Below are positions 1 through 51,559 of a stretch of 51,559 nucleotides of DNA, in pieces (within the stretch, counting starts at the first letter, position 1; every line of letters starts with the position of its first letter). The notes under the pieces are model-generated. The model ran no database searches. It saw only the letters and a list, made by a program, of their open reading frames with translations, and had not been told where the DNA came from. The DNA is from Acidobacteriota bacterium (lineage in GTDB: Bacteria > Acidobacteriota > Terriglobia > Acidiferrales > UBA7541). Where the stretch lies: NCBI GenBank assembly GCA_021780215.1, contig JAJXZD010000165.1, positions 1 through 51,559 of the forward strand, given 5' to 3'. Position numbers and translations under genes: made by a program.

Positions 1-140
1 AGCGCCTCGGCGCTGGCCTCGTTGAGGTTGATCCTGGCCGTTGCCGCGGTCTTGGTCATGGCCTTGGTGGCCGCTTTTTTCGTCGCGTCGGTCGGCGTGG
101 AGAAGGTCACCAGCTTCCGGCCGGCGATTGTGATCTCCGA
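1..140 (-). CDS. Partial ORF, ComEA-like helix-hairpin-helix N-side
   Basis: Reading leftward off the window edge, the frame gives a Lys/Ala/Thr-rich linker followed by INLNEASAEA, which resembles the opening of the ComEA-type helix-hairpin-helix DNA-binding repeat (usually LNxASxxEL). The rest of the repeat lies outside the window. The frame stays open up to about position 269, but the upstream translation is Cys/Arg-rich, has no signal peptide and overlaps the PQQ-dehydrogenase remnant on the other strand, so the true 5' end is probably missing. I infer a gene truncated at a junction near 131-140. The family call rests on one short motif and is weak. Confidence 0.33.
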
Positions 141-307
141 TCTCGTATTCCGTCGGCGGGACGCAATACATCGCGGTCGTTTCCGGGGGAGGCAGTCCAC
201 TCGACGCGAGCGGGCACAGCCTGGCTCCCGAACTTGACAATCCTTCAGGAGGCACGACTCTCTGGATTTTCAAGCTGCCCGGCGCCGCAAACACAAAACG
301 CCCATAG
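134..307 (+). pseudogene. C-terminal remnant of a PQQ-dependent alcohol dehydrogenase
   Basis: The frame from 134 to the TAG at 305-307 reads SPISYSVGGTQYIAVVSGGG and then ends in TTLWIFKLPG plus a short tail. This matches the C-terminal last blade of quinoprotein (PQQ) methanol/ethanol dehydrogenases, where a P(I/M)(S/T)Y.V.G.QY.AV.(G/S)G strand precedes the final FKL strand. A TGA at 131-133 closes the frame upstream and no other frame to the left continues the family, so at most about 57 of some 600 residues remain. It is a decayed or truncated gene, or a break in assembly. It is not a copy of the intact PQQ-type protein at 34784-36463, whose C-terminus is different. Confidence 0.6.
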
Positions 308-315
308 ATTCCGGC

Positions 316-1893
316 TCACCATTTCGGAATGCCGCAGGTGAAATTGGCGGCGTCGTACGGATCGCCGCCTTTGTAAATCGCAGCCTGGGGGTACGGGCAG
401 ACGGGATGCGTGCGGTCAACGACCCCTCCAACGCGGTGTGAAGCAATAATTTTGTCCGGAGGAACATTCGTCTCGCGCCACTTCTCGATCACATCCTGTG
501 CATTGAACGCGCCGGGGCCGCGCACATCAAACCCGGAGCACATCCCCTCTCCGGGCACCATAAACAAGCGGGCGAAATCTTGCGTCTTGCCCGGGCCGCC
601 CATCGCTGCCTGGACATGCTGGTAGTAATCCACGAGGCCGCCTGGAGGGATCGCCGCTTCCTGCCAGGATTGGTACATGAGCAATTTTCCCCCGTGCTCC
701 TTGAAGGGACGCAGATTCGGATCGGTCATGTTCACCATCACCCCGACCCTCTCATCCGCAAGGCGCGTGTCGCGCGACACATCGAACGTATGCCAATCCC
801 AGCCCGCATTTTGGAAGACGACGGTCGCAAAGAAATCCTTGTTAATCGCCATCGGCTCCGGACCGCCGAGCATCATCCCCCAATCCAATTCGCTGCCCGG
901 CTCGAGCCCCGGATAGATCTGGGTGCCGTCGTTGAATCTGGCCCCGGCGTAAACGAGTCGGGCTGTCTGCACCTGCGCCGGCGTGAGGCATGATGCATAG
1001 TCTTCCTTGGCGGGGCACTGGATGCTGGCCGGATCGAAATGGCAGAGCATCGGATTCTCGATGATGCCGTCGCGCACGCCGTCGAGACCGTCGCACGCGT
1101 CGAGCACCGCCCGGTTAATAGCAGGATACTTGCTCGGCGGAATATAGCCGGGCGCCTTCACCCCGTCTTTCAGCGATACCCAGGAGAGGTAGACCGAGAC
1201 TGCCTGAAGATGCGTGATGTCGTACGCGGGATCGCCGGCGGCGATTCCGTCATAGTCTGTCGGATACTTCTGCGCCTCGGTCAGCGCCTGATTGCCGCCC
1301 TCGTGGCAACTGCTCCAGAAAGACAACCTCGGGGCCTTGCCGTAATACGCGCGAATAATCTGCTTCGCGGCTACCGTCATCTCGTGAACCGCGCGGTAAC
1401 CCCAATCAGTCACTTTCTCCGGATGCCCGATGGCCCACGGCGGGAGCGCGCCCGTGGCCTCCGCATCGGCATGGCCGGTGTCGGTGGATGCCGTCGCGTA
1501 GCCGCGCGCGACTTCCCGCGACATCCCGCCATAGCTGATGGCTCCCACGAACCCGGGATTGCCGGCTCCAAAGTACTTGCCGTTCCAATGCGCGGTGGTG
1601 GGCAGCCAGACCTCAAACGAAATGTGCGAATCGCTCGTCGGCGCGGCAAATCCCGCCACGCGGCAAAACGGCACCGATACCTTCAGCCCCGCCGGCGTGC
1701 CGTACTTCCCGGGCAAGCTGGGAACCTCGAAATCCGGCGGCGGCGCGATGGATTTCGCCATCGTTATTGTGACACTTGGAATTTTGAGGGTCGCCAGGCT
1801 TTCACACGACTGTTGGGCAGCCGCCGGCATCGAAGCGAGCACGAAGCCCGCCAGGAAAATCAAAAGCAAATATCGATACGAATGACGCCTCAC
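316..1893 (-). CDS. Secreted tannase/feruloyl-esterase-family protein, catalytic residues replaced (copy 1)
   Basis: The protein has 525 residues, with an N-terminal signal peptide ending near AAA-Q (about residue 26). Family landmarks are present: the EAQKYPTDYDGI stretch, the Ca-binding-like CDGLDGVRDG, and the C-terminal RTHPVCPYP and DAANFTC. The family uses a CS-D-HC arrangement. Here the nucleophile elbow is SSCHEGG (194-200), with His197 where Ser belongs. The Asp site in SWQEAAI is Glu412, and the usual GHC is GMC (Met451-Cys452). Both disulfide cysteines remain. The start is GTG at 1893, because it aligns with the paralogue and follows GGGGAGGA; the open frame further upstream is not coding. 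An ordinary ester hydrolase is doubtful; the fold is secure. Confidence 0.88.
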   Translation of the reverse strand: MRRHSYRYLLLIFLAGFVLASMPAAAQQSCESLATLKIPSVTITMAKSIAPPPDFEVPSLPGKYGTPAGLKVSVPFCRVAGFAAPTSDSHISFEVWLPTTAHWNGKYFGAGNPGFVGAISYGGMSREVARGYATASTDTGHADAEATGALPPWAIGHPEKVTDWGYRAVHEMTVAAKQIIRAYYGKAPRLSFWSSCHEGGNQALTEAQKYPTDYDGIAAGDPAYDITHLQAVSVYLSWVSLKDGVKAPGYIPPSKYPAINRAVLDACDGLDGVRDGIIENPMLCHFDPASIQCPAKEDYASCLTPAQVQTARLVYAGARFNDGTQIYPGLEPGSELDWGMMLGGPEPMAINKDFFATVVFQNAGWDWHTFDVSRDTRLADERVGVMVNMTDPNLRPFKEHGGKLLMYQSWQEAAIPPGGLVDYYQHVQAAMGGPGKTQDFARLFMVPGEGMCSGFDVRGPGAFNAQDVIEKWRETNVPPDKIIASHRVGGVVDRTHPVCPYPQAAIYKGGDPYDAANFTCGIPKW

Positions 1894-2103
1894 GTGGGTC
1901 CTCCCCTTTTGCCGTCGTTGATCGCCGTGCTCGCCTGTAAATTCTCGACTCCTGGTTCGCGGCCATGCTCTATATACCGGAGAGCGGCCCCACTCTGCAC
2001 GTTCTCTTTGCATCCAGCCCGTTTCCGCCGAGCAAAGCCCCCAAGACATTGCCTCGTTTTCACCTAGGCTTCTGGAGCGTCGCACAGCTCTTAGGGCCTT
2101 GGC

Positions 2104-3687
2104 TCACCACTTCGGAATGCCGCAGGTGAAATTGGCGGCGTCATACGGGCTGCCGCTGCCGCTGTAAATAGCCACTTTCGGCCACGCACATGCCGGATGC
2201 GTGCGATCCACGACGCCATTCACCTTGTGCGCGTTCTCGATCCTGTCGGGCGCGACGCCGGTTTCTCGCCACTTCTCGATCACGTCCAGGGCATTAAACG
2301 TGCTGCCCGCTCCCATGCCGAATCCCGGACACATCCCCATGCCCGGAATCATGAACAGGCGCAAGAAACCGGTCGTTTCTTTTAAGCCGCCCATCTTTGT
2401 AACAACGCTGTTGTAGTAATCGAGCGCTCCTCGCGGCGGAATGATTGCTTCGTCCCATGATTCGTAGAGCAGCAGTTTTCCGCCGTGCCTCTTGAACGGA
2501 TCCAGATTCGGATCGGTCGAATCGACGTATTTGCCCACCCGCTCCTCGGCCAGTTTCGTATCCCGCGACACATCAAACGTTCGGAAATCCCAGCTTTCGT
2601 CGTTGAGGACCATGCTTTTGAAAAAACCCGTGCTGATGCTCAGAGGCTCGGGACCCGCAGCCATCAGACCCCATCCAAGTTCGCTTCCCGGGTCGAAGCC
2701 GGGATAAATCTGCTTCCCATCCGCGAACTTTGGACCCGCGTAGATCAGTTTTGCCGTGTGTACTTGCGCTGGAGTCAGGCAAGACGGCAAATCTTCCTTG
2801 GCGGGGCAGGCAATCGTCGCTGGGTCAAAGTGGCAGAGCATCGGATTCTCGATAAATCCATCGCGCACGCCATCGAGCGCATCGCATTTGTCCAGCGCTG
2901 CCCGATGAATCACCGCGTATTTGCTCGGCGGAATATAGCTGGCTGCTTTTACTCCGTCCTTCAAGGACAGCCACGTGATGTATTCGGAAACAGCCTGCAA
3001 ATGCGTTATGTAGTATGCGGGGTCGCCAGCGGCGATGGCATCGTAGTCCGCCGGGTATTTTTGCGCCTCGGTCAGCGCCTGGTTTCCGCCTTCGTGACAA
3101 CTGCTCCAGAACGAATATTTCTCCGGCCGGCCATAATATGCACGAATCAGCGCTTTGGCCGCCACGGCCGTTTCATGGACTGCGCGATAGCCCCAGTCCG
3201 CGACCTTTTCCGGATGCCCGATGGCCCAGGCCGAAGGCGCTTCGCTCGTCGCGCCGATGTCCGAGTGGCCCGTGTCCGTCGAAGCCGCAACGTCGCCCTT
3301 CTCCACCTGCCGGACCAAGCCTGCGTAGCTGATCTCGCCGATAAACCCGGGATTGCCAATGCCTACATATTTGCCCGACCAATTCGCCGCCACCGGCAGC
3401 CACACCTCAAATGAGATATGCGAATCGCTCGTCGGTGTCGCGTAACCCGCCACCCGGCAGAACGGCACGTGCACCAGCAGACCGTTCGGCGTCCCGAAGC
3501 GTCCGGGGGTGCTGGGCACCTCAAAAGCTGGCGGCGCCTGGATCGACCTTGCCAGTGTGATCGTTACGCCGGGAATCTTCAGGGTCGCCAAACTTTCACA
3601 CGACTGTTGGGCAGCCGCGGGCCTCGAAGCAAGCACAATGCCCGCCAGGAAAATCAAAAGCAAATAACGAAACGAATGATGCGTCAC
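2104..3687 (-). CDS. Secreted tannase/feruloyl-esterase-family protein, catalytic residues replaced (copy 2)
   Basis: The 527-residue paralogue of the neighbouring gene is highly similar over its full length, including the signal peptide (LLLIFLAGIVLAS...AAAQ). The same three substitutions occur: SSCHEGG with His198 at the nucleophile position, SWDEAII with Glu413 at the Asp position, and GMC (Met452-Cys453) in place of GHC. The linking cysteines, the Ca-site-like CDALDGVRDG and the C-terminal DAANFTCGIPKW are conserved. The start is GTG at 3687 with GGGGAGGAC just upstream. Because both copies keep intact frames and identical substitutions, the altered active site is unlikely to be random decay. 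The protein is probably periplasmic or extracellular, acting on phenolic esters or binding them. Confidence 0.88.
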   Translation of the reverse strand: MTHHSFRYLLLIFLAGIVLASRPAAAQQSCESLATLKIPGVTITLARSIQAPPAFEVPSTPGRFGTPNGLLVHVPFCRVAGYATPTSDSHISFEVWLPVAANWSGKYVGIGNPGFIGEISYAGLVRQVEKGDVAASTDTGHSDIGATSEAPSAWAIGHPEKVADWGYRAVHETAVAAKALIRAYYGRPEKYSFWSSCHEGGNQALTEAQKYPADYDAIAAGDPAYYITHLQAVSEYITWLSLKDGVKAASYIPPSKYAVIHRAALDKCDALDGVRDGFIENPMLCHFDPATIACPAKEDLPSCLTPAQVHTAKLIYAGPKFADGKQIYPGFDPGSELGWGLMAAGPEPLSISTGFFKSMVLNDESWDFRTFDVSRDTKLAEERVGKYVDSTDPNLDPFKRHGGKLLLYESWDEAIIPPRGALDYYNSVVTKMGGLKETTGFLRLFMIPGMGMCPGFGMGAGSTFNALDVIEKWRETGVAPDRIENAHKVNGVVDRTHPACAWPKVAIYSGSGSPYDAANFTCGIPKW

Positions 3688-3889
3688 GTGAGTCCTCCCC
3701 TTGCGCCGTCGTTGATCGCCGCGCCTGTCTGCAAATCCTTGCGCTCCGGTTCCCAGCCATGCTCTATATACCTGAGAGCGGCCCTACGTTACACGTTTTC
3801 TTGCCACCCGGCCCGTTTCTGCCGAGCAAGGGCCGTCGCCGGCAGCCTTGCGGGAGACCTATTCCCTCCAGTAGAGTTTCCACGAAGGC

Positions 3890-3974
3890 GCCCGGGTGGC
3901 GGAATGGCATACGCGGGGGACTTAAAATCCCCTGTCCCTCACGGGACGTGTGGGTTCGACCCCCACCCCGGGCA
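3890..3974 (+). tRNA. tRNA-Leu (anticodon UAA)
   Basis: The acceptor stem GCCCGGG (3890-3896) pairs with CCCGGGC (3967-3973) and is followed by discriminator A. The anticodon stem GGGGA/TCCCC encloses loop CTTAAAA with anticodon TAA at 3923-3925. A long variable arm (TGTCCCTCACGGGACG) and the T-arm GTGGGTTCGACCCCCAC fit a class II leucine tRNA. CCA is not encoded. Confidence 0.95.
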
Positions 3975-4042
3975 CTCTTGTCCATGTTCACGCTGAATAT
4001 TCGAGCCGTTGCGCGGCCCTGTCCTTGAGGTATCATCATCAC

Positions 4043-4693
4043 ATGGCGGAGAACGGCCGCAATAATCTAAGACGTCCCTTCACACACTGGATTGGCGAGG
4101 GAGGAAGCTGGCTGCTGCACCACGTGGTGAGCGGGCTGGCGGCGACCGGCATCACTCCCAACATGTTCACCTACCTGGGTCTGGTGGTGAATTCCGTGGC
4201 CGCGGCGTGTCTTGCCATGGGGCGATTCCATCAGGCGGCTGCCATTTTGTTTTTGGCCGGCTTTCTCGACATGGCGGACGGGCAGGTGGCCCGCCGCGTC
4301 GGCCGCGTCACAGCTTTTGGCGCGTTCCTCGATTCCACGCTCGATCGCTATTCCGATCTGGGCCTCTATATGGGGCTGGTGGTCTATTACACGATGATTG
4401 GGCGCCCGTTCTACATGGCGCTGGCGGCGGTGGCAATGGCCAGCTCGTTCATGGTCAGCTATTCGCGGGCGCGCGCGGAATCGCTGATTCCATCCTGCAA
4501 GGTGGGCTTCATGGAGAGGCCAGAACGGCTGGTGCTGTTGCTGATTGGCGGGACTTTTAACCGGATGGCACAGGTTCTCTGGGTGATTGCGACGCTCTCC
4601 ACGCTGACTGTGATTCACCGCGTAGTCTATACCTGGCAAGAACTTCGTGCCGGCCGTTCCCTGCCCCAGGCCGAGGCGATCCTGCCACGCTAG
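4043..4693 (+). CDS. CDP-alcohol phosphatidyltransferase
   Basis: This 216-residue integral membrane enzyme would transfer a phosphatidyl group from CDP-diacylglycerol to an alcohol acceptor such as glycerol-3-phosphate or an inositol phosphate. The complete family signature D-x2-DG-x2-AR-x8-G-x3-D-x3-D is visible at residues 76-101 (D76, D79, G80, A83, R84, G93, D97, D101). I chose the ATG at 4043; the frame stays open upstream into the tRNA, which is not credible coding. The gene converges on the lipid operon, and the two TAG stops overlap at 4690-4693. The acceptor alcohol cannot be read from the sequence. Confidence 0.85.
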   Translation: MAENGRNNLRRPFTHWIGEGGSWLLHHVVSGLAATGITPNMFTYLGLVVNSVAAACLAMGRFHQAAAILFLAGFLDMADGQVARRVGRVTAFGAFLDSTLDRYSDLGLYMGLVVYYTMIGRPFYMALAAVAMASSFMVSYSRARAESLIPSCKVGFMERPERLVLLLIGGTFNRMAQVLWVIATLSTLTVIHRVVYTWQELRAGRSLPQAEAILPR

Positions 4694-5433
4694 GCTTTTC
4701 GGCTCTTTTTCAGCGACTCTTCCACCGGCCCGGAAACAATTTCCTGCACGCGCTGCCGCAGCGCTTCCGCGCCGTCCCGGCCCGTCGGCGTCACGTCAAT
4801 CGGATCGTGCACAAAGACGATGATTTTGCCCGGATGGAGCATCCAGTGGCCGGTCCGGAAAAATTCAAACGAGCCCACCATGCTGACCGGAACGAGCGGC
4901 ACGCCCAGCCTTTGCGCGATACTGAAAATTCCCTTCTTGAACGGGCGCAGGTGGCCGTCGCGCGTGCGCGATCCTTCGGCAAAGGCTATCAGGCTGATGC
5001 CGGAATCAATCGCCGCCTTGGCCCGCTCGGCCATGATCCGCAGCCCCTCGCGATTGGGGCTATCCGGCACGGGAATGTTGCCGAACCGGCTCATAAGCCA
5101 GCCATAGATTGGAATCTTGAAATGCGATTCGAGTTCGAAGCCCCGGAGAAATTGCGGAATTGCCGCGTAGACCACGAACGGGTCGAAGATGTTCACATGA
5201 TTGCTGATGAAGAGGCAGGTTTGCGCAGGGTCGAACCGCGGAGAGCAGCGAACCTCCACGCGTGCGCCCGCCAGCCGCAGCACATTGCGGCAAAACAGGC
5301 GCTGCAGCCAGTCGTCCTTGCGCGGGTCCACGAATGTCCCCAGGACTATCAGGAACGTGCAGACCACGGCAAAATGCACTCCGCTGACAGCCCATAGCAC
5401 AAGCGAACGAATGGTCAGCCAAGCCCGCTTCAT
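4690..5433 (-). CDS. 1-acyl-sn-glycerol-3-phosphate acyltransferase-like (PlsC family)
   Basis: This 247-residue protein has an N-terminal hydrophobic helix (about 10-35). Acyltransferase motif I is NHVNIFD (H79, D84), the substrate-binding motif is EGSRTRDG (from E153), and VPVSMVG follows as motif IV. It probably acylates a lysophosphatidate-like acceptor at the inner membrane using acyl-CoA or acyl-ACP. The start ATG at 5433 overlaps the stop of the lipid kinase gene as ATGA, which implies translational coupling. It is the last gene of the leftward lipid operon. The long open frame upstream of this start is a shadow of the kinase gene. Confidence 0.88.
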   Translation of the reverse strand: MKRAWLTIRSLVLWAVSGVHFAVVCTFLIVLGTFVDPRKDDWLQRLFCRNVLRLAGARVEVRCSPRFDPAQTCLFISNHVNIFDPFVVYAAIPQFLRGFELESHFKIPIYGWLMSRFGNIPVPDSPNREGLRIMAERAKAAIDSGISLIAFAEGSRTRDGHLRPFKKGIFSIAQRLGVPLVPVSMVGSFEFFRTGHWMLHPGKIIVFVHDPIDVTPTGRDGAEALRQRVQEIVSGPVEESLKKSRKA

Positions 5434-6332
5434 ACGATGACGTCGAGCGCCCCCGGAACAATCTCCAGCGAGCGGATTTGCAGATGAAGAATCTCGCCAT
5501 CCACCAAGGCATTCACCGGCCCGGCGAGATCGAACTCCACGCGCTGTGAGGCCGCCCGCGAGGCGCGCGGATGCTTCTGATGCGTGCCCGTAAACAGCCG
5601 CGGAAACAGCCACAGCAGGCGAAGCCGCCCGACCGGGCCCCAGCGGACATATTCGATCTGCCCATCGGTAGGATCGGCTTCCGGCGCAATCATCATCTTC
5701 CCACCTGTGAATTTGCTGTTGCTGAAGGCGAGGAAAAGGCACGGCCGCCGGTCCCATGCAGAGGCCGCAGCCAAACGGTGCGGGAAGGCCTCCGGCCGCA
5801 GCCTCGCCAGGCGTCCGAGCACAGCCAGGACGTAGCCCATCTCTCCCCAGCGCTTGAAGCGCCGGTTCGCCAGCTCGCCGGCATCGGCCGGAAAACCCAG
5901 ACTGAGCAGATTCATATAATAGAGTTCGCCGCCGGCATGCCGCAGCCGTATCAGGTCGCAGGCACGGCGCCGGCCGCTCCGCAGCGCTTCGACCGCGTGG
6001 GCAGAACCCTCGGTGGTGAAATCGCGCAGGAACGAATTGCCGGTACCCAGAGGTAGAAAACCCAGCGCGGGCCGTTCCGCGCCGCACGCCGCGGGAAAAA
6101 GTCCGTTCACAATCTCAAAGGAGGTCCCGTCGCCGCCCACGGCAAGAAAATTGCGAAAACCGCGCGAGTAGGCATCTGCCGCGAGAGCTGAAGATTCGCC
6201 CGGGCGCATGGTTTGCGCGATCTCGATATCCAACGAGCCTTCCTGACGCAGGCGCGCCAGCGCGGCCGGGGCCAGCTGTCCACAACGGCCATTCCCCGCT
6301 GCGGGATTCAAGATGGCAAAGAAGCGCTGCAT
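5430..6332 (-). CDS. Diacylglycerol-kinase-family lipid kinase (YegS/DgkB-like)
   Basis: The product has 300 residues and opens with a nucleotide-binding strand and NPAAGNGR (9-16), followed by the catalytic-domain signature GGDGT (66-70). FLPLGTGNSFLRD follows as the second ATP/lipid-site motif. The family phosphorylates diacylglycerol, sphingoid or related lipid alcohols. Its stop overlaps the start of the PlsC-like gene and it lies 40 bp downstream of the AMP-ligase, so it shares their transcript. In this operon it could phosphorylate the glycerolipid or fatty-alcohol-containing intermediate made upstream; that is inference. No strong ribosome binding site precedes the ATG. Confidence 0.87.
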   Translation of the reverse strand: MQRFFAILNPAAGNGRCGQLAPAALARLRQEGSLDIEIAQTMRPGESSALAADAYSRGFRNFLAVGGDGTSFEIVNGLFPAACGAERPALGFLPLGTGNSFLRDFTTEGSAHAVEALRSGRRRACDLIRLRHAGGELYYMNLLSLGFPADAGELANRRFKRWGEMGYVLAVLGRLARLRPEAFPHRLAAASAWDRRPCLFLAFSNSKFTGGKMMIAPEADPTDGQIEYVRWGPVGRLRLLWLFPRLFTGTHQKHPRASRAASQRVEFDLAGPVNALVDGEILHLQIRSLEIVPGALDVIV

Positions 6333-6372
6333 TTCAAATGCCCCGTTCGGCTCGATGGTCGCTGCCGGAACG

Positions 6373-8082
6373 TCACAGCGTTACCATCTGATCCCGGCTC
6401 GCGGCTTGCCGGATCTGTTCCGCCAGCTCCATGCGCTTGATTTTCATGGAAGCGGTCCGTGGAAAATCGCGGTCCCAGACGAGATAGCCGCTAATCCTCT
6501 TGTAATTCAGCAAACGGCGATTGCGCTCCGCAATGTCGGCCGCCACTTCCTCGGAAAGCGCCCCGCCGCCTTCCGGATGCACAACGAGAACTAGTTGTTC
6601 ACCGATCATGGTGAGCGCCGGCCAAAGGTAGTTGGCCGCAAAGACGCAAAATTCTTTGGCCGCCAGCCCCTCGAACACCGCTTCGATGTCCTCGGGGTAG
6701 ATATTCTTCCCTTCCTCGGTGACGATCATGTTCTTCTTGCGGCCCAACAGCTGCAAATGGCCTTTCGCGTCCAAACGGCCCAGATCGCCGGTCATCAGCC
6801 AGCCGTCCACAATCGTCTCCGCGGTCATCTCCGGATCGTCGAGGTAATGCGACATCACTGTTTTGCCGCGGACAGCCACTTCCCCGACTCCCTCCGCGTC
6901 CGGATCGGCGATGCGGACTTCGACGCCCGGCAGGGGCCTGCCAACCGTGTCCGCGCGGAAGGGTTTGAAATCATTCAGCGTGATGACTGTGCCGGCCTCG
7001 GTGCAGCCGTAGCCGTTGCCGACGGGAATGCCGAGGTCGTAGAAGAATTGCAAGGTGGACGCCTCGGTGAACGCTCCGCCGACGAACAGCGCGCGAAGTT
7101 CGCCGCCAAATCCTTCATGGACCTGCCGCAGCAAGGCGCGGCTCATCTTGAGCCTCGGTCTTCTGCGCGTGACCAGGCGGTTCATGCTGATAAGCGCGCC
7201 CAACATCTGGCGGCGACCGCGAGGGAGTTCCGCAAAGCGCTCTCGCAGGCCGCGCTCCAGAATCTTGAGCAGCATCGGCACAACCGTCATGTAGCTGATC
7301 TTGTATTTGCGGAAGGCGTCGCGGATATATTCGGGGCGCAGCGTGCGCAAGTGCACCACTGTGGCACCACAAGTGAACGGCCCGATAAAGCCGACCATGA
7401 AATCAATCGCGTGGTTGGTAGGGAGGATGCTCAGGTAGCGCATCCCCGGCGCAAAGGGAAACAGCGCCGTAAGCGCCCGGCACTGCTCCAGATAGTTTTC
7501 GTGTGTCAGCACGCAGCCCTTCGGGCGGCCGCCGGTGCCTGACGAGTAGACGATACAGGCAGGATCTTCCCGCCGGCGCGGAACGAAGATCGGATGGCGG
7601 TTGCCGCGAAACTCCTCCCAGCGCCGCGCTCCCTCCAGCGCGGCTCCCACGGGCGCTTCGGTGACGAGCACCAGGCGCGGCTTGCGCTCCCCGAACCCCT
7701 CGCTTTGCGCGAGCGCCCTCCAAATATGGTATTCGACGATCAGCACCTCGGCCCGCGAGTGCGCCAGAAGCTGAAGCTGCTCCGCGAATGGCAGCTTGTA
7801 ATCGAGCGGCACCAGCACGCCACCGGAATAGAACACCGCGTAGGCCGAAATCAGCCATTTCGACTGATTCGTCATCAGAATCGCGGCCCGCGAGTCCTTT
7901 TGAAAGCCGGCTTCCTGCAGCGCGCGGGCGAGGGGCAGCGCGGCTTCCCGGAACTGGCGGTAGGTAAGGCGCGCCTTCTCGCGGTCCCGGTCCGACTCTA
8001 TGAGGCATGTCTCCCCGGGCCAGCGAGCCAGCCCGGCGCGCAGCGCTTCACCGAGGCAGTTGTACTGGCGGAGGTCCAGCAT
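6373..8082 (-). CDS. AMP-dependent acyl ligase (acyl-CoA/acyl-ACP synthetase)
   Basis: This 569-residue ANL-superfamily enzyme activates a carboxylate as acyl-AMP and transfers it to a thiol. The P-loop is [11 protein letters not shown] (179-189), with Gly where the second Thr is usual. [10 protein letters not shown] (A5), TGDLG (A7) and the C-terminal [10 protein letters not shown] (catalytic Lys, A10) are all present. The ATG overlaps the stop of the acyl-carrier-protein gene (TGATG), suggesting that the carrier protein is its partner. The substrate is probably a fatty acid, given the neighbours; an aryl acid is not excluded. Confidence 0.87.
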
Positions 8083-8324
8083 CAGAGGCGCGATTGGATG
8101 CGTTCGGCGAGCGTGCGGAAATCGCTCACGCCCTGCAATTCGTAGTCCGGCAACTCGATGCCAAAATGCTGCTCGAGGCGCGTGAGCAGGCCGAGGGCCT
8201 GCAGACTGTTGATGCCGAGCTTCTGGAAAAAGTCGTCGCCCGGCTGGAGACTTTCCCGCGGCACGTGAAAATGCTCCGCCGCGAGATTCAGTATTTCTTC
8301 GATGGTGGCGTCGAGTGTGGGCAT
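8082..8324 (-). CDS. Acyl carrier protein
   Basis: This small acidic protein has 80 residues and the four-helix ACP pattern. The phosphopantetheine attachment site is LGINSLQAL, with Ser40 in an NSL variant of the usual DSL. The ATG at 8324 gives normal ACP length; the frame runs open to 8564 but the added sequence is Arg/Cys-rich and implausible. It sits between the crotonase and AMP-ligase genes, so it probably carries the operon's acyl intermediate rather than serving general fatty acid synthesis, where acpP normally neighbours fabD, fabF or fabG. Confidence 0.9.
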
Positions 8325-8397
8325 CTTTTTCAGTGTAACCGACTTCCCCGCCTCCTTACAGCAGCCAACTGCGCGCCGCCGCGGGCCTCGCCTGCCG

Positions 8398-9201
8398 TTA
8401 GGGGAGGTAGGGCAGCGGGTCCTTCGATTCGGCGAACTTTTGCAGACCCTCCTGGACCGCCGGGCGCATGAGCAGGCTGCAGAAGATTTCGATCTCCCGG
8501 CGCAGATCCTCCTGCGGAACCGGCTTGATGAACTTCTTTGCGGCAATGGCGGTCTCGCGGTCAAATTTCTTCAATTGCGCCGCCGTTATCCTGGCCACGC
8601 GGAGCGCATCCCCTTCGGCAACCACCTGGCTGACCAGCCCCGCAGCGTGCGCGCGCGCAGCACCAATGCTCCGCCCGGTCAGCAGCAGGTCCCGCACCAT
8701 GGCGTTGCCGAGATCGCGCTTGAGCCGTGGAATGCCGCCGAATCCCGGAATCAATCCCAGCCGCAGCTCGGGAAAGCAGAAACGCGCCATCTTCCCGGCA
8801 ATAATCAGGTCGCAAGCCAGGGCCAGCTCGAATCCTCCGCCGAAAACGACTCCTTCAACAGCCGCCATAGTGGTGAACGGCGCGGCATCCAGCGCGTTCA
8901 GCACACGGTGAATCCGCTCGAGAAAATCCCGAACACCGGCAACGCGCTCCTCGAGCGAAAGGCCGTGCGAACGGCTGTACAGTTCGCGCAAATCCGCTCC
9001 CGCGCAAAAGCCCTCGCGGCGGGCGCTCGAAATGATGACGGCGTGCGCTTCCACCCGGAGCGCACCGAGCGCATCGGCAAACTTTTCGAGTTCCGGCAGC
9101 GTCTCCGAGCCGATTTCGTTGCATGGAGCACGGTCCAGCACCAGCTCAATCGCACCTCCCACCACGCTCCAGGAGAGCGTCTTCCCGCGGAAACTGTTCA
9201 T
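8398..9201 (-). CDS. Enoyl-CoA hydratase/isomerase family protein
   Basis: This 267-residue crotonase-fold protein has the oxyanion-hole segment FCAGADLREL (65-74) and the second segment GGGFELALACD. Both hydratase glutamates are present, Glu125 in GGGFEL and Glu145 in FPELRLGLIPG, so hydration or dehydration of an enoyl/3-hydroxyacyl thioester is plausible. The start overlaps the stop of the second AMP-ligase as ATGA; the next gene, ACP, begins 73 bp further on. Within this operon it may introduce or remove a hydroxyl on a chain bound to CoA or ACP. Confidence 0.88.
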   Translation of the reverse strand: MNSFRGKTLSWSVVGGAIELVLDRAPCNEIGSETLPELEKFADALGALRVEAHAVIISSARREGFCAGADLRELYSRSHGLSLEERVAGVRDFLERIHRVLNALDAAPFTTMAAVEGVVFGGGFELALACDLIIAGKMARFCFPELRLGLIPGFGGIPRLKRDLGNAMVRDLLLTGRSIGAARAHAAGLVSQVVAEGDALRVARITAAQLKKFDRETAIAAKKFIKPVPQEDLRREIEIFCSLLMRPAVQEGLQKFAESKDPLPYLP

Positions 9202-10880
9202 GCGGGCCTCTTGTGATACATCGCGTCAATTTCCGCGGCATAGCGCGCGGCGATGGCTTCGCGTTTCATCTTTCCCAGAGTGGTGAGCAGGCCGTTTTCC
9301 GGCGTGAACAGTTCGTGCAGCACATGAAACGCGCGAATCTGCTTGTAATGCGGGGCCGAGGCGTTGTGCGCATCAATGGCCGACTGGATGCGTGTGCGAG
9401 CCTCTTCCGGTCCGTTCCCGTTCGCGCCGGCAGCCACAACCAGAGCGGCAAGGTAGCTGCGCTGGTTGCCGAGCAGCACCACCTGCCGGACGTCCGGGAG
9501 GTCCGCAGCGAGTTCGTGCTCGATCGGCTCCGGCGCAACGTTGTGCCCGGAGTTCAATACAATCAGATTTTTCAGCCGCCCCGTAATCCGCCAGTTCCCT
9601 TCCGTGTCAGCTTCGCCCTGATCGCCCGTGTGGAACCATCCCCCCGCGAGCGCCTCTGCCGTGGCCGCGGGGCGCCGCCAGTAGCCGGGAAACACATTCG
9701 GGCCACGCACCAGGATTTCGCCATTCTCTGCCGTCCGCATCTCCACACCGGGAATGGCTGGACCCACGCGCCCGGGAACGGGACGGCGCGGATCATCCAT
9801 GGTGCAGATGGCTGTCGTTTCCGTCAGGCCATACACCTGCAGCACGCGGATGCCGAGCATGTCGTAAAACAGCTGCGTCTCCACCGCCAGCGGCGCCGAA
9901 CCGCAAATTAGCGCCTTCAGGTTCGGCCCGATGCTCCGCCGAATCGCCGGAAACAACACCCTCCCCGCAAGCCAGAGGCTGGCGGAGCCGGCCACGCTTC
10001 GGCCCCCTTGAAACCGGCGAAGGTGCTCCTGGCGGGCGCTCGCATAGAGCGATGCCACCAGCCCGCCGCGTCCTGCGAGCGACTCTTCCACGCGTCGCCG
10101 GACACGCTCGAGGAACATCGGGACGTTGACAAAGTAGTCCGGCTGCGCCAGCTTCAGCTCCTCGGCGATCTTGGTCAGATCCGTCGATAGCGTCAGCACG
10201 GCGCCGCGCGCGAGCGAGGTCCACAGGAGGATGCGTGCCGCCGCAAAGCAGAAGGGCGCATACTGAAATACCTGATCCGGCTCGCGCCGCCCACCCATCA
10301 GCAAGTCCAGCCGGGAGCTCGTACAGCCGAGCATGAAGGTGATGTTCCCGGCGTTCAGGACCACGCCCTTGGGTTCGCCCGAGGTTCCCGACGTGTAGAT
10401 GATGGTCGATGCATCGTGGTCCGCGTGGTGAAAGGGCTGGGCGGTGCCAGCCGGCGTGGGCGCTCGCTCTGCGTCTGTGAATACTTCGCTGAACAAAACG
10501 GTGCGTGCAGCGTTTTCCTCTCGGTCCGGGATATGGGTAGCCATATCCGCGTCCGCGCAGAAGACCAGCGATGGTTCCGAGTCAGCCAGCACGGCGGAGA
10601 TTTCCGCGGCCACCTGTCGCGGGTCCAGCGGGACGACGATCAGGCCCTCCGCCAGTATCGCCAAATCCATCGCCACCCAGCGGATGCTGTTCGGTCCATA
10701 GAGGACGCAGCGGCTGCCCTTCTCTAAGCCGCTTCTGGCGAGAAATTCCCTCGCTTGCTGCACCAACCCCAGCAGTCCTCCGCCGGTCGCAGCGGCAAAC
10801 ATCCCGTCGCGCACTTCGCGGACGACCGGCTCCGCGGCCGACTGGCTGAGGCGGTCGAAAATACGCTCGAGAAAGGTCAT
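9198..10880 (-). CDS. AMP-dependent fatty-acyl ligase, second copy
   Basis: The 560-residue ANL enzyme has YTSGTSGEPKG as P-loop, YGLTETTAI as A5, TGDQGEAD as A7, GRLKNLIVL as A8 and a C-terminal LGKMKR carrying the A10 lysine. It is not closely similar to the ligase at 6373, so the two probably differ in substrate or acceptor (CoA versus ACP). I chose ATG at 10880, which overlaps the upstream stop as ATGA; an open extension to 10919 lies inside the preceding gene. Long-chain acyl-CoA synthetases of the AMP-binding COG1022 type are the closest match I recognise. Confidence 0.86.
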   Translation of the reverse strand: MTFLERIFDRLSQSAAEPVVREVRDGMFAAATGGGLLGLVQQAREFLARSGLEKGSRCVLYGPNSIRWVAMDLAILAEGLIVVPLDPRQVAAEISAVLADSEPSLVFCADADMATHIPDREENAARTVLFSEVFTDAERAPTPAGTAQPFHHADHDASTIIYTSGTSGEPKGVVLNAGNITFMLGCTSSRLDLLMGGRREPDQVFQYAPFCFAAARILLWTSLARGAVLTLSTDLTKIAEELKLAQPDYFVNVPMFLERVRRRVEESLAGRGGLVASLYASARQEHLRRFQGGRSVAGSASLWLAGRVLFPAIRRSIGPNLKALICGSAPLAVETQLFYDMLGIRVLQVYGLTETTAICTMDDPRRPVPGRVGPAIPGVEMRTAENGEILVRGPNVFPGYWRRPAATAEALAGGWFHTGDQGEADTEGNWRITGRLKNLIVLNSGHNVAPEPIEHELAADLPDVRQVVLLGNQRSYLAALVVAAGANGNGPEEARTRIQSAIDAHNASAPHYKQIRAFHVLHELFTPENGLLTTLGKMKREAIAARYAAEIDAMYHKRPA

Positions 10881-12307
10881 CCGGCCACTACTCCGCTGTG
10901 CTGTTCGAGCAAACCGCACAGTAGCGGGCTGAGCTCGGGGAGATAATCCTCCCAGCCCAGCACGCCGGTGCGCACCGGAAATTCGGGATAGCGTCGGGCC
11001 ACATGCTCTTCAAAATAGACGCCCATGGCGGCCATCATTCGCAGATTAAAAGCCACCACGCTCCCCATGGCATGGCGGATTCCCTCCTCGTCGGCATCGA
11101 GCGCATGCAGTGCGGCGACGATCTTCTCGGCGAGGTCCGCATCCTCCACGCCCATCACCAAGTGGTCGTGGCCGCGCTGCCGCATCAGATTGCGGATGCG
11201 CTCGTCCATGGTGACGCCGGCAGAGGGTACGCCCGCCGGCATCGAGGTCACGATGGCATGAAAACGCGAGGAGAGAATCCGGTCGCAGGCACGCAGGATG
11301 CTCACCAACTCGTACATATTGAGCCGATCGGAGGAAAAGATGGGCGCGCCGCCGATTCGTTCTGCCACTCGTTCGCACGCGTCGCGGTCGAGCATCTCCA
11401 TGCCGATGATCACGGGAAACACCCGCCGCTCCTGGCGGTACTGCGCTACCCCCCCGGCCAATGCGGCAATGTACCTTTCGTAAGCCGAATCCACCGCGCG
11501 CCCGGACCGATGAAAATAGATCGTGCGGTAATGGCTCTTCCGGTAGGCCCCGGCAACGGCACGTGCCAACCATTTTCCGAGCGATGGCTTCACCGGCCAC
11601 CAGAATGGATTAATCGGACACACCGCCAGGATCGGCGTCCGGCCATCCCAGCCAGCCTCACGGAGTGCTCGTTGGGCATAATCCGGCCCCAGCGGCTCGA
11701 ACGTCCACGCCGTATCGGTGCCCAGTTCGGTGGCGATGCCCAGCTTGCCGAGAATCTCCTGCGACTCCGGGTTGCGCGTGATGACCAGCGAGCTCCGGCA
11801 GTAGCGGCGGCACATCTTTTGCAGCAGTGGATCCATGGCACCCGCCTCGCCGCCATAGGCTACGCTCAGCTTGTTCTGCGCGGAGGCGATGCCCAGCGCG
11901 CCAATCATCATAGCCGTCAAGGCGCTGGCGAACTTGCTCTTGAACATCGAGCCTTCGCAGGCTACCACGCCGTGATGCCTCCGCACTTCCGAGTGCAAAA
12001 AAGGCGGAAAGACGTCTGGCAGCCGCACCTGTTCCGCGTCGCCGAAATATCCTCGCGTCAGTGAAAAATCCTGCGACATCACGCTCAGCGCAACCCGCTC
12101 GGCCCCTAGAATGCGCCGCACCTGCCGCAGGATCTCCTCGACGCGAATGTCGGACCCGGTATTCCGCGCGCCGTTGTAGCCCGCGAGCAGCAGCCGCAGC
12201 TTTTGTCCGGGCGTCCAAGCCTCCCCCGCTCCGAGCATCCATTCCACCTTGTTCCATTCGATCAGGGCGCTGACCCACGCCTCGATCACGGCGTCCATAT
12301 CTATCAT
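10877..12307 (-). CDS. Polysaccharide pyruvyl transferase-family protein
   Basis: The 476-residue protein has [13 protein letters not shown] near residue 43, like the N-terminal G(Y)xGxxNxGD segment of the CsaB/WcaK pyruvyltransferase family, and SSRFHAIV, like the family's (S)xRLHxxI motif. The fold resembles GT-B glycosyltransferases, and members usually add ketal-pyruvate to cell-surface sugars from phosphoenolpyruvate. Its presence inside a lipid operon, with ATGA overlaps on both sides, suggests that a sugar or head group is also modified. No signal peptide is visible. The family assignment is good, but the chemistry in this operon is unknown. Confidence 0.72.
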
Positions 12308-13449
12308 CGGGACGGCTCCTGGGCCGCATTGGCGGCGGCCGCGGGCCAGCTGCGATAGGGATAGCTGAAATGATTCGCCCGGCTATACCGCAGCAGCTGA
12401 TAGCAGTAGGTCGAAAAGGGAGCGGGAGCCCGGCCCATTTCCCTGGCCACGCGCCGGTTGTCAAAGACCGTATCCCAGACAAGGTACGGCAAGAATACCT
12501 TCAGGAGCGTTGCAAAGCCGCCAATTTTCCCTGCGCCTCCCGCCAGCGCCTCGATCATTTTCGAGGTGACTTTTTCGAGCCGCGGTGCAAACACCGGACC
12601 GCGTTTGCCCTGCGCCTTTGCCAGCGCGTCCGTGATCTGCGCAAATGTCTCCGAGCCGGTCCCGGACGACAGGTGATAAATTTCATGCGCCGGCTGCACT
12701 TTCTGATGCAGGGCTGCGATGGCACCGGCCACGTAGTCCACCGGGACAATGTCAATGCGCGCCTCGGCCCGGAACGGAAGAGCGCGAAGCCCCGCAAGAA
12801 ACACGAAGGCGCGGACCATATCGAACTGGTTGGTTTCGGCCCGCCGGCTGTCGCCGAGCACGATGCTCGGGCGAAAGATGGTGCGCGGGACGTCCGGAAG
12901 AAGCTGGCGGACCATGTGCTCACAGAATTTCTTGGTCCGCGCGTAGGGATCGTAATCGGAACGATTCCAGTCAATGGCGGCGTCTTCCTCGACCACTTCG
13001 CCAAAGCGATGGCCTGCCACGGCCACGGTGCTCACATGGCTGAAGCGCCGCAGGCCATGCGCGTCCCGCGCGCGCTGGGCGAGTTGGATGACCTCCAGCG
13101 TTCCCCGCAAGTTCACGTTGAGGCAGCTCTTCTCCGACTTGCGATTGAGCGAAGCCGCGCAGTGAATCACCGAATCGGTGGAGTGCACCAGTGCGCGGTA
13201 TTCGTCTCCGGCGAGGCCGAGATATAAATCCGTGATATCTCCGCGAAAAATGCGGATGCGTGCCCGCAGACACCCTTCGAAGGCGGGAAAATCCATGTGC
13301 AGTTGGAGCGCGCGCCAGAGGCGCTCCTGCGCCTCAGGAATATCGCGCGCGCGCACCAGCAGGTTCAACGGCTCGGCAGAATCCGCGAGCAGGTTGGCCG
13401 CCACATGCGCGCCGATGTAGCCGGTGCACCCGGTCAGAAATATAGCCAC
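12304..13449 (-). CDS. Extended SDR / thioester-reductase-like NAD(P)-binding protein
   Basis: This 381-residue protein has the Rossmann motif GCTGYIG (7-13), a Ser at about 140 in HVST and the catalytic YARTK (Y169, K173). The overall layout matches the NAD_binding_4 (male-sterility/thioester reductase) branch of extended SDRs. Such enzymes reduce acyl thioesters or act on sugar nucleotides. The stop overlaps the pyruvyl-transferase-like gene as ATGA, and the start lies 12 bp after the acyl-reductase stop. Two reductases in sequence could take an acyl thioester to aldehyde and then alcohol, or this one may act on the sugar moiety. Confidence 0.82.
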
Positions 13450-13461
13450 GGTTTTTGCGTG

Positions 13462-15819
13462 TTAGGGCGCCGCTCCCAGCGATCCAGCAGCGCTCGCCCC
13501 GGCGCGCCTGTCCACCTCCGGACGGCGCCGCGGGCGAACCTCAAGCGGGCGACCCTCGATGAGAGGATAGCACCACTTTCGCAGCGCCGGAATGTGGACA
13601 TTGATCCAGTAGTCCCACCAATCGACCGACCGCGCGTCGTAGCCGAACCGGGCGCGCTCCTCGGGCACCAGCGCCGCGTTCAGGCGCTCGATATTGCCCG
13701 CGTCAAACACGTGGTCGTTGTAAAGGATGAATGGTTCAAACAGGGTAATCAACTTGATCACCTTCTCGAGTTCCCGCTCCTGCCGCGCCAGCGGCGGGCG
13801 CACAAACGGAATCGGCATCACGGACCGGTTGATGATCTGCACGATCATCTTCTGCGCCGGAGCCGAGAGTTTGTCATAGCGCCCTTTGGAAACCGGAATG
13901 GCGTCGAATTTCAGCCGCAGACGGTGCTGAAGCCCATTCTGCGCCCGGTAGAACTTTCGGTGGCCCAGACCGGTGAGTTCAATCGAACGCCGCATGTTGC
14001 ACGGGTTCACGGCCGAGGTGGCCAGGTGGTAGAGACGCTCGTGGCGGCGTTCGACGAGGGCCGCGGAGACCAGCGTCATACCCCGGGAGACCAGGTCCAC
14101 GGGAATCAGGTCCAGGCACTTGCTCGCGTTGGTCGGAAGCTGCCGGAAGAATGTCCCCAACAGATAGGAGAGCGATGCGGAGGTGTTGACCCCCTCGTTC
14201 CAGCCAAGAAACGGGTGCGCGACCGATGATTCGACGATGGATGGACGCACAACGGCAATCGCGGCGCCCGGCGTGGCGTCCAGATAATCGCGAATGAGCG
14301 ATTCGGACAGGCTTTTGGTGAACGTATAGGTGTTGGGCCAGCCGAGCTCATTGGCGCGGCGCCTGCCGCTATCGGTCAGCGTGCGGCGCAGCCAGCGGAC
14401 GCGGCTCTTGCGGATCTGATTCTCGAGTGCTGCTCCGTGTAAGTCCTTCGCGGCATGCTCTTTGCCGATGGCTTCCTGGCGTATCTCCTCGGCGACTTCC
14501 GCGGAGTCCGCGCGCGCCTCGGTCTCCCGGACCAGCGCCTCGAGCGATTGCCATTCTCTTGTCGCCACAAAATTCGGGCCTCCGCGGGGCGAATAATTCC
14601 GCGGTAGCTCCTCCAGAATGCGTCCGTCGCGCTGCCCGATGGCATAGCAGGTGGAAAGATGCAGCAGCGCGGCTCGCCGGCACCGGCCGAGAAAATCGAG
14701 CAGATACGCGGTCGAGCGCACGTTCATGGCCAGCGCGTCGCGAAGATCCGGGTTGAAGTCGGTCAACCCTCCGCTATTGACAACCAGATCCAGCGAACCC
14801 GCAATTCGCGAGGCCACCTCCTCGGGCAGTCCCAGGTTCGGCTGGCTCACGTCTCCGGAAAGGACTTCCACGCGGTCGCGCAGGAAATTGCCGAGCCCGT
14901 CTCCGTGCCGGGCCGCCAGCGCATCGAACACCGGCGATTCTTCGATCATCCGGTCGAAGCGCTCGCGGGCAGTTGCCGAGCGCCGTCCGCGAATCAGCAG
15001 ATAGAAGCGCCCAATCTCCGGCAGCTCGCTCAATAGCGAGGCCAGCCATACTTTGCCTATAAATCCGGTGCCTCCGATCAGCAATATCTGCTTTCCGCGC
15101 AGCGACTCCCGCACCGAAAGCGGTACTGGCTTTGCCGGACTGCCGGAAAACACAACGGGAACGGAGACCTTTGCCGCCGGCCGCTCCGCCGGGCGAATTG
15201 CACCGTCGAGGGTTTCCGGGCGCCCGGCGAAGCCAAGATCGCGGAGCAGTTGCTCTCGTGTCACCCTCCCGTCGGGACGGTTCCCACGGAGGCGGCCCAG
15301 CGGGCCGCGGGGACGAATTACGGGATCCAGCAATCGGCCGGTGGCAAGACCGTCGCGAAAGTCGAGCCGGTTGGAGACAATCCGGTGCGCGCCGAGGTAT
15401 TTCGCCAGGGGGCGCATGATGTGGTCGAGCCCCTGGCTGACCAGCACGATGTCCGCGCCAGCGGCCAGTGCCTCGCGGAGCTTTTCCACGCCGCGCGGCT
15501 TCAGGCGCCCCTTGAGATGATATTCAAAGAACTCCTCGCCCAGCAGGTCCAGGCGGTCCCGGCTCACCCCGCGCAGGACGGTGTGGAGCACGCGGGTGGC
15601 GGCCACGCGACCCACGATATAGAGCAGCGGGCGGGCCATTGCTAGCAGGCCCATGCCCCCGCGGCGCGTCCACCGCTCGAGAAAGCTCTGCGCATTCCAG
15701 GCGAAAAAACCCACCGGCCGCACTGCGGTCAGATTCAGCAGGCTGCCTTCCACGCGCCAGAAAACCGGCGCGCGCGAGTTATCGGGAGGATGCGGCACGT
15801 TGGAACCGGATGAGGACAT
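13462..15819 (-). CDS. Fatty-acyl reductase with N-terminal degenerate HAD domain
   Basis: The protein has 785 residues from ATG at 15819 (a TTG at 15834 is possible). The N-terminal 1-210 looks like a HAD-IB phosphatase: FWRVEGSLL (20-28) aligns with [19 protein letters not shown] with motif II, and RDGLATGRL is also typical. The nucleophile Asp is Arg22 and the general acid is Glu24, so catalysis by this domain is unlikely. The C-terminal part is a fatty-acyl-CoA reductase (FAR): GGTGFIG (249-255), YTFTK (Y498, K502), and a sterile-type C-terminal domain ending [16 protein letters not shown]. It would reduce acyl-CoA or acyl-ACP to fatty alcohol. It is the first gene of the operon. Confidence 0.85.
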
Positions 15820-15949
15820 AGCAGGATGATTCAACGCCGATCGCCGCGGACGTGGCCGAAGGTAGCACGCTTCCCCGGCTCGGGCAAGACCGTCGTCCCC
15901 TGTGCAGCGTGCGGCATGGCTCGCGAAATCCTCTGCAAGGCTTTTCCCA

Positions 15950-16765
15950 TCAGCGCGGATACGCCCGCACCTCGAGATATTCGCTCCGCACGATGGTGTG
16001 GCTCGCGTCCCCTTCGTTACGGCTGGCCCAATGGCGGGTCAGATCCTCCAGCATGGCCTTCTGCGCCGCGGGGTCCAGCTTTGAAAGTGCCGTGCGTGTG
16101 GGACCGAAATACGTGCGGAACATCTCGACAACCTCAGCCGGACCGAACGGAAAGTCGAAAACCACGTCGCGCCTCGCGGTTTCGACGCGCGCAGCTGAGG
16201 CAAATCGCTTCCGGGCGACGGATTCGTCGCCCCAGAGGACCGGAGCGGGCACGTCCGGCGGCGCAGGGGCATACTTGCTGTTGATTCTGAACATCTCCGC
16301 CGTGAACCCACCGGGCGACCAGTTCGCCATGGCAATCATCCCGCTCGGTTTGCACACGCGCAGAAATTCCGCCGCCACGCGCTCGGGACGCGGCGCAAAC
16401 ATCGCTCCGAACATCGACAGGACCACATCGAACTCGGCCACGCTGAACGGCAATTCCTCCGCGTCTCCCTCGACGAAGCGGATTTTCAACCCCTCCTTTT
16501 CGGCCCGCTCGCGGGCTTGCGCGAGGAGATTGGTGGCGATGTCCAGGCCGGTCACGTCCGCTCCGGCCCGCGCCGCCGGCAGGGACTGATTCCCGGTCCC
16601 GCACGCCACGTCGAGCACTCGTGTGCCCGGCGCAAGCCTGAGGCGGTCTATAAACTCCTGGCCGCGGTTCTCATTGGCGCTGGCAATACGGCCGAAGTCG
16701 CCGGTCATCCAGGCAGCCTTCATCGCCTTCTTGAACGCCACGAAATCCGTGCTGGTGGTTGCCAT
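15950..16765 (-). CDS. Class I SAM-dependent methyltransferase
   Basis: The 271-residue protein has the SAM-binding motif [11 protein letters not shown], followed by GLDIA (acidic loop), GDAEELPF and [12 protein letters not shown], the usual UbiE/COQ5-like order. The substrate cannot be read from the sequence. The ATG at 16765 follows a G-rich GGGGGAAG. It lies 89 bp downstream of the S2P gene and 130 bp upstream of the lipid operon, all on the minus strand. It could belong to either unit, and a role in modifying the operon's lipid is possible but unsupported. Confidence 0.85.
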
Positions 16766-16854
16766 ACTTCCCCCAAAAACGTATGGATTAGTATACGCGG
16801 ACTCCGGCAGTTGCCCAAACGGCCGGCGAGCACGTCATCGCCCCACGCCGGCGG

Positions 16855-17991
16855 TCAGGACTCGGCGAGGTGCCCGGCCTGCATGCGCGTCTGAAGAACC
16901 CGCAGGATGGCTTCGCGCGAGACCATCCCGACGATGCGGCCCTCGGAAACCACCGGCATCTGGTTGATGTCCGCCTTCTGCATGCGCTCGAGGACCTGCA
17001 GCGCGGCCTCCTCCGGCGAAGTGTGCAGCACCTGGTCCATGGGAACCATGACCGCTTGCACCGAAGTATTCGGCCACTCCTCCCGCGGGGCGTGGCGCGC
17101 TGACCGCAGCGTGATCAGCCCGGAGGGATGCTCCGCCCCCGCCACAATGTGCGACCGCTGGCCGGTGCGCAGCACTTCGTGGACATACTCCTCGATGGAA
17201 GTGCTTCCGGGAATCGTGGGGATCTCGCGGGACATGATGTCGCTGGTGCGGAGCCCCGTGAGCGAACTGCGGATGGCCACCTGCGCGTAGCTTTCCCGCG
17301 CCGCTTCCAGCAGAAACCATCCGATGAACGCCAGCCACAACCCACCGATGAAGTTTCCGCTCAAAGCCTGATAAATCCCGACAAAGATCATCAGATAAGC
17401 GAACACACGCCCGGAGGTCGACGCGATCACCGACGCGCGCGTGAAGCTCCCCGTCATCGCCCAGGCGATCCCGCGCAACACGCGCCCCCCGTCGAGAGGG
17501 AATCCGGGCACCAGGTTGAAGATCGCCAGGACCAGATTGATCTCCCACAGCCAGCCCGCCACGGCGGCCACCATCTCGCTGCCATGAACGAAATGCGCCA
17601 CCAGCCAGAAGCAGCCCGCCAGGAACAGGCTCGAGAGCGGCCCCGCAATCGCGATGGTAAATTCCTGTCGGGCGTTGGGAGGCTCCCGCTCGATCTGCGA
17701 AACGCCCCCGAAGACGAAAAGGGTGATGGATTTCACCGGCAGGCGGTAGTGGAGCGCCACCACGCTGTGGCACATCTCGTGAAATAGCACCGAAGCGAAG
17801 AAAACAAGGCTGGTGATGATTCCGAGCGCCCAGTGCTGCGCCGGCGTCCAGCGCGGGTGCTGCAAAGCAAACTGCATCCGCAGGGATAGCGTGATAAGGG
17901 CGAAAATAATAAACCAGCTGGTGTGGAGATAAATGGGAATACCAAAAATTCTCCCCAAGCGAATTCCCGAGCTGTGCGCGGATTGGTTCAT
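16855..17991 (-). CDS. Site-2 protease (M50) with tandem CBS domains
   Basis: The 378-residue polytopic membrane metalloprotease has the zinc motif HEMCH (71-75) and the third ligand in NLVPGFPLDGG (N159 to D167). Two CBS domains follow in the C-terminal 140 residues (SDIMSREIPTI and VQAVMVPMDQV segments). This architecture belongs to the SpoIVFB-like Rip3 group, which cleaves membrane-bound regulators, with CBS domains sensing adenine nucleotides. The ATG at 17991 is supported by GGAG six bases upstream; the open frame beyond it lacks membrane character. No anti-sigma partner is adjacent. Confidence 0.9.
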   Translation of the reverse strand: MNQSAHSSGIRLGRIFGIPIYLHTSWFIIFALITLSLRMQFALQHPRWTPAQHWALGIITSLVFFASVLFHEMCHSVVALHYRLPVKSITLFVFGGVSQIEREPPNARQEFTIAIAGPLSSLFLAGCFWLVAHFVHGSEMVAAVAGWLWEINLVLAIFNLVPGFPLDGGRVLRGIAWAMTGSFTRASVIASTSGRVFAYLMIFVGIYQALSGNFIGGLWLAFIGWFLLEAARESYAQVAIRSSLTGLRTSDIMSREIPTIPGSTSIEEYVHEVLRTGQRSHIVAGAEHPSGLITLRSARHAPREEWPNTSVQAVMVPMDQVLHTSPEEAALQVLERMQKADINQMPVVSEGRIVGMVSREAILRVLQTRMQAGHLAES

Positions 17992-18176
17992 TGGCGTCTC
18001 CGGGCGGATTCTAACAGAGCTTCCCGCCGGATGGGCGTCTTCCCGGCGTCCGCGCCGGCCAGAGAGCGCCGGGGCAAGCTTGAGCGCATGGAAACAGCCC
18101 TTGTGATGCGCGCCGGGGCATTTTCCGGACTGTGCTATCATCTGCCGCGAACGCTCTTTACTCTGGGCGCAAACTG

Positions 18177-19463
18177 ATGCGGCTGCCCCGCCGAATCTTC
18201 CGCTGCGTATCGCGCGTCACTCTGGCTCTTCTCTGCGGTGCAGCCGCAGGCCCGGCTCCCGCGCAATCGCCCGTTCAAATGCCTCAACCCTGGCGCGACG
18301 CGGTCCACGAATTGGCACAGCAGATTGCAGCTGGCGCGCCCCCCGGTCTCACGTTGTCGCTCCAAGTGCACGATTGGACCGCACACTCTCCCGTGGACCC
18401 CGCAATCTTGCGCCGGGAGCTCGAGGCGCAAATCCAGATTCAGGGCGACCGCATAAGTTCGCCCTTGCCGTCAGCGACGGACTCGTCGTTAGCCCCCGCC
18501 ACCGCAGGCACCCCTGTGCAGGTCACGATTTCAGAGAATCTGCAGGGCTATCTGCTGGTCGCACAGACCCAATTGGGCGGCAGCGCGCAGGTGGCCATCG
18601 CGGCTGTCGAGCAGTCCACGCCGGTTCCCTCGCCGGCGGCCTCCGGGCCGGTATTGCACAGGCAGATTGTCTGGCAACAGTCACGCCCGATCGTGGATTT
18701 CGCCACGGCGGTTTCCGACGAGAATCGCACGCTCTGGTACATTCTCGAGCCCGACCGCCTGGTCGCCTACGAATTCAGCGGCGATTCCGAAGTGCTCACC
18801 ACAGCGCACTCCTTTTCCCGCGTTTTCACCAGCCGCGATCCTCGCGGGAAGCTGCAGCTCCAAAGCGCCGCGCACGTTACCGCCTGGATTGCCGCCGTCC
18901 GCTGCGACGGATTCTGGAACCCCGGCTTTTCTCTGGATTGCACGCCCAATGCGGGGCAGCAATGGCCGATGGGCGCGGAAAGCTGGACGTTCGATCCGTC
19001 TCACAACTATTTCTCCGGAGCTGTGACCGTCTCCGGCAGCCTCACCGCACGGTTTCCAGCTTTTTATTCGGCTGCTTCTCCTCCGTCACAAATGAGCAGC
19101 CTCGGCCTCTCGCGGCCGATTGTAGCCGGGCTGGACGGGAGGGCGCAGCTCTTCACGGGCTCCGCTCAACCGGTAGCGATCCTATCGGGATGGGGCAGCG
19201 ACATTGCCTCACTGGCATCCGTCTGCCATCCCGCATGGCAGGTGTTGGTCACCGGGACGGGCGATTGGACGCAGGCGGATCAAATCCAGCTCTTTGAAAT
19301 AGCCGATGGCCAAGGCGCGCCCGTGGGTGCGCCGCTGGAATTTCCCGGACCGATACTTACTCTCTGGTCTGCGGACGATGGGCAATCGGCTCGCGCCGTG
19401 TCGCGAAATCTAAAGACGGGAATGTATGAAGCCTCGATTATTACCTCTTCTTGCGGCCGCTAG
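18177..19463 (+). CDS. Secreted protein of unknown function
   Basis: This 428-residue protein has an N-terminal signal peptide (basic start, then VTLALLCGAAAGPAPAQS). I do not recognise a family. The mature part is rich in Ser, Ala and Gln, with repeated short beta-type segments such as RTLWYILEPDRLVAYEF and a Cys-containing VRCDGFWNPGF patch, which would suit a beta-propeller or beta-sandwich. The next gene starts inside its last 38 bp, and that gene is followed by a sensor kinase with GTGA overlap, so all three are co-expressed and may form one envelope-sensing unit. Confidence 0.75.
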   Translation: MRLPRRIFRCVSRVTLALLCGAAAGPAPAQSPVQMPQPWRDAVHELAQQIAAGAPPGLTLSLQVHDWTAHSPVDPAILRRELEAQIQIQGDRISSPLPSATDSSLAPATAGTPVQVTISENLQGYLLVAQTQLGGSAQVAIAAVEQSTPVPSPAASGPVLHRQIVWQQSRPIVDFATAVSDENRTLWYILEPDRLVAYEFSGDSEVLTTAHSFSRVFTSRDPRGKLQLQSAAHVTAWIAAVRCDGFWNPGFSLDCTPNAGQQWPMGAESWTFDPSHNYFSGAVTVSGSLTARFPAFYSAASPPSQMSSLGLSRPIVAGLDGRAQLFTGSAQPVAILSGWGSDIASLASVCHPAWQVLVTGTGDWTQADQIQLFEIADGQGAPVGAPLEFPGPILTLWSADDGQSARAVSRNLKTGMYEASIITSSCGR

Positions 19464-20598
19464 CCTGTGGCTGTCGCTGGCCGCCCGTGTCGAAACGGCG
19501 CGGCGCCCGCGCTATGGAGGAACCCTGCGCGTTGAGATCGGTGCGGTGGTGAATTCATTGGACCCCGCCGCCGCGGCCCTTTCCCCCGCCGAAGCCGCCG
19601 CCAGGCAGGAAATTGATTCCCTTCTTTACGAAACCCGCGCGCCGGGCGGCTCGTTCACTGGCGCTGCTGGTTCCGGACCTTTTCGCGTTGCGGCGTGGGA
19701 GCCGGGAAAGCGGCTGGCTCTGGCGGCCAATGCGGACTATGCGAGCGGCCGCCCGTACGTAGACGCAATCGAAATTCAGATGGGACGCGCTACTGAGGAT
19801 CGCTTGCAGGACATGCTGGCCGGCCGGGCCGATTTTGCGGAGATCCCGGCCGAGGACGCACGCCGCGCGCTGGCTCTCGATGTTCGCATCAGCCAGACGC
19901 GCCCGGACCAATTGCTTGCCCTGGTGTTTCTTGCCGGCCGCCCCGCGGCACAGGATGCGCGCGTGCGCGAGGCGCTGGCCCAATCGACAGATCGCCAGGC
20001 CATCGTGGATCTCATTTTGCAGCGCGAGGGCGAACCCGCCGGGGGGTTGCTGCCGCAGTGGTCGAGCGGAACCGCCTTTCTCTTTTCCCCGGTTGCGAAT
20101 CCCGCGGCCGCGAAGGCCCTCGTTCAGCAAGTAGGAGGCTCTCCCGCCGTTGCCCTGGGATACGATGCCGGTGATTCGCTGCAACAGAGCGTTGCCGGGC
20201 AAATTGCCGCGGATGCGGCAAAGGCAGGGCTCGCAATCACAATCGCGCCGATGTCGGCCGGACCACCGGCGAACCTGGATGCGCGCCTGATTGTTCTCCC
20301 CATGCACTCGCCTCATCCGGGTGAGGCGCTGGCAGGCTTGGTAGCGGCCCTCGGGCCGCTATCGGGGCTTACTGCCAGGCCCCTGCCTGATGCGGCAACT
20401 CCCCGGCAGATTTGGGCAGCGGAGAACGCCGCTCTTGCCGGCAGCCACGTTGTTCCCTTGGCCTGGCTGCCCCATATCTATGGCCTCGGAGAGCGAGTGC
20501 GGGATTGGCAGGCGTCTTCCGAGGGTGCGTATTGGCCCTTCGCTGATGTGTGGCTTGACCGCCCCATCGGCGCCGCGGCGGAAAAGGATGGCCCGTGA
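19426..20598 (+). CDS. Shortened family-5 extracellular solute-binding protein
   Basis: This 390-residue exported protein has a signal peptide and then RRPRYGGTLRVEI, the opening of peptide/nickel-type (SBP_bac_5) binding proteins. It is short for the family, normally about 500-550 residues. The segment between SLLYET and GSGPFRV is only about a dozen residues, where family members carry over 100. The later AxDRQAIVDLIL and QIWAAENAALAG regions match the family C-terminal lobe. No permease or ATPase genes are near. Its position just upstream of a sensor kinase suggests a sensory ligand-binding role rather than transport. Confidence 0.72.
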   Translation: MKPRLLPLLAAASLWLSLAARVETARRPRYGGTLRVEIGAVVNSLDPAAAALSPAEAAARQEIDSLLYETRAPGGSFTGAAGSGPFRVAAWEPGKRLALAANADYASGRPYVDAIEIQMGRATEDRLQDMLAGRADFAEIPAEDARRALALDVRISQTRPDQLLALVFLAGRPAAQDARVREALAQSTDRQAIVDLILQREGEPAGGLLPQWSSGTAFLFSPVANPAAAKALVQQVGGSPAVALGYDAGDSLQQSVAGQIAADAAKAGLAITIAPMSAGPPANLDARLIVLPMHSPHPGEALAGLVAALGPLSGLTARPLPDAATPRQIWAAENAALAGSHVVPLAWLPHIYGLGERVRDWQASSEGAYWPFADVWLDRPIGAAAEKDGP

Positions 20599-22430
20599 CG
20601 TTCCGAAGCAGGCTCTTCTGGATCTTTATCCTGGCGTTTGTGGTCGCCGGCGGACTGCTGGTGGAAGGCGTGGCCCTCGTCACGCGGCACGCCTTTTCCG
20701 AGCTCTATGCGCAGCACTCCGCCGCACTGGCCGCGCAATTCCAGCGTGAATTCGAACAGCGCCGTCTGGACGTCGCCCGCCGTGTCCAAATGGTCGCCGA
20801 CGACGAAGCCACCGTGCGGATGGCCATCGCCCTGAGCCGCCCGCAGGCCGATGTCTCCGTCTACAGCAACGATGCGAGCGGAGTTTCCAAGTCCCATCGC
20901 CTCGATTTCCTCGATTTCGTCAGCAGCGAAGGATCGGTGATTTCCTCAGCCGAATATCCCGCCCGCACTGGCTATAAAATCGACTGGCTCATCCAGTCAC
21001 AGGATTGGGCCTCCCTGGGATCGTTTCTGACGAATGTGGATACGCAGGACGGCAGCGCGCTGGGACTCGTCGCTGTGTCGCGCGTTCGTGTTGGCGACAA
21101 GGACCTGTTCGTTCTGGGAGGCGAACGGGTGGGAAGGAATTTTCTCGCCTCGCTCGTTGTTCCGCCGGGGCTGCGAGCGCTCCTCTATCGCAATCTTGAA
21201 CCCGGCTTCCACGCCATGGAACTGCTCGACCAATCCGGCCCGGTTGTGGAAAGCGACCGCTTTGCTTCCTTTATCGCCGAGGAACAGAAGCACCCTTCCG
21301 CGCGCTCGTTCGAACTCTCGGCGGCCTCCGGGGAGACAGGCTCTGAGAAGTTTCAAGCTGTCCCGCTGCTCGGGCGGGAGAAGGAGCTTCTCGGCGTACT
21401 GCTCATCGGAAGTTCGCAGCAGGAAGCTGCCGTGATGGACCATCGCCTGCGCGCGCTCGCGGCTGCCGGTGCCGCGCTCGGCCTGCTCGTCGCCTTGTTG
21501 CTGAGCTGGTGGGGGTCGGCGCGCATCACGCGTCCGGCAGACAATCTGGCCGAGGCGGTGCGCGAGATTTCCCGGGGAGGTCGGAGCGTGCCCATGGCCA
21601 CTTCCGGCCGCGGTGAGCTGGCAGAGATCACCGACGCGTTCAATGATATGGCACGGCGCCTGGGCGAAGAACGGGAACGCCTATCGCAGTCCGAACGGGT
21701 CGCCGCGTGGCGGGAACTTGCCCTCCGCCTCGCCCGGGAACTGGAAGCCCCCCTATCCTCTCTGCAAGCCGCCGCGGAAACCATCCACTCGGCCAGAGAA
21801 CGTGGGCCAGAAGAGTTCGCCAAAGCCTGTCGTGAAGCCAGCCCCGCGCTCCGCGCGGAGATTGAAAATCTGAGGCAAATCACCGGACGTTTTAGCGATT
21901 TCGCCAGCTTGCCCCGTCCGGAACTTGCCGCCGTGAATCTGAATGAAGCTGTGCGTGCCGTCGTAAAGCAATTCGAGTCCCAATTCGGAGCCGTCGGGCG
22001 CCCGCCCATTACCCCGGAGTTTCACCTGGCCGATGGTTTGCCTTCGATACAGGCCGACAACGGCCTGTTGCAGCGGACTATTGAAAACCTGATTTTAAGT
22101 GCGATGGACGCGATGCCCTCTGGTGGTGTTCTCATGCTGCGCACGTCTCCCGAAAATGACGAGGTGCATCTGGAAATTTCCGACACGGGAATTGGCTTGA
22201 CTCCAGAGGAATGCAAGCGCTTTTTCACTCCGTACCACACGACCAAGCAGAACGCCCCGGGACTCGGCCTCGCCGTCGTTCAGTCGGTGGTGAGCGACCA
22301 CGGCGGGCGAATCGCGGTGGAGAGCGAGACGGGCGTCGGCACTTCGTTCCACATCTACCTCCCGGTGCGCCCTTCCCAGCGGCCCGTGCCTCCTGCGCCC
22401 GTGGGCGACGCTCCCCCTGAAACAGCTTGA
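20595..22430 (+). CDS. NtrY-like membrane histidine kinase with degenerate H-box
   Basis: The 611-residue protein has TM1 (about 8-30), a periplasmic domain (31-285), TM2 (286-306), HAMP (307-360), a DHp-like region and an ATPase domain. The ATPase carries DTGIG (530-534) and GLGLAVV. In the H-box, LARELEAPLSSL aligns with IAHEIKNPLTPI, placing Arg381 where the phospho-acceptor His should be. In the N-box, NLILSAMDAM has Ser502 at the second Asn. Autophosphorylation therefore looks impaired. The GTG start at 20595 overlaps the solute-binding gene stop (GTGA). No response regulator gene is adjacent. Confidence 0.85.
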   Translation: MTFRSRLFWIFILAFVVAGGLLVEGVALVTRHAFSELYAQHSAALAAQFQREFEQRRLDVARRVQMVADDEATVRMAIALSRPQADVSVYSNDASGVSKSHRLDFLDFVSSEGSVISSAEYPARTGYKIDWLIQSQDWASLGSFLTNVDTQDGSALGLVAVSRVRVGDKDLFVLGGERVGRNFLASLVVPPGLRALLYRNLEPGFHAMELLDQSGPVVESDRFASFIAEEQKHPSARSFELSAASGETGSEKFQAVPLLGREKELLGVLLIGSSQQEAAVMDHRLRALAAAGAALGLLVALLLSWWGSARITRPADNLAEAVREISRGGRSVPMATSGRGELAEITDAFNDMARRLGEERERLSQSERVAAWRELALRLARELEAPLSSLQAAAETIHSARERGPEEFAKACREASPALRAEIENLRQITGRFSDFASLPRPELAAVNLNEAVRAVVKQFESQFGAVGRPPITPEFHLADGLPSIQADNGLLQRTIENLILSAMDAMPSGGVLMLRTSPENDEVHLEISDTGIGLTPEECKRFFTPYHTTKQNAPGLGLAVVQSVVSDHGGRIAVESETGVGTSFHIYLPVRPSQRPVPPAPVGDAPPETA

Positions 22431-22455
22431 CCCTTTTCGCGGGGCCTCGGCTTCT

Positions 22456-22486
22456 GCCACTGCCAGGATTCCCGACCTGGCTTGGC
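22456..22486. terminator. Hairpin between convergent genes, possible terminator
   Basis: GCCA-CTG-CCAGG (22456-22467) pairs with CCTGG-CT-TGGC (22476-22486) around an 8-base loop, in the 71-bp gap between convergent stops. There is no U-tract on either strand, so a canonical Rho-independent terminator is not established. Confidence 0.35.
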
Positions 22487-22501
22487 TGCTCCCTTCGGCC
22501 A

Positions 22502-23125
22502 TTATGGAGCCGTAGGCTTCGGCGGGCCAAAGAGCCTTTGTAGGACTAGGTGGACCGGCAGATACATCACCGCCATGGTAAAAAGCAGACTGACCGCCAG
22601 GTGCGCAGGCGCTGGCCCCCAGGCGCGGTGAAAGAACGGGGCACGAAACGCAAAATTGAGATTCTCTGCGGGTGAAGTGAAGCGGGAAGCCACCAGTGCT
22701 CCGCCGGCAATCACCGATTGCAGCGCCCAGGCCCGGCGGTCGTATCCCACGCGATGGACTGCCCAAAGCAGGAGCGGGGGCGTTACGACGTGAAAAAAAG
22801 TGAGGAGCCGAACCCAAAGCGGGTAGCGTGGATCGAATACGTATTCCGTCCCGCCCAGAAGATGGCGGCCGAGGAACAGCCGCCAGACCACGTCGAGCCC
22901 CCAGACCGCGTCCACGATCACAGAGCCGACCGCCTGGCTTGAGAGCAACAGCGGGCTTTCGAGCCACAGCCCGACGCAGGCTAGAATCACGGCGATATCG
23001 CAAAGGTGGAGGAAATTCTCAGGCCCGTATACGCGCCAGTAGACCGCCAGCCAAAAAGACAGCCACACCAAAGCGCCCCAGCGAATCCAGGCGGGAATCC
23101 CTCTTCGCGCGGGTGAAGGTAACAT
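22502..23125 (-). CDS. Polytopic membrane protein of unknown function
   Basis: The protein has about 207 residues and five or six hydrophobic segments, for example WGALVWLSFWLAVYW and AVSLLFTMAVMYLPVHLV. Conserved-looking polar patches are HLCDIAVIL, LESPLLLSSQAVG and RVGYDRRAW. I recall similar CDIA-containing membrane proteins in Acidobacteria and Planctomycetes but cannot name a function. ATG at 23125 is preferred because GAGG lies five bases upstream; ATG at 23128 and an open extension to 23203 are less likely. The gene is divergent from the deacetylase and convergent with the sensor kinase. Confidence 0.72.
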   Translation of the reverse strand: MLPSPARRGIPAWIRWGALVWLSFWLAVYWRVYGPENFLHLCDIAVILACVGLWLESPLLLSSQAVGSVIVDAVWGLDVVWRLFLGRHLLGGTEYVFDPRYPLWVRLLTFFHVVTPPLLLWAVHRVGYDRRAWALQSVIAGGALVASRFTSPAENLNFAFRAPFFHRAWGPAPAHLAVSLLFTMAVMYLPVHLVLQRLFGPPKPTAP

Positions 23126-23253
23126 CATTGCCTCGCCGAAACCGCGGCCATGGTAGCAGATGCTTTCCCGAAAATCCCCGGCCCGACGCGCAATTACGGT
23201 CATAGAGGCTTTTGCTGGCGCAGTGGCCCGGCGCGTGCGAAAATTTCTTCGTC

Positions 23254-23976
23254 ATGCCGAATCTGCCCGCGCTGCTCGGTGCCGGCGCTGCCTGCGCCGC
23301 TGCGGGAGTTTTCTGCTGGGGCGCGGTCGCGCCGTCATCCCAGCTCTTCGGGCCGACGCTCCGCCACACAGGAGACTCCACGGCGATCGCTCTTACCTTC
23401 GATGACGGCCCAAATCCAGCCGTGACTCCCGCACTCCTCGATCTGCTCGATGAACATCGGACCCGCGCGACGTTTTTCCTCATCGGGCGGCACGTGCGCG
23501 CCTTTCCGGAGCTGGCCGGGGAGATTGCCGCGCGGGGCCATGCTATTGGAAACCACACGGAGACTCATCCGCCCCTGGCGCTGCTCTCTCCGCGGCGCAT
23601 CGATGCCGAACTCCTCCGCTGCAACGAGGCGATCGAGGCTGCGGCGGGCTTTCGGCCTCGCTGGATGCGCCCGCCTTTCGGATTTCGCGGGCCGCAGTTG
23701 CCCGGCGCGGTCCGCCGGCAGGGAGGAGCGCCCGTCGTGATGTGGTCCGCCTGGGCGCGGGATTGGAAGCCGCAGCCCGCGGCCCCGGTGATTCAACGCT
23801 TGCGGCACGCGCGCGGAGGCGATATCGTCCTCTTGCACGATGGAGATCACCGGACGCTTCGAGGAGACCGCCGTCATACGCTTGAAGCGGTGCGATACTG
23901 GCTCCCGAGATGGCGGGATGCAGGTATGCGCATTGCCAGTCTGGATGAGCTGCACCTGCGCAGCCCCCTTGTCTAG
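23254..23976 (+). CDS. Polysaccharide deacetylase (NodB homology domain)
   Basis: The 240-residue protein has an N-terminal hydrophobic anchor or signal (LLGAGAACAAAGVFCWGAV). The NodB motifs follow in order: TFDDGPNP (motif 1, catalytic and metal Asp), GNHTETHPP (motif 2, metal His pair), RWMRPPFGFRGP (motif 3) and IVLLHDG (motif 5 His). All catalytic residues appear intact. It probably removes N-acetyl groups from peptidoglycan or an exopolysaccharide in the envelope. I chose ATG at 23254; the longer frame would need a TTG at 23212. It is divergent from the membrane-protein gene, with 128 bp between them. Confidence 0.88.
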   Translation: MPNLPALLGAGAACAAAGVFCWGAVAPSSQLFGPTLRHTGDSTAIALTFDDGPNPAVTPALLDLLDEHRTRATFFLIGRHVRAFPELAGEIAARGHAIGNHTETHPPLALLSPRRIDAELLRCNEAIEAAAGFRPRWMRPPFGFRGPQLPGAVRRQGGAPVVMWSAWARDWKPQPAAPVIQRLRHARGGDIVLLHDGDHRTLRGDRRHTLEAVRYWLPRWRDAGMRIASLDELHLRSPLV

Positions 23977-24035
23977 GCCAACTCCTGAACGAAGGCGCAC
24001 CGCGGCCGAGTTTTCAATCTCATCTTCACGAACGG

Positions 24036-24311
24036 ATGCCCATGGACGAGAAGCGGTTCTACGACGAAAAAGAGGAAACCAAGCAGATCCCTCTGCTTTG
24101 CCCTCACTGCCGGCAGGAGAATACCTACCCTGTGCGCTGGATGGTGCGCACCAAGAAGGCCGCGCCACCTTCCGGCGCAAATGAAGAGGACAAGAAGCAG
24201 TTCGCGAAGGCCCGCTCGTACATGGTCCGCATTGACAACATGGTGGCCTGCCGGAACATTCGTTGCCGCAAACGTTTTGAACTGACCGGCCAGACTGTGT
24301 TTCTGATTTAG
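24036..24311 (+). CDS. Small zinc-ribbon-like protein
   Basis: The 91-residue product has CPHC near residue 22 and CRNIRC near residue 73, separated by a charged linker; the spacing suits a split zinc ribbon. I recognise no named family. A second ATG two codons later (24042) is an equally good start. The gene lies 59 bp after the deacetylase and converges on the hybrid kinase. A second small Cys-pair protein lies at 49418-49711, but the two show no clear similarity outside the cysteines. Confidence 0.7.
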   Translation: MPMDEKRFYDEKEETKQIPLLCPHCRQENTYPVRWMVRTKKAAPPSGANEEDKKQFAKARSYMVRIDNMVACRNIRCRKRFELTGQTVFLI

Positions 24312-24361
24312 CCGCGATTCAATCTCGGAAGGACCCTGCCGGCCCGGGCGCCGTGGCAGCG

Positions 24362-26971
24362 CTATGACCTCTTGGCGGCCTCTTGCGGGGCAGCGCCCCC
24401 CGGCTGGCCGCCGAGGACTTCGCGGATTTTCTGGCCGAGCGATTTCAGGTTGAATGGCTTTTGCAGAAAGGCCACACCACCCTCAAGTACACCGTGCCGG
24501 AATACGGTGTCGTCGGTGTAGCCAGAAACGTACAACACCTTCATGCCGGGCCTCTTGGCACCGAGCTGCGTGGCCAACTCCGGCCCGCTTAGACGCGGCA
24601 TCACAACGTCGGTGATCAGGATGTCGATCGTTCCGCGGTGGGCGCCGACGAATTCGAGGGCCTGCTCGGCATCGGACGCTTCGATCACCTGGTAGCCCGT
24701 CCCGCGCAGGTACTCCGCAACCAACTGGCGCACGCTCTGCTCATCCTCCACAAACAGGATGGTCTCCATTCCCCGCTCGGCGCCCTTCTCTTTCGGGTCC
24801 TCCACGGGGCGGTCCGCTTCTTCCATGACTCTCGGCAGGTAAATTTTAAAGGTGGTGCCACGTCCCACTTCGCTGTAGACCCAGATGTAGCCGCCGCTCT
24901 GCTTGACAACTCCGTAAACCGTCGCCAGGCCGAGTCCCGTTCCCTTTCCGGGCCCCTTGGTGGTGAAGAATGGCTCGAAGATGCGCTCTTGCGTCTCCGG
25001 ATTCATTCCGCAGCCGGTATCGGTGACCGTCAGCATGACGTAGGACCCCGGCTCGGCGCTTGCGTGGCGCATGGCGTAGCCGCCATCCAAATCGGCGTTG
25101 CCGGTTTCGATCGTCAGCCGGCCCCCTTGGGGCATGGCATCGCGCGCATTCACCACCAGATTCAGCAGCACCTGTTCGATTTGCCCCGGGTCGGCCTTCA
25201 CGCGTCCCAGGCTCCCGCCGGGAAGAAAGGCCATCTCGATATTCTCGCCGATCACGCGCGAAAACATTTTGATCATTCCGCCGACCACATCGTTCATGTC
25301 CAGAACGCGCGGCTGCAGCACCTGTTTGCGGCTGAAGGCGAGCAACTGGCGGGTGAGCGACGCGGCGCGGTCGGCCGCCTTTTCGACCTGCTCGATGTTG
25401 TGCCGCAAGGAGGGAGAATCCGCCAGACGGTCGGCCAATAGCTGCGCGTGCCCCTTCACAACCATCAGGAGATTGTTAAAATCGTGCGCTACTCCTCCAG
25501 CCAATTCGCCCACCGCCTGCATCTTCTGCGATTGGCGCAACTGGTCCACCAGTCGCTCACGCTCTGTGATGTCCAGCGCCACGCCGACCACTCCGTGAAG
25601 CGATCCATCCGCTTCGCGCAGAGGTTGAACGTGCGCCTCGAACCGCCGAGCATCCCAGGCCGTCTCGAAGGCGACCGATTCTCCCGCCAGCGCTTTTCGG
25701 TGGGCCGTGATCGCGGGAAACTTCGGATCGCTCGTGCGGAAAAAGTCCGCGAGGGACATGCCCGCCGCCTCGCGCGCCGATAGTCCGACGGCTACCAGAC
25801 CCGCGCCCATCGCGGAGGCGACTTGCAGATGCGTATCCGCGGTCCAGAGCACAGCCGGCATCCTCTCCACCATGATGGCCACCCGCGCGCGTTCCTCATC
25901 CCGCTCGATCTGGCTGCGTTCCAGGTCATCCAGCATGCGGTTGATAGCGGTTCCCAGATGCGAGAGTTCATCCTTGCCGGATACTTGCAGGCGGGCGGCC
26001 ATGTTTCCAGTGCTGCCGATTTCCGTAATGCGCTCGCTCAGTCCCGCCGCGCGTGAAATCACGAAATGCTCGAGCAGAAACAACATGGCTGCGCCGAACA
26101 GAAATCCCGCCGCCAGCAGGAGCAGCAGAAACTGCACCACGATGGTCTGGCCCTGTTGGTAAATCTTTCGCGGCAAAAGAACTCGCATCAGAGCCACCGG
26201 GTTCCCGGAAATGTCTTCGAGCGCCTGATACGCGGCGAGCGAATTCTCCCCATCCTGGAGCAGCAGCACGGACTTGCCGCTGGCGATCGTGCTCGCGGCG
26301 CGCTGAAAATCTGGGTCGTTGGTCGAGGGGCCATTGAGTTCGATTTCGACTGGCAGGTGGGTAATCTCAGCAAGGTGGGTCATTTCGCCCGCATCGATCG
26401 CGCGACCCAGGATGAGAGTGCCCGCAATACCCTTCTTCGCGCCTCTGGCAGTGATGGGACTGGCATCCACCAACATCAGTCCCGCGGGCGTCTTTACAAT
26501 TCCGCCACGATCATGCATTTGCCCGGAATGTGCGGCCAGGAGAGAGATGGGAAGGAGGTTGCGCCCCTGCTGGGCCAGGAGCGGATTCGCGCCTGTTCTA
26601 CTCGCATCCTTCCAAAAAAGCACGCGTCCCGCGCCGTCCAGGACGCCGACAACGGTCAAGCGAAGGTGCGCCAGCGTCGAGTCAGAAAATTCCACGGCCA
26701 ATTTCCCGTGTACGCTGGATCTGATGCCTTCCCGGGTCTGATCCAGTTCGGCGAATTGATCCGCAGTGCGCCGGAGGGTGTCTATTTCGTTGGCAAGGCC
26801 GCTCGAGGCCTGCTCCAAATTCTGGCGCGCGAAATCGCTCTCGAGGCCTGAGAAACCCCGCAGCAATGCCGCGCGGGACAACCCATAGAGCCCGGCGACC
26901 AGTCCCGTAAGGGCCACCAGAACGATCAGGAGGGTCTTGCCGCGCAGCGATCTCCGCAATTGAAATGACAT
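24362..26971 (-). CDS. Hybrid sensor histidine kinase (CHASE4-like, HAMP, PAS, HisKA, HATPase, REC)
   Basis: This 869-residue protein has TM1 (13-33), a periplasmic CHASE4-like sensor (about 40-275), TM2 (276-304), HAMP (305-356) and PAS (362-470). HisKA carries the acceptor in GGVAHDFNN (His496). The HATPase has [16 protein letters not shown] and GTGLGLATV. The C-terminal receiver has VEDE (741-744), Asp788 in ITDVVMP and Lys838. All phospho-transfer residues are intact, unlike the kinase at 20595. The ATG at 26971 places TM1 at the N-terminus; the open frame upstream to 27130 is Arg-rich and unlikely to be coding. No output partner is adjacent. Confidence 0.9.
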
Positions 26972-27232
26972 GGTCGACGAACCCCGCACTGGCCGAAGTC
27001 TCAGTATACGGGAAGCAAGGAAGCGCCGGGACCGCGCGTGTCCTGTTGTGCAATCTCTCCTTCTGCATTGTTCCCCGCAGCAGTCACCCCGTGCATCGCG
27101 CGCTCGATTCTGCCCGTTGCTCTCCATCATACTTGCGGAATAAGCTCTGGCTATGACAGCCCAGCGGGATTACCCTTGGACATCCATGGCTACGCTGGGA
27201 GCATCTCGAACGAGGATGGCCGAGGGTTACCC

Positions 27233-28045
27233 ATGAAGAGCCGTTGGCTCTACCCCTTCGTTACCCACATCCTGCTGATCGCGGCTCTGGGATTGGCAAC
27301 CGCCGCGCGGGGACAGCAACCAGCTCCGGCGAACCCCGAATCGTCGCCAACTCCCGCAAAACCGGCCCCCGCAGCCGCGGTCAAGACCATCGAAATTCCA
27401 ACCGGCACTCACATTCCGCTCGTGTTGCACAACGCGATCTCCACCAAGAGCGCGCGCCCCGGGGACCCCGTCTATTTTGAGACGCTCTTTCCGGTGATGA
27501 TCGGCGGGCGCGTCGTGATCCCCGTTGGATCCTATGTCAGCGGCGAGGTCACGCAGGCAAAGCGCCCCGGGCGGGTCAAGGGACGCGGGCAGTTGATGAT
27601 TAAGCTGACCACGATGATCCTGCCCAATGCCTATATGGTCCGTCTGAACGCCGTACCCGGCGGCGAGGCTGGAACCGGCGGCGGAGAAACGGTGAACAAC
27701 GAGGGGAAAATTGTCGGCGATAGTGACAAGACCTCTGACATCGGCATGGTGGTCAGCACCACAGCGGCCGGGACAGGTGTGGGAGCGGGCGTCGGGGCGG
27801 CCTCCGGCAACATCGGCAAGGGCGCGTCAATCGGCGCAGTTGCCGGAGCGGCGGCAGGCCTCGCCGGAGTTCTGCTCTCCCGTGGTCCGGATGCAGAGCT
27901 TCCACGAGGAACCACGCTCGACGCGGTTCTGGACCACCCCTTGTACTTGGAGGCGGACAAAGTCAATTTCACCAGCCCCGGACAGGCCTCCACACTCGCC
28001 GGACCTCCCAACCGCGAGCCTCAACGCTACAAGGTCCCTTTTTGA
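27233..28045 (+). CDS. Secreted protein with VirB10/TrbI-like domain and glycine zipper
   Basis: The 270-residue protein has a signal peptide (HILLIAALGLATAARGQ), a Pro/Ala-rich linker, then a beta-rich domain. The segments IPTGTHIPLVL, ARPGDPVYFET and GGRVVIPVGSYVSGEV resemble the C-terminal beta-barrel of VirB10/TrbI. A Gly/Ala zipper (about 175-230, GVGAGVGAASG onward) could span a membrane or oligomerise. No other type IV secretion genes are nearby, so a conjugation role is unlikely. Similar stand-alone proteins occur in Acidobacteria (from memory). The ATG at 27233 is preceded by GAGGG; it is divergent from the hybrid kinase. Confidence 0.75.
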   Translation: MKSRWLYPFVTHILLIAALGLATAARGQQPAPANPESSPTPAKPAPAAAVKTIEIPTGTHIPLVLHNAISTKSARPGDPVYFETLFPVMIGGRVVIPVGSYVSGEVTQAKRPGRVKGRGQLMIKLTTMILPNAYMVRLNAVPGGEAGTGGGETVNNEGKIVGDSDKTSDIGMVVSTTAAGTGVGAGVGAASGNIGKGASIGAVAGAAAGLAGVLLSRGPDAELPRGTTLDAVLDHPLYLEADKVNFTSPGQASTLAGPPNREPQRYKVPF

Positions 28046-28071
28046 TATGGTGTCTCTTCCTTGGCATGCCC

Positions 28072-28097
28072 TGCGCCCTGCAAATCCGGCGGGCGCA
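28072..28097. terminator. Hairpin between convergent genes, possible terminator
   Basis: TGCGCCC (28072-28078) pairs perfectly with GGGCGCA (28091-28097) around a 12-base loop in the 71-bp gap between two convergent genes. The location fits a terminator acting on both sides, but no U-tract follows. Confidence 0.35.
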
Positions 28098-28116
28098 CGG
28101 CAAGTGTCGGGCGAGG

Positions 28117-31100
28117 CTAGCTCGCAGCCAGAAAAGAGCGCACGCTGCGGCGGCTGCGTTCGAGCGGACTGGATTCCCGGAGCAAATTCCCCATCTGAAC
28201 GAGCAGCTTGCGTAGTCTGGAGCGGGCCTCGAGGTCTATCTCGACTACCTCGAAGATGCGGGCCTGCGCGTTCGCGTCGCGGACTACGGTCTGCGCCTTG
28301 ATGTCACTGGTGGTGCCGCTGATTCGTAATTCAACCAAACTGCCCGGATGCAGGCTCTGATGGCTTAGAGCCACTCCGCCGCCGAGGGCCATCTCCGGAA
28401 TCTGCAGGCGGCGGTTCTCCTTGAGATTGCTGGTCGCGGCATCGACCGGCCGCTCCAGCCGAAGCCGCGGATAGCGCCGCTGGCGAAGGCACGCGGTGTT
28501 CTGGTCGCTCTCGAGAATATCCATCGAAAGTTCTGCGATGTTCAATCCGCTGTTCGGAATAAAGCTGTTGGCCCACTCGGGATCTATTCGGCGAAGCGCC
28601 TGCGTCGCCACCAGGCGCAGCTCAACGACGTGCGCCCAGCGCCAAGCCTTTCGCGCCGAGGCAACTTTCCGAAGGATCGCCTCCCCGCCCGCGGTCCGCA
28701 ACCGCCCGAGCGCCTCGATGGCCTTCAGCCGCAGATATTCCGAGGAGCCGCGCGGGATATCTCCTTCGGCGATGCGCAACAGGCGCATGTCCGCCGATTT
28801 TTCTCCCGCCATGCCGATCTCATCAATGGCCAGAGGACGAATCGTGGCCTCGAGCGTGTCGAACACGGCCAAGAGCAGCCGTCCCCGCTCAGGGACACCG
28901 CAGGCGGCGATCTGCCGCACCACGCGGTCGTGCGCGGTCCACCTCCATTCGCGCATCTTTTCCGGAAGCATCCGCTCCAGATTCTCCGCGTCGAGACGCG
29001 CCAGAATGCCCACCACATCCACCGCCTCATTCAAACTGCCCCGCTCGAACTGACGCTGCAAATGCTCGAGCCCCTCGGGCCCGAGCGAATGCATCATGGA
29101 GACCAGGAGTTCCGCATCCTGGCGGATTCCGGCTCGCGAAAACCGCGTCGCAATCTGTCCGGCGGAAGCCTTCGGAATCCGGCGCAGCAGATCCTGCAAT
29201 CCCTTGGGGACTTCTCCGGAGCGCAGCGATTCTTCGATGAATTCCGGCAGTCGGTCCTCGACGGCAATTCGCGGCCGCAGGCTCTCGCCGGCCCCCGGCC
29301 GCTCCGCCTCGACGTAGTCAACCATTTCGACGGAACGCTGTATCGCCGCGTACGAGCGGTTCCGGGCCGCCTCCTGGGACAGGCGGACCAGCGCCGCTCC
29401 CAGCAGGCTCTGCAGTTCGGGATTTTTCTCCTCTGCCAGCAGCAAGCCTGTTTCCCGGATGGTCTCGATGAGGAGTTTTTCGTCCGTCTTCATGTAGAGC
29501 CCGGCAAGCTCCGCCAATCCCAGAGCCGTCTGGCGCCGGGCGTCGGCCTTCTCGGATTTGATGCCGGCGGCGTAGTTGCGCAGGATGTTCTCAACTGCGG
29601 CCTTTTCATCGCGAGAGAGAAGTCCCTCGATATATTCGCGCGCCTTGGCCGGAGGAACGCACCAAGCGTCGGAAGACTCGAGTACGGACTTTTTCTTTTC
29701 CTCCGGCACTTGCGACCAGAATTCCTTCGCCAGCATCTCGAGGTGCGACTGAACCGGAATGCCCGCGCGGGTCATCCGCTCTTCGTATACGCCGAGGACC
29801 TTCCGCAATCCATCCAGCTCCTGGTTCATCTCATCCAGGACCTGACCCACTGCGTTGACTTTCATGTCGCCCCGCTCATAGCTCTCAAGAGCGAAGCGGA
29901 CCGCAATGTGTTCAGCGAGCTTGAGCAAGGTGGGCCGCTCGGAGGCTTCCGCCGGGCCTTGCGCGGCAAGCGCGGAGAGCGCCTGGCTCACAGTGAAGCG
30001 TGCCCGGCGAGGAAGCGTGGACAACCGGGACTGAAATGCGTTGAGGTCTATCTTTTCCTTCCGCGCATCGCTGGTCCGCGCAATCTGTGCCAGCACCTGC
30101 AAGATCCCCTGCAGTTCGTCCTCGTGAAGCTTCATCAAGCCGGTTTCCACAATCGTGCCGCCCGGACTGCGAGCGGTCCGCCCACTTCGGATTCCGGCAG
30201 ATGCCTTGGCCCAACGACTGGTCTGGTCCGCTGCCGAATCGCCTGCCCCGCCGCTGAGCCTCCAACTGCGGGAGCCAGGAGCACCTTCGGGCTCCATCCG
30301 CTGACCATCCGCACCTATATGATCGGAATTGCCCGTTATCCCTGCTCCGCCTGAGCCGCCCGCCAAACGCATCACTCCGGAGCCGTCACCTTGTCCCGCT
30401 CCATGAACGCCATTGCCAGTCCCGATCCCAGAAGCAGGGCTTTGCAGGACGGAACCGCTCTGCCCAGAAATAGAAGCGCCCGCAGGCCCGTCCCCTGGTT
30501 TCAGCCAAAACCCACCCGCGCTCGGATCAACCGGGGTTCCGTTGCCACTTCCGCCAACAATGTTCCATCCGCCCGATGGCCCACTCCCAACCGAGCCAGG
30601 AGCTCCTTGGATTGACGTCACCGGTCCTTCAACGGCCGCTCCGCCGGGCATGCCTCCCATGGCACTCGCATTCCCGACGACTAACTCAGAGCCACCTCCG
30701 GAATAACCGAATGGCACCGGGCCATCGCCTGGTGCGCCCCCGGCCGCTCCGGAGCCGCTATTGCCGCGCCCGCCACGAGCCTCTGTCCCCGGGCCGCCGT
30801 GGCCATAGCCGCTTCCGCCTCCAGCACCCCCTCCGCTTCCCACGCTGCCGCCGGGGTAGCCGCCGCCGGATAGACCTGCGCCTTTGCCGGGCCATCCTGG
30901 GCCCGAGCCTGGGGCGCCACCGATGCCCGGACCGCCGTTTCCGTACCCTCCGCCGCCACTTCCCGGGCCGCCAGGCCCGGCGCCTCCGCCTGCTCCCTGC
31001 GCGCCCTTGATTCCCTCGGCAGCCACAATCAGTTGCAGGAGCTTTTCCGGATCATTCAAGAGGGCGTCTGTCTGCTCCGAACTCATTCCCAAGGTGCGGG

Positions 31101-31590
31101 CGGCGATATGCGCGGCGACTGTGGATTTTGCGACGGACGAATCCGCCGGCACGAAGCAGACTTCATTCACATGAATATTGGGGTCTCCCTGCAGCGCGGC
31201 CTTGAGCTGCTCGGCCAACTGCACTGGCTTTGATCCGGAATTGGTTGGGAATCCGCGCACAAAACGGGCCAGGCTGGCCTGTGTCACTTTGGGAGAAAAG
31301 TGAATGCTGGCAATCCCGGCGGCGGACAGCATCTGCGCAAAGCTTTTTTCCGAAGCAGCGGATTCCAGGGGCGTGCCATCTAGAAGGAGCTGCTCTCCGG
31401 AAACCGCGAGGAGGAGGCCCGCTCCGTTGTCCGACCCGAGCGCGGTGCGTAACTCGTTCCAGGCCGTTTCGTACTGCTTGGCCGTGCGGGGGTGTCCGAA
31501 ATCGTACATGCGGGCAAACTTCAGCAGAATGTTCAGGCTGCGGATAAACGCGCGCGCCGCGATCGCTCGAGTTTGGGCATTCTCAGCCAT
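28117..31590 (-). CDS. Large HEAT-repeat protein with Gly-rich linker and C-terminal PilZ-like domain
   Basis: The 1157-residue cytosolic-looking protein has three parts. Residues 1-190 are helical (LLKFARMYDFGHPRTAKQYE onward), resembling the N-terminal module of some HD-domain signalling proteins. Residues 195-480 form a Gly/Ser/Pro/Ala linker of low complexity (about 30151-31008 in DNA). From 485 there are helical HEAT-like repeats. A PilZ-like end contains RRYPRLRL (RxxxR, the c-di-GMP-binding arginines), but EMALGGG replaces the second motif (D/N)xSxxG, so c-di-GMP binding is uncertain. There is no signal peptide. The function is unknown; a scaffold coupling c-di-GMP or motility signals is one possibility. 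Confidence 0.8.
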   Translation of the reverse strand: MAENAQTRAIAARAFIRSLNILLKFARMYDFGHPRTAKQYETAWNELRTALGSDNGAGLLLAVSGEQLLLDGTPLESAASEKSFAQMLSAAGIASIHFSPKVTQASLARFVRGFPTNSGSKPVQLAEQLKAALQGDPNIHVNEVCFVPADSSVAKSTVAAHIAARTLGMSSEQTDALLNDPEKLLQLIVAAEGIKGAQGAGGGAGPGGPGSGGGGYGNGGPGIGGAPGSGPGWPGKGAGLSGGGYPGGSVGSGGGAGGGSGYGHGGPGTEARGGRGNSGSGAAGGAPGDGPVPFGYSGGGSELVVGNASAMGGMPGGAAVEGPVTSIQGAPGSVGSGPSGGWNIVGGSGNGTPVDPSAGGFWLKPGDGPAGASISGQSGSVLQSPASGIGTGNGVHGAGQGDGSGVMRLAGGSGGAGITGNSDHIGADGQRMEPEGAPGSRSWRLSGGAGDSAADQTSRWAKASAGIRSGRTARSPGGTIVETGLMKLHEDELQGILQVLAQIARTSDARKEKIDLNAFQSRLSTLPRRARFTVSQALSALAAQGPAEASERPTLLKLAEHIAVRFALESYERGDMKVNAVGQVLDEMNQELDGLRKVLGVYEERMTRAGIPVQSHLEMLAKEFWSQVPEEKKKSVLESSDAWCVPPAKAREYIEGLLSRDEKAAVENILRNYAAGIKSEKADARRQTALGLAELAGLYMKTDEKLLIETIRETGLLLAEEKNPELQSLLGAALVRLSQEAARNRSYAAIQRSVEMVDYVEAERPGAGESLRPRIAVEDRLPEFIEESLRSGEVPKGLQDLLRRIPKASAGQIATRFSRAGIRQDAELLVSMMHSLGPEGLEHLQRQFERGSLNEAVDVVGILARLDAENLERMLPEKMREWRWTAHDRVVRQIAACGVPERGRLLLAVFDTLEATIRPLAIDEIGMAGEKSADMRLLRIAEGDIPRGSSEYLRLKAIEALGRLRTAGGEAILRKVASARKAWRWAHVVELRLVATQALRRIDPEWANSFIPNSGLNIAELSMDILESDQNTACLRQRRYPRLRLERPVDAATSNLKENRRLQIPEMALGGGVALSHQSLHPGSLVELRISGTTSDIKAQTVVRDANAQARIFEVVEIDLEARSRLRKLLVQMGNLLRESSPLERSRRSVRSFLAAS

Positions 31591-31684
31591 GACGAATGGA
31601 AAATGGCTTGTTCAGCTGTAACTGTAGACGACGCAATAGAATGAGGCAATGGTACGAGCGTTCTAATCATACTAGTGAGGGATC

Positions 31685-32455
31685 CTATCCCTTTTGTAGG
31701 CCGGAGGTTCTAGGAAGGGGCAGGACATCGAACCTCTCTAGCCAAGGCTCAATCTCCCGCACATGGCTGAGGATGACAGCGGCGCCATGTTGCCTTAATG
31801 CGGCGCTACGCTCCCTTTGGGCATGCCCGTGGGCTGCGACTATCCCGACGAAGGAGACCTCCGCCGAACGCGCCGCGATGGCATCGTCGATGTTGTCACC
31901 GACATAGACAACAGTCTGCGGATCCCTCCCGGCCAGAATCTTCAAAATCCCCTCTGGGTCCGGCTTAGGGCGTGAGACGTCCTCGGCAGTCACTACGCCG
32001 CCAAAAAACTCCCGCACACGGTTTCGATCCAGTGTGTAGTCCAATTCCCGCCGGACACGTCCTGTGAAGAGGGCCAACTCGTACCGGCGAGCCAGGCGGC
32101 GCAGAGCGGCGCGCGTTAAGAGCCATTTTTCATGCGCCACGTTGCCCGTTCGCCCGTTCCGCCCCCAATACAGCTCCACAAATTTGCGCTTCACTTCGTC
32201 ATAGCTGTAATTTCCGCCGAGCGATTGCACCCAGGCAGTCGAGAGTTTCCAATCGTCGTTGAAGCCCGACCGGCTTTTCCACTGCTGCAACTCCTGGCGC
32301 GTGACGCGTTTGCGGGTGAAAAACCGAACCGTCTCAAGCGTGGTGCGGTGAAACGAGCCGCGCACATCCACCAGGACACCGTCAACATCGAAGATGATCG
32401 TCTTGACCGGGAGATCGGACGCTTGGGATTTGGCCTTGGACACTTTTGTGCGCAC
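31685..32455 (-). CDS. HAD-superfamily hydrolase (phosphoglycolate-phosphatase-like)
   Basis: The product has about 256 residues. Motif I is FDVDGVLVD (nucleophile and acid/base Asp), motif II is LALFTGR, the motif III Lys lies in SRPKPDPEG, and motif IV is VGDNIDDAIAA. The cap inserted after motif I (RRELQQW-like helices, FNDDW) matches subfamily IA. The start is uncertain: GTG at 32455 lies seven bases after the arginase-like stop, while later GTG codons are possible. The long open frame upstream is a shadow of the previous gene. The substrate is probably a small phosphorylated metabolite. Confidence 0.83.
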   Translation of the reverse strand: MRTKVSKAKSQASDLPVKTIIFDVDGVLVDVRGSFHRTTLETVRFFTRKRVTRQELQQWKSRSGFNDDWKLSTAWVQSLGGNYSYDEVKRKFVELYWGRNGRTGNVAHEKWLLTRAALRRLARRYELALFTGRVRRELDYTLDRNRVREFFGGVVTAEDVSRPKPDPEGILKILAGRDPQTVVYVGDNIDDAIAARSAEVSFVGIVAAHGHAQRERSAALRQHGAAVILSHVREIEPWLERFDVLPLPRTSGLQKG

Positions 32456-32462
32456 GCGGAAA

Positions 32463-33566
32463 TCAGGAATGGGAATCGTCGGGATCGCTGGCTGTTTCGG
32501 CAAGTCCGCCTTCTGAGTGCTCCTCATTCGAGGCCGTTTCATTCTCATGCGTTTCGGCAGGCCGGGCTTCCTCAGCCCCTGCGACTTGCGCCGAGGCTTT
32601 CTGCGGAGCGGGTTCCGGCGCGCCTGCCGTTGCGGACGTGGGTGCGGAGGGGAACGCTCGCCGACGCTTCTCGAGCATTTCGACGAGAAGATCCACCACC
32701 TGTTTTGCTCCGCGGCCGTCGGCATCGCGCGCAGGGTTGTAAGCAGCCACGCTGATCGCCGCAAGATGCTTCTGCGAGGCAAAAACGGCCAGCGCTTCGC
32801 GCACAGCGTCTGCGGACAATCCGCCTGCGCCCGGATCGTCCGTCGCCTCAAAACCGGCGATCACATCCACGCCCAAATGCAAAATCAATTCGCCACTGCT
32901 CCCGTGGATCCGCTCAACGGCCTCTTTCGCCGCGGCCGCTGTCCCCATCCGCATAATCTGCGCCGCGGAATAGCTGCGAAGCGGCACCCGCCCGAGCGTC
33001 TGCTCCTCCGCCGGGTCCATACGCTCCACGCCAAACAGCGCCAGGTCCGGATCGCGAATCAGGGGCGGCTCGCCCCAAAAGCGAACCACTTCGGCCGCGC
33101 CGCGTCCCGTGGCATGCGAGACCGTCATGCCGTCGAGGGAGCCGGTTGTGGTATTCGCCGGGGTGTGCAAGTCCGCGTCGCGATCCATGTAGATCATCGC
33201 CGCATGCCGGAAATACCGGCGCACCCCCGCGATGATCGCCAGCACGGGAAAGCAGTCGCCGGCGAGAACCAGCGGCAGCGCTCCGGACTTCACGGCCAGC
33301 TCGACGCGTGGTTTCAGGGATTCGATCGCCGCCAGCACACGCTGGATATTGCGGGCGCGGGGATTCTCTTCATCCGGTGCAAACAGCCGCGGCGGATCGT
33401 CGCCGAGATCGGTCACCTGGTAGCCAGCTTGCCGAAGGCGTTCCGCCAATCTCGCGGCGCGAAGAGCGGCCGGGGCATTCTCGCGCCCCGCGGACATTGC
33501 GGCCGCACTGCTGGGCGAGCCCAGAAGGGCAATCTGATCCGGCTGGCGGACAATCTTGACCGCCAC
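32463..33566 (-). CDS. Arginase-fold protein with altered metal ligands
   Basis: The 367-residue protein follows the ureohydrolase layout, but the manganese sites are changed. The GGDHS position is AGDCF (Cys105 for His). The DAHAD position is DRDAD (128-132; Asp130 for His). The DVDxxDP position is LGVDV (Gly232 for Asp, Asp234 kept). Residues 305-367 are a low-complexity acidic tail. The GTG start at 33566 is supported by AAGGAG seven bases upstream. The gene lies between ispH and the HAD gene in one tight unit. It is either a noncatalytic relative, a different-metal enzyme, or a new hydrolase; calling it arginase would overstate the evidence. Confidence 0.75.
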   Translation of the reverse strand: MAVKIVRQPDQIALLGSPSSAAAMSAGRENAPAALRAARLAERLRQAGYQVTDLGDDPPRLFAPDEENPRARNIQRVLAAIESLKPRVELAVKSGALPLVLAGDCFPVLAIIAGVRRYFRHAAMIYMDRDADLHTPANTTTGSLDGMTVSHATGRGAAEVVRFWGEPPLIRDPDLALFGVERMDPAEEQTLGRVPLRSYSAAQIMRMGTAAAAKEAVERIHGSSGELILHLGVDVIAGFEATDDPGAGGLSADAVREALAVFASQKHLAAISVAAYNPARDADGRGAKQVVDLLVEMLEKRRRAFPSAPTSATAGAPEPAPQKASAQVAGAEEARPAETHENETASNEEHSEGGLAETASDPDDSHS

Positions 33567-33613
33567 TCACACGCTCCTTGCGGCGGATTCCCCGGAGCTG
33601 CGCCTCGCCGGGT

Positions 33614-34597
33614 TCACTTTGCGGCGACTCCCTGGCGGGCGGCCAGCTCTGGTGGAATCACGAAGCGCACATCTTCTCGAATCAGCTCGAGATCGCGATG
33701 GTTGGTAAATCCGAAGCTCGAAAGCCGCTGGCTCACCTGCTCGACCAGAATTTCCGGCGCCGAGGCGCCCGCGGTAAGCCCCAAGCGGCGCACTCCATCG
33801 AACCACGATGCGTCCACGTCGTTGGCATCCTCAATCAGCCGGGCCGCGACGCCGGCCCGCTTGGCCACTTCCACCAGGCGGTTCGAATTCGAGCTGTTGG
33901 CCGAGCCGACAACCAGGATCAATTCCACTTCGCGGCTCAGCGCTTCGACCGCCTCCTGCCGGTTCTGCGTGGCATAGCAGATGTCGTCTGATGCAGGCCC
34001 GGCGATCTCTGGAAAACGCTCGCGCAACCGAGCAACGATTTCCTGGGTATCGTAGAGCGAAAGCGTGGTCTGCGTGAGAAACGCCAAGCGCGAGGGGTCC
34101 GGCACTTGCAATTTGTCCGCTTCCTCGACGCTGCCGACGACCACGGTCCGGTCCGGCGCCTCGCCCGAGGTGCCCACAATTTCCTGATGGTCTCGATGCC
34201 CGATGAGGATGAGCGTCCGCCCTTCGCGGGCGAACTTGAGCGCTTCGAGATGCACCTTGGTCACCAGCGGGCAGGTGGCATCAATCACGCGCAGTTCTCG
34301 CTCCTTGGCTTCGGCACGGACGCGCGGAGGAACGCCGTGCGCGCTGAACACCAGCACGGCACCGACCGGCACTTCCGCAATGGCTTCGACGAAGATGGCT
34401 CCGCGCCGCCGCAATTGGTCCACCACATACCGGTTGTGCACGATCTCGTGGTGCACATACACCGGCCGGCCAAAAGCCTCCAGCGCGAGATCCACGATAT
34501 CTACAGCGCGCACCACACCGGCGCAAAATCCACGCGGCCGCACGCGCACCAGCGTCTTGCCCGGGCCGTTTCCACCCTCAATTTGTGTCAATGTCAA
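33614..34597 (-). CDS. ispH: 4-hydroxy-3-methylbut-2-enyl diphosphate reductase
   Basis: This enzyme performs the last MEP-pathway step, reducing HMBPP to isopentenyl and dimethylallyl diphosphate with a 4Fe-4S cluster. The three cluster cysteines are present in GFCAGV (Cys25), ATCPLV (Cys109) and ICYATQNRQ (Cys207), with the catalytic Glu in HQEIVG (Glu139). I chose TTG at 34597 (327 residues), because AAGGAG lies about six bases upstream of it. The longer reading starts with another TTG (34612) that would put the Shine-Dalgarno sequence inside the coding region. It heads the three-gene unit with the arginase-like and HAD genes. Confidence 0.95.
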   Translation of the reverse strand: MTLTQIEGGNGPGKTLVRVRPRGFCAGVVRAVDIVDLALEAFGRPVYVHHEIVHNRYVVDQLRRRGAIFVEAIAEVPVGAVLVFSAHGVPPRVRAEAKERELRVIDATCPLVTKVHLEALKFAREGRTLILIGHRDHQEIVGTSGEAPDRTVVVGSVEEADKLQVPDPSRLAFLTQTTLSLYDTQEIVARLRERFPEIAGPASDDICYATQNRQEAVEALSREVELILVVGSANSSNSNRLVEVAKRAGVAARLIEDANDVDASWFDGVRRLGLTAGASAPEILVEQVSQRLSSFGFTNHRDLELIREDVRFVIPPELAARQGVAAK

Positions 34598-34783
34598 GGC
34601 ACTCTCCTTCAATAGTGCATCTTACCTGAAGGGGCGGTCTCCTTCCAGATGCTTTGCGCCGCGCCGGAGCACAAACCCAAACACGGGGCGGGACATCGCT
34701 GCGCCGGTCTCCAGTAAATGCGGAGGCAAAGCGCATAGGCTGGAGCGGACACCCTGCATCGCCTCTTGGTCCCAAACGGACCA

Positions 34784-36463
34784 TCACCGGGCGGCAAACG
34801 CCAGCAGCACGTTGCCGGGCATGGCGCCAAAGCCCGGATATCCCGAGACGACAAACATCATGCCGCCAGCAATCACAGGACCGCCTACGTCGAGCGAACC
34901 TCCCTTGGCCGGAACTCCATTGACCGCCTGAAACGGCTGCGCCGTATCAAAGTCCCAGATGACTTTGCCGCTGCTCTCGTCATAGGCGCGGAGGTGGCCG
35001 TCAAGCGAACCGGAAAACACCGCACCGGGAATCGCGCTGATGGCCTGGGATTGCGCCGGGCTGCACGGCCGGCGATCTCCGCAGCCGGGAGCCGGCGTCT
35101 TCCAGAGAAGCGCTCCGGTATCTGCTCGGTAAGCGGAGATGCCGCCACCCTTCGTGGGATCAATTCCCCGCATTCCCGGCAGGAAGGAAAGATCGGAGAC
35201 GGCCACGTAAAACCGGCTGCCGTCCGTCGCCGGCCCCCACTGCACTCCTCCGAGCAGGCCCCCCGCCCCGGCGCGCTGGTGCCACAGCAGGCGCCCACCG
35301 TCGTCAGGATCCACCGCGTAGACCAGCCCACTCTTCTGCCCAAGCAGGAGAACGCGCTTCCCCGACGGCAATTTCACCAGAATGGGCGAGGCGCCCAGGT
35401 CGAATTCGGGAACACTGGGCGGGGCGCAATTCGCGGCGGGGGGATTGCCGCACTCGATGCGGTAGATGTCCTCCTTCGAAAATTGATGGGACCAGAGCAG
35501 CTTGCCGGTGGTCATATCGAGCGCGACAACCGCGTCGCTGGTGGCCGTGTGCGGTGCGGAATAATTGTCTCCCGTGCCCACGTAGACGCGATGCCGCTCT
35601 GCATCAAGCGTGGGCGAGGACCAGATGGCCATTCCGGAGGGGCCGAGAATCGTGCGCCCGTCCGGCGTCTTTCCCTGGGGCGAGGGTGCATCCGCAGCCA
35701 TGTACGTCTTCCATATTGTCTTGCCTGTGGCAGCGTCAACGGCCACCACGTTGCCGCGAAAAGTGCAGCATTCATACGTCGGGCGCCTGCGAAACTGCTC
35801 TTCGGCCGAGGACATGGGCACGTAAAGCCGGCCTCGCAGATAGGACGGAGTGCCCGTAATCGTGGCGGCAGGATGAGCATCAGGCTGCACGTGCCACAAA
35901 AGCTCCCCCGTGGCGGCATTGAGAGCGGTCAGTCCCCCGCCGGCGTCGCCGAAAAAGACCGCGGTCGCCGCGCCCGCCTTTCCTATCGCGATGCCGGAGC
36001 GCACCGGCTTGGGAATCGTGGTGGCCCAGAATGTGCATCCGGTCGCGGCGTCCAAGGCATAGACGGTGCCGTCATTCGCGCCCAAATATACACGCCCGCG
36101 ATAAATCGCCGGTTGCGAGCGGACCATCTTTACATTCGGGATTCCAAAAGCCCACTTGAGCTTGAGATGCGGCACGTCCCCGGCGGAAATCCCCGCCTCG
36201 TGAGCGGGCTGATAGCGCCAGTTGTCCGGATCGGGAGACCATCCGGCCCATGACGGGGCGTTGGCGGGAGACGGACTTGTCTCCGCGGGACAGCGGTCCG
36301 CAATCTGAGTCACCAGGGTGGTGGAAAACGAGGGCGAGGCAGCTCCCGGTCCGTTCTGGGGAACGCTTGCGGCTTGGCCGCCCCGAGGGGCCGCGTCAAG
36401 AGCTGTTGCCGCAGCCATCGCCAATGAGATCAATATGAAAGCCCTGAACGACTGCAAGTTCAT
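34784..36463 (-). CDS. Secreted PQQ-type beta-propeller dehydrogenase-like protein
   Basis: The 559-residue protein has a signal peptide (FILISLAMAAATALDAA). Repeated WD-like propeller strands (GxVYALDAATG, GxLTALNAATGELLW, GNVVAVDAATGKTIWK, LWSHQF) mark the PQQ-dehydrogenase/polyvinyl-alcohol-dehydrogenase fold. A vicinal cysteine pair, C232-C233 (YECCTFRG), is like the disulfide ring near PQQ in quinoprotein alcohol dehydrogenases. There is no CxxCH heme motif, so electrons would go to a separate acceptor. The ATG at 36463 is preceded by GGGAGGATT. The substrate is unknown, but periplasmic alcohol oxidation is likely. It is monocistronic on present evidence. Confidence 0.8.
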   Translation of the reverse strand: MNLQSFRAFILISLAMAAATALDAAPRGGQAASVPQNGPGAASPSFSTTLVTQIADRCPAETSPSPANAPSWAGWSPDPDNWRYQPAHEAGISAGDVPHLKLKWAFGIPNVKMVRSQPAIYRGRVYLGANDGTVYALDAATGCTFWATTIPKPVRSGIAIGKAGAATAVFFGDAGGGLTALNAATGELLWHVQPDAHPAATITGTPSYLRGRLYVPMSSAEEQFRRRPTYECCTFRGNVVAVDAATGKTIWKTYMAADAPSPQGKTPDGRTILGPSGMAIWSSPTLDAERHRVYVGTGDNYSAPHTATSDAVVALDMTTGKLLWSHQFSKEDIYRIECGNPPAANCAPPSVPEFDLGASPILVKLPSGKRVLLLGQKSGLVYAVDPDDGGRLLWHQRAGAGGLLGGVQWGPATDGSRFYVAVSDLSFLPGMRGIDPTKGGGISAYRADTGALLWKTPAPGCGDRRPCSPAQSQAISAIPGAVFSGSLDGHLRAYDESSGKVIWDFDTAQPFQAVNGVPAKGGSLDVGGPVIAGGMMFVVSGYPGFGAMPGNVLLAFAAR

Positions 36464-36608
36464 AATCCTCCCCCGGTGAACTCCGGGCCGCCGGCAAACA
36501 GAATCATTTGGCTGCCTCCGGCGAGGATTGTACTGAAATTCGGAGCGAGCGGCGGGGCTTTTTCGCGGTTTGCGCACGATGCGAGCGGATCGTGCGCCGC
36601 AATTCCGT

Positions 36609-37922
36609 TCAGCCCTCGCGGGCCATGGCGCGGGCGCTATCCGCGCGCACATAACGCGCCGCAAAGATGAAAATCAATCCGCCGAGCATGGTGGTCAAGC
36701 CGGCGGTGGACATCGAGTAGCGGATGATCTGCACGCCGAGGCGCGGGGCATAGTGGTCGTCAAACAGTCCGATCAGAAAGGGGCCTACGCCAAGGCCAAT
36801 CAATTCAGCGATCAGATAGATGAGCGAGGTGGAAAACGCGCGCATGCCCACTTTCACGGTGGAGTGAGATACGCCCACCAGCGGTCCCACGTGCACCGGA
36901 GCCAGCATGGAAACCACGGCGAATCCCGTCAGGCACATCGAAAGGCTGCGCGCAAAGCAGAACAGCAGCACGCCCGGCCCCGCCAGGATCGAGGCAATTG
37001 CCGGAACATAGACCTTCCAGCGCACGTCGTTGCGCCCGGCCCAATCGGCGCAGTAGCCGCCACCCAGAGTTCCGGCCAGACTGGTGAGCCCGCGCAGCGT
37101 TCCGGCGTAGATGCCGATTTGCGCCGTGTTGAGATGCTGGATGCGGCCCAGGAAAACGGCAGCCCAGGTGCCAAAGCCAAATTGCGTGTAAGTGGTCAGG
37201 CAAAATCCCAGAAGAATCAGCACATAGGATTTTTGCCGGCTCATGTAACGGATGGTCTCGACAACGCCCTGCTGGCGGGTATCCACGCGGTGCTGTTCGC
37301 TGCTGCCGCGCGCCGGTTCCCGCACCGTGAAGCGAAGCACGAGCGCCACGAAGATGCCCGGTATGCCCGCCACCAGAAATGCGTCGTGCCAGCCGTAGTA
37401 TTGGTTCACCCAGCCGCCGATGAGCATCCCAAGGAATCCGCCGATCACAGGCCCGAGCTGAAATATGGACATCGCCGTCGCGCGGCGTTCGCCTGGATAA
37501 AGATCGGAAATCAGCGAGGCCGAAGGCGCCGTCCCCGCCGCCTCACCGATACTGACGCCGACGCGCGAAAGAGTGAACTGGACCGCATTCCGGGCCAGGC
37601 CGGCCAGCGCCGTCATCGCGCTCCAGACCAGCATGCCCAGGGCGATGATGGAGCGCCGGTTGCCCCGGTCCGCCCAGCGCGCCACCGGCGCCGCCAGAAT
37701 CGAATAGAGCAGCGTGAAACCGAAACCCGCAATCAGACCCATCACCGTGTCGGAAAGGTGATATTGCGCCTTGATCGGGTCAATCAGGATGTTCATCACC
37801 GTGCGGTCGAGAAAATTCAGGGAATAGACGATGGTCAAAAGCGCTAGAAAGTACAGAGGGGATTTTGCGGCGGCAGGCATGCCGGCGACGCGAGGGTCTG
37901 TGGCGGATTCCTTGGTCTGCAT
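36609..37922 (-). CDS. MFS transporter (spinster-like)
   Basis: The 437-residue protein has about twelve hydrophobic helices. The N-terminal YSLNFLDRTVMNILIDPI segment, the loop 2-3 motif RWADRGNRRS and GEAAGTAPSASLISDLYP are typical of the spinster-type branch of the major facilitator superfamily, which exports sphingolipids or small organic acids. The substrate is not deducible. The ATG at 37922 is the first in frame. A TGTTATAGA (extended -10-like, minus strand) occurs upstream at about 37974-37982. The PQQ-type gene follows after 145 bp and may be separate. Confidence 0.85.
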   Translation of the reverse strand: MQTKESATDPRVAGMPAAAKSPLYFLALLTIVYSLNFLDRTVMNILIDPIKAQYHLSDTVMGLIAGFGFTLLYSILAAPVARWADRGNRRSIIALGMLVWSAMTALAGLARNAVQFTLSRVGVSIGEAAGTAPSASLISDLYPGERRATAMSIFQLGPVIGGFLGMLIGGWVNQYYGWHDAFLVAGIPGIFVALVLRFTVREPARGSSEQHRVDTRQQGVVETIRYMSRQKSYVLILLGFCLTTYTQFGFGTWAAVFLGRIQHLNTAQIGIYAGTLRGLTSLAGTLGGGYCADWAGRNDVRWKVYVPAIASILAGPGVLLFCFARSLSMCLTGFAVVSMLAPVHVGPLVGVSHSTVKVGMRAFSTSLIYLIAELIGLGVGPFLIGLFDDHYAPRLGVQIIRYSMSTAGLTTMLGGLIFIFAARYVRADSARAMAREG

Positions 37923-38020
37923 TGCACCCCAGCGGTTGCGTTCAGCCGCCCGAAGAATCTTTGCGGCACGGGGTCTATAACATGTCCCGACGGAAAGGGA
38001 AAGCGTGAATCCGCGAAGGG

Positions 38021-38650
38021 CTACGGACGAGGAGGGACGCCGAGGTTATGCACACCGGAAAACAGGAATAGCGCAGTGCTCGCCGATTGTGGCAACCACC
38101 ACGTCTTCCGCAGAAGAGGGCTTTCGCTGCGCTGCATGTGTCGCGCCAGAAAATCCAAGGCCAGCGGCCCAGCCTCGATGGCGGCATACATCCCCGGAGA
38201 GCCGGTGAAGGGGCGCAGGAAAGGGTCCTGCTCTGTCGCTCCGCGCGAAACCGCCACGTTTGTGGAGTAGGCGTCAAATGCGGCGGCGCTATGCTGCAGA
38301 ATCGATAGCGCAAGCCAGCGCCTGCGGGATGGAATCGTCTCGGCGGCTACTATGGGGCCCGCCTTGGGGGCCTGAGATGCCGGAATACGTATCGTCGAAA
38401 GCGACTGCGAGGATTGCGAATCCACGGCGTAGGAGTCCGGGGTGAGGCTCGCCGACGATGTCTCGCCAGAGGTGATGTTTCTTGCCCGCGCATTCTCCGG
38501 CTGGGGCTGGTCCGGCAAGGTGCGGGTAGCAGGTGCCGAGGGAGCAGAGGACATTACGCCAGCCGGGAGAGCCTGCACTCCGGAAAGGAGCTGGATGAAT
38601 AGAGTGGCGGCTACAAGCATTCTGCGAAGCTCCAGGGACCCTGTTGCCAT
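38021..38650 (-). CDS. Exported or membrane protein of unknown function
   Basis: The 209-residue protein has a hydrophobic N-terminus (MLVAATLFIQLLSGVQALPAG), a Ser/Ala/Pro-rich spacer (about 30-105) and a more ordered C-terminal half. The latter contains WLALSILQHSAAAFDAYST, GATEQDPFLRPF and a final hydrophobic ASTALFLFSGVHNLGV. I have the impression of similar orphan proteins in Acidobacteria but cannot name a family. ATG at 38650 gives the signal-like start; the frame is open to 38695, but that extension runs through a palindrome. It is transcribed in the same direction as the MFS gene. Confidence 0.65.
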   Translation of the reverse strand: MATGSLELRRMLVAATLFIQLLSGVQALPAGVMSSAPSAPATRTLPDQPQPENARARNITSGETSSASLTPDSYAVDSQSSQSLSTIRIPASQAPKAGPIVAAETIPSRRRWLALSILQHSAAAFDAYSTNVAVSRGATEQDPFLRPFTGSPGMYAAIEAGPLALDFLARHMQRSESPLLRKTWWLPQSASTALFLFSGVHNLGVPPRP

Positions 38651-38665
38651 GGATGAATGAGCACG

Positions 38666-38685
38666 GCCTGTACCATAGTACAGGC
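38666..38685. promoter_or_regulatory. Perfect 8-bp inverted repeat, possible operator
   Basis: GCCTGTAC-CATA-GTACAGGC lies 16-35 bp upstream of the ATG at 38650. A short-spaced, high-symmetry palindrome here could bind a dimeric regulator or form a small RNA hairpin in the leader. Confidence 0.4.
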
Positions 38686-38814
38686 ACCAGAACAAATCCC
38701 TTGTTTACAATAGGCTGCGAGGATATCCAGGCGTTCGGACGAGGGAAATCGATGGAACAGGCAGGGAAAAGTGGCAATCCTATTCCATAAAGTGGCAGAA
38801 ACTCGCCCTTCCCT

Positions 38815-40176
38815 CTACTCTTTGGGGGCGATGTATTCCAGGCTTTGGCGAGCGGCGGAAACAGTGCGGTCAATGTCGTCCTCGGTGTGCGCGGCCGAGA
38901 TGAATAGCGCCTCAAATTGCGACGGCGGCAGGAAAATCCCCCGGCGGAGCATCTCACGGAAGAACGCAGCGAATCGCGCGGTGTCTGCCTTTTTCGCGCC
39001 CGCAAAGTCCCGAACCGGCCCCGACGAGAAAAAAAGCGTCAGCAGGGAGCCTGTGGCGTTCACTTCCCCGGGGATGCCCGTATCCCTCAGCGCCTTTCGC
39101 AGGCCCTCAGACAGGCGAAGCGATTTTGCGCCGAGCGCGTCATAGAAGCGGGGAGCCTCGAGCCTCGGCAGCGTGGTCAGGCCGGCGCGCATTGCCAGCG
39201 GATTGCCGGAAAGAGTTCCGGCCTGATAGACGGGCCCCAGTGGGGCGATGGACTCCATGATCTCGCGGCGCCCACCGTAGGCCGCCACAGGCAGCCCTCC
39301 ACCAATGATCTTTCCGAGCACGGTCAGGTCTGGCCGGACAGAAAAGATGCCCTGGGCTCCCCCGTAAGCCAGCCGAAATCCCGTAATGACCTCATCGAAG
39401 ATCAGCAGCGCCCCATCGCGGCTGGTGATCCGCCGGAGCGAATCGAGGAAGCCGGGGGCGGGCGGCACAACTCCCATATTGGCGGCGACCGGCTCGACAA
39501 TGACAGCGGCAATTTTCCCCGCGTGCCGCGCAAAGATCTTCTCGACGGCTGCAACATCGTTGTACGGCGCGTTGAGCGTTAACTGCGCCAGCGCCGCGGG
39601 AACTCCGGGACTCGCCGATATTCCCAGCGTGGCAAGGCCGGAGCCGGCCTCCACCAGGAAGCTGTCCGCATGGCCGTGATAGCCGCCCTCGAATTTCAAA
39701 ATGAAATCGCGTCCGGTAAAACCTCGCGCGGCGCGAATTGCGGACATGGCCGCTTCGGTCCCTGAGCTGACGAAACGGATGCGCTCAATGGAGGGGATGG
39801 CGCACGCGATGCGCTCGCCGAGATCAATCTCGAGGGGAGACGTCATGCCGTAGCTCGTGCCGCGCCGGGCCTGGTTCGCAACGGCCGAGACGACCTTCGG
39901 ATCGGCATGGCCCAAAATCAGCGCGCCCCACGAGCAGACGTAATCGATGTATTCGCGGCCGTCCACATCCCAGAGCCGCGAACCGCGGGCCCGGTCAATC
40001 ACCAGCGGCGCTCCGCCCACGGCGCGAAAAGCGCGCACCGGGCTGTTCACGCCGCCGACGAGAATTTTCTGTGCGCGGGCAAAAAGCCGGGCCGAGCGGT
40101 GGCCATTTTCCGCGGCGGACGCCCGGCGGGGGCGCCGCAACGGCTTTTTTCGGGAAGGTTTGCGGGAGATAGCCAT
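38815..40176 (-). CDS. hemL: Glutamate-1-semialdehyde 2,1-aminomutase
   Basis: The PLP enzyme converts glutamate-1-semialdehyde to 5-aminolevulinate, the second step of the C5 pathway. The 453-residue protein shows GGVNSPVRAF near residue 41, SSGTEAAMSA, FEGGYHGHAD, the PLP aspartate motif IFDEVITGFR and the Schiff-base Lys289 in VLGKIIGGGLP. The N-terminal 20 residues (RKPSRKKPLRRPRR) form an unusual basic extension. It is the last gene of the ccsA-hemACDBL operon, 15 bp after hemB. Its substrate comes from HemA in the same operon. Confidence 0.97.
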   Translation of the reverse strand: MAISRKPSRKKPLRRPRRASAAENGHRSARLFARAQKILVGGVNSPVRAFRAVGGAPLVIDRARGSRLWDVDGREYIDYVCSWGALILGHADPKVVSAVANQARRGTSYGMTSPLEIDLGERIACAIPSIERIRFVSSGTEAAMSAIRAARGFTGRDFILKFEGGYHGHADSFLVEAGSGLATLGISASPGVPAALAQLTLNAPYNDVAAVEKIFARHAGKIAAVIVEPVAANMGVVPPAPGFLDSLRRITSRDGALLIFDEVITGFRLAYGGAQGIFSVRPDLTVLGKIIGGGLPVAAYGGRREIMESIAPLGPVYQAGTLSGNPLAMRAGLTTLPRLEAPRFYDALGAKSLRLSEGLRKALRDTGIPGEVNATGSLLTLFFSSGPVRDFAGAKKADTARFAAFFREMLRRGIFLPPSQFEALFISAAHTEDDIDRTVSAARQSLEYIAPKE

Positions 40177-40191
40177 AGAAATGCGAGGACG

Positions 40192-41169
40192 CTAGCAGCT
40201 CTTCAGCCAGCGGGCCACGTCCTTCGCATGATAGGTAAGGACCATGGACGCACCGGCGCGCTGGATGCTGGTCATGATTTCGAGCACGATGCGCTGCTCG
40301 TCAATCCAGCCGTTGCGCGCGGCGGCCTTGACCATGGCGTATTCGGCGCTGACGTTGTAGGCAGCCACCGGGACGTCAAACCGTTCGCGCACGCGCTGAA
40401 TGATATCGAGATACGGCAGCGCCGGCTTGACCATAATGATGTCCGCGCCTTCCTCGATATCCAGCGCAACCTCGCGCAGCGCCTCGCGCGCGTTGGCCGG
40501 GTCCATCTGATAGCTGCGGCGGTCGCCGAACTGCGGAGCGGACTGCGCCGCCTCACGAAACGGGCCGTAGAAGGCGGAGCAGTATTTCGCCGCGTACGAG
40601 AGGATAGCCGTATCGGCAAAGCCGCTCTCGTCAAGCGCCCGGCGGATGGCGCCCACGCGCCCGTCCATCATGTCCGAGGGTGCCACCACATCCGCTCCGG
40701 CGCGCGCATGGGAAACCGCCACGGCGGCCAGCAGCGCGATGCTCGGATCGTTGGCCACCTCGCCCTGGTGCACCACGCCGCAGTGTCCATGGCTCGTGTA
40801 TTCGCACAGACAGACGTCCGTGAGAATTAGCAGGTCGAGACGGGCCTCGCGAATCGCCGCAATGGAGCGCTGCACCGCACCGTCCGGCGACGCCGCCTCG
40901 GAGCCGGTGTCGTCCTTGTGCATCGGCAGCCCAAACAGAATCACCGCCGGGATGCCGAGATCCGCAACCTCGCGGCACTCCTCGACGATGCGGTCGGGCG
41001 ATTGCTGGTGCACGCCCGGCATCGAGGAAACCTCCGTGCGCACGCCGCTCCCCGGGCAGGCAAACATCGGGTAGATCAATCCGCCCGTCGAAAGCCGCGT
41101 CTCGCGGACAAAGCCGCGCATTCTTTCCGTGCGGCGCAAGCGACGCAGACGGTGAGTCGGAAAACTCAT
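40192..41169 (-). CDS. hemB: Delta-aminolevulinic acid dehydratase (porphobilinogen synthase)
   Basis: The 325-residue enzyme condenses two 5-aminolevulinate molecules to porphobilinogen. The catalytic zinc cysteines are present ([14 protein letters not shown]120, C122, C130), so it is the Zn-dependent type. Both active-site lysines are visible, K195 in [16 protein letters not shown] and K248 in [10 protein letters not shown]. The ATG at 41169 overlaps the hemD stop as ATGA. Its order between hemD and hemL follows the pathway's early genes. Confidence 0.97.
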
Positions 41170-41993
41170 GCGTGCTCCCTCCGGGCCGGCTGCTGGCGCC
41201 GGAAATATTCGACAATCGCATCCGCCAGGCCGGCATCGCCGATTACAGACGGATCTCCTGCCTCAATTCCCACGCGCGCCCCGGCCACACGCAGCGCCCG
41301 TCCCGTTGTGGGACCAATGGCGGCGAAGGGAACGCGCTCGGATAACCCCGCCAGGTCCGCCGCGCCAATCTGATCCGCCAGGTTCTTCCAGGCCGAGGGA
41401 CTGGCAAAGACAATCGCGTCCACAGCCGCATTCTGAATGCGGGCCAGAACCGCCGCATCGAACGACTCCGGGGCTATCGTGCGATAGGCAATGGCCTCGG
41501 TTACCCGCGCGCCGGCTTCGCGCAGAGCGTTCGGCACGCGGCTGTCCCCGCGGTCGCTGCGCGGCAGGAACACCGAGCGGCCGGCCAGCGATTCACGCAA
41601 TTCGCGTGCGAGCGATTCGCCGGTCCGATTCTTCGCCACGTAATCCACGCGCAGTCCCTCCCGGGACGCCGCCTCTGCCGTCGCCGGGCCCACCACCGCG
41701 ATCAGGCGCAGGGAAGATGCGATCGCATCCGGCCGGATTCCCAGCTCGCGGCCGCGCTGGGCAACATATCGTACAGCATTCTGACTGAGAAGAAGAATCG
41801 CATCGAATCCGTCGAGTGAGCGCAGCGCCGCGTCGAGAGCGCTCCAATCCTCTGGAGGAGCGAAAGCCACTGCGGGCAGCAAGATCACCTCGCCGCCAGC
41901 GGAACTGAGCCGTCGCGCAAGCTCACCGGCCTGCTCCGGCGCGCGCGTCAGCACGATACATTTCCCCGTCAGCGGCTTTGTGGAAGCCTTCAT
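41166..41993 (-). CDS. hemD: Uroporphyrinogen-III synthase
   Basis: The enzyme cyclises hydroxymethylbilane with ring-D inversion to uroporphyrinogen III. The 275-residue protein begins [20 protein letters not shown], typical of HemD, and has two alpha/beta lobes with [10 protein letters not shown] and [11 protein letters not shown] as the matching (T/S)SxN/(S)PS elements plus [12 protein letters not shown] near the C-terminus. Family sequence identity is low in general, but synteny with hemC and hemB is decisive. The ATG at 41993 is 40 bp after hemC; an open frame upstream is a hemC shadow. There is no fused methyltransferase (CobA) domain. Confidence 0.93.
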
Positions 41994-42033
41994 GTCAATC
42001 GGCCGGCCGGCGAGACGACGGCCGCAAACCCGC

Positions 42034-42990
42034 CTATGGCTCCTCCTCAAAGGAGCGCCCTGCGAGACGCAGGATTTTGTCAGCGCCCGCTTCGATGAGG
42101 GCCTGGGCCAGGCTGATGCCGATTTTATGGGCCTCGCCCGGAGGTCCGTTTTCGCTGCCGCGAACCGATTCGGAGCCGGCCGCGGAAAAGGCCGCGGCAT
42201 CGAGATGAAGTTCGCCGCCGCGCATGCGGCCCAGCACGCCGAGGGGAACCTGGCATCCGCCCTGCAGGGCGTGCAGCAGCGAGCGCTCGGCAGTGACGCA
42301 AGCGCGCGTCTCCGCGTCGTCGAGCGGAGCCAGGCGCTCCGTCGTACCGGCATCTCCCTCGCGGGTTTCGATTCCGAGCGCGCCCTGCCCCGCTGCGGGA
42401 AGCATCACATCCTCATCCAGCACCTGGGTAATCCTGTCCGCAAGGCCCAGGCGGTTCACGCCAGCCATGGCCAGCACGATGGCGTCATATTCGCCGTGCT
42501 CGAGCTTTTTGAGCCGCGTGTCCACATTTCCGCGCAGGTCCACAACGTCGAGATCGGCGCGCACGTGGCGGAGCTGCGCCTGGCGGCGCAGGCTGCTGGT
42601 CCCCACGCGCGCTCCGGCCGGAAGCATCTTCAGGGTGTGCCCGCGGGAAATCAGGCAGTCGCGAGGATCCTCGCGCAGGGTGATCGCAGATAGAGCCAGC
42701 CCCGGAGAGAGAGTCGTTGGCACGTCCTTCATGCTATGGACGGCCAGGTCCACCGCGCCTTCGAGGAGCGCTTCTTCCAGCTCTTTGACGAAAATTCCCT
42801 TCCCGCCGATCCCGGCGCTGATCTCTGCCACGGGGCGGGGTGCCGCTGCGGATGGAAAATGGTCGCCAGAAGCGCGAATGCGGACAATTTCGCAGGTGAC
42901 CCCGTGCAGTTGCGCGAGGCGGCCGGCGATGAAGTTCGCCTGCCAGAGCGCCAGGGCGCTGCCGCGCGTCCCAATGCGCAGCGGTTTCAC
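42034..42990 (-). CDS. hemC: Hydroxymethylbilane synthase (porphobilinogen deaminase)
   Basis: The 318-residue enzyme polymerises four porphobilinogens. It shows the starting RIGTRGSALALWQA, HSMKDVPTTL, VGTSSLRRQAQL, LRGNVDTRL and the dipyrromethane-cofactor cysteine, Cys246 in LQGGCQVPLG. The length is normal. The start overlaps the hemA stop as ATGA. Confidence 0.97.
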   Translation of the reverse strand: MKPLRIGTRGSALALWQANFIAGRLAQLHGVTCEIVRIRASGDHFPSAAAPRPVAEISAGIGGKGIFVKELEEALLEGAVDLAVHSMKDVPTTLSPGLALSAITLREDPRDCLISRGHTLKMLPAGARVGTSSLRRQAQLRHVRADLDVVDLRGNVDTRLKKLEHGEYDAIVLAMAGVNRLGLADRITQVLDEDVMLPAAGQGALGIETREGDAGTTERLAPLDDAETRACVTAERSLLHALQGGCQVPLGVLGRMRGGELHLDAAAFSAAGSESVRGSENGPPGEAHKIGISLAQALIEAGADKILRLAGRSFEEEP

Positions 42991-44336
42991 TCTCCGTCCC
43001 CGCCGCGCTCGTCCGCCTCGTCAAGGCCGAAGAAGTGGCGCAGCGCCTCCATGGCGCCCAGATGGCGGCGCATCACGTGGCTGTTGCGGATGCGCTCGGC
43101 CGGCTCCTCGAGCACACGCTCGATCAGTTCTTCAGTGATGGCGGCGATGCGCTGGCGCTCCTCGGCAGGAAGCCCGCGCAGCTCCTCGGCCCGCTCGCGC
43201 AGCAGCGCCTCGCGGTGCTTGTGGAAGCGCCCGCGGAGATCGTCCACTACCGAGCCGGCCTCGAAGACGGCGCGCCAGCCCTCGAATTTCACGATGTGCT
43301 CGGAGATGATGGTTTCCGCGCGGGGAATCTCCGCCTCGCGCGCTCGCTTGTTCTGCTCGACAATCTCACCGAGGTCGTCGATGTTGTAGAGATAGAAATT
43401 GTACAAGCCTGCGGCGTCCGCGGCGACGTTCCGCGGCACGCCCAGATCCACCACGAAGATCGGCCGACCCCCGCGTGCATCCAGAGCGCGCACGATCATG
43501 TCGCGGCGCAGCACCGGGTCGCTCCCGCCTACCGACGTGACGACGATGTCCGGGGTGCTGAGCACCGAATCAAGAGCCTCCCAGGCAACCGGCTCCCCGC
43601 CCATGCGGCGGGCCAGCTCGGCCGCCCGCTCCGGAGAGCGGTTGACGACGCGCAGAGTGCCGATTCCCCGATTGCGCAGGTGCTCGACCACCTGTTCAGC
43701 CACAGCTCCCGCCCCCACGATGAGCGCCGAGCGCCCCTTCAGATTCCCGAAGACGCGCTCGCCGAGTTTCACACCTGCCAGGGCGACCGACATCGGACGC
43801 GCCCCCACTTCCGTCTCCGCACGCACCCGCTTACCGACCTCGAGGGCGGCTTGAAAGGCGCGGTTCAGCACCGGCCCGGTCGAACCGTTCTCGAGCGCCT
43901 GGCCGTACGCATTGCGAAGCTGGCCGAGAATTTCCGCTTCGCCGAGCAGCATCGAGTCGAGACCGGCTGCGACACGGAACAGGTGCCGCACGGCGTCCGG
44001 ACCGATCCAGCGGTACATTCGCCCGTCAAGCTCGGTGCGAGGAATCTGATGATATGCGGTGAGGAAGCTCTCCATCGCTTCGGTGACCGCCGCGCCGGAA
44101 TCCACCGCGACTCCGTAGAGTTCGCTCCGGTTGCAGGTGGACAGCACGACGGCCTCCCGGAGAATGCCCTGGCGGCGAAGTTCGGTGGCCGCGTCCAGCG
44201 CCTGTTCGGGCGTGAAGGCCACGCGTTCGCGAAGCTCGACCGGGGCCGTCCGGTGATTGCACCCGATCAATGCAACGCGGACGCGGCCCGGAGCGTCCCC
44301 GGAGACCTTTTCGCTCGCCTTGGAAGAATCGGCCAT
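42987..44336 (-). CDS. hemA: Glutamyl-tRNA reductase
   Basis: This is the first step of tetrapyrrole synthesis by the C5 route, reducing glutamyl-tRNA to glutamate-1-semialdehyde. The 449-residue protein has the nucleophile in VLSTCNRSELYG (Cys68), the SMLLGEAEILGQ motif, the NADPH-binding GAGAVAEQV and a C-terminal dimerisation helix. The ATG at 44336 overlaps the ccsA stop (TGATG). The C-terminal acidic tail (DEADERGGDGE) is slightly extended. Coupling to ccsA links heme supply with cytochrome c assembly. Confidence 0.97.
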   Translation of the reverse strand: MADSSKASEKVSGDAPGRVRVALIGCNHRTAPVELRERVAFTPEQALDAATELRRQGILREAVVLSTCNRSELYGVAVDSGAAVTEAMESFLTAYHQIPRTELDGRMYRWIGPDAVRHLFRVAAGLDSMLLGEAEILGQLRNAYGQALENGSTGPVLNRAFQAALEVGKRVRAETEVGARPMSVALAGVKLGERVFGNLKGRSALIVGAGAVAEQVVEHLRNRGIGTLRVVNRSPERAAELARRMGGEPVAWEALDSVLSTPDIVVTSVGGSDPVLRRDMIVRALDARGGRPIFVVDLGVPRNVAADAAGLYNFYLYNIDDLGEIVEQNKRAREAEIPRAETIISEHIVKFEGWRAVFEAGSVVDDLRGRFHKHREALLRERAEELRGLPAEERQRIAAITEELIERVLEEPAERIRNSHVMRRHLGAMEALRHFFGLDEADERGGDGE

Positions 44337-45151
44337 CAGAGGAAGCGGTGGAACCTTGTCAGATACAGGTTCACGAACGTGTAGCTGAAAAGCACGACCA
44401 GAAAGTTCAGCGCGCACATCAGCGCGGCCCGCGCGCCGCGCCATTTCGCTTTTCGCGAAAGCCACAGATACGCGGCGTAGGCGACGATGATCACCAGAGT
44501 CACGATCACCTTTGGATCAGCCAGAGAGAAGCCACCGGTCAGGCGCCGCTCCCATGCGAACGCTATCAGCACCCCCGCGGCCAAGGCCGATAGCCCGACG
44601 TACACACTGCTGCGAGACATCCGGTCCAGCACATCCAGCGCGGGAAATCGCCAGAAGGGAGCTCCGGGACGATGCGAGCGCAGCATACGGTCCTGCACCA
44701 GATAGACGATGCTGAAGAGGAAGGACAAGGCAAAGGCTGCGTAAGACCAGGTATCCAACGTCACGTGCCAGGCAAACAGGGCGCCGCGCTCAGGAGGCGG
44801 CGCGGGGATCGCGTGCGGAGCAAAAATCTCCAGCAGCCCGAGCCATACAACGAGCAGAAGCGTTACCGTCGAGCCGACCGAGCGCTGCCGGTGAAACAGC
44901 TCCAGCCCCAGATACGTTACCCCCAAGAGCCAGGCAAACAGCGACATCGAGCCATACAGGTCATCGTAGGGAACGGTGTGCAAGCCCTGGGAGCGCTCCA
45001 GCAGGGCCAAATAGTGCACGGCAATACCCGCGGCGAGCAGCAGAGAAGCCGCGCGTCCGAGCCACGGATTGGGCGCGTAGAGCATCCGCGCGTAACAGAA
45101 GAAACTGGCGGCGTAAATCAACAGGCTGAGGTACGCCATGTGGTTGAACAT
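44336..45151 (-). CDS. Cytochrome c assembly protein, CcsA/HemX-like
   Basis: The 271-residue membrane protein has about eight hydrophobic helices. The segments LHTVPYDDLYGSMSLFAWLLG and FAWHVTLDTWSYAAFALSFLFSIVYLVQDR, with two conserved histidines, match the cytochrome_c_asm (CcsA/HemX/CcmC) family, which handles heme or stabilises HemA. It is first in the hem operon, a position known for HemX in other bacteria, so a HemX-like role is as likely as CcsA. The ATG at 45151 is a reasonable start; ATG at 45139 is an alternative. AGGAG is 13 bases upstream. Confidence 0.85.
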   Translation of the reverse strand: MFNHMAYLSLLIYAASFFCYARMLYAPNPWLGRAASLLLAAGIAVHYLALLERSQGLHTVPYDDLYGSMSLFAWLLGVTYLGLELFHRQRSVGSTVTLLLVVWLGLLEIFAPHAIPAPPPERGALFAWHVTLDTWSYAAFALSFLFSIVYLVQDRMLRSHRPGAPFWRFPALDVLDRMSRSSVYVGLSALAAGVLIAFAWERRLTGGFSLADPKVIVTLVIIVAYAAYLWLSRKAKWRGARAALMCALNFLVVLFSYTFVNLYLTRFHRFL

Positions 45152-45179
45152 GTAATGCGCCGCTCTCCTATCTCGCACA

Positions 45180-45185
45180 ATTATA
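45180..45185 (-). promoter_or_regulatory. Perfect -10 element for the ccsA-hem operon
   Basis: The minus strand reads TATAAT at 45185-45180, 29 bp upstream of the ccsA ATG, which would give a short leader of about 20 bases. No good -35 hexamer lies 16-18 bp further upstream, so the assignment rests on the -10 and its position. Confidence 0.45.
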
Positions 45186-45233
45186 ACGCCTAATGGCGTT
45201 CGCCGGTTGCCTTCCCTCGCCAGAATTCGCGTT

Positions 45234-45270
45234 TTTCGTCCCCGGCCCACGCCGCAACCCGGGGACGAAA
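45234..45270. repeat. Perfect 12-bp inverted repeat in the divergent hem control region
   Basis: TTTCGTCCCCGG (45234-45245) and CCGGGGACGAAA (45259-45270) are exact reverse complements around a 13-base spacer, about 50 bp upstream of hemE and on the far side of the ccsA -10 element. No U-tract follows on either strand, so a terminator is unlikely. It may be an operator for a dimeric regulator or a leader hairpin for hemE. Confidence 0.75.
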
Positions 45271-45320
45271 GTGCCGGGGCGATATGGTTCTGTTATCATG
45301 GAAAAGAAATCTCCAATCTC

Positions 45321-46391
45321 ATGCAGAACGCGCGCGAAACCAAGAAAGACCTCTTCCTACGAGCCTGCCGGTTCGAGCCGGTCGCCCGCGTGCCTGTCTG
45401 GATCATGCGCCAGGCGGGCCGCTATCTGCCCGAGTATCAGGCCGTCCGTGCGAACCACTCCTTCCTCGAAATCTGCAAGACCCCGGAACTCGCCGCGGAG
45501 GTGTCCATTCAGCCGCTGCGCGTGCTCGGGGTAGACGCGATCATCGTCTTCTCTGACATTTTGATCGTCGCCGAGGCGATGGGGATGCGACTGGAGGTTC
45601 CGGATTCGGGTCCGATCCTTGGCGAGCCGCTAAGGGAAATAGGTGCTATCCGTCTTTTGCGCGCGTTTGACCCCGAACGGGAGACCCGCTTTGTGGGCGA
45701 CGCGATCCGCGCGATACGCCGAGAGGTGGGTTCGGAGGTTCCAATTATCGGTTTTGCCGCTGCGCCGTGGACGCTCGCGTGCTACATGATCGAAGGCCAG
45801 ACGCGCGGAAACATTTCCCATGCAATTCGCATGCTGCAAGATGACCCGCGCACCGTGCGCGAACTCGTTGACCGCATCGCACGGGCGACTGGGGCGTATT
45901 TGCAATCGCAACTGGCCGCCGGCGCGGATGCTGTACAGCTATTCGACACCTGGGCGGGCGAACTCACCCCGGAACAGTACGCCGCGTTCGAATTGCCGGC
46001 CACCCAGATGATCTTCCAGTCGCTCAGCCGGAGGCCCGAGCCGAAAATCCTGTTTGCCAAAGGCTCTGGGCGGCATTTGGAGAACCTGGCGCAATCCGGC
46101 GCCAATGTTCTGAGCTTGGATTGGCAAACCGACCTAGCTGAAGCGCGCCACCAATTGGGCCGCCGGGTGTCCTTGCAAGGGAATGTGGACCCCTCGATTC
46201 TGCTCGGCGACGAAGCCGAAATCCGCAGGGCGGCCCGCGAAGCGGTGGACAAGACCGGAGGACTCGGCCATATTCTGAACCTCGGGCACGGGATTCTTCC
46301 CACGACGCCCGTCGCCAACGCCAGGGCATTCGTGGAAGCGGGGCAGCAGGCACTGGCTTCCGTGCAGGCCCCGGCCGGACGAGCGGACTAG
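45321..46391 (+). CDS. hemE: Uroporphyrinogen decarboxylase
   Basis: The 356-residue enzyme decarboxylates the four acetate side chains of uroporphyrinogen III to give coproporphyrinogen III. It shows VPVWIMRQAGRYLPEYQ (substrate-binding Arg/Gln), the IVFSDILIV Asp, PWTLACYMIEG and the C-terminal GNVDPSILLG and NLGHGILPTTP. The ATG at 45321 is at the usual position; the ribosome site is weak (GAAAAGAAA). It begins the rightward hemE-hemN-hemY unit, divergent from ccsA. Confidence 0.97.
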   Translation: MQNARETKKDLFLRACRFEPVARVPVWIMRQAGRYLPEYQAVRANHSFLEICKTPELAAEVSIQPLRVLGVDAIIVFSDILIVAEAMGMRLEVPDSGPILGEPLREIGAIRLLRAFDPERETRFVGDAIRAIRREVGSEVPIIGFAAAPWTLACYMIEGQTRGNISHAIRMLQDDPRTVRELVDRIARATGAYLQSQLAAGADAVQLFDTWAGELTPEQYAAFELPATQMIFQSLSRRPEPKILFAKGSGRHLENLAQSGANVLSLDWQTDLAEARHQLGRRVSLQGNVDPSILLGDEAEIRRAAREAVDKTGGLGHILNLGHGILPTTPVANARAFVEAGQQALASVQAPAGRAD

Positions 46392-46432
46392 GAGTTGTCG
46401 CGGACACGCGGAACCGCAAGCGGACAGATGCG

Positions 46433-47845
46433 ATGGCGCACATGAGAACAGAACCGGCCTCCGGAATCGAGACCGCGCAGGTCTCCGACGAACTGCTCGA
46501 GAAATACAACCGGCCCGGACCGCGCTACACCAGCTATCCCACCGCTCCGGTGTGGAAGGATGATTTCAGCCCGGAAGACTTCGAGAAAATCTGCGCGCAC
46601 GCCGACGAGCAGGGATCTCCTCTCTCGCTCTACATGCACCTGCCTTTCTGCGAAAGCCTGTGTCTTTTCTGCGCCTGCAACGTCTCGATTCAGAAGGACA
46701 AGCGCGTTGCCATTCCTTACCTCGCCGCTCTCAGGCAGGAGATTGAGCATGTAGCGGGGCGAGTGTCGAGAAAACGCAATGTGAGTCAATTCCACTGGGG
46801 CGGCGGGACGCCGAGCTATCTCTCGCCCGAACAGATGGAGGAGCTTTTCCGGCACGCACAGGAGCGCTTCACCTTCGCGGAGGATGCAGAAATCGGCGTG
46901 GAGGTGGACCCGCGCGTCACCTCGCTCGCGCACCTTGAAACGCTGCGGCGTCTCGGCTTCAACCGGCTGAGCATGGGCATCCAGGACTTCCATCCCCAGG
47001 TGCAGGAGACGATCCACCGCGTGCAGCCCTACGAGATGACGCGCGCGCTCATCCTCGCGGCGCGCGGCCTCGGCTTTCAAAGCATCAATGTGGACCTCAT
47101 TTACGGCCTGCCCCACCAGACGGCATCCAGCTTTCAGGCCACGATCGGCCAGGTCCTGTCCCTCGGTCCGGACCGCGTGGCCATGTTCAGCTACGCTCAC
47201 GTCCCCTGGCTCAAGAAACAGCAAGGGTCGTTTCAGGCGCACCTGCCGCAAGGGCGCGAGAAGTTCCGCATCTTCCGCGCGGGGCTGGCGGAGTTTCTCA
47301 ATGCCGGCTACGTGTATATCGGCATGGACCATTTCGCCCGCCCGGAAGACGAACTGGCCGCAGCCCAGCGCCAACGCACGCTACACCGCAATTTCCAGGG
47401 CTACACTACCAAGGCCGGCGCCGACCTCTATGGCATGGGCGTGAGCTCGATCAGTTCGATTGGCGATGCCTACGCGCAGAACCGCCGGGACGTGCCGGGC
47501 TATCAGACCGCCGTTGCCAGCCGCGGACTCGCCACCATGCGCGGCTATCGCCTCTCTCCCGACGACCGCATCCGGCGCGCCGTAATCGGGCGCCTGCTCT
47601 GCCATGCGGTGATTCCCAAGGGCGAAATCGAACGCGAGTTTTCCATCTCCTTCGACGAATACTTCCGCAGTGAAATCGAGCGCCTCGAAGAAACCCGCGC
47701 CGATGGATTCCTGGTCCTTGATTCCGACGAGATCCGTGTGACGCCGATCGGCCGCATCTTCATCCGCAATGTGGCCATGATCTTTGACCGCTACCTCGGC
47801 GAACAGCAGATGGACCAGAAGCCGCTTTTCTCGAAGACGCTCTGA
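46433..47845 (+). CDS. hemN: Oxygen-independent coproporphyrinogen III dehydrogenase
   Basis: This 470-residue radical-SAM enzyme oxidatively decarboxylates two propionates of coproporphyrinogen III to vinyl groups. The cluster motif is PFCESLCLFCACN (Cys73, 77, 80 with Cys82), the E. coli HemN spacing. WGGGTPSYL and the YTSYPTAPVW N-terminal segment of true HemN are present, so it is not the HemW-type paralogue. It lies 41 bp after hemE and 14 bp before hemY. Confidence 0.95.
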   Translation: MAHMRTEPASGIETAQVSDELLEKYNRPGPRYTSYPTAPVWKDDFSPEDFEKICAHADEQGSPLSLYMHLPFCESLCLFCACNVSIQKDKRVAIPYLAALRQEIEHVAGRVSRKRNVSQFHWGGGTPSYLSPEQMEELFRHAQERFTFAEDAEIGVEVDPRVTSLAHLETLRRLGFNRLSMGIQDFHPQVQETIHRVQPYEMTRALILAARGLGFQSINVDLIYGLPHQTASSFQATIGQVLSLGPDRVAMFSYAHVPWLKKQQGSFQAHLPQGREKFRIFRAGLAEFLNAGYVYIGMDHFARPEDELAAAQRQRTLHRNFQGYTTKAGADLYGMGVSSISSIGDAYAQNRRDVPGYQTAVASRGLATMRGYRLSPDDRIRRAVIGRLLCHAVIPKGEIEREFSISFDEYFRSEIERLEETRADGFLVLDSDEIRVTPIGRIFIRNVAMIFDRYLGEQQMDQKPLFSKTL

Positions 47846-47859
47846 CGAGCCAACCGAGA

Positions 47860-49251
47860 ATGCCCGACTCCACACATGCCCTCGTAATCGGCGGAGGAAT
47901 CTCCGGGCTGGTGTGCGCCTGGCGTCTGCAGCAACTCGGCGTGCACACGACTCTCCTCGAAGCCGAGAGCCGATCCGGCGGGCTGGTGGGCACCGTCGAG
48001 CAGGACGGGTTCCTCTTCGAGTCCGGCCCGCAGAGCTTTCTTGGGACCGAGGCGCTGCTGCAGCTCATTCGCGACGTCGGAATCGAAAGCGAGCTCTGCC
48101 AGGCCAATCCGCGCGCGCCTCGCTTCATCCTGCGTCACGGCAAGCTGTGCAAAATTCCCATGTCGCCGGCCCTCCTCACGAGTTCCCTGCTGGGGGCACG
48201 CTCCCGCTGGAAAATTGTCTCCGAGCCCTTTCGCAGGACCCGCCCGCCCAGCCGGGAGGAGTCTGTCTCGGAATTCGTGCGGCGGAAGTTCGGAAACGAA
48301 ATCCTCGAATATCTGGTCGCGCCGTTCATCTCCGGCGTGTACGCGGGGGATCCGGAAAAGTTGAGCCTGCGCGCGGTGTTCCCTTCCCTCGAGGAATGGG
48401 AGCGCGAATATGGCAGTGTCTTTCGCGGAGCGATTCGGTCGCGTCCGGCAAAGCCGGAAGGAGCGCGCAAAGGCCCGCCGCCCTTGTGCTCGTTCCAGCG
48501 AGGTGTCGAGACGCTGACACGAACGCTGGCTGCAAAGCTCGGCGACAACCTCTCGCTGAAAACTCGCGCCAACGCGTTGAGCGCACAGCCCGGCGGCGAG
48601 CGCAGGATCTACCAGGTCAGCGTTGTTAGGAACAACCGCGACGAAAAGTTGCAGGCCTCAGCTGTGGTGCTCGCCACGCCGGCACACGTGGCCTCGCGGC
48701 TGGCGGCTCCGCTCTCCCAGGCTTTGGGGAGCATGCTCTCCGGAATCGTCTATGCGGCGGTCGGTGTGGTGGCTGCCGGGTATTACGCGCGTCAAACTGG
48801 CCAGTCCATCGATGGATTCGGCTTCCTCATTCCGCGGGCAGAAAAGGTCCGCACCCTCGGAACGGTCTGGAATTCCTCCTTGTTTCCCGGGCGCGCCGGG
48901 GATGGCCGCGTCGCGCTGACCAGCTTCATCGGCGGCGCCACGGATCCGGAGGCCGTCAACGAGCCCGCGGATGTGATTGCGGCAATCGTCGAGCGGGAGA
49001 ACGCCAAAATCCTTGAAATCTCCGGGCCGCCAATCACCACTTCCGTCTGGAAGCATCCGAAAGCCCTTCCCCAATACAACCTCGGACACGGCCACATCGT
49101 GGAAGCAATTCGCGAAGCGGAACGCGCAATTCCCGGCCTGTTTTTCTCGGGGAACTATCTCCACGGGCCATCGCTAGGAAAGTGCGTCGAGCAAGCTCTG
49201 GAGACAGCAGAGACTGTGCATGCCTACCTCCATGCAAAAGGTAACCCCTGA
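47860..49251 (+). CDS. hemY: Protoporphyrinogen oxidase, HemY type
   Basis: The 463-residue FAD enzyme has the dinucleotide-binding GGGISGLVCAWRL at residues 11-23, RSGGLVGT, and the C-terminal FAD-site NYLHGPSLGKCVEQA. It oxidises protoporphyrinogen IX to protoporphyrin IX with oxygen. Because HemN is present, it is expected to act on the classical protoporphyrin route rather than as a coproporphyrinogen oxidase of the Gram-positive route. It is the last gene of the rightward operon; ferrochelatase does not follow. Confidence 0.93.
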   Translation: MPDSTHALVIGGGISGLVCAWRLQQLGVHTTLLEAESRSGGLVGTVEQDGFLFESGPQSFLGTEALLQLIRDVGIESELCQANPRAPRFILRHGKLCKIPMSPALLTSSLLGARSRWKIVSEPFRRTRPPSREESVSEFVRRKFGNEILEYLVAPFISGVYAGDPEKLSLRAVFPSLEEWEREYGSVFRGAIRSRPAKPEGARKGPPPLCSFQRGVETLTRTLAAKLGDNLSLKTRANALSAQPGGERRIYQVSVVRNNRDEKLQASAVVLATPAHVASRLAAPLSQALGSMLSGIVYAAVGVVAAGYYARQTGQSIDGFGFLIPRAEKVRTLGTVWNSSLFPGRAGDGRVALTSFIGGATDPEAVNEPADVIAAIVERENAKILEISGPPITTSVWKHPKALPQYNLGHGHIVEAIREAERAIPGLFFSGNYLHGPSLGKCVEQALETAETVHAYLHAKGNP

Positions 49252-49340
49252 GTTGTCTATCCCTTACATCTTGCCGGAGGGGTCGAAACGGGGGCAGGAG
49301 GGGGATGAAGGAAGGCGCGGGCGGGCGGTGATGGGTGTAC

Positions 49341-49369
49341 TGGACATGGGGGGAGCATGCGTGTAGTAT
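49341..49369 (+). promoter_or_regulatory. Sigma-70-like promoter for the small zinc-ribbon gene
   Basis: TGGACA (49341-49346) and TAGTAT (49364-49369) are separated by exactly 17 bp, each one or two bases from consensus, in a 166-bp purine-rich gap. The expected start site is near 49376, about 40 bp before the ATG at 49418. Confidence 0.5.
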
Positions 49370-49417
49370 GAGCCTCTACCGGGGAATCCAGCCAGAGCTT
49401 GCCACGCGAGGTGTGCA

Positions 49418-49711
49418 ATGACGCAGGAAAGCATCATCCACCAGTATCGCGGAGTTCACTGTCGCTGCTGCAAGGAGAGCAATCCGCTTCCTGCTCTTGT
49501 AGCCATCCGGGAAGCAAAGCACAACGAGCTAGAGGCGGAAAGCGAATCAGAGTCGGGAAGTTTCGTGTTTACCGTTCGGTGCCGGGTCTGTGAAAAGGAA
49601 TATCTCTACCAGTCTTCCGACATAATGGATTTTGAAGGTACGCCCAGGCCCCGGACTTCTCGATACAGCTCAGCGCCGCCAGCGCCTTTCTCGAAGGCCG
49701 CAAGCGCGTAA
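49418..49711 (+). CDS. Small zinc-ribbon-like protein
   Basis: The 97-residue product has Cys pairs CRCC (about 15-18) and CRVC (about 55-58), which would bind one zinc in a rubredoxin-knuckle ribbon. The C-terminal 25 residues are Pro/Ser/Ala-rich. The start ATG at 49418 follows GAGGTG. I recognise no named family. It has its own apparent promoter and separates the heme operon from the acs gene. It resembles the protein at 24036 in size and cysteine layout only. Confidence 0.68.
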   Translation: MTQESIIHQYRGVHCRCCKESNPLPALVAIREAKHNELEAESESESGSFVFTVRCRVCEKEYLYQSSDIMDFEGTPRPRTSRYSSAPPAPFSKAASA

Positions 49712-49891
49712 CGCCGTTGCTCCCAGCTCATTCGGGGCGCAATCACCGCCGGCATCGAGCTCCCCGCTTGGGGGCCGAGCGTGTTTTTGCCGCGTGGGCG
49801 CTGTTTCCCTGGCAGGTCTGGAGCCAGGCTTTAGCTAACTCCTGGCCCCTCAATGCTGGCGCAAGCCTGGCTTTTCCGAACGGCCGCAGGT

Positions 49892-51559
49892 TTACTCGTC
49901 CTCTCGGCCCTGGTGCTTCGCCAGACGTTCGATCACGCCCATATCCTCGAGCGTGGTGGTGTCGCCGGTAATTCCTCCCTGATGCGCGAGTTCGCGCAGC
50001 AGCCGGCGCATGATCTTTCCGCTGCGCGTTTTGGGCAGCAGATCGCAGAATCGCACTTCGGCAGGACGTGCGATCGCTCCGATGGTGGCGGCGACATGCT
50101 CCATCAGCGCCGCACGCAGGGAGGACGAGGGAGATTGTCCCGAACGCAGCGTAACGAAGCAGACGATCGCTTCACCCTTGATCTCGTCCGGACGCGCCAC
50201 GACCGCAGCCTCCGCTACGGCCGCATAGCTGACCAGCGCGCTTTCAATCTCCATCGAACTGAGGCGGTGGCCGGCGACCTTGATGACGTCGTCTACGCGC
50301 CCGAGGACCCAGATGTAGCCATCCTTGTCACATTGGGCAGCGTCGCCCGCAAAATAGACGCCGGGGATGCGGCTCCAGTACTCGCGCGCGTAGCGGTCGT
50401 CATCTCCGTAGATCGTGCGCAGCATGGCAGGCCAGGGCTTCTGGATGATCAGGTAGCCGGTCTCTCCCGGCGGCACGGGCTGCCCTTGCAGATTCACCAC
50501 CTTGGCCTGGATGCCTGGCAGCGGAAGCGTCGCCGACCCGGGCTTGGCAGGAGTGGCACCGGGAAGAGGCGAAATCATGATTGCCCCGGTCTCGGTCTGC
50601 CACCATGTATCCACGATCGGGCAACGGTTCTTGCCGATAGCTTCGTAATACCATTTCCACGCCGCGGGATTGATGGGCTCTCCGACCGTACCCAGCAAGC
50701 GCAGGCTCGATATATCGTGGCGGTCAATCCATTCCATGCCCCAGGACATGAAGGAGCGCACGGCAGTGGCGGAGCTGTAGAAAATCGTGACCTTGTACCG
50801 CTCGACGATCTCCCAAAAGCGGTCCCGAGCGGGTTGATCCGGCGCGCCTTCGTACATCACCACGGTGGTGCCGTTGGCCAGCGGGCCATAGACGATGTAG
50901 CTGTGCCCCGTCACCCAGCCGATATCAGCGGTGCACCAGTAGACATCCGCGTCGCGGAGGTCGAAGACCAGCCGCATGGACCACATCGTCTGCAGCAGAT
51001 AGCCGGCGGATGTGTGCAGGACGCCCTTGGGCTTTCCTGTCGTGCCGCTGGTGTACAGGATATACAGCGGATGTTCGGAATCCAACGGCACGGCCGGGCA
51101 GTCGCGCGACGCGGCTTTCTCAAGGTCCTGCCACCAAAGGTCGCGTCCGGCCTGCCAAGCCACCTCACCTCCCGTGCGTTTGACGATCACCGCTTTTTTC
51201 ACTGATGGACAGCGCGCCAGCGCGGCGTCCGCCGTCTCCTTCAGCGGAACGATTTTCCCCCGGCGATAGCCGCCATCGGCGGTGATCAGAATTTTTGCCT
51301 TGGCGTCCGCTATCCGGTCGGCCAGCGCCGTCGAGCTGAACCCTCCAAACACCACGGAATGAACCGCGCCGATGCGTGCGCAGGCCAGCATTGCGATGGG
51401 CAGCTCGGGAATCATCGGCAAATAGATGGCGATGCAATCCCCCGGCCCCGCTCCGAGCGATTTCAGGGCGTTGGCGAACCGGCACACGCGCTCGTGGAGT
51501 TCGCCATAGCTCAGCCGCACCCGCGCCCCATCCTCCGCTTCCCAGAGGAGCGCGGGCTT
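49892..51559 (-). CDS. acs: Acetyl-CoA synthetase, 5' end outside the window
   Basis: The frame is open to the window edge, so the N-terminal roughly 95 residues of a family length of about 650 are missing; 555 residues are seen. It activates acetate to acetyl-CoA through acetyl-AMP. It shows the P-loop [11 protein letters not shown], the acetate-pocket [40 protein letters not shown] and the C-terminal [13 protein letters not shown] containing the regulatory acetylation lysine. All are intact. It is convergent with the zinc-ribbon gene, and the 180-bp gap between them holds one CCAGG/CCTGG hairpin without a U-tract. Confidence 0.95.

Follow-up and report, generated by a model that had tools for sequence, protein, structure and literature searches.

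In the alpha/beta-hydrolases, the catalytic acid follows strand beta-7, or lies on beta-6 in many groups, and the histidine sits on the loop after beta-8 (PMC11878206, PMC7034887); the superfamily is described as keeping this histidine in one place (PMC11878206). The feruloyl esterase AoFaeB (3wmt) has the triad S203-H457-D417 (PMC6461665), and MHETase of Ideonella sakaiensis, a member of the same tannase family, has an intact catalytic S225-H528-D492. The fold has also been put to other uses. The cofactor-free dioxygenases HOD and QDO and the methylketone synthase MKS1 employ it for non-hydrolytic base chemistry. Non-hydrolytic members with altered triads have been described, with base chemistry on the same fold, and the elbow serine is dispensable in some cofactor-free dioxygenases (PMC10548524). 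Here we describe two tannase-family proteins in which all three triad residues are replaced, and the clade to which they belong.

The window, a stretch of 51,559 nucleotides from an acidobacterial genome of the order Acidiferrales (a draft assembly in 246 contigs), carries the two genes in tandem:

2104–3687, minus strand: gene A, tannase-family protein of 527 aa, motifs CHEGG, SWDE and GMC
316–1893, minus strand: gene B, tannase-family protein of 525 aa, motifs CHEGG, SWQE and GMC

Gene B lies downstream of A across a gap of about 210 bases. Its start was set at 1893 by homology; the mechanical open reading frame extends upstream to 2085. Both frames are uninterrupted over their full length, and Pfam Tannase (PF07519) matches each protein across its full profile (E 1.5e-96 for A and 4.7e-97 for B), with scores of 324.7 and 326.3 bits against a curated cut-off of 29.8. 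The N-terminus of protein A is a hydrophobic, signal-like segment ending in AAAQQ, and judging by eye from this stretch the proteins are likely exported. A scan of positions 1800–4000 for promoters and terminators gave no signal above shuffled sequence. The residues of interest are encoded as follows, the codons of the three triad positions and of the flanking cysteines having been checked in both genes:

3094–3096, minus strand: A His198, nucleophile-elbow position (Ser in esterases)
1303–1305, minus strand: B His197, counterpart of A His198
2449–2451, minus strand: A Glu413, catalytic Asp position
658–660, minus strand: B Glu412, counterpart of A Glu413
2332–2334, minus strand: A Met452, catalytic His position
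541–543, minus strand: B Met451, counterpart of A Met452
3022–3024, minus strand: A Asp222, end of strand beta-6
1231–1233, minus strand: B Asp221, counterpart of A Asp222
3349–3351, minus strand: A Pro113, oxyanion loop
1555–1557, minus strand: B Pro113, counterpart of A Pro113
3259–3261, minus strand: A Asp143, loop after strand beta-4
1465–1467, minus strand: B Asp143, counterpart of A Asp143
3097–3099, minus strand: A Cys197, putative active-site disulfide partner of Cys453
2329–2331, minus strand: A Cys453, putative active-site disulfide partner of Cys197

A sequence-only reading of this locus had proposed that both full-length copies have the catalytic Ser, Asp and His replaced by His, Glu and Met, respectively, and retain the flanking cysteines. 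HMMER alignment with AoFaeB bears this out: the Ser in its GCSTGG, the Asp in HGMEDAI and the His in GMAHC are matched by His198, Glu413 and Met452 of protein A. The residues named at the time (196–197, 412 and 451–452) follow the numbering of copy B. The cysteines of copy B are Cys196 and Cys452, equivalent to Cys197 and Cys453 of A, for which a disulfide bond is inferred from PMC6461665. The window genome holds seven tannase-type genes, three of which encode CHEGG (A, B and a third copy, L003). The statement that all three residues are replaced in the same way holds for A and B and fails for L003, which has Ile where they have Met. The remaining four genes keep the elbow Ser. Three of them (L001, L006 and L007) show the complete CS-D-HC set; the fourth, L002, has CSNGG and a split HMM alignment that covers only part of the motif set.

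The proposed search for a clade carrying CHEGG together with GMC led to a clade of 36 open reading frames, with CHEGG or CHNGG, from 21 genomes in two genera of a single phylum; the Met is not fixed in it. In a maximum-likelihood tree of 76 rows (36 with His at the elbow and 40 others, L002 left out), all 36 are monophyletic with support 100/100 and divide into a CHEGG half (100/99) and a CHNGG half (98/92). The sister group, joined at 100/100, consists of ten intact proteins from the window's genus (L001 and the L091–L099 set). These are 45–60% identical to the clade, from which they differ in having GCSTGG, GWxD and HC in 10 of 10 and conserved gene neighbours of their own. Pairwise identity within the clade is 44–93%. 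Within the CHEGG half, A and B belong to separate subclades that each include close relatives from further genomes, and are thus old paralogues. The tree indicates a single Ser-to-His change at the origin of the clade, so A and B share their changes by descent. The earlier argument that identical changes in two paralogues bespeak selection therefore falls, these being one inherited event and not two independent ones, while its conclusion that the changed site is maintained stands on the single origin, the 36 members and the low dN/dS. The latter is 0.05–0.13 in the ten clade pairs tested and 0.10–0.25 in four intact pairs, values that are rough since several dS exceed 1. The clade evolves under purifying selection. 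Decay into pseudogenes or an assembly artefact, which the draft state of the 246-contig genome might have suggested, is already contradicted by these ratios well below 1, by the open, full-length frames in the window, and by the recurrence of the motif in 18 reading frames from 12 genomes and in named metagenome-assembled records; we give it practically no credence.

How widely is this variant distributed? A CHEGG profile run against 95 genomes of the order found 18 reading frames in 12 of the 20 genomes of the window's genus, and in the other genera among these 95 genomes nothing scored near the level of that genus. The 18 CHNGG frames come from 9 of the 10 genomes of a second genus, in another class of the same phylum; a search of that whole class, with its 38 listed genomes, gave matches at E 1e-165 in this genus only. 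The phylum sample comprised 396 genomes, each scored for no more than its three top candidates, and the restriction to two genera is valid for these samples and thresholds only. When protein A was compared with genome contigs, the 10 relatives found were eight CHEGG proteins, all from Acidobacteria, Terriglobia, Acidiferrales metagenome-assembled genomes, and two distant loci. By title, several of the named relatives belong to soil or permafrost records. Viral contigs yielded no relative of the CHEGG profile, and the plasmid-borne relatives were at most 39% identical among the ten listed of 163 records, nine of these ten being annotated as tannase or feruloyl esterase. Searches with the DNA pattern CH[EN]GG turned up candidates that we rejected: matches in 3 of 398 genomes from the phylum to which a Sphingomonadaceae genome belongs, which on reading proved not to be tannases, and two further loci in the window's own phylum (L137 and L139), which are not tannases either. 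A profile search of 299 genomes of the Sphingomonadaceae phylum, run without a positive control and uninformative alone, gave none at E 1e-140. Within the window's genus, 10 of the 12 CHEGG genomes also carry an intact sister gene and no genome has the sister without CHEGG, a co-occurrence that may be explicable by shared ancestry. In the second genus no matching intact sister copy appeared at E 1e-165 or better.

The residues that are fixed across the clade differ from those to which attention was first drawn. The Ser, Asp and His of CS-D-HC occur at their respective positions in 0 of 36 rows. His198 is present in 36/36, against Ser198 in 38 of the 40 other rows; the two exceptions belong to a single Marinimicrobia locus and carry Asp or Ala in place of the Ser, with Asp413 and His452 kept. 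Asp222 and Pro113, neither of which the sequence-only reading had named, are likewise invariant in the clade, where the other rows have Ala222 in 34 and Gly113 in 39 of 40. Asp222 is not a device of the clade only, as it occurs in 4 of the 40 other rows, including the intact-triad L006 and L007 of the window genome. By contrast with the 40 other rows, which have Asp413 and His452 throughout, the clade varies at both positions (Glu 26, Ser 9, Gly 1 and Met 25, Gly 10, Ile 1, respectively). The two covary, Glu going with Met or Ile, and Ser or Gly with Gly; members of the latter kind form one derived subclade on the tree. Since this subclade lacks both Glu413 and Met452, no more than part of the site can be essential. 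Ser196 is kept in 33 of 36. The active-site cysteines characteristic of tannase-family esterases, Cys197 and Cys453, are retained in all 36; of the ten family cysteines, eight are kept in 36/36 and the other two in 35/36. Asp269, Asp272 and Asp276, the presumed calcium-site ligands by comparison with the MHETase structure, are also invariant in the clade. The 40 other rows conserve 138 positions, of which the clade has lost 10. The six catalytic loops contain 26 of the 138 and 8 of the 10 losses (Fisher p 2e-5, with kinship ignored and with loops defined from model strand ends after the changed positions had been seen).

A structural model built from 15 rows, five of them distant, reached pLDDT 85.3 and pTM 0.87 (an earlier model from 11 close rows, with pLDDT 45, was not used). 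The model has an alpha/beta-hydrolase core with a lid as in AoFaeB. Its best match, spanning its whole length, is 3wmt, with TM 0.90 and Z 43.9 over 483 residues aligned at 2.4 A, and matches to AoFaeB, FoFaeC (6fat, 8bhh), MHETase and the A. niger tannase run from TM 0.90 down to 0.76. The clade resembles AoFaeB and FoFaeC in whole fold and lid, in the aspartates of the presumed calcium site and in the CS...HC cysteine pair. It departs from them in Pro for the oxyanion-loop Gly, in the Asp gained at the end of beta-6 and, at the AoFaeB triad positions, in His for S203, Met or Gly for H457 and Glu or Ser for D417. In the model, His198 comes directly after strand beta-5 and before the next helix, the place of the nucleophile elbow, and Asp222 directly follows beta-6. 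The region of residue 143 is less certain (block pLDDT 70, with residues 146–148 under 50). Residues 114 and 199 presumably correspond to G132 and E226 of MHETase, from an alignment by eye with the MHETase sequence. The NH groups of these two MHETase residues form its oxyanion hole (PMC6461665); Pro113, the counterpart of MHETase residue 131, would accordingly be next to the oxyanion site. Position 131 is Gly in 91% of the family; in MHETase it is Ser, also a departure from the usual residue, and in this active esterase the Ser modulates how substrate is bound (PMC7568301). MHETase further shares with the CHEGG proteins a Glu after the elbow residue (E226), and differs from the clade in its intact triad.

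We consider it highly probable that the serine-esterase chemistry is gone and that the site is under selection. Could these proteins nonetheless still hydrolyze esters, with His198 as nucleophile or base and Glu413 as acid? The oxyanion-loop residues are retained, and 26 of 36 members have Glu at the acid position. Yet the beta-8 loop offers no base, the ten members with Ser or Gly at 413 have no acid there, and a His nucleophile is absent from the active-site variants given in section 2.7 of PMC11878206; we regard this reading as very improbable. A bolder alternative is a metal site whose ligands would be His141-x-Asp143, His198, Asp222 and, in most members, Glu413, and which would make the proteins metal-dependent hydrolases or oxygenases. 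Residue 143 is a common metal ligand throughout the clade (Asp 34, Glu 1 and His 1 of 36) and is Asp, Glu or His in 0 of the 40 other rows, and His141 is invariant in all 76. However, ordinary esterases likewise have His141 and Asp138 without exception, which implies another role for both; L002, outside the tree rows, also has Asp at 143; and that residue lies in the less certain part of the model. We think a metal site unlikely.

In our preferred view the clade consists of repurposed secreted proteins, for which an enzyme with a relocated His-Asp pair is likelier than a mere binder. We propose that a single event in an esterase ancestor would have given rise to a clade of secreted tannase-fold proteins devoid of Ser-His-Asp chemistry. 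Sequence and model show that fold, lid, presumed calcium-site aspartates and active-site cysteines are retained, that the elbow Ser became His and the oxyanion-loop Gly became Pro, and that Asp residues were fixed at the end of beta-6 and after beta-4. His198 and Asp222 may then act as a relocated general-base pair near the kept oxyanion site (backbone NH of 114 and 199), Asp222 occupying a known acid position, given that the superfamily acid may move to beta-6. The fixed residues suggest such a base pair beside a retained oxyanion site as the simplest chemistry. The substrate would be a phenolic compound bound beneath the ancestral lid, and the reaction could resemble that of a lyase, a decarboxylase or a cofactor-free oxygenase. 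HOD offers a possible parallel, one with a difference: HOD relies on the usual His-Asp pair of the triad, whereas the clade has lost that His, with Met, Gly or Ile at its place in the beta-8 loop in 36/36, and has its His at the elbow. We hold the His-Asp enzyme reading to be plausible, if not quite probable. The fuller claim of a new enzyme class, in which the catalytic His has left the beta-8 loop for the elbow and pairs with a beta-6 acid (or binds a metal together with His141-x-Asp143), for non-hydrolytic chemistry on plant phenolics, is more tentative still.

The main rival is that these are non-catalytic secreted binders or carriers, the pocket under the lid holding a phenolic or tannin-like ligand, with ligand contacts in place of the triad, and serving in scavenging, protection or delivery. 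Loss of all three triad residues in 36 of 36 is also what a binding-only descendant would be expected to show, and to that extent weighs against an enzyme; the retained fold, lid and cysteines and the intact sister esterase in most CHEGG genomes fit a binder as well. There is a precedent in DPP10, reportedly an inactive member of the same superfamily that acts as a regulator. Against it, the strict conservation of His, Asp and Pro at the catalytic loops of 36 proteins exceeds what a hydrophobic pocket would be expected to need, and the second genus has no such sister copy at the threshold used. We find the binder somewhat doubtful and, between binding and new chemistry, lean to the latter.

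The gene neighbourhoods do not settle the matter. Clustering of 407 neighbour reading frames revealed no conserved operon partner beside the clade's genes. Genes for a PQQ-type dehydrogenase and cytochrome c occur close to 3 of 16 CHEGG loci (L079, L086 and L087). A SnoaL-like protein, so labelled from reading its sequence and without a Pfam match, is encoded in the vicinity of 3 of 10 sister, 3 of 18 CHNGG and 1 of 16 CHEGG loci. Among the chosen neighbours scanned, some CHNGG loci adjoin SDR, MFS, MoCo-domain or hydroxyacyl-CoA dehydrogenase genes. None of these genes fixes a function.

Real, conserved and selected, the clade represents a new variant of the active site in the known PF07519 family, and the job of its proteins probably differs from that of the ancestral esterases. 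A literature search, with most subscription journals outside its reach, returned no recognised description of tannase-family members with an elbow His. Genome annotation from family membership only would name them tannases or feruloyl esterases, probably wrongly. By their record titles, several named relatives come from soil or permafrost, where phenolic turnover matters. Together with its intact sister in the same genus, the elbow-His clade provides a clean case of an esterase turning into something else, one open to test by substitutions at a small number of specified residues.

In the window, the tannase-family genes A and B are accompanied by a run of lipid genes (3950-15834), which may resemble ether-lipid (elb) clusters. 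The run holds:

CDP-alcohol phosphatidyltransferase
PlsC-like acyltransferase (our own reading)
diacylglycerol kinase
two AMP-binding enzymes
enoyl-CoA hydratase
polysaccharide pyruvyl transferase
fatty acyl-CoA reductase, of two types

Near genes of the window's own CHEGG clade (His for the catalytic Ser) at other loci, cytochrome c and PQQ-type dehydrogenase genes are found, duplicated in two of the three:

L086, 4644-9804
L087, 1-4855
L079, 756-3193

A Marinimicrobia contig (L019, 2816-7542) carries three tannase-family genes in tandem, with CDSGG, CATGG and CSTGG at the nucleophile elbow and with Asp and His kept. Here the nucleophile is lost or changed beside an adjoining intact copy.

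A secreted-looking protein of ~300 aa recurs at L092, L093, L098, L110, L112, L114 and L074, neighboring tannase-family genes of the intact and changed kinds alike; a Pfam scan gave it no match, and by eye it appears SnoaL-like. At L119 (8025-10118), a 697-aa protein with three SnoaL_4 stretches adjoins a gene of the sister CHNGG half. At two CHNGG loci, from two genomes, the SnoaL-like protein is accompanied by an MFS transporter, a shared pair that possibly represents a small conserved cluster:

L110, 7178-9700
L112, 3246-5807

Follow-up and report, generated by a model that had tools for sequence, protein, structure and literature searches.

A conserved acidobacterial operon that has half of its parts in common with myxobacterial elb and probably makes an unusual ether or fatty-alcohol phospholipid

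Genes at the locus and their products

The window, that is, the whole stretch of 51,559 nucleotides that was analysed, comes from a soil acidobacterium and carries a block of nine genes on its minus strand at 4690-15819, met at its end by a convergent gene on the plus strand. The block had been proposed by a sequence-only reading of this DNA; all nine genes were confirmed and could be assigned to named families:

13462-15819, minus strand: FAR, fatty acyl-CoA/ACP reductase (PF12710; PF07993, 5.8e-51; PF03015)
12304-13449, minus strand: SDR, NAD_binding_4 thioester-reductase-like dehydrogenase (PF07993, 3.2e-45)
10877-12307, minus strand: PVT, polysaccharide-pyruvyltransferase family (PF04230, 4.4e-10)
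9198-10880, minus strand: AMPL1, acyl-CoA synthetase/AMP ligase, FadD11-like (PF00501, PF23562)
8398-9201, minus strand: ECH, crotonase / enoyl-thioester hydratase (PF00378, 1.2e-39)
8082-8324, minus strand: ACP, acyl carrier protein (PF00550, 1.7e-12)
6373-8082, minus strand: AMPL2, acyl-AMP ligase (PF00501, 6.7e-71)
5430-6332, minus strand: DGK, YegS/BmrU-type lipid kinase (PF00781, PF19279)
4690-5433, minus strand: PlsC, 1-acylglycerol-phosphate acyltransferase family (PF01553, 7.1e-19)
4043-4693, plus strand: CDP-alcohol phosphatidyltransferase, convergent (PF01066, 4.8e-18)

Four junctions (SDR/PVT, PVT/AMPL1, AMPL1/ECH and DGK/PlsC) are 4-bp ATGA overlaps, and the start of AMPL2 overlaps the stop of ACP in a TGATG; the remaining three leave gaps of 12, 73 and 40 bp. 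We therefore count five overlapping junctions where six had been claimed. Promoter-like sites were not in excess over shuffled sequences.

The FAR consists of an N-terminal pseudo-HAD (ElbB-like) domain, NAD_binding_4 and the Sterile C-terminal domain, and has a solved relative in the fatty acyl-CoA reductase 7eoz (2.8e-50). The name pseudo-HAD, given to it earlier, is borne out: the window has WRVEGS where the DxDGT nucleophile motif would stand, and so do about 97% of 85 orthologues. The other eight proteins have active-site motifs that are conserved among their orthologues. The SDR retains GxTGYIG and YxxxK and scores under the cut-off for both TIGR01746 and PRK07201; AMPL1 keeps its P-loop and A10 lysine, and its best NCBIfam, NF038343, is also below the cut-off. 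Both catalytic Glu of ECH (in GGGFELA and FPELRLG) are invariant (n = 79), as is the Ser of the ACP phosphopantetheine site G-I-[DN]-S-L (n = 55). The ligase motifs of AMPL2 are conserved, and it is the probable acyl-ACP loader. Finally, the GGDGT motif is invariant in DGK and the HX4D motif conserved in PlsC. Families and motifs agree with the steps suggested earlier: activation of an acyl chain, its loading onto a carrier, reduction, phosphorylation and acylation.

PVT is a polysaccharide-pyruvyltransferase-family protein with a GT-B-like fold in its model, and a putative transferase. The structure model (pLDDT 87) matches GT-B-type structures with a TM of about 0.5, the fold comparison returning generic GT-B matches only; a search of solved structures with the sequence gave no match. 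PVT resembles CsaB and Pvg1p in its PF04230 family, its SxRxH motif and its GT-B-like fold. On the other hand, it reaches 61 bits against the CsaB profile TIGR03609 (cut-off 213) and is placed in a lipid operon. The pyruvate or sugar modification suggested by the earlier reading may fit this fold and these motifs, which do not point to a particular substrate. R348, within the SxRxH motif, and H350 are invariant; for Pvg1p, PEP binding via two arginines has been proposed (PMC4872226). We found no papers in a literature search pairing pyruvyltransferase with ether lipids.

The first ATG of the convergent gene lies at 4043, and an upstream GTG at 3950 falls within a tRNA-Leu gene. Its product scores 156 bits against NF040950, archaetidylinositol phosphate synthase (cut-off 180), has 6h5a and 5d91 as solved relatives and is found in the same convergent place in 15 relatives. 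Judged by similarity, this phosphatidyltransferase is closest to inositol-phosphate lipid synthases and is a candidate headgroup enzyme. Genes for inositol lipids adjoin the operon in two ways that are independent of each other. The window's own genome encodes inositol-1-phosphate synthase, as do 53 of 61 genomes of the class; since the enzyme is near-universal there, its presence says little alone.

Conservation of the gene order

The block had also been taken for a dedicated unit, with freely varying neighbours as the point to check. The neighbours do not vary freely: of 24 loci taken from the window's own genus, family, order and class, with protein identities of roughly 50-85%, 20 have the complete order FAR-SDR-PVT-AMPL1-ECH-ACP-AMPL2-DGK-PlsC, which supports a dedicated unit. 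Up to DGK it is kept in 53 of the best 80 named loci, all of which are MAGs; in the named loci from Terriglobales, DGK is not followed by an adjacent PlsC. The operon also occurs in other acidobacterial classes, sometimes as two separate blocks, and chance adjacency is thus ruled out by synteny. Relatives of PVT numbered 310 in a scan across 85,000 species genomes. Genes inserted in single loci (by appearance an S9-peptidase-like protein and a CocE-like hydrolase) were judged unrelated. Neither sugar-nucleotide nor flippase genes are conserved along with the operon across the relatives' loci. A literature search for this gene set together with Acidobacteria returned no papers.

Comparison with known ether-lipid pathways

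The reference for our comparison was the ether-lipid biosynthesis (elb) cluster, elbA-E, of Myxococcus xanthus (VEPE/AEPE, MIBiG BGC0000871), with acidobacterial ElbD homologues of published layout used in place of the M. xanthus ElbD. Other acidobacterial classes have ElbD-type proteins, 1440-1513 aa long, in which the domains follow as FAR-ligase-ACP-acyltransferase. At two of these loci (L096 and L098) the order is HAD, LarA-like protein, ElbD and epimerase, which matches the described elbB-elbC-elbD-elbE (PMC9131029), and a DGK lies beside ElbD or elb genes in several others (L097, L103, L104, L110 and L202-L204). The operon has half its parts in common with this machinery. Both have FAR, acyl ligase, ACP and AGPAT-type acyltransferase functions, an ElbB-like HAD and an NAD(P)-dependent reductase, and DGK is a neighbour in acidobacterial elb clusters. 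In the operon, however, the functions sit on separate proteins, the HAD is fused to FAR and catalytically dead, and PVT, the second ligase AMPL1, ECH and the NAD_binding_4 SDR are without elb counterpart. The earlier reading could not match the combination to a named pathway. A partial match can be made: elb corresponds in the FAR, HAD, ligase/ACP/acyltransferase and DGK part.

When 61 relatives are searched with ElbD, its FAR half aligns with the operon FAR at 34-41% identity across some 540 residues. In operon-bearing genomes the operon FAR is the best match of the acidobacterial ElbD FAR (39% in the window's own genome), and ElbB aligns with its N-terminus. The FAR tree, whose base is not settled and which included no non-elb bacterial FAR, places the operon sequences amid those of elb and not outside them. 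AMPL2 is, by E-value, its own genome's best match to the ElbD ligase domain, whereas in the ligase tree it forms a separate long branch outside ElbD and other ligase-acyltransferase fusions and is not the sister of ElbD. The best Pfam family of the SDR is NAD_binding_4 and that of the L096 ElbE is Epimerase, i.e. they belong to different subfamilies. The LarA-like ElbC is a LarAH14/15/16-family protein in L096, with Lar_N in both L096 and L098; a profile search of the operon proteins found no counterpart. None of the 61 relatives has a fused four-domain ElbD. The layout, the lack of an ElbC and the position of AMPL2 in the ligase tree rule out an ordinary elb cluster.

NRPS-like elbD-like clusters of sponge Acidobacteriota/Poribacteria and Antarctic Vicinamibacterales have a FAR-ligase-T-AGPAT arrangement and have been compared with VEPE; in the passages of these papers available to us, they have one fused core gene with other enzymes flanking it, whereas the operon has separate genes, and those passages hold no description of the nine-gene operon (PMC9426513, PMC8692599).

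We identified no ether-forming enzyme; in particular, none of the AGPS, CarF or PlsA/Ger type is encoded in the operon. FAD_binding_4, the AGPS-related domain, has 12 matches elsewhere in the own genome. A plasmalogen desaturase step of the CarF/PEDS1 type was rejected: PF10520 has no match in the own genome and occurs in 1 of the 61 relatives. PlsA/PlsR and Ger, proposed to form bacterial ether lipids by ester-to-ether reduction, Acidobacteria included, have no homologue in the operon, and DUF2229, the PlsA/Ger domain, has no match in the own genome, which is 92.8% complete. Nor do operon and PlsA/Ger exclude each other: this domain occurs in 9 of 21 good-quality operon carriers and 7 of 17 non-carriers, showing no correlation.

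A proposed route and its alternatives

Since the order is kept across much of the phylum and half of the parts are shared with elb, the product is probably an unusual fatty-alcohol or ether phospholipid. The explanation that we favour, at about even confidence, is an elb-like pathway in dissociated form, with one function per protein, which starts from fatty acids and ends in a fatty-alcohol or alkyl-ether phospholipid, perhaps with an inositol headgroup. We infer the directions of its reactions as follows. AMPL2 would activate a fatty acid and load it onto ACP, and FAR would use NAD(P)H to reduce this thioester to a fatty alcohol (or aldehyde); the inert HAD domain of FAR is probably a scaffold. 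The alkyl chain would be joined to a glycerol unit, DGK would phosphorylate the alkyl(acyl)glycerol, and PlsC would fill the free position to give an alkyl-acyl phosphatidic acid. After CDP-activation by housekeeping enzymes, the phosphatidyltransferase encoded next to the operon could attach a headgroup, probably inositol phosphate. A second chain may be prepared or modified by AMPL1, ECH and SDR, and PVT presumably transfers some group.

FAR-family enzymes typically yield primary alcohols. The alcohol might be esterified as in waxes, or serve as an anchor, with DGK and PlsC feeding ordinary phospholipid synthesis and no ether bond being made. The solved relative 7eoz fits this, as does the lack of an AGPS, CarF or PlsA/Ger enzyme in the operon and of CarF and DUF2229 in the genome. 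But no wax synthase was found in the operon, and FAR is of the elb type and is conserved together with DGK and PlsC; we regard this as unlikely. It is quite unlikely that the product is a pyruvylated or glycosylated surface glycophospholipid, for which the other genes build the anchor and PVT modifies the headgroup, by ketal pyruvate from PEP or by GT-B glycosyl transfer. The similarity of PVT to PF04230 and CsaB, its GT-B-like model, the invariant R348 with the arginines proposed for Pvg1p, and the nearby inositol-type headgroup gene speak for it; the position of PVT in mid-block between SDR and AMPL1 and the lack of a co-conserved sugar-nucleotide or flippase gene speak against it.

Acidobacteria make iso-diabolic acid and glycerol ethers thereof with incompletely known enzymes (PMC13274423, PMC10087280); the operon might supply ether bonds or chain modification for such membrane-spanning, brGDGT-type lipids of soil Acidobacteria. 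Three loci (L049, L050 and L227) do have a radical-SAM gene inside the operon or next to it, but this gene is also present in operon-free genomes and absent from the window's own, for which we rejected it as a core part. With a PlsA/Ger-type domain that does not track the operon either, we consider this highly unlikely.

Published ether genes cover only some of the acidobacterial producers, with elb in some subdivision 4 genomes and PlsA/Ger-like genes elsewhere. Ether-lipid phenotypes have been published for 46 cultured acidobacterial strains (cited in PMC13274423). Acidobacteria are major soil bacteria, and they are the cultured organisms known to make the branched ether lipids that serve as palaeothermometers. 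For uncultured Terriglobia the operon offers a specific and conserved candidate for the synthesis of ether or fatty-alcohol lipids, and since its functions lie on separate, individually expressible proteins, it would make the ElbD reaction easier to study. PVT, as a GT-B enzyme acting on a fatty-alcohol or glycerol intermediate, might even provide a missing ether- or ketal-forming step and thereby define a previously unrecognised pathway. We hold this to be improbable; if true, it would mean a new class of inositol phospholipids from hundreds of uncultured soil species.

Layout and integrity of the operon

All nine minus-strand genes, and the families that the sequence-only reading had named for them, were found in the window. 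In the order of transcription they are:

15819-13462, minus strand: FAR, fatty acyl-CoA/ACP reductase (pseudo-HAD, NAD_binding_4, Sterile)
13449-12304, minus strand: SDR
12307-10877, minus strand: PVT, polysaccharide-pyruvyltransferase-family protein
10880-9198, minus strand: AMPL1, AMP ligase
9201-8398, minus strand: ECH, crotonase
8324-8082, minus strand: ACP
8082-6373, minus strand: AMPL2, AMP ligase
6332-5430, minus strand: DGK, lipid kinase
5433-4690, minus strand: PlsC

The eight junctions comprise four ATGA overlaps of 4 bp, a single TGATG overlap of 1 bp, and three gaps of 12, 73 and 40 bp; there are thus five overlaps, and not six as had been claimed. Key residues are nearly or fully invariant among 18 to 97 orthologues of SDR, PVT, AMPL1 and AMPL2, as are both Glu of ECH, the Ser of ACP, GGDGT of DGK and HX4D of PlsC. 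Judged by their sequences, these eight proteins show no sign of decay.

PVT matches PF04230, with a CsaB match below the cut-off. Its predicted structure (pLDDT 87) has a GT-B-like fold and resembles PDB entries only distantly (TM about 0.5, UDP-GlcNAc epimerases and GT-B transferases); its sequence had no match among solved structures. The SxRxH arginine is invariant among the orthologues; for Pvg1p, PEP binding via two arginines has been proposed (PMC4872226).

Elsewhere in the window we see two tandem secreted tannase/feruloyl-esterase-like proteins, alike by eye (316-3687), and what appears from its sequence to be a tetrapyrrole (heme) biosynthesis cluster (38818-49248).

Conservation across the phylum

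Relatives of PVT occur in 36 of 61 genomes spanning genus to class. The sequence-only reading had proposed conserved synteny as a check, and the full order is indeed kept: in 20 of the 24 regions fetched around PVT relatives the complete set of nine is collinear with the window, and the proteins are roughly 50-85% identical. As for the other four, contig ends cut the operon in L031 and L040, the order breaks after AMPL1 in L049, and L053 is without PlsC. A scan of genome_contigs gave 310 PVT relatives, of which the best 80 are all from MAGs labelled Acidobacteriaceae, Acidobacteriales, Acidobacteria/Acidobacteriota (some gp1), Terriglobia/Terriglobales or Ca. Sulfotelmatobacter; 53 of these 80 have the run from FAR to DGK in order.

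Among 297 genomes sampled across the phylum, 10 had PVT matches, other classes among them. There, the block is intact in locus L224 and runs at least as far as AMPL2 in L225 and L226. Genomes G115 and G179 have it in two pieces, FAR-SDR-PVT-AMPL1 (followed or not by ECH) and ACP-AMPL2-DGK-PlsC. Apart from these, locus L184 is inverted at the border between AMPL1 and ECH. Such arrangements argue that the operon is an old functional unit built from two sub-blocks.

Two PVT relatives stand further apart, with 38% (L229 9488-11104) and 29% (L230 9278-10582) identity to the PVT of the window. The other eight families are missing from their surroundings, and the two may be of use in working out what the PVT family does.

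Relation to the elb clusters

In Myxococcus (PMC9131029), elbA-E encode an NAD-dependent epimerase family protein, the HAD protein ElbB, ElbC, ElbD (FAR, acyl-CoA synthetase, ACP and AGPAT-like acyltransferase parts) and ElbE, again of the epimerase family; most alkyl and vinyl ether lipids disappear when elbD is mutated. Other reports place elbD/VEPE-like clusters in sponge Acidobacteriota and Antarctic Vicinamibacterales (PMC9426513, PMC8692599) and elb in some subdivision 4 genomes (PMC10087280).

Querying the phylum with AMPL2 returned, from other acidobacterial classes, fused proteins of 1440-1513 aa with the domains FAR-ligase-ACP-acyltransferase (nine-family HMMs and Pfam). The gene order in L096 and L098 is HAD, LarA-like protein, ElbD, epimerase, and in L097, L103, L104 and L110 a DGK is next to ElbD or close to it. 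The LarA-like proteins (L096 12458-14053, L098 7396-9006) occupy the ElbC position, and that of L096 fits the NCBIfam LarAH14/15/16 hydroxyacid isomerase models above cut-off, a possible clue to elb chemistry. In the window's own class, L202 8736-19000 and L203 1733-7761 hold an unfused elb-like cluster of HAD, a protein that from its sequence looks LarA-like, FAR, epimerase and DGK, possibly an intermediate between elb and the nine-gene operon. L202 additionally has an ACP-ligase protein and a gene resembling PlsY.

The best FAR match of the L096 ElbD in operon-bearing genomes is the operon FAR (34-41% over about 540 residues); the same query found no four-domain ElbD fusion in the 61 relatives. 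In a maximum-likelihood tree whose FARs came from the operon and from elb-type systems alone, and whose base is unresolved, operon FARs, two ElbD groups and unfused FARs form neighbouring branches, with SDRs far off. By the match and the tree, the operon FAR belongs with the elb-type enzymes. Its N-terminus can be aligned to ElbB, but about 97% of 85 orthologues have WRVEGS in place of the HAD nucleophile motif FxDxDGT: the HAD domain is kept but inactive. On the other hand, AMPL2 sits on a long branch of its own, apart from the ligase domains of ElbD and from other fusions of ligase and acyltransferase, so that an elb ancestry of the complete system is only a possibility. The operon also differs in being without ElbC, in having an SDR of NAD_binding_4 type where ElbE is of Epimerase type, and in keeping as separate genes the functions fused in ElbD.

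Possible lipid chemistry and headgroup

Neither the PlsA/Ger domain DUF2229 nor CarF was found in the window's own genome (G000, a 2.97-Mb draft, 92.8% complete). DUF2229 does not track with the operon (9/21 good-quality carriers versus 7/17 non-carriers), and the own genome has 12 FAD_binding_4 matches that might include an AGPS. A radical-SAM gene lies within or beside the operon at three loci from two classes (L049 11827-13476, L050 5645-7312, L227 1136-2812; the L049 and L227 copies are 74-77% identical to that of L050). It is not in the own genome and is present also in operon-free genomes; the enzyme could work on the same lipid chains as the operon.

In the window and 15 relatives, a CDP-alcohol phosphatidyltransferase is convergent to PlsC. 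Of the models compared, those for archaetidylinositol phosphate synthase and phosphatidylinositol phosphate synthase give it the highest scores, short of both cut-offs; among solved structures, synthases of inositol type are closest to it. Upstream of FAR, the gene in L045, L046 and L094/L112 is myo-inositol-1-phosphate synthase. Since these are two independent neighbours of inositol type, gene context favours an inositol headgroup; however, the latter synthase occurs in 53 of the 61 relatives, which weakens the argument, and the convergent gene may be under separate control from the operon. Directly upstream of the phosphatidyltransferase is tRNA-Leu(taa) (3890-3975); because its listed GTG start (3950) falls within this tRNA, ATG 4043 is the more likely start.

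In summary, this lipid operon is of ancient origin and is kept widely among Acidobacteriota. Its core is of elb type, and PVT, AMPL1, ECH and the NAD_binding_4 SDR are four additional parts. The most likely reading of its predicted product, which we would give an even chance, is a phospholipid derived from a fatty alcohol, probably with an alkyl ether bond and possibly with inositol as headgroup.
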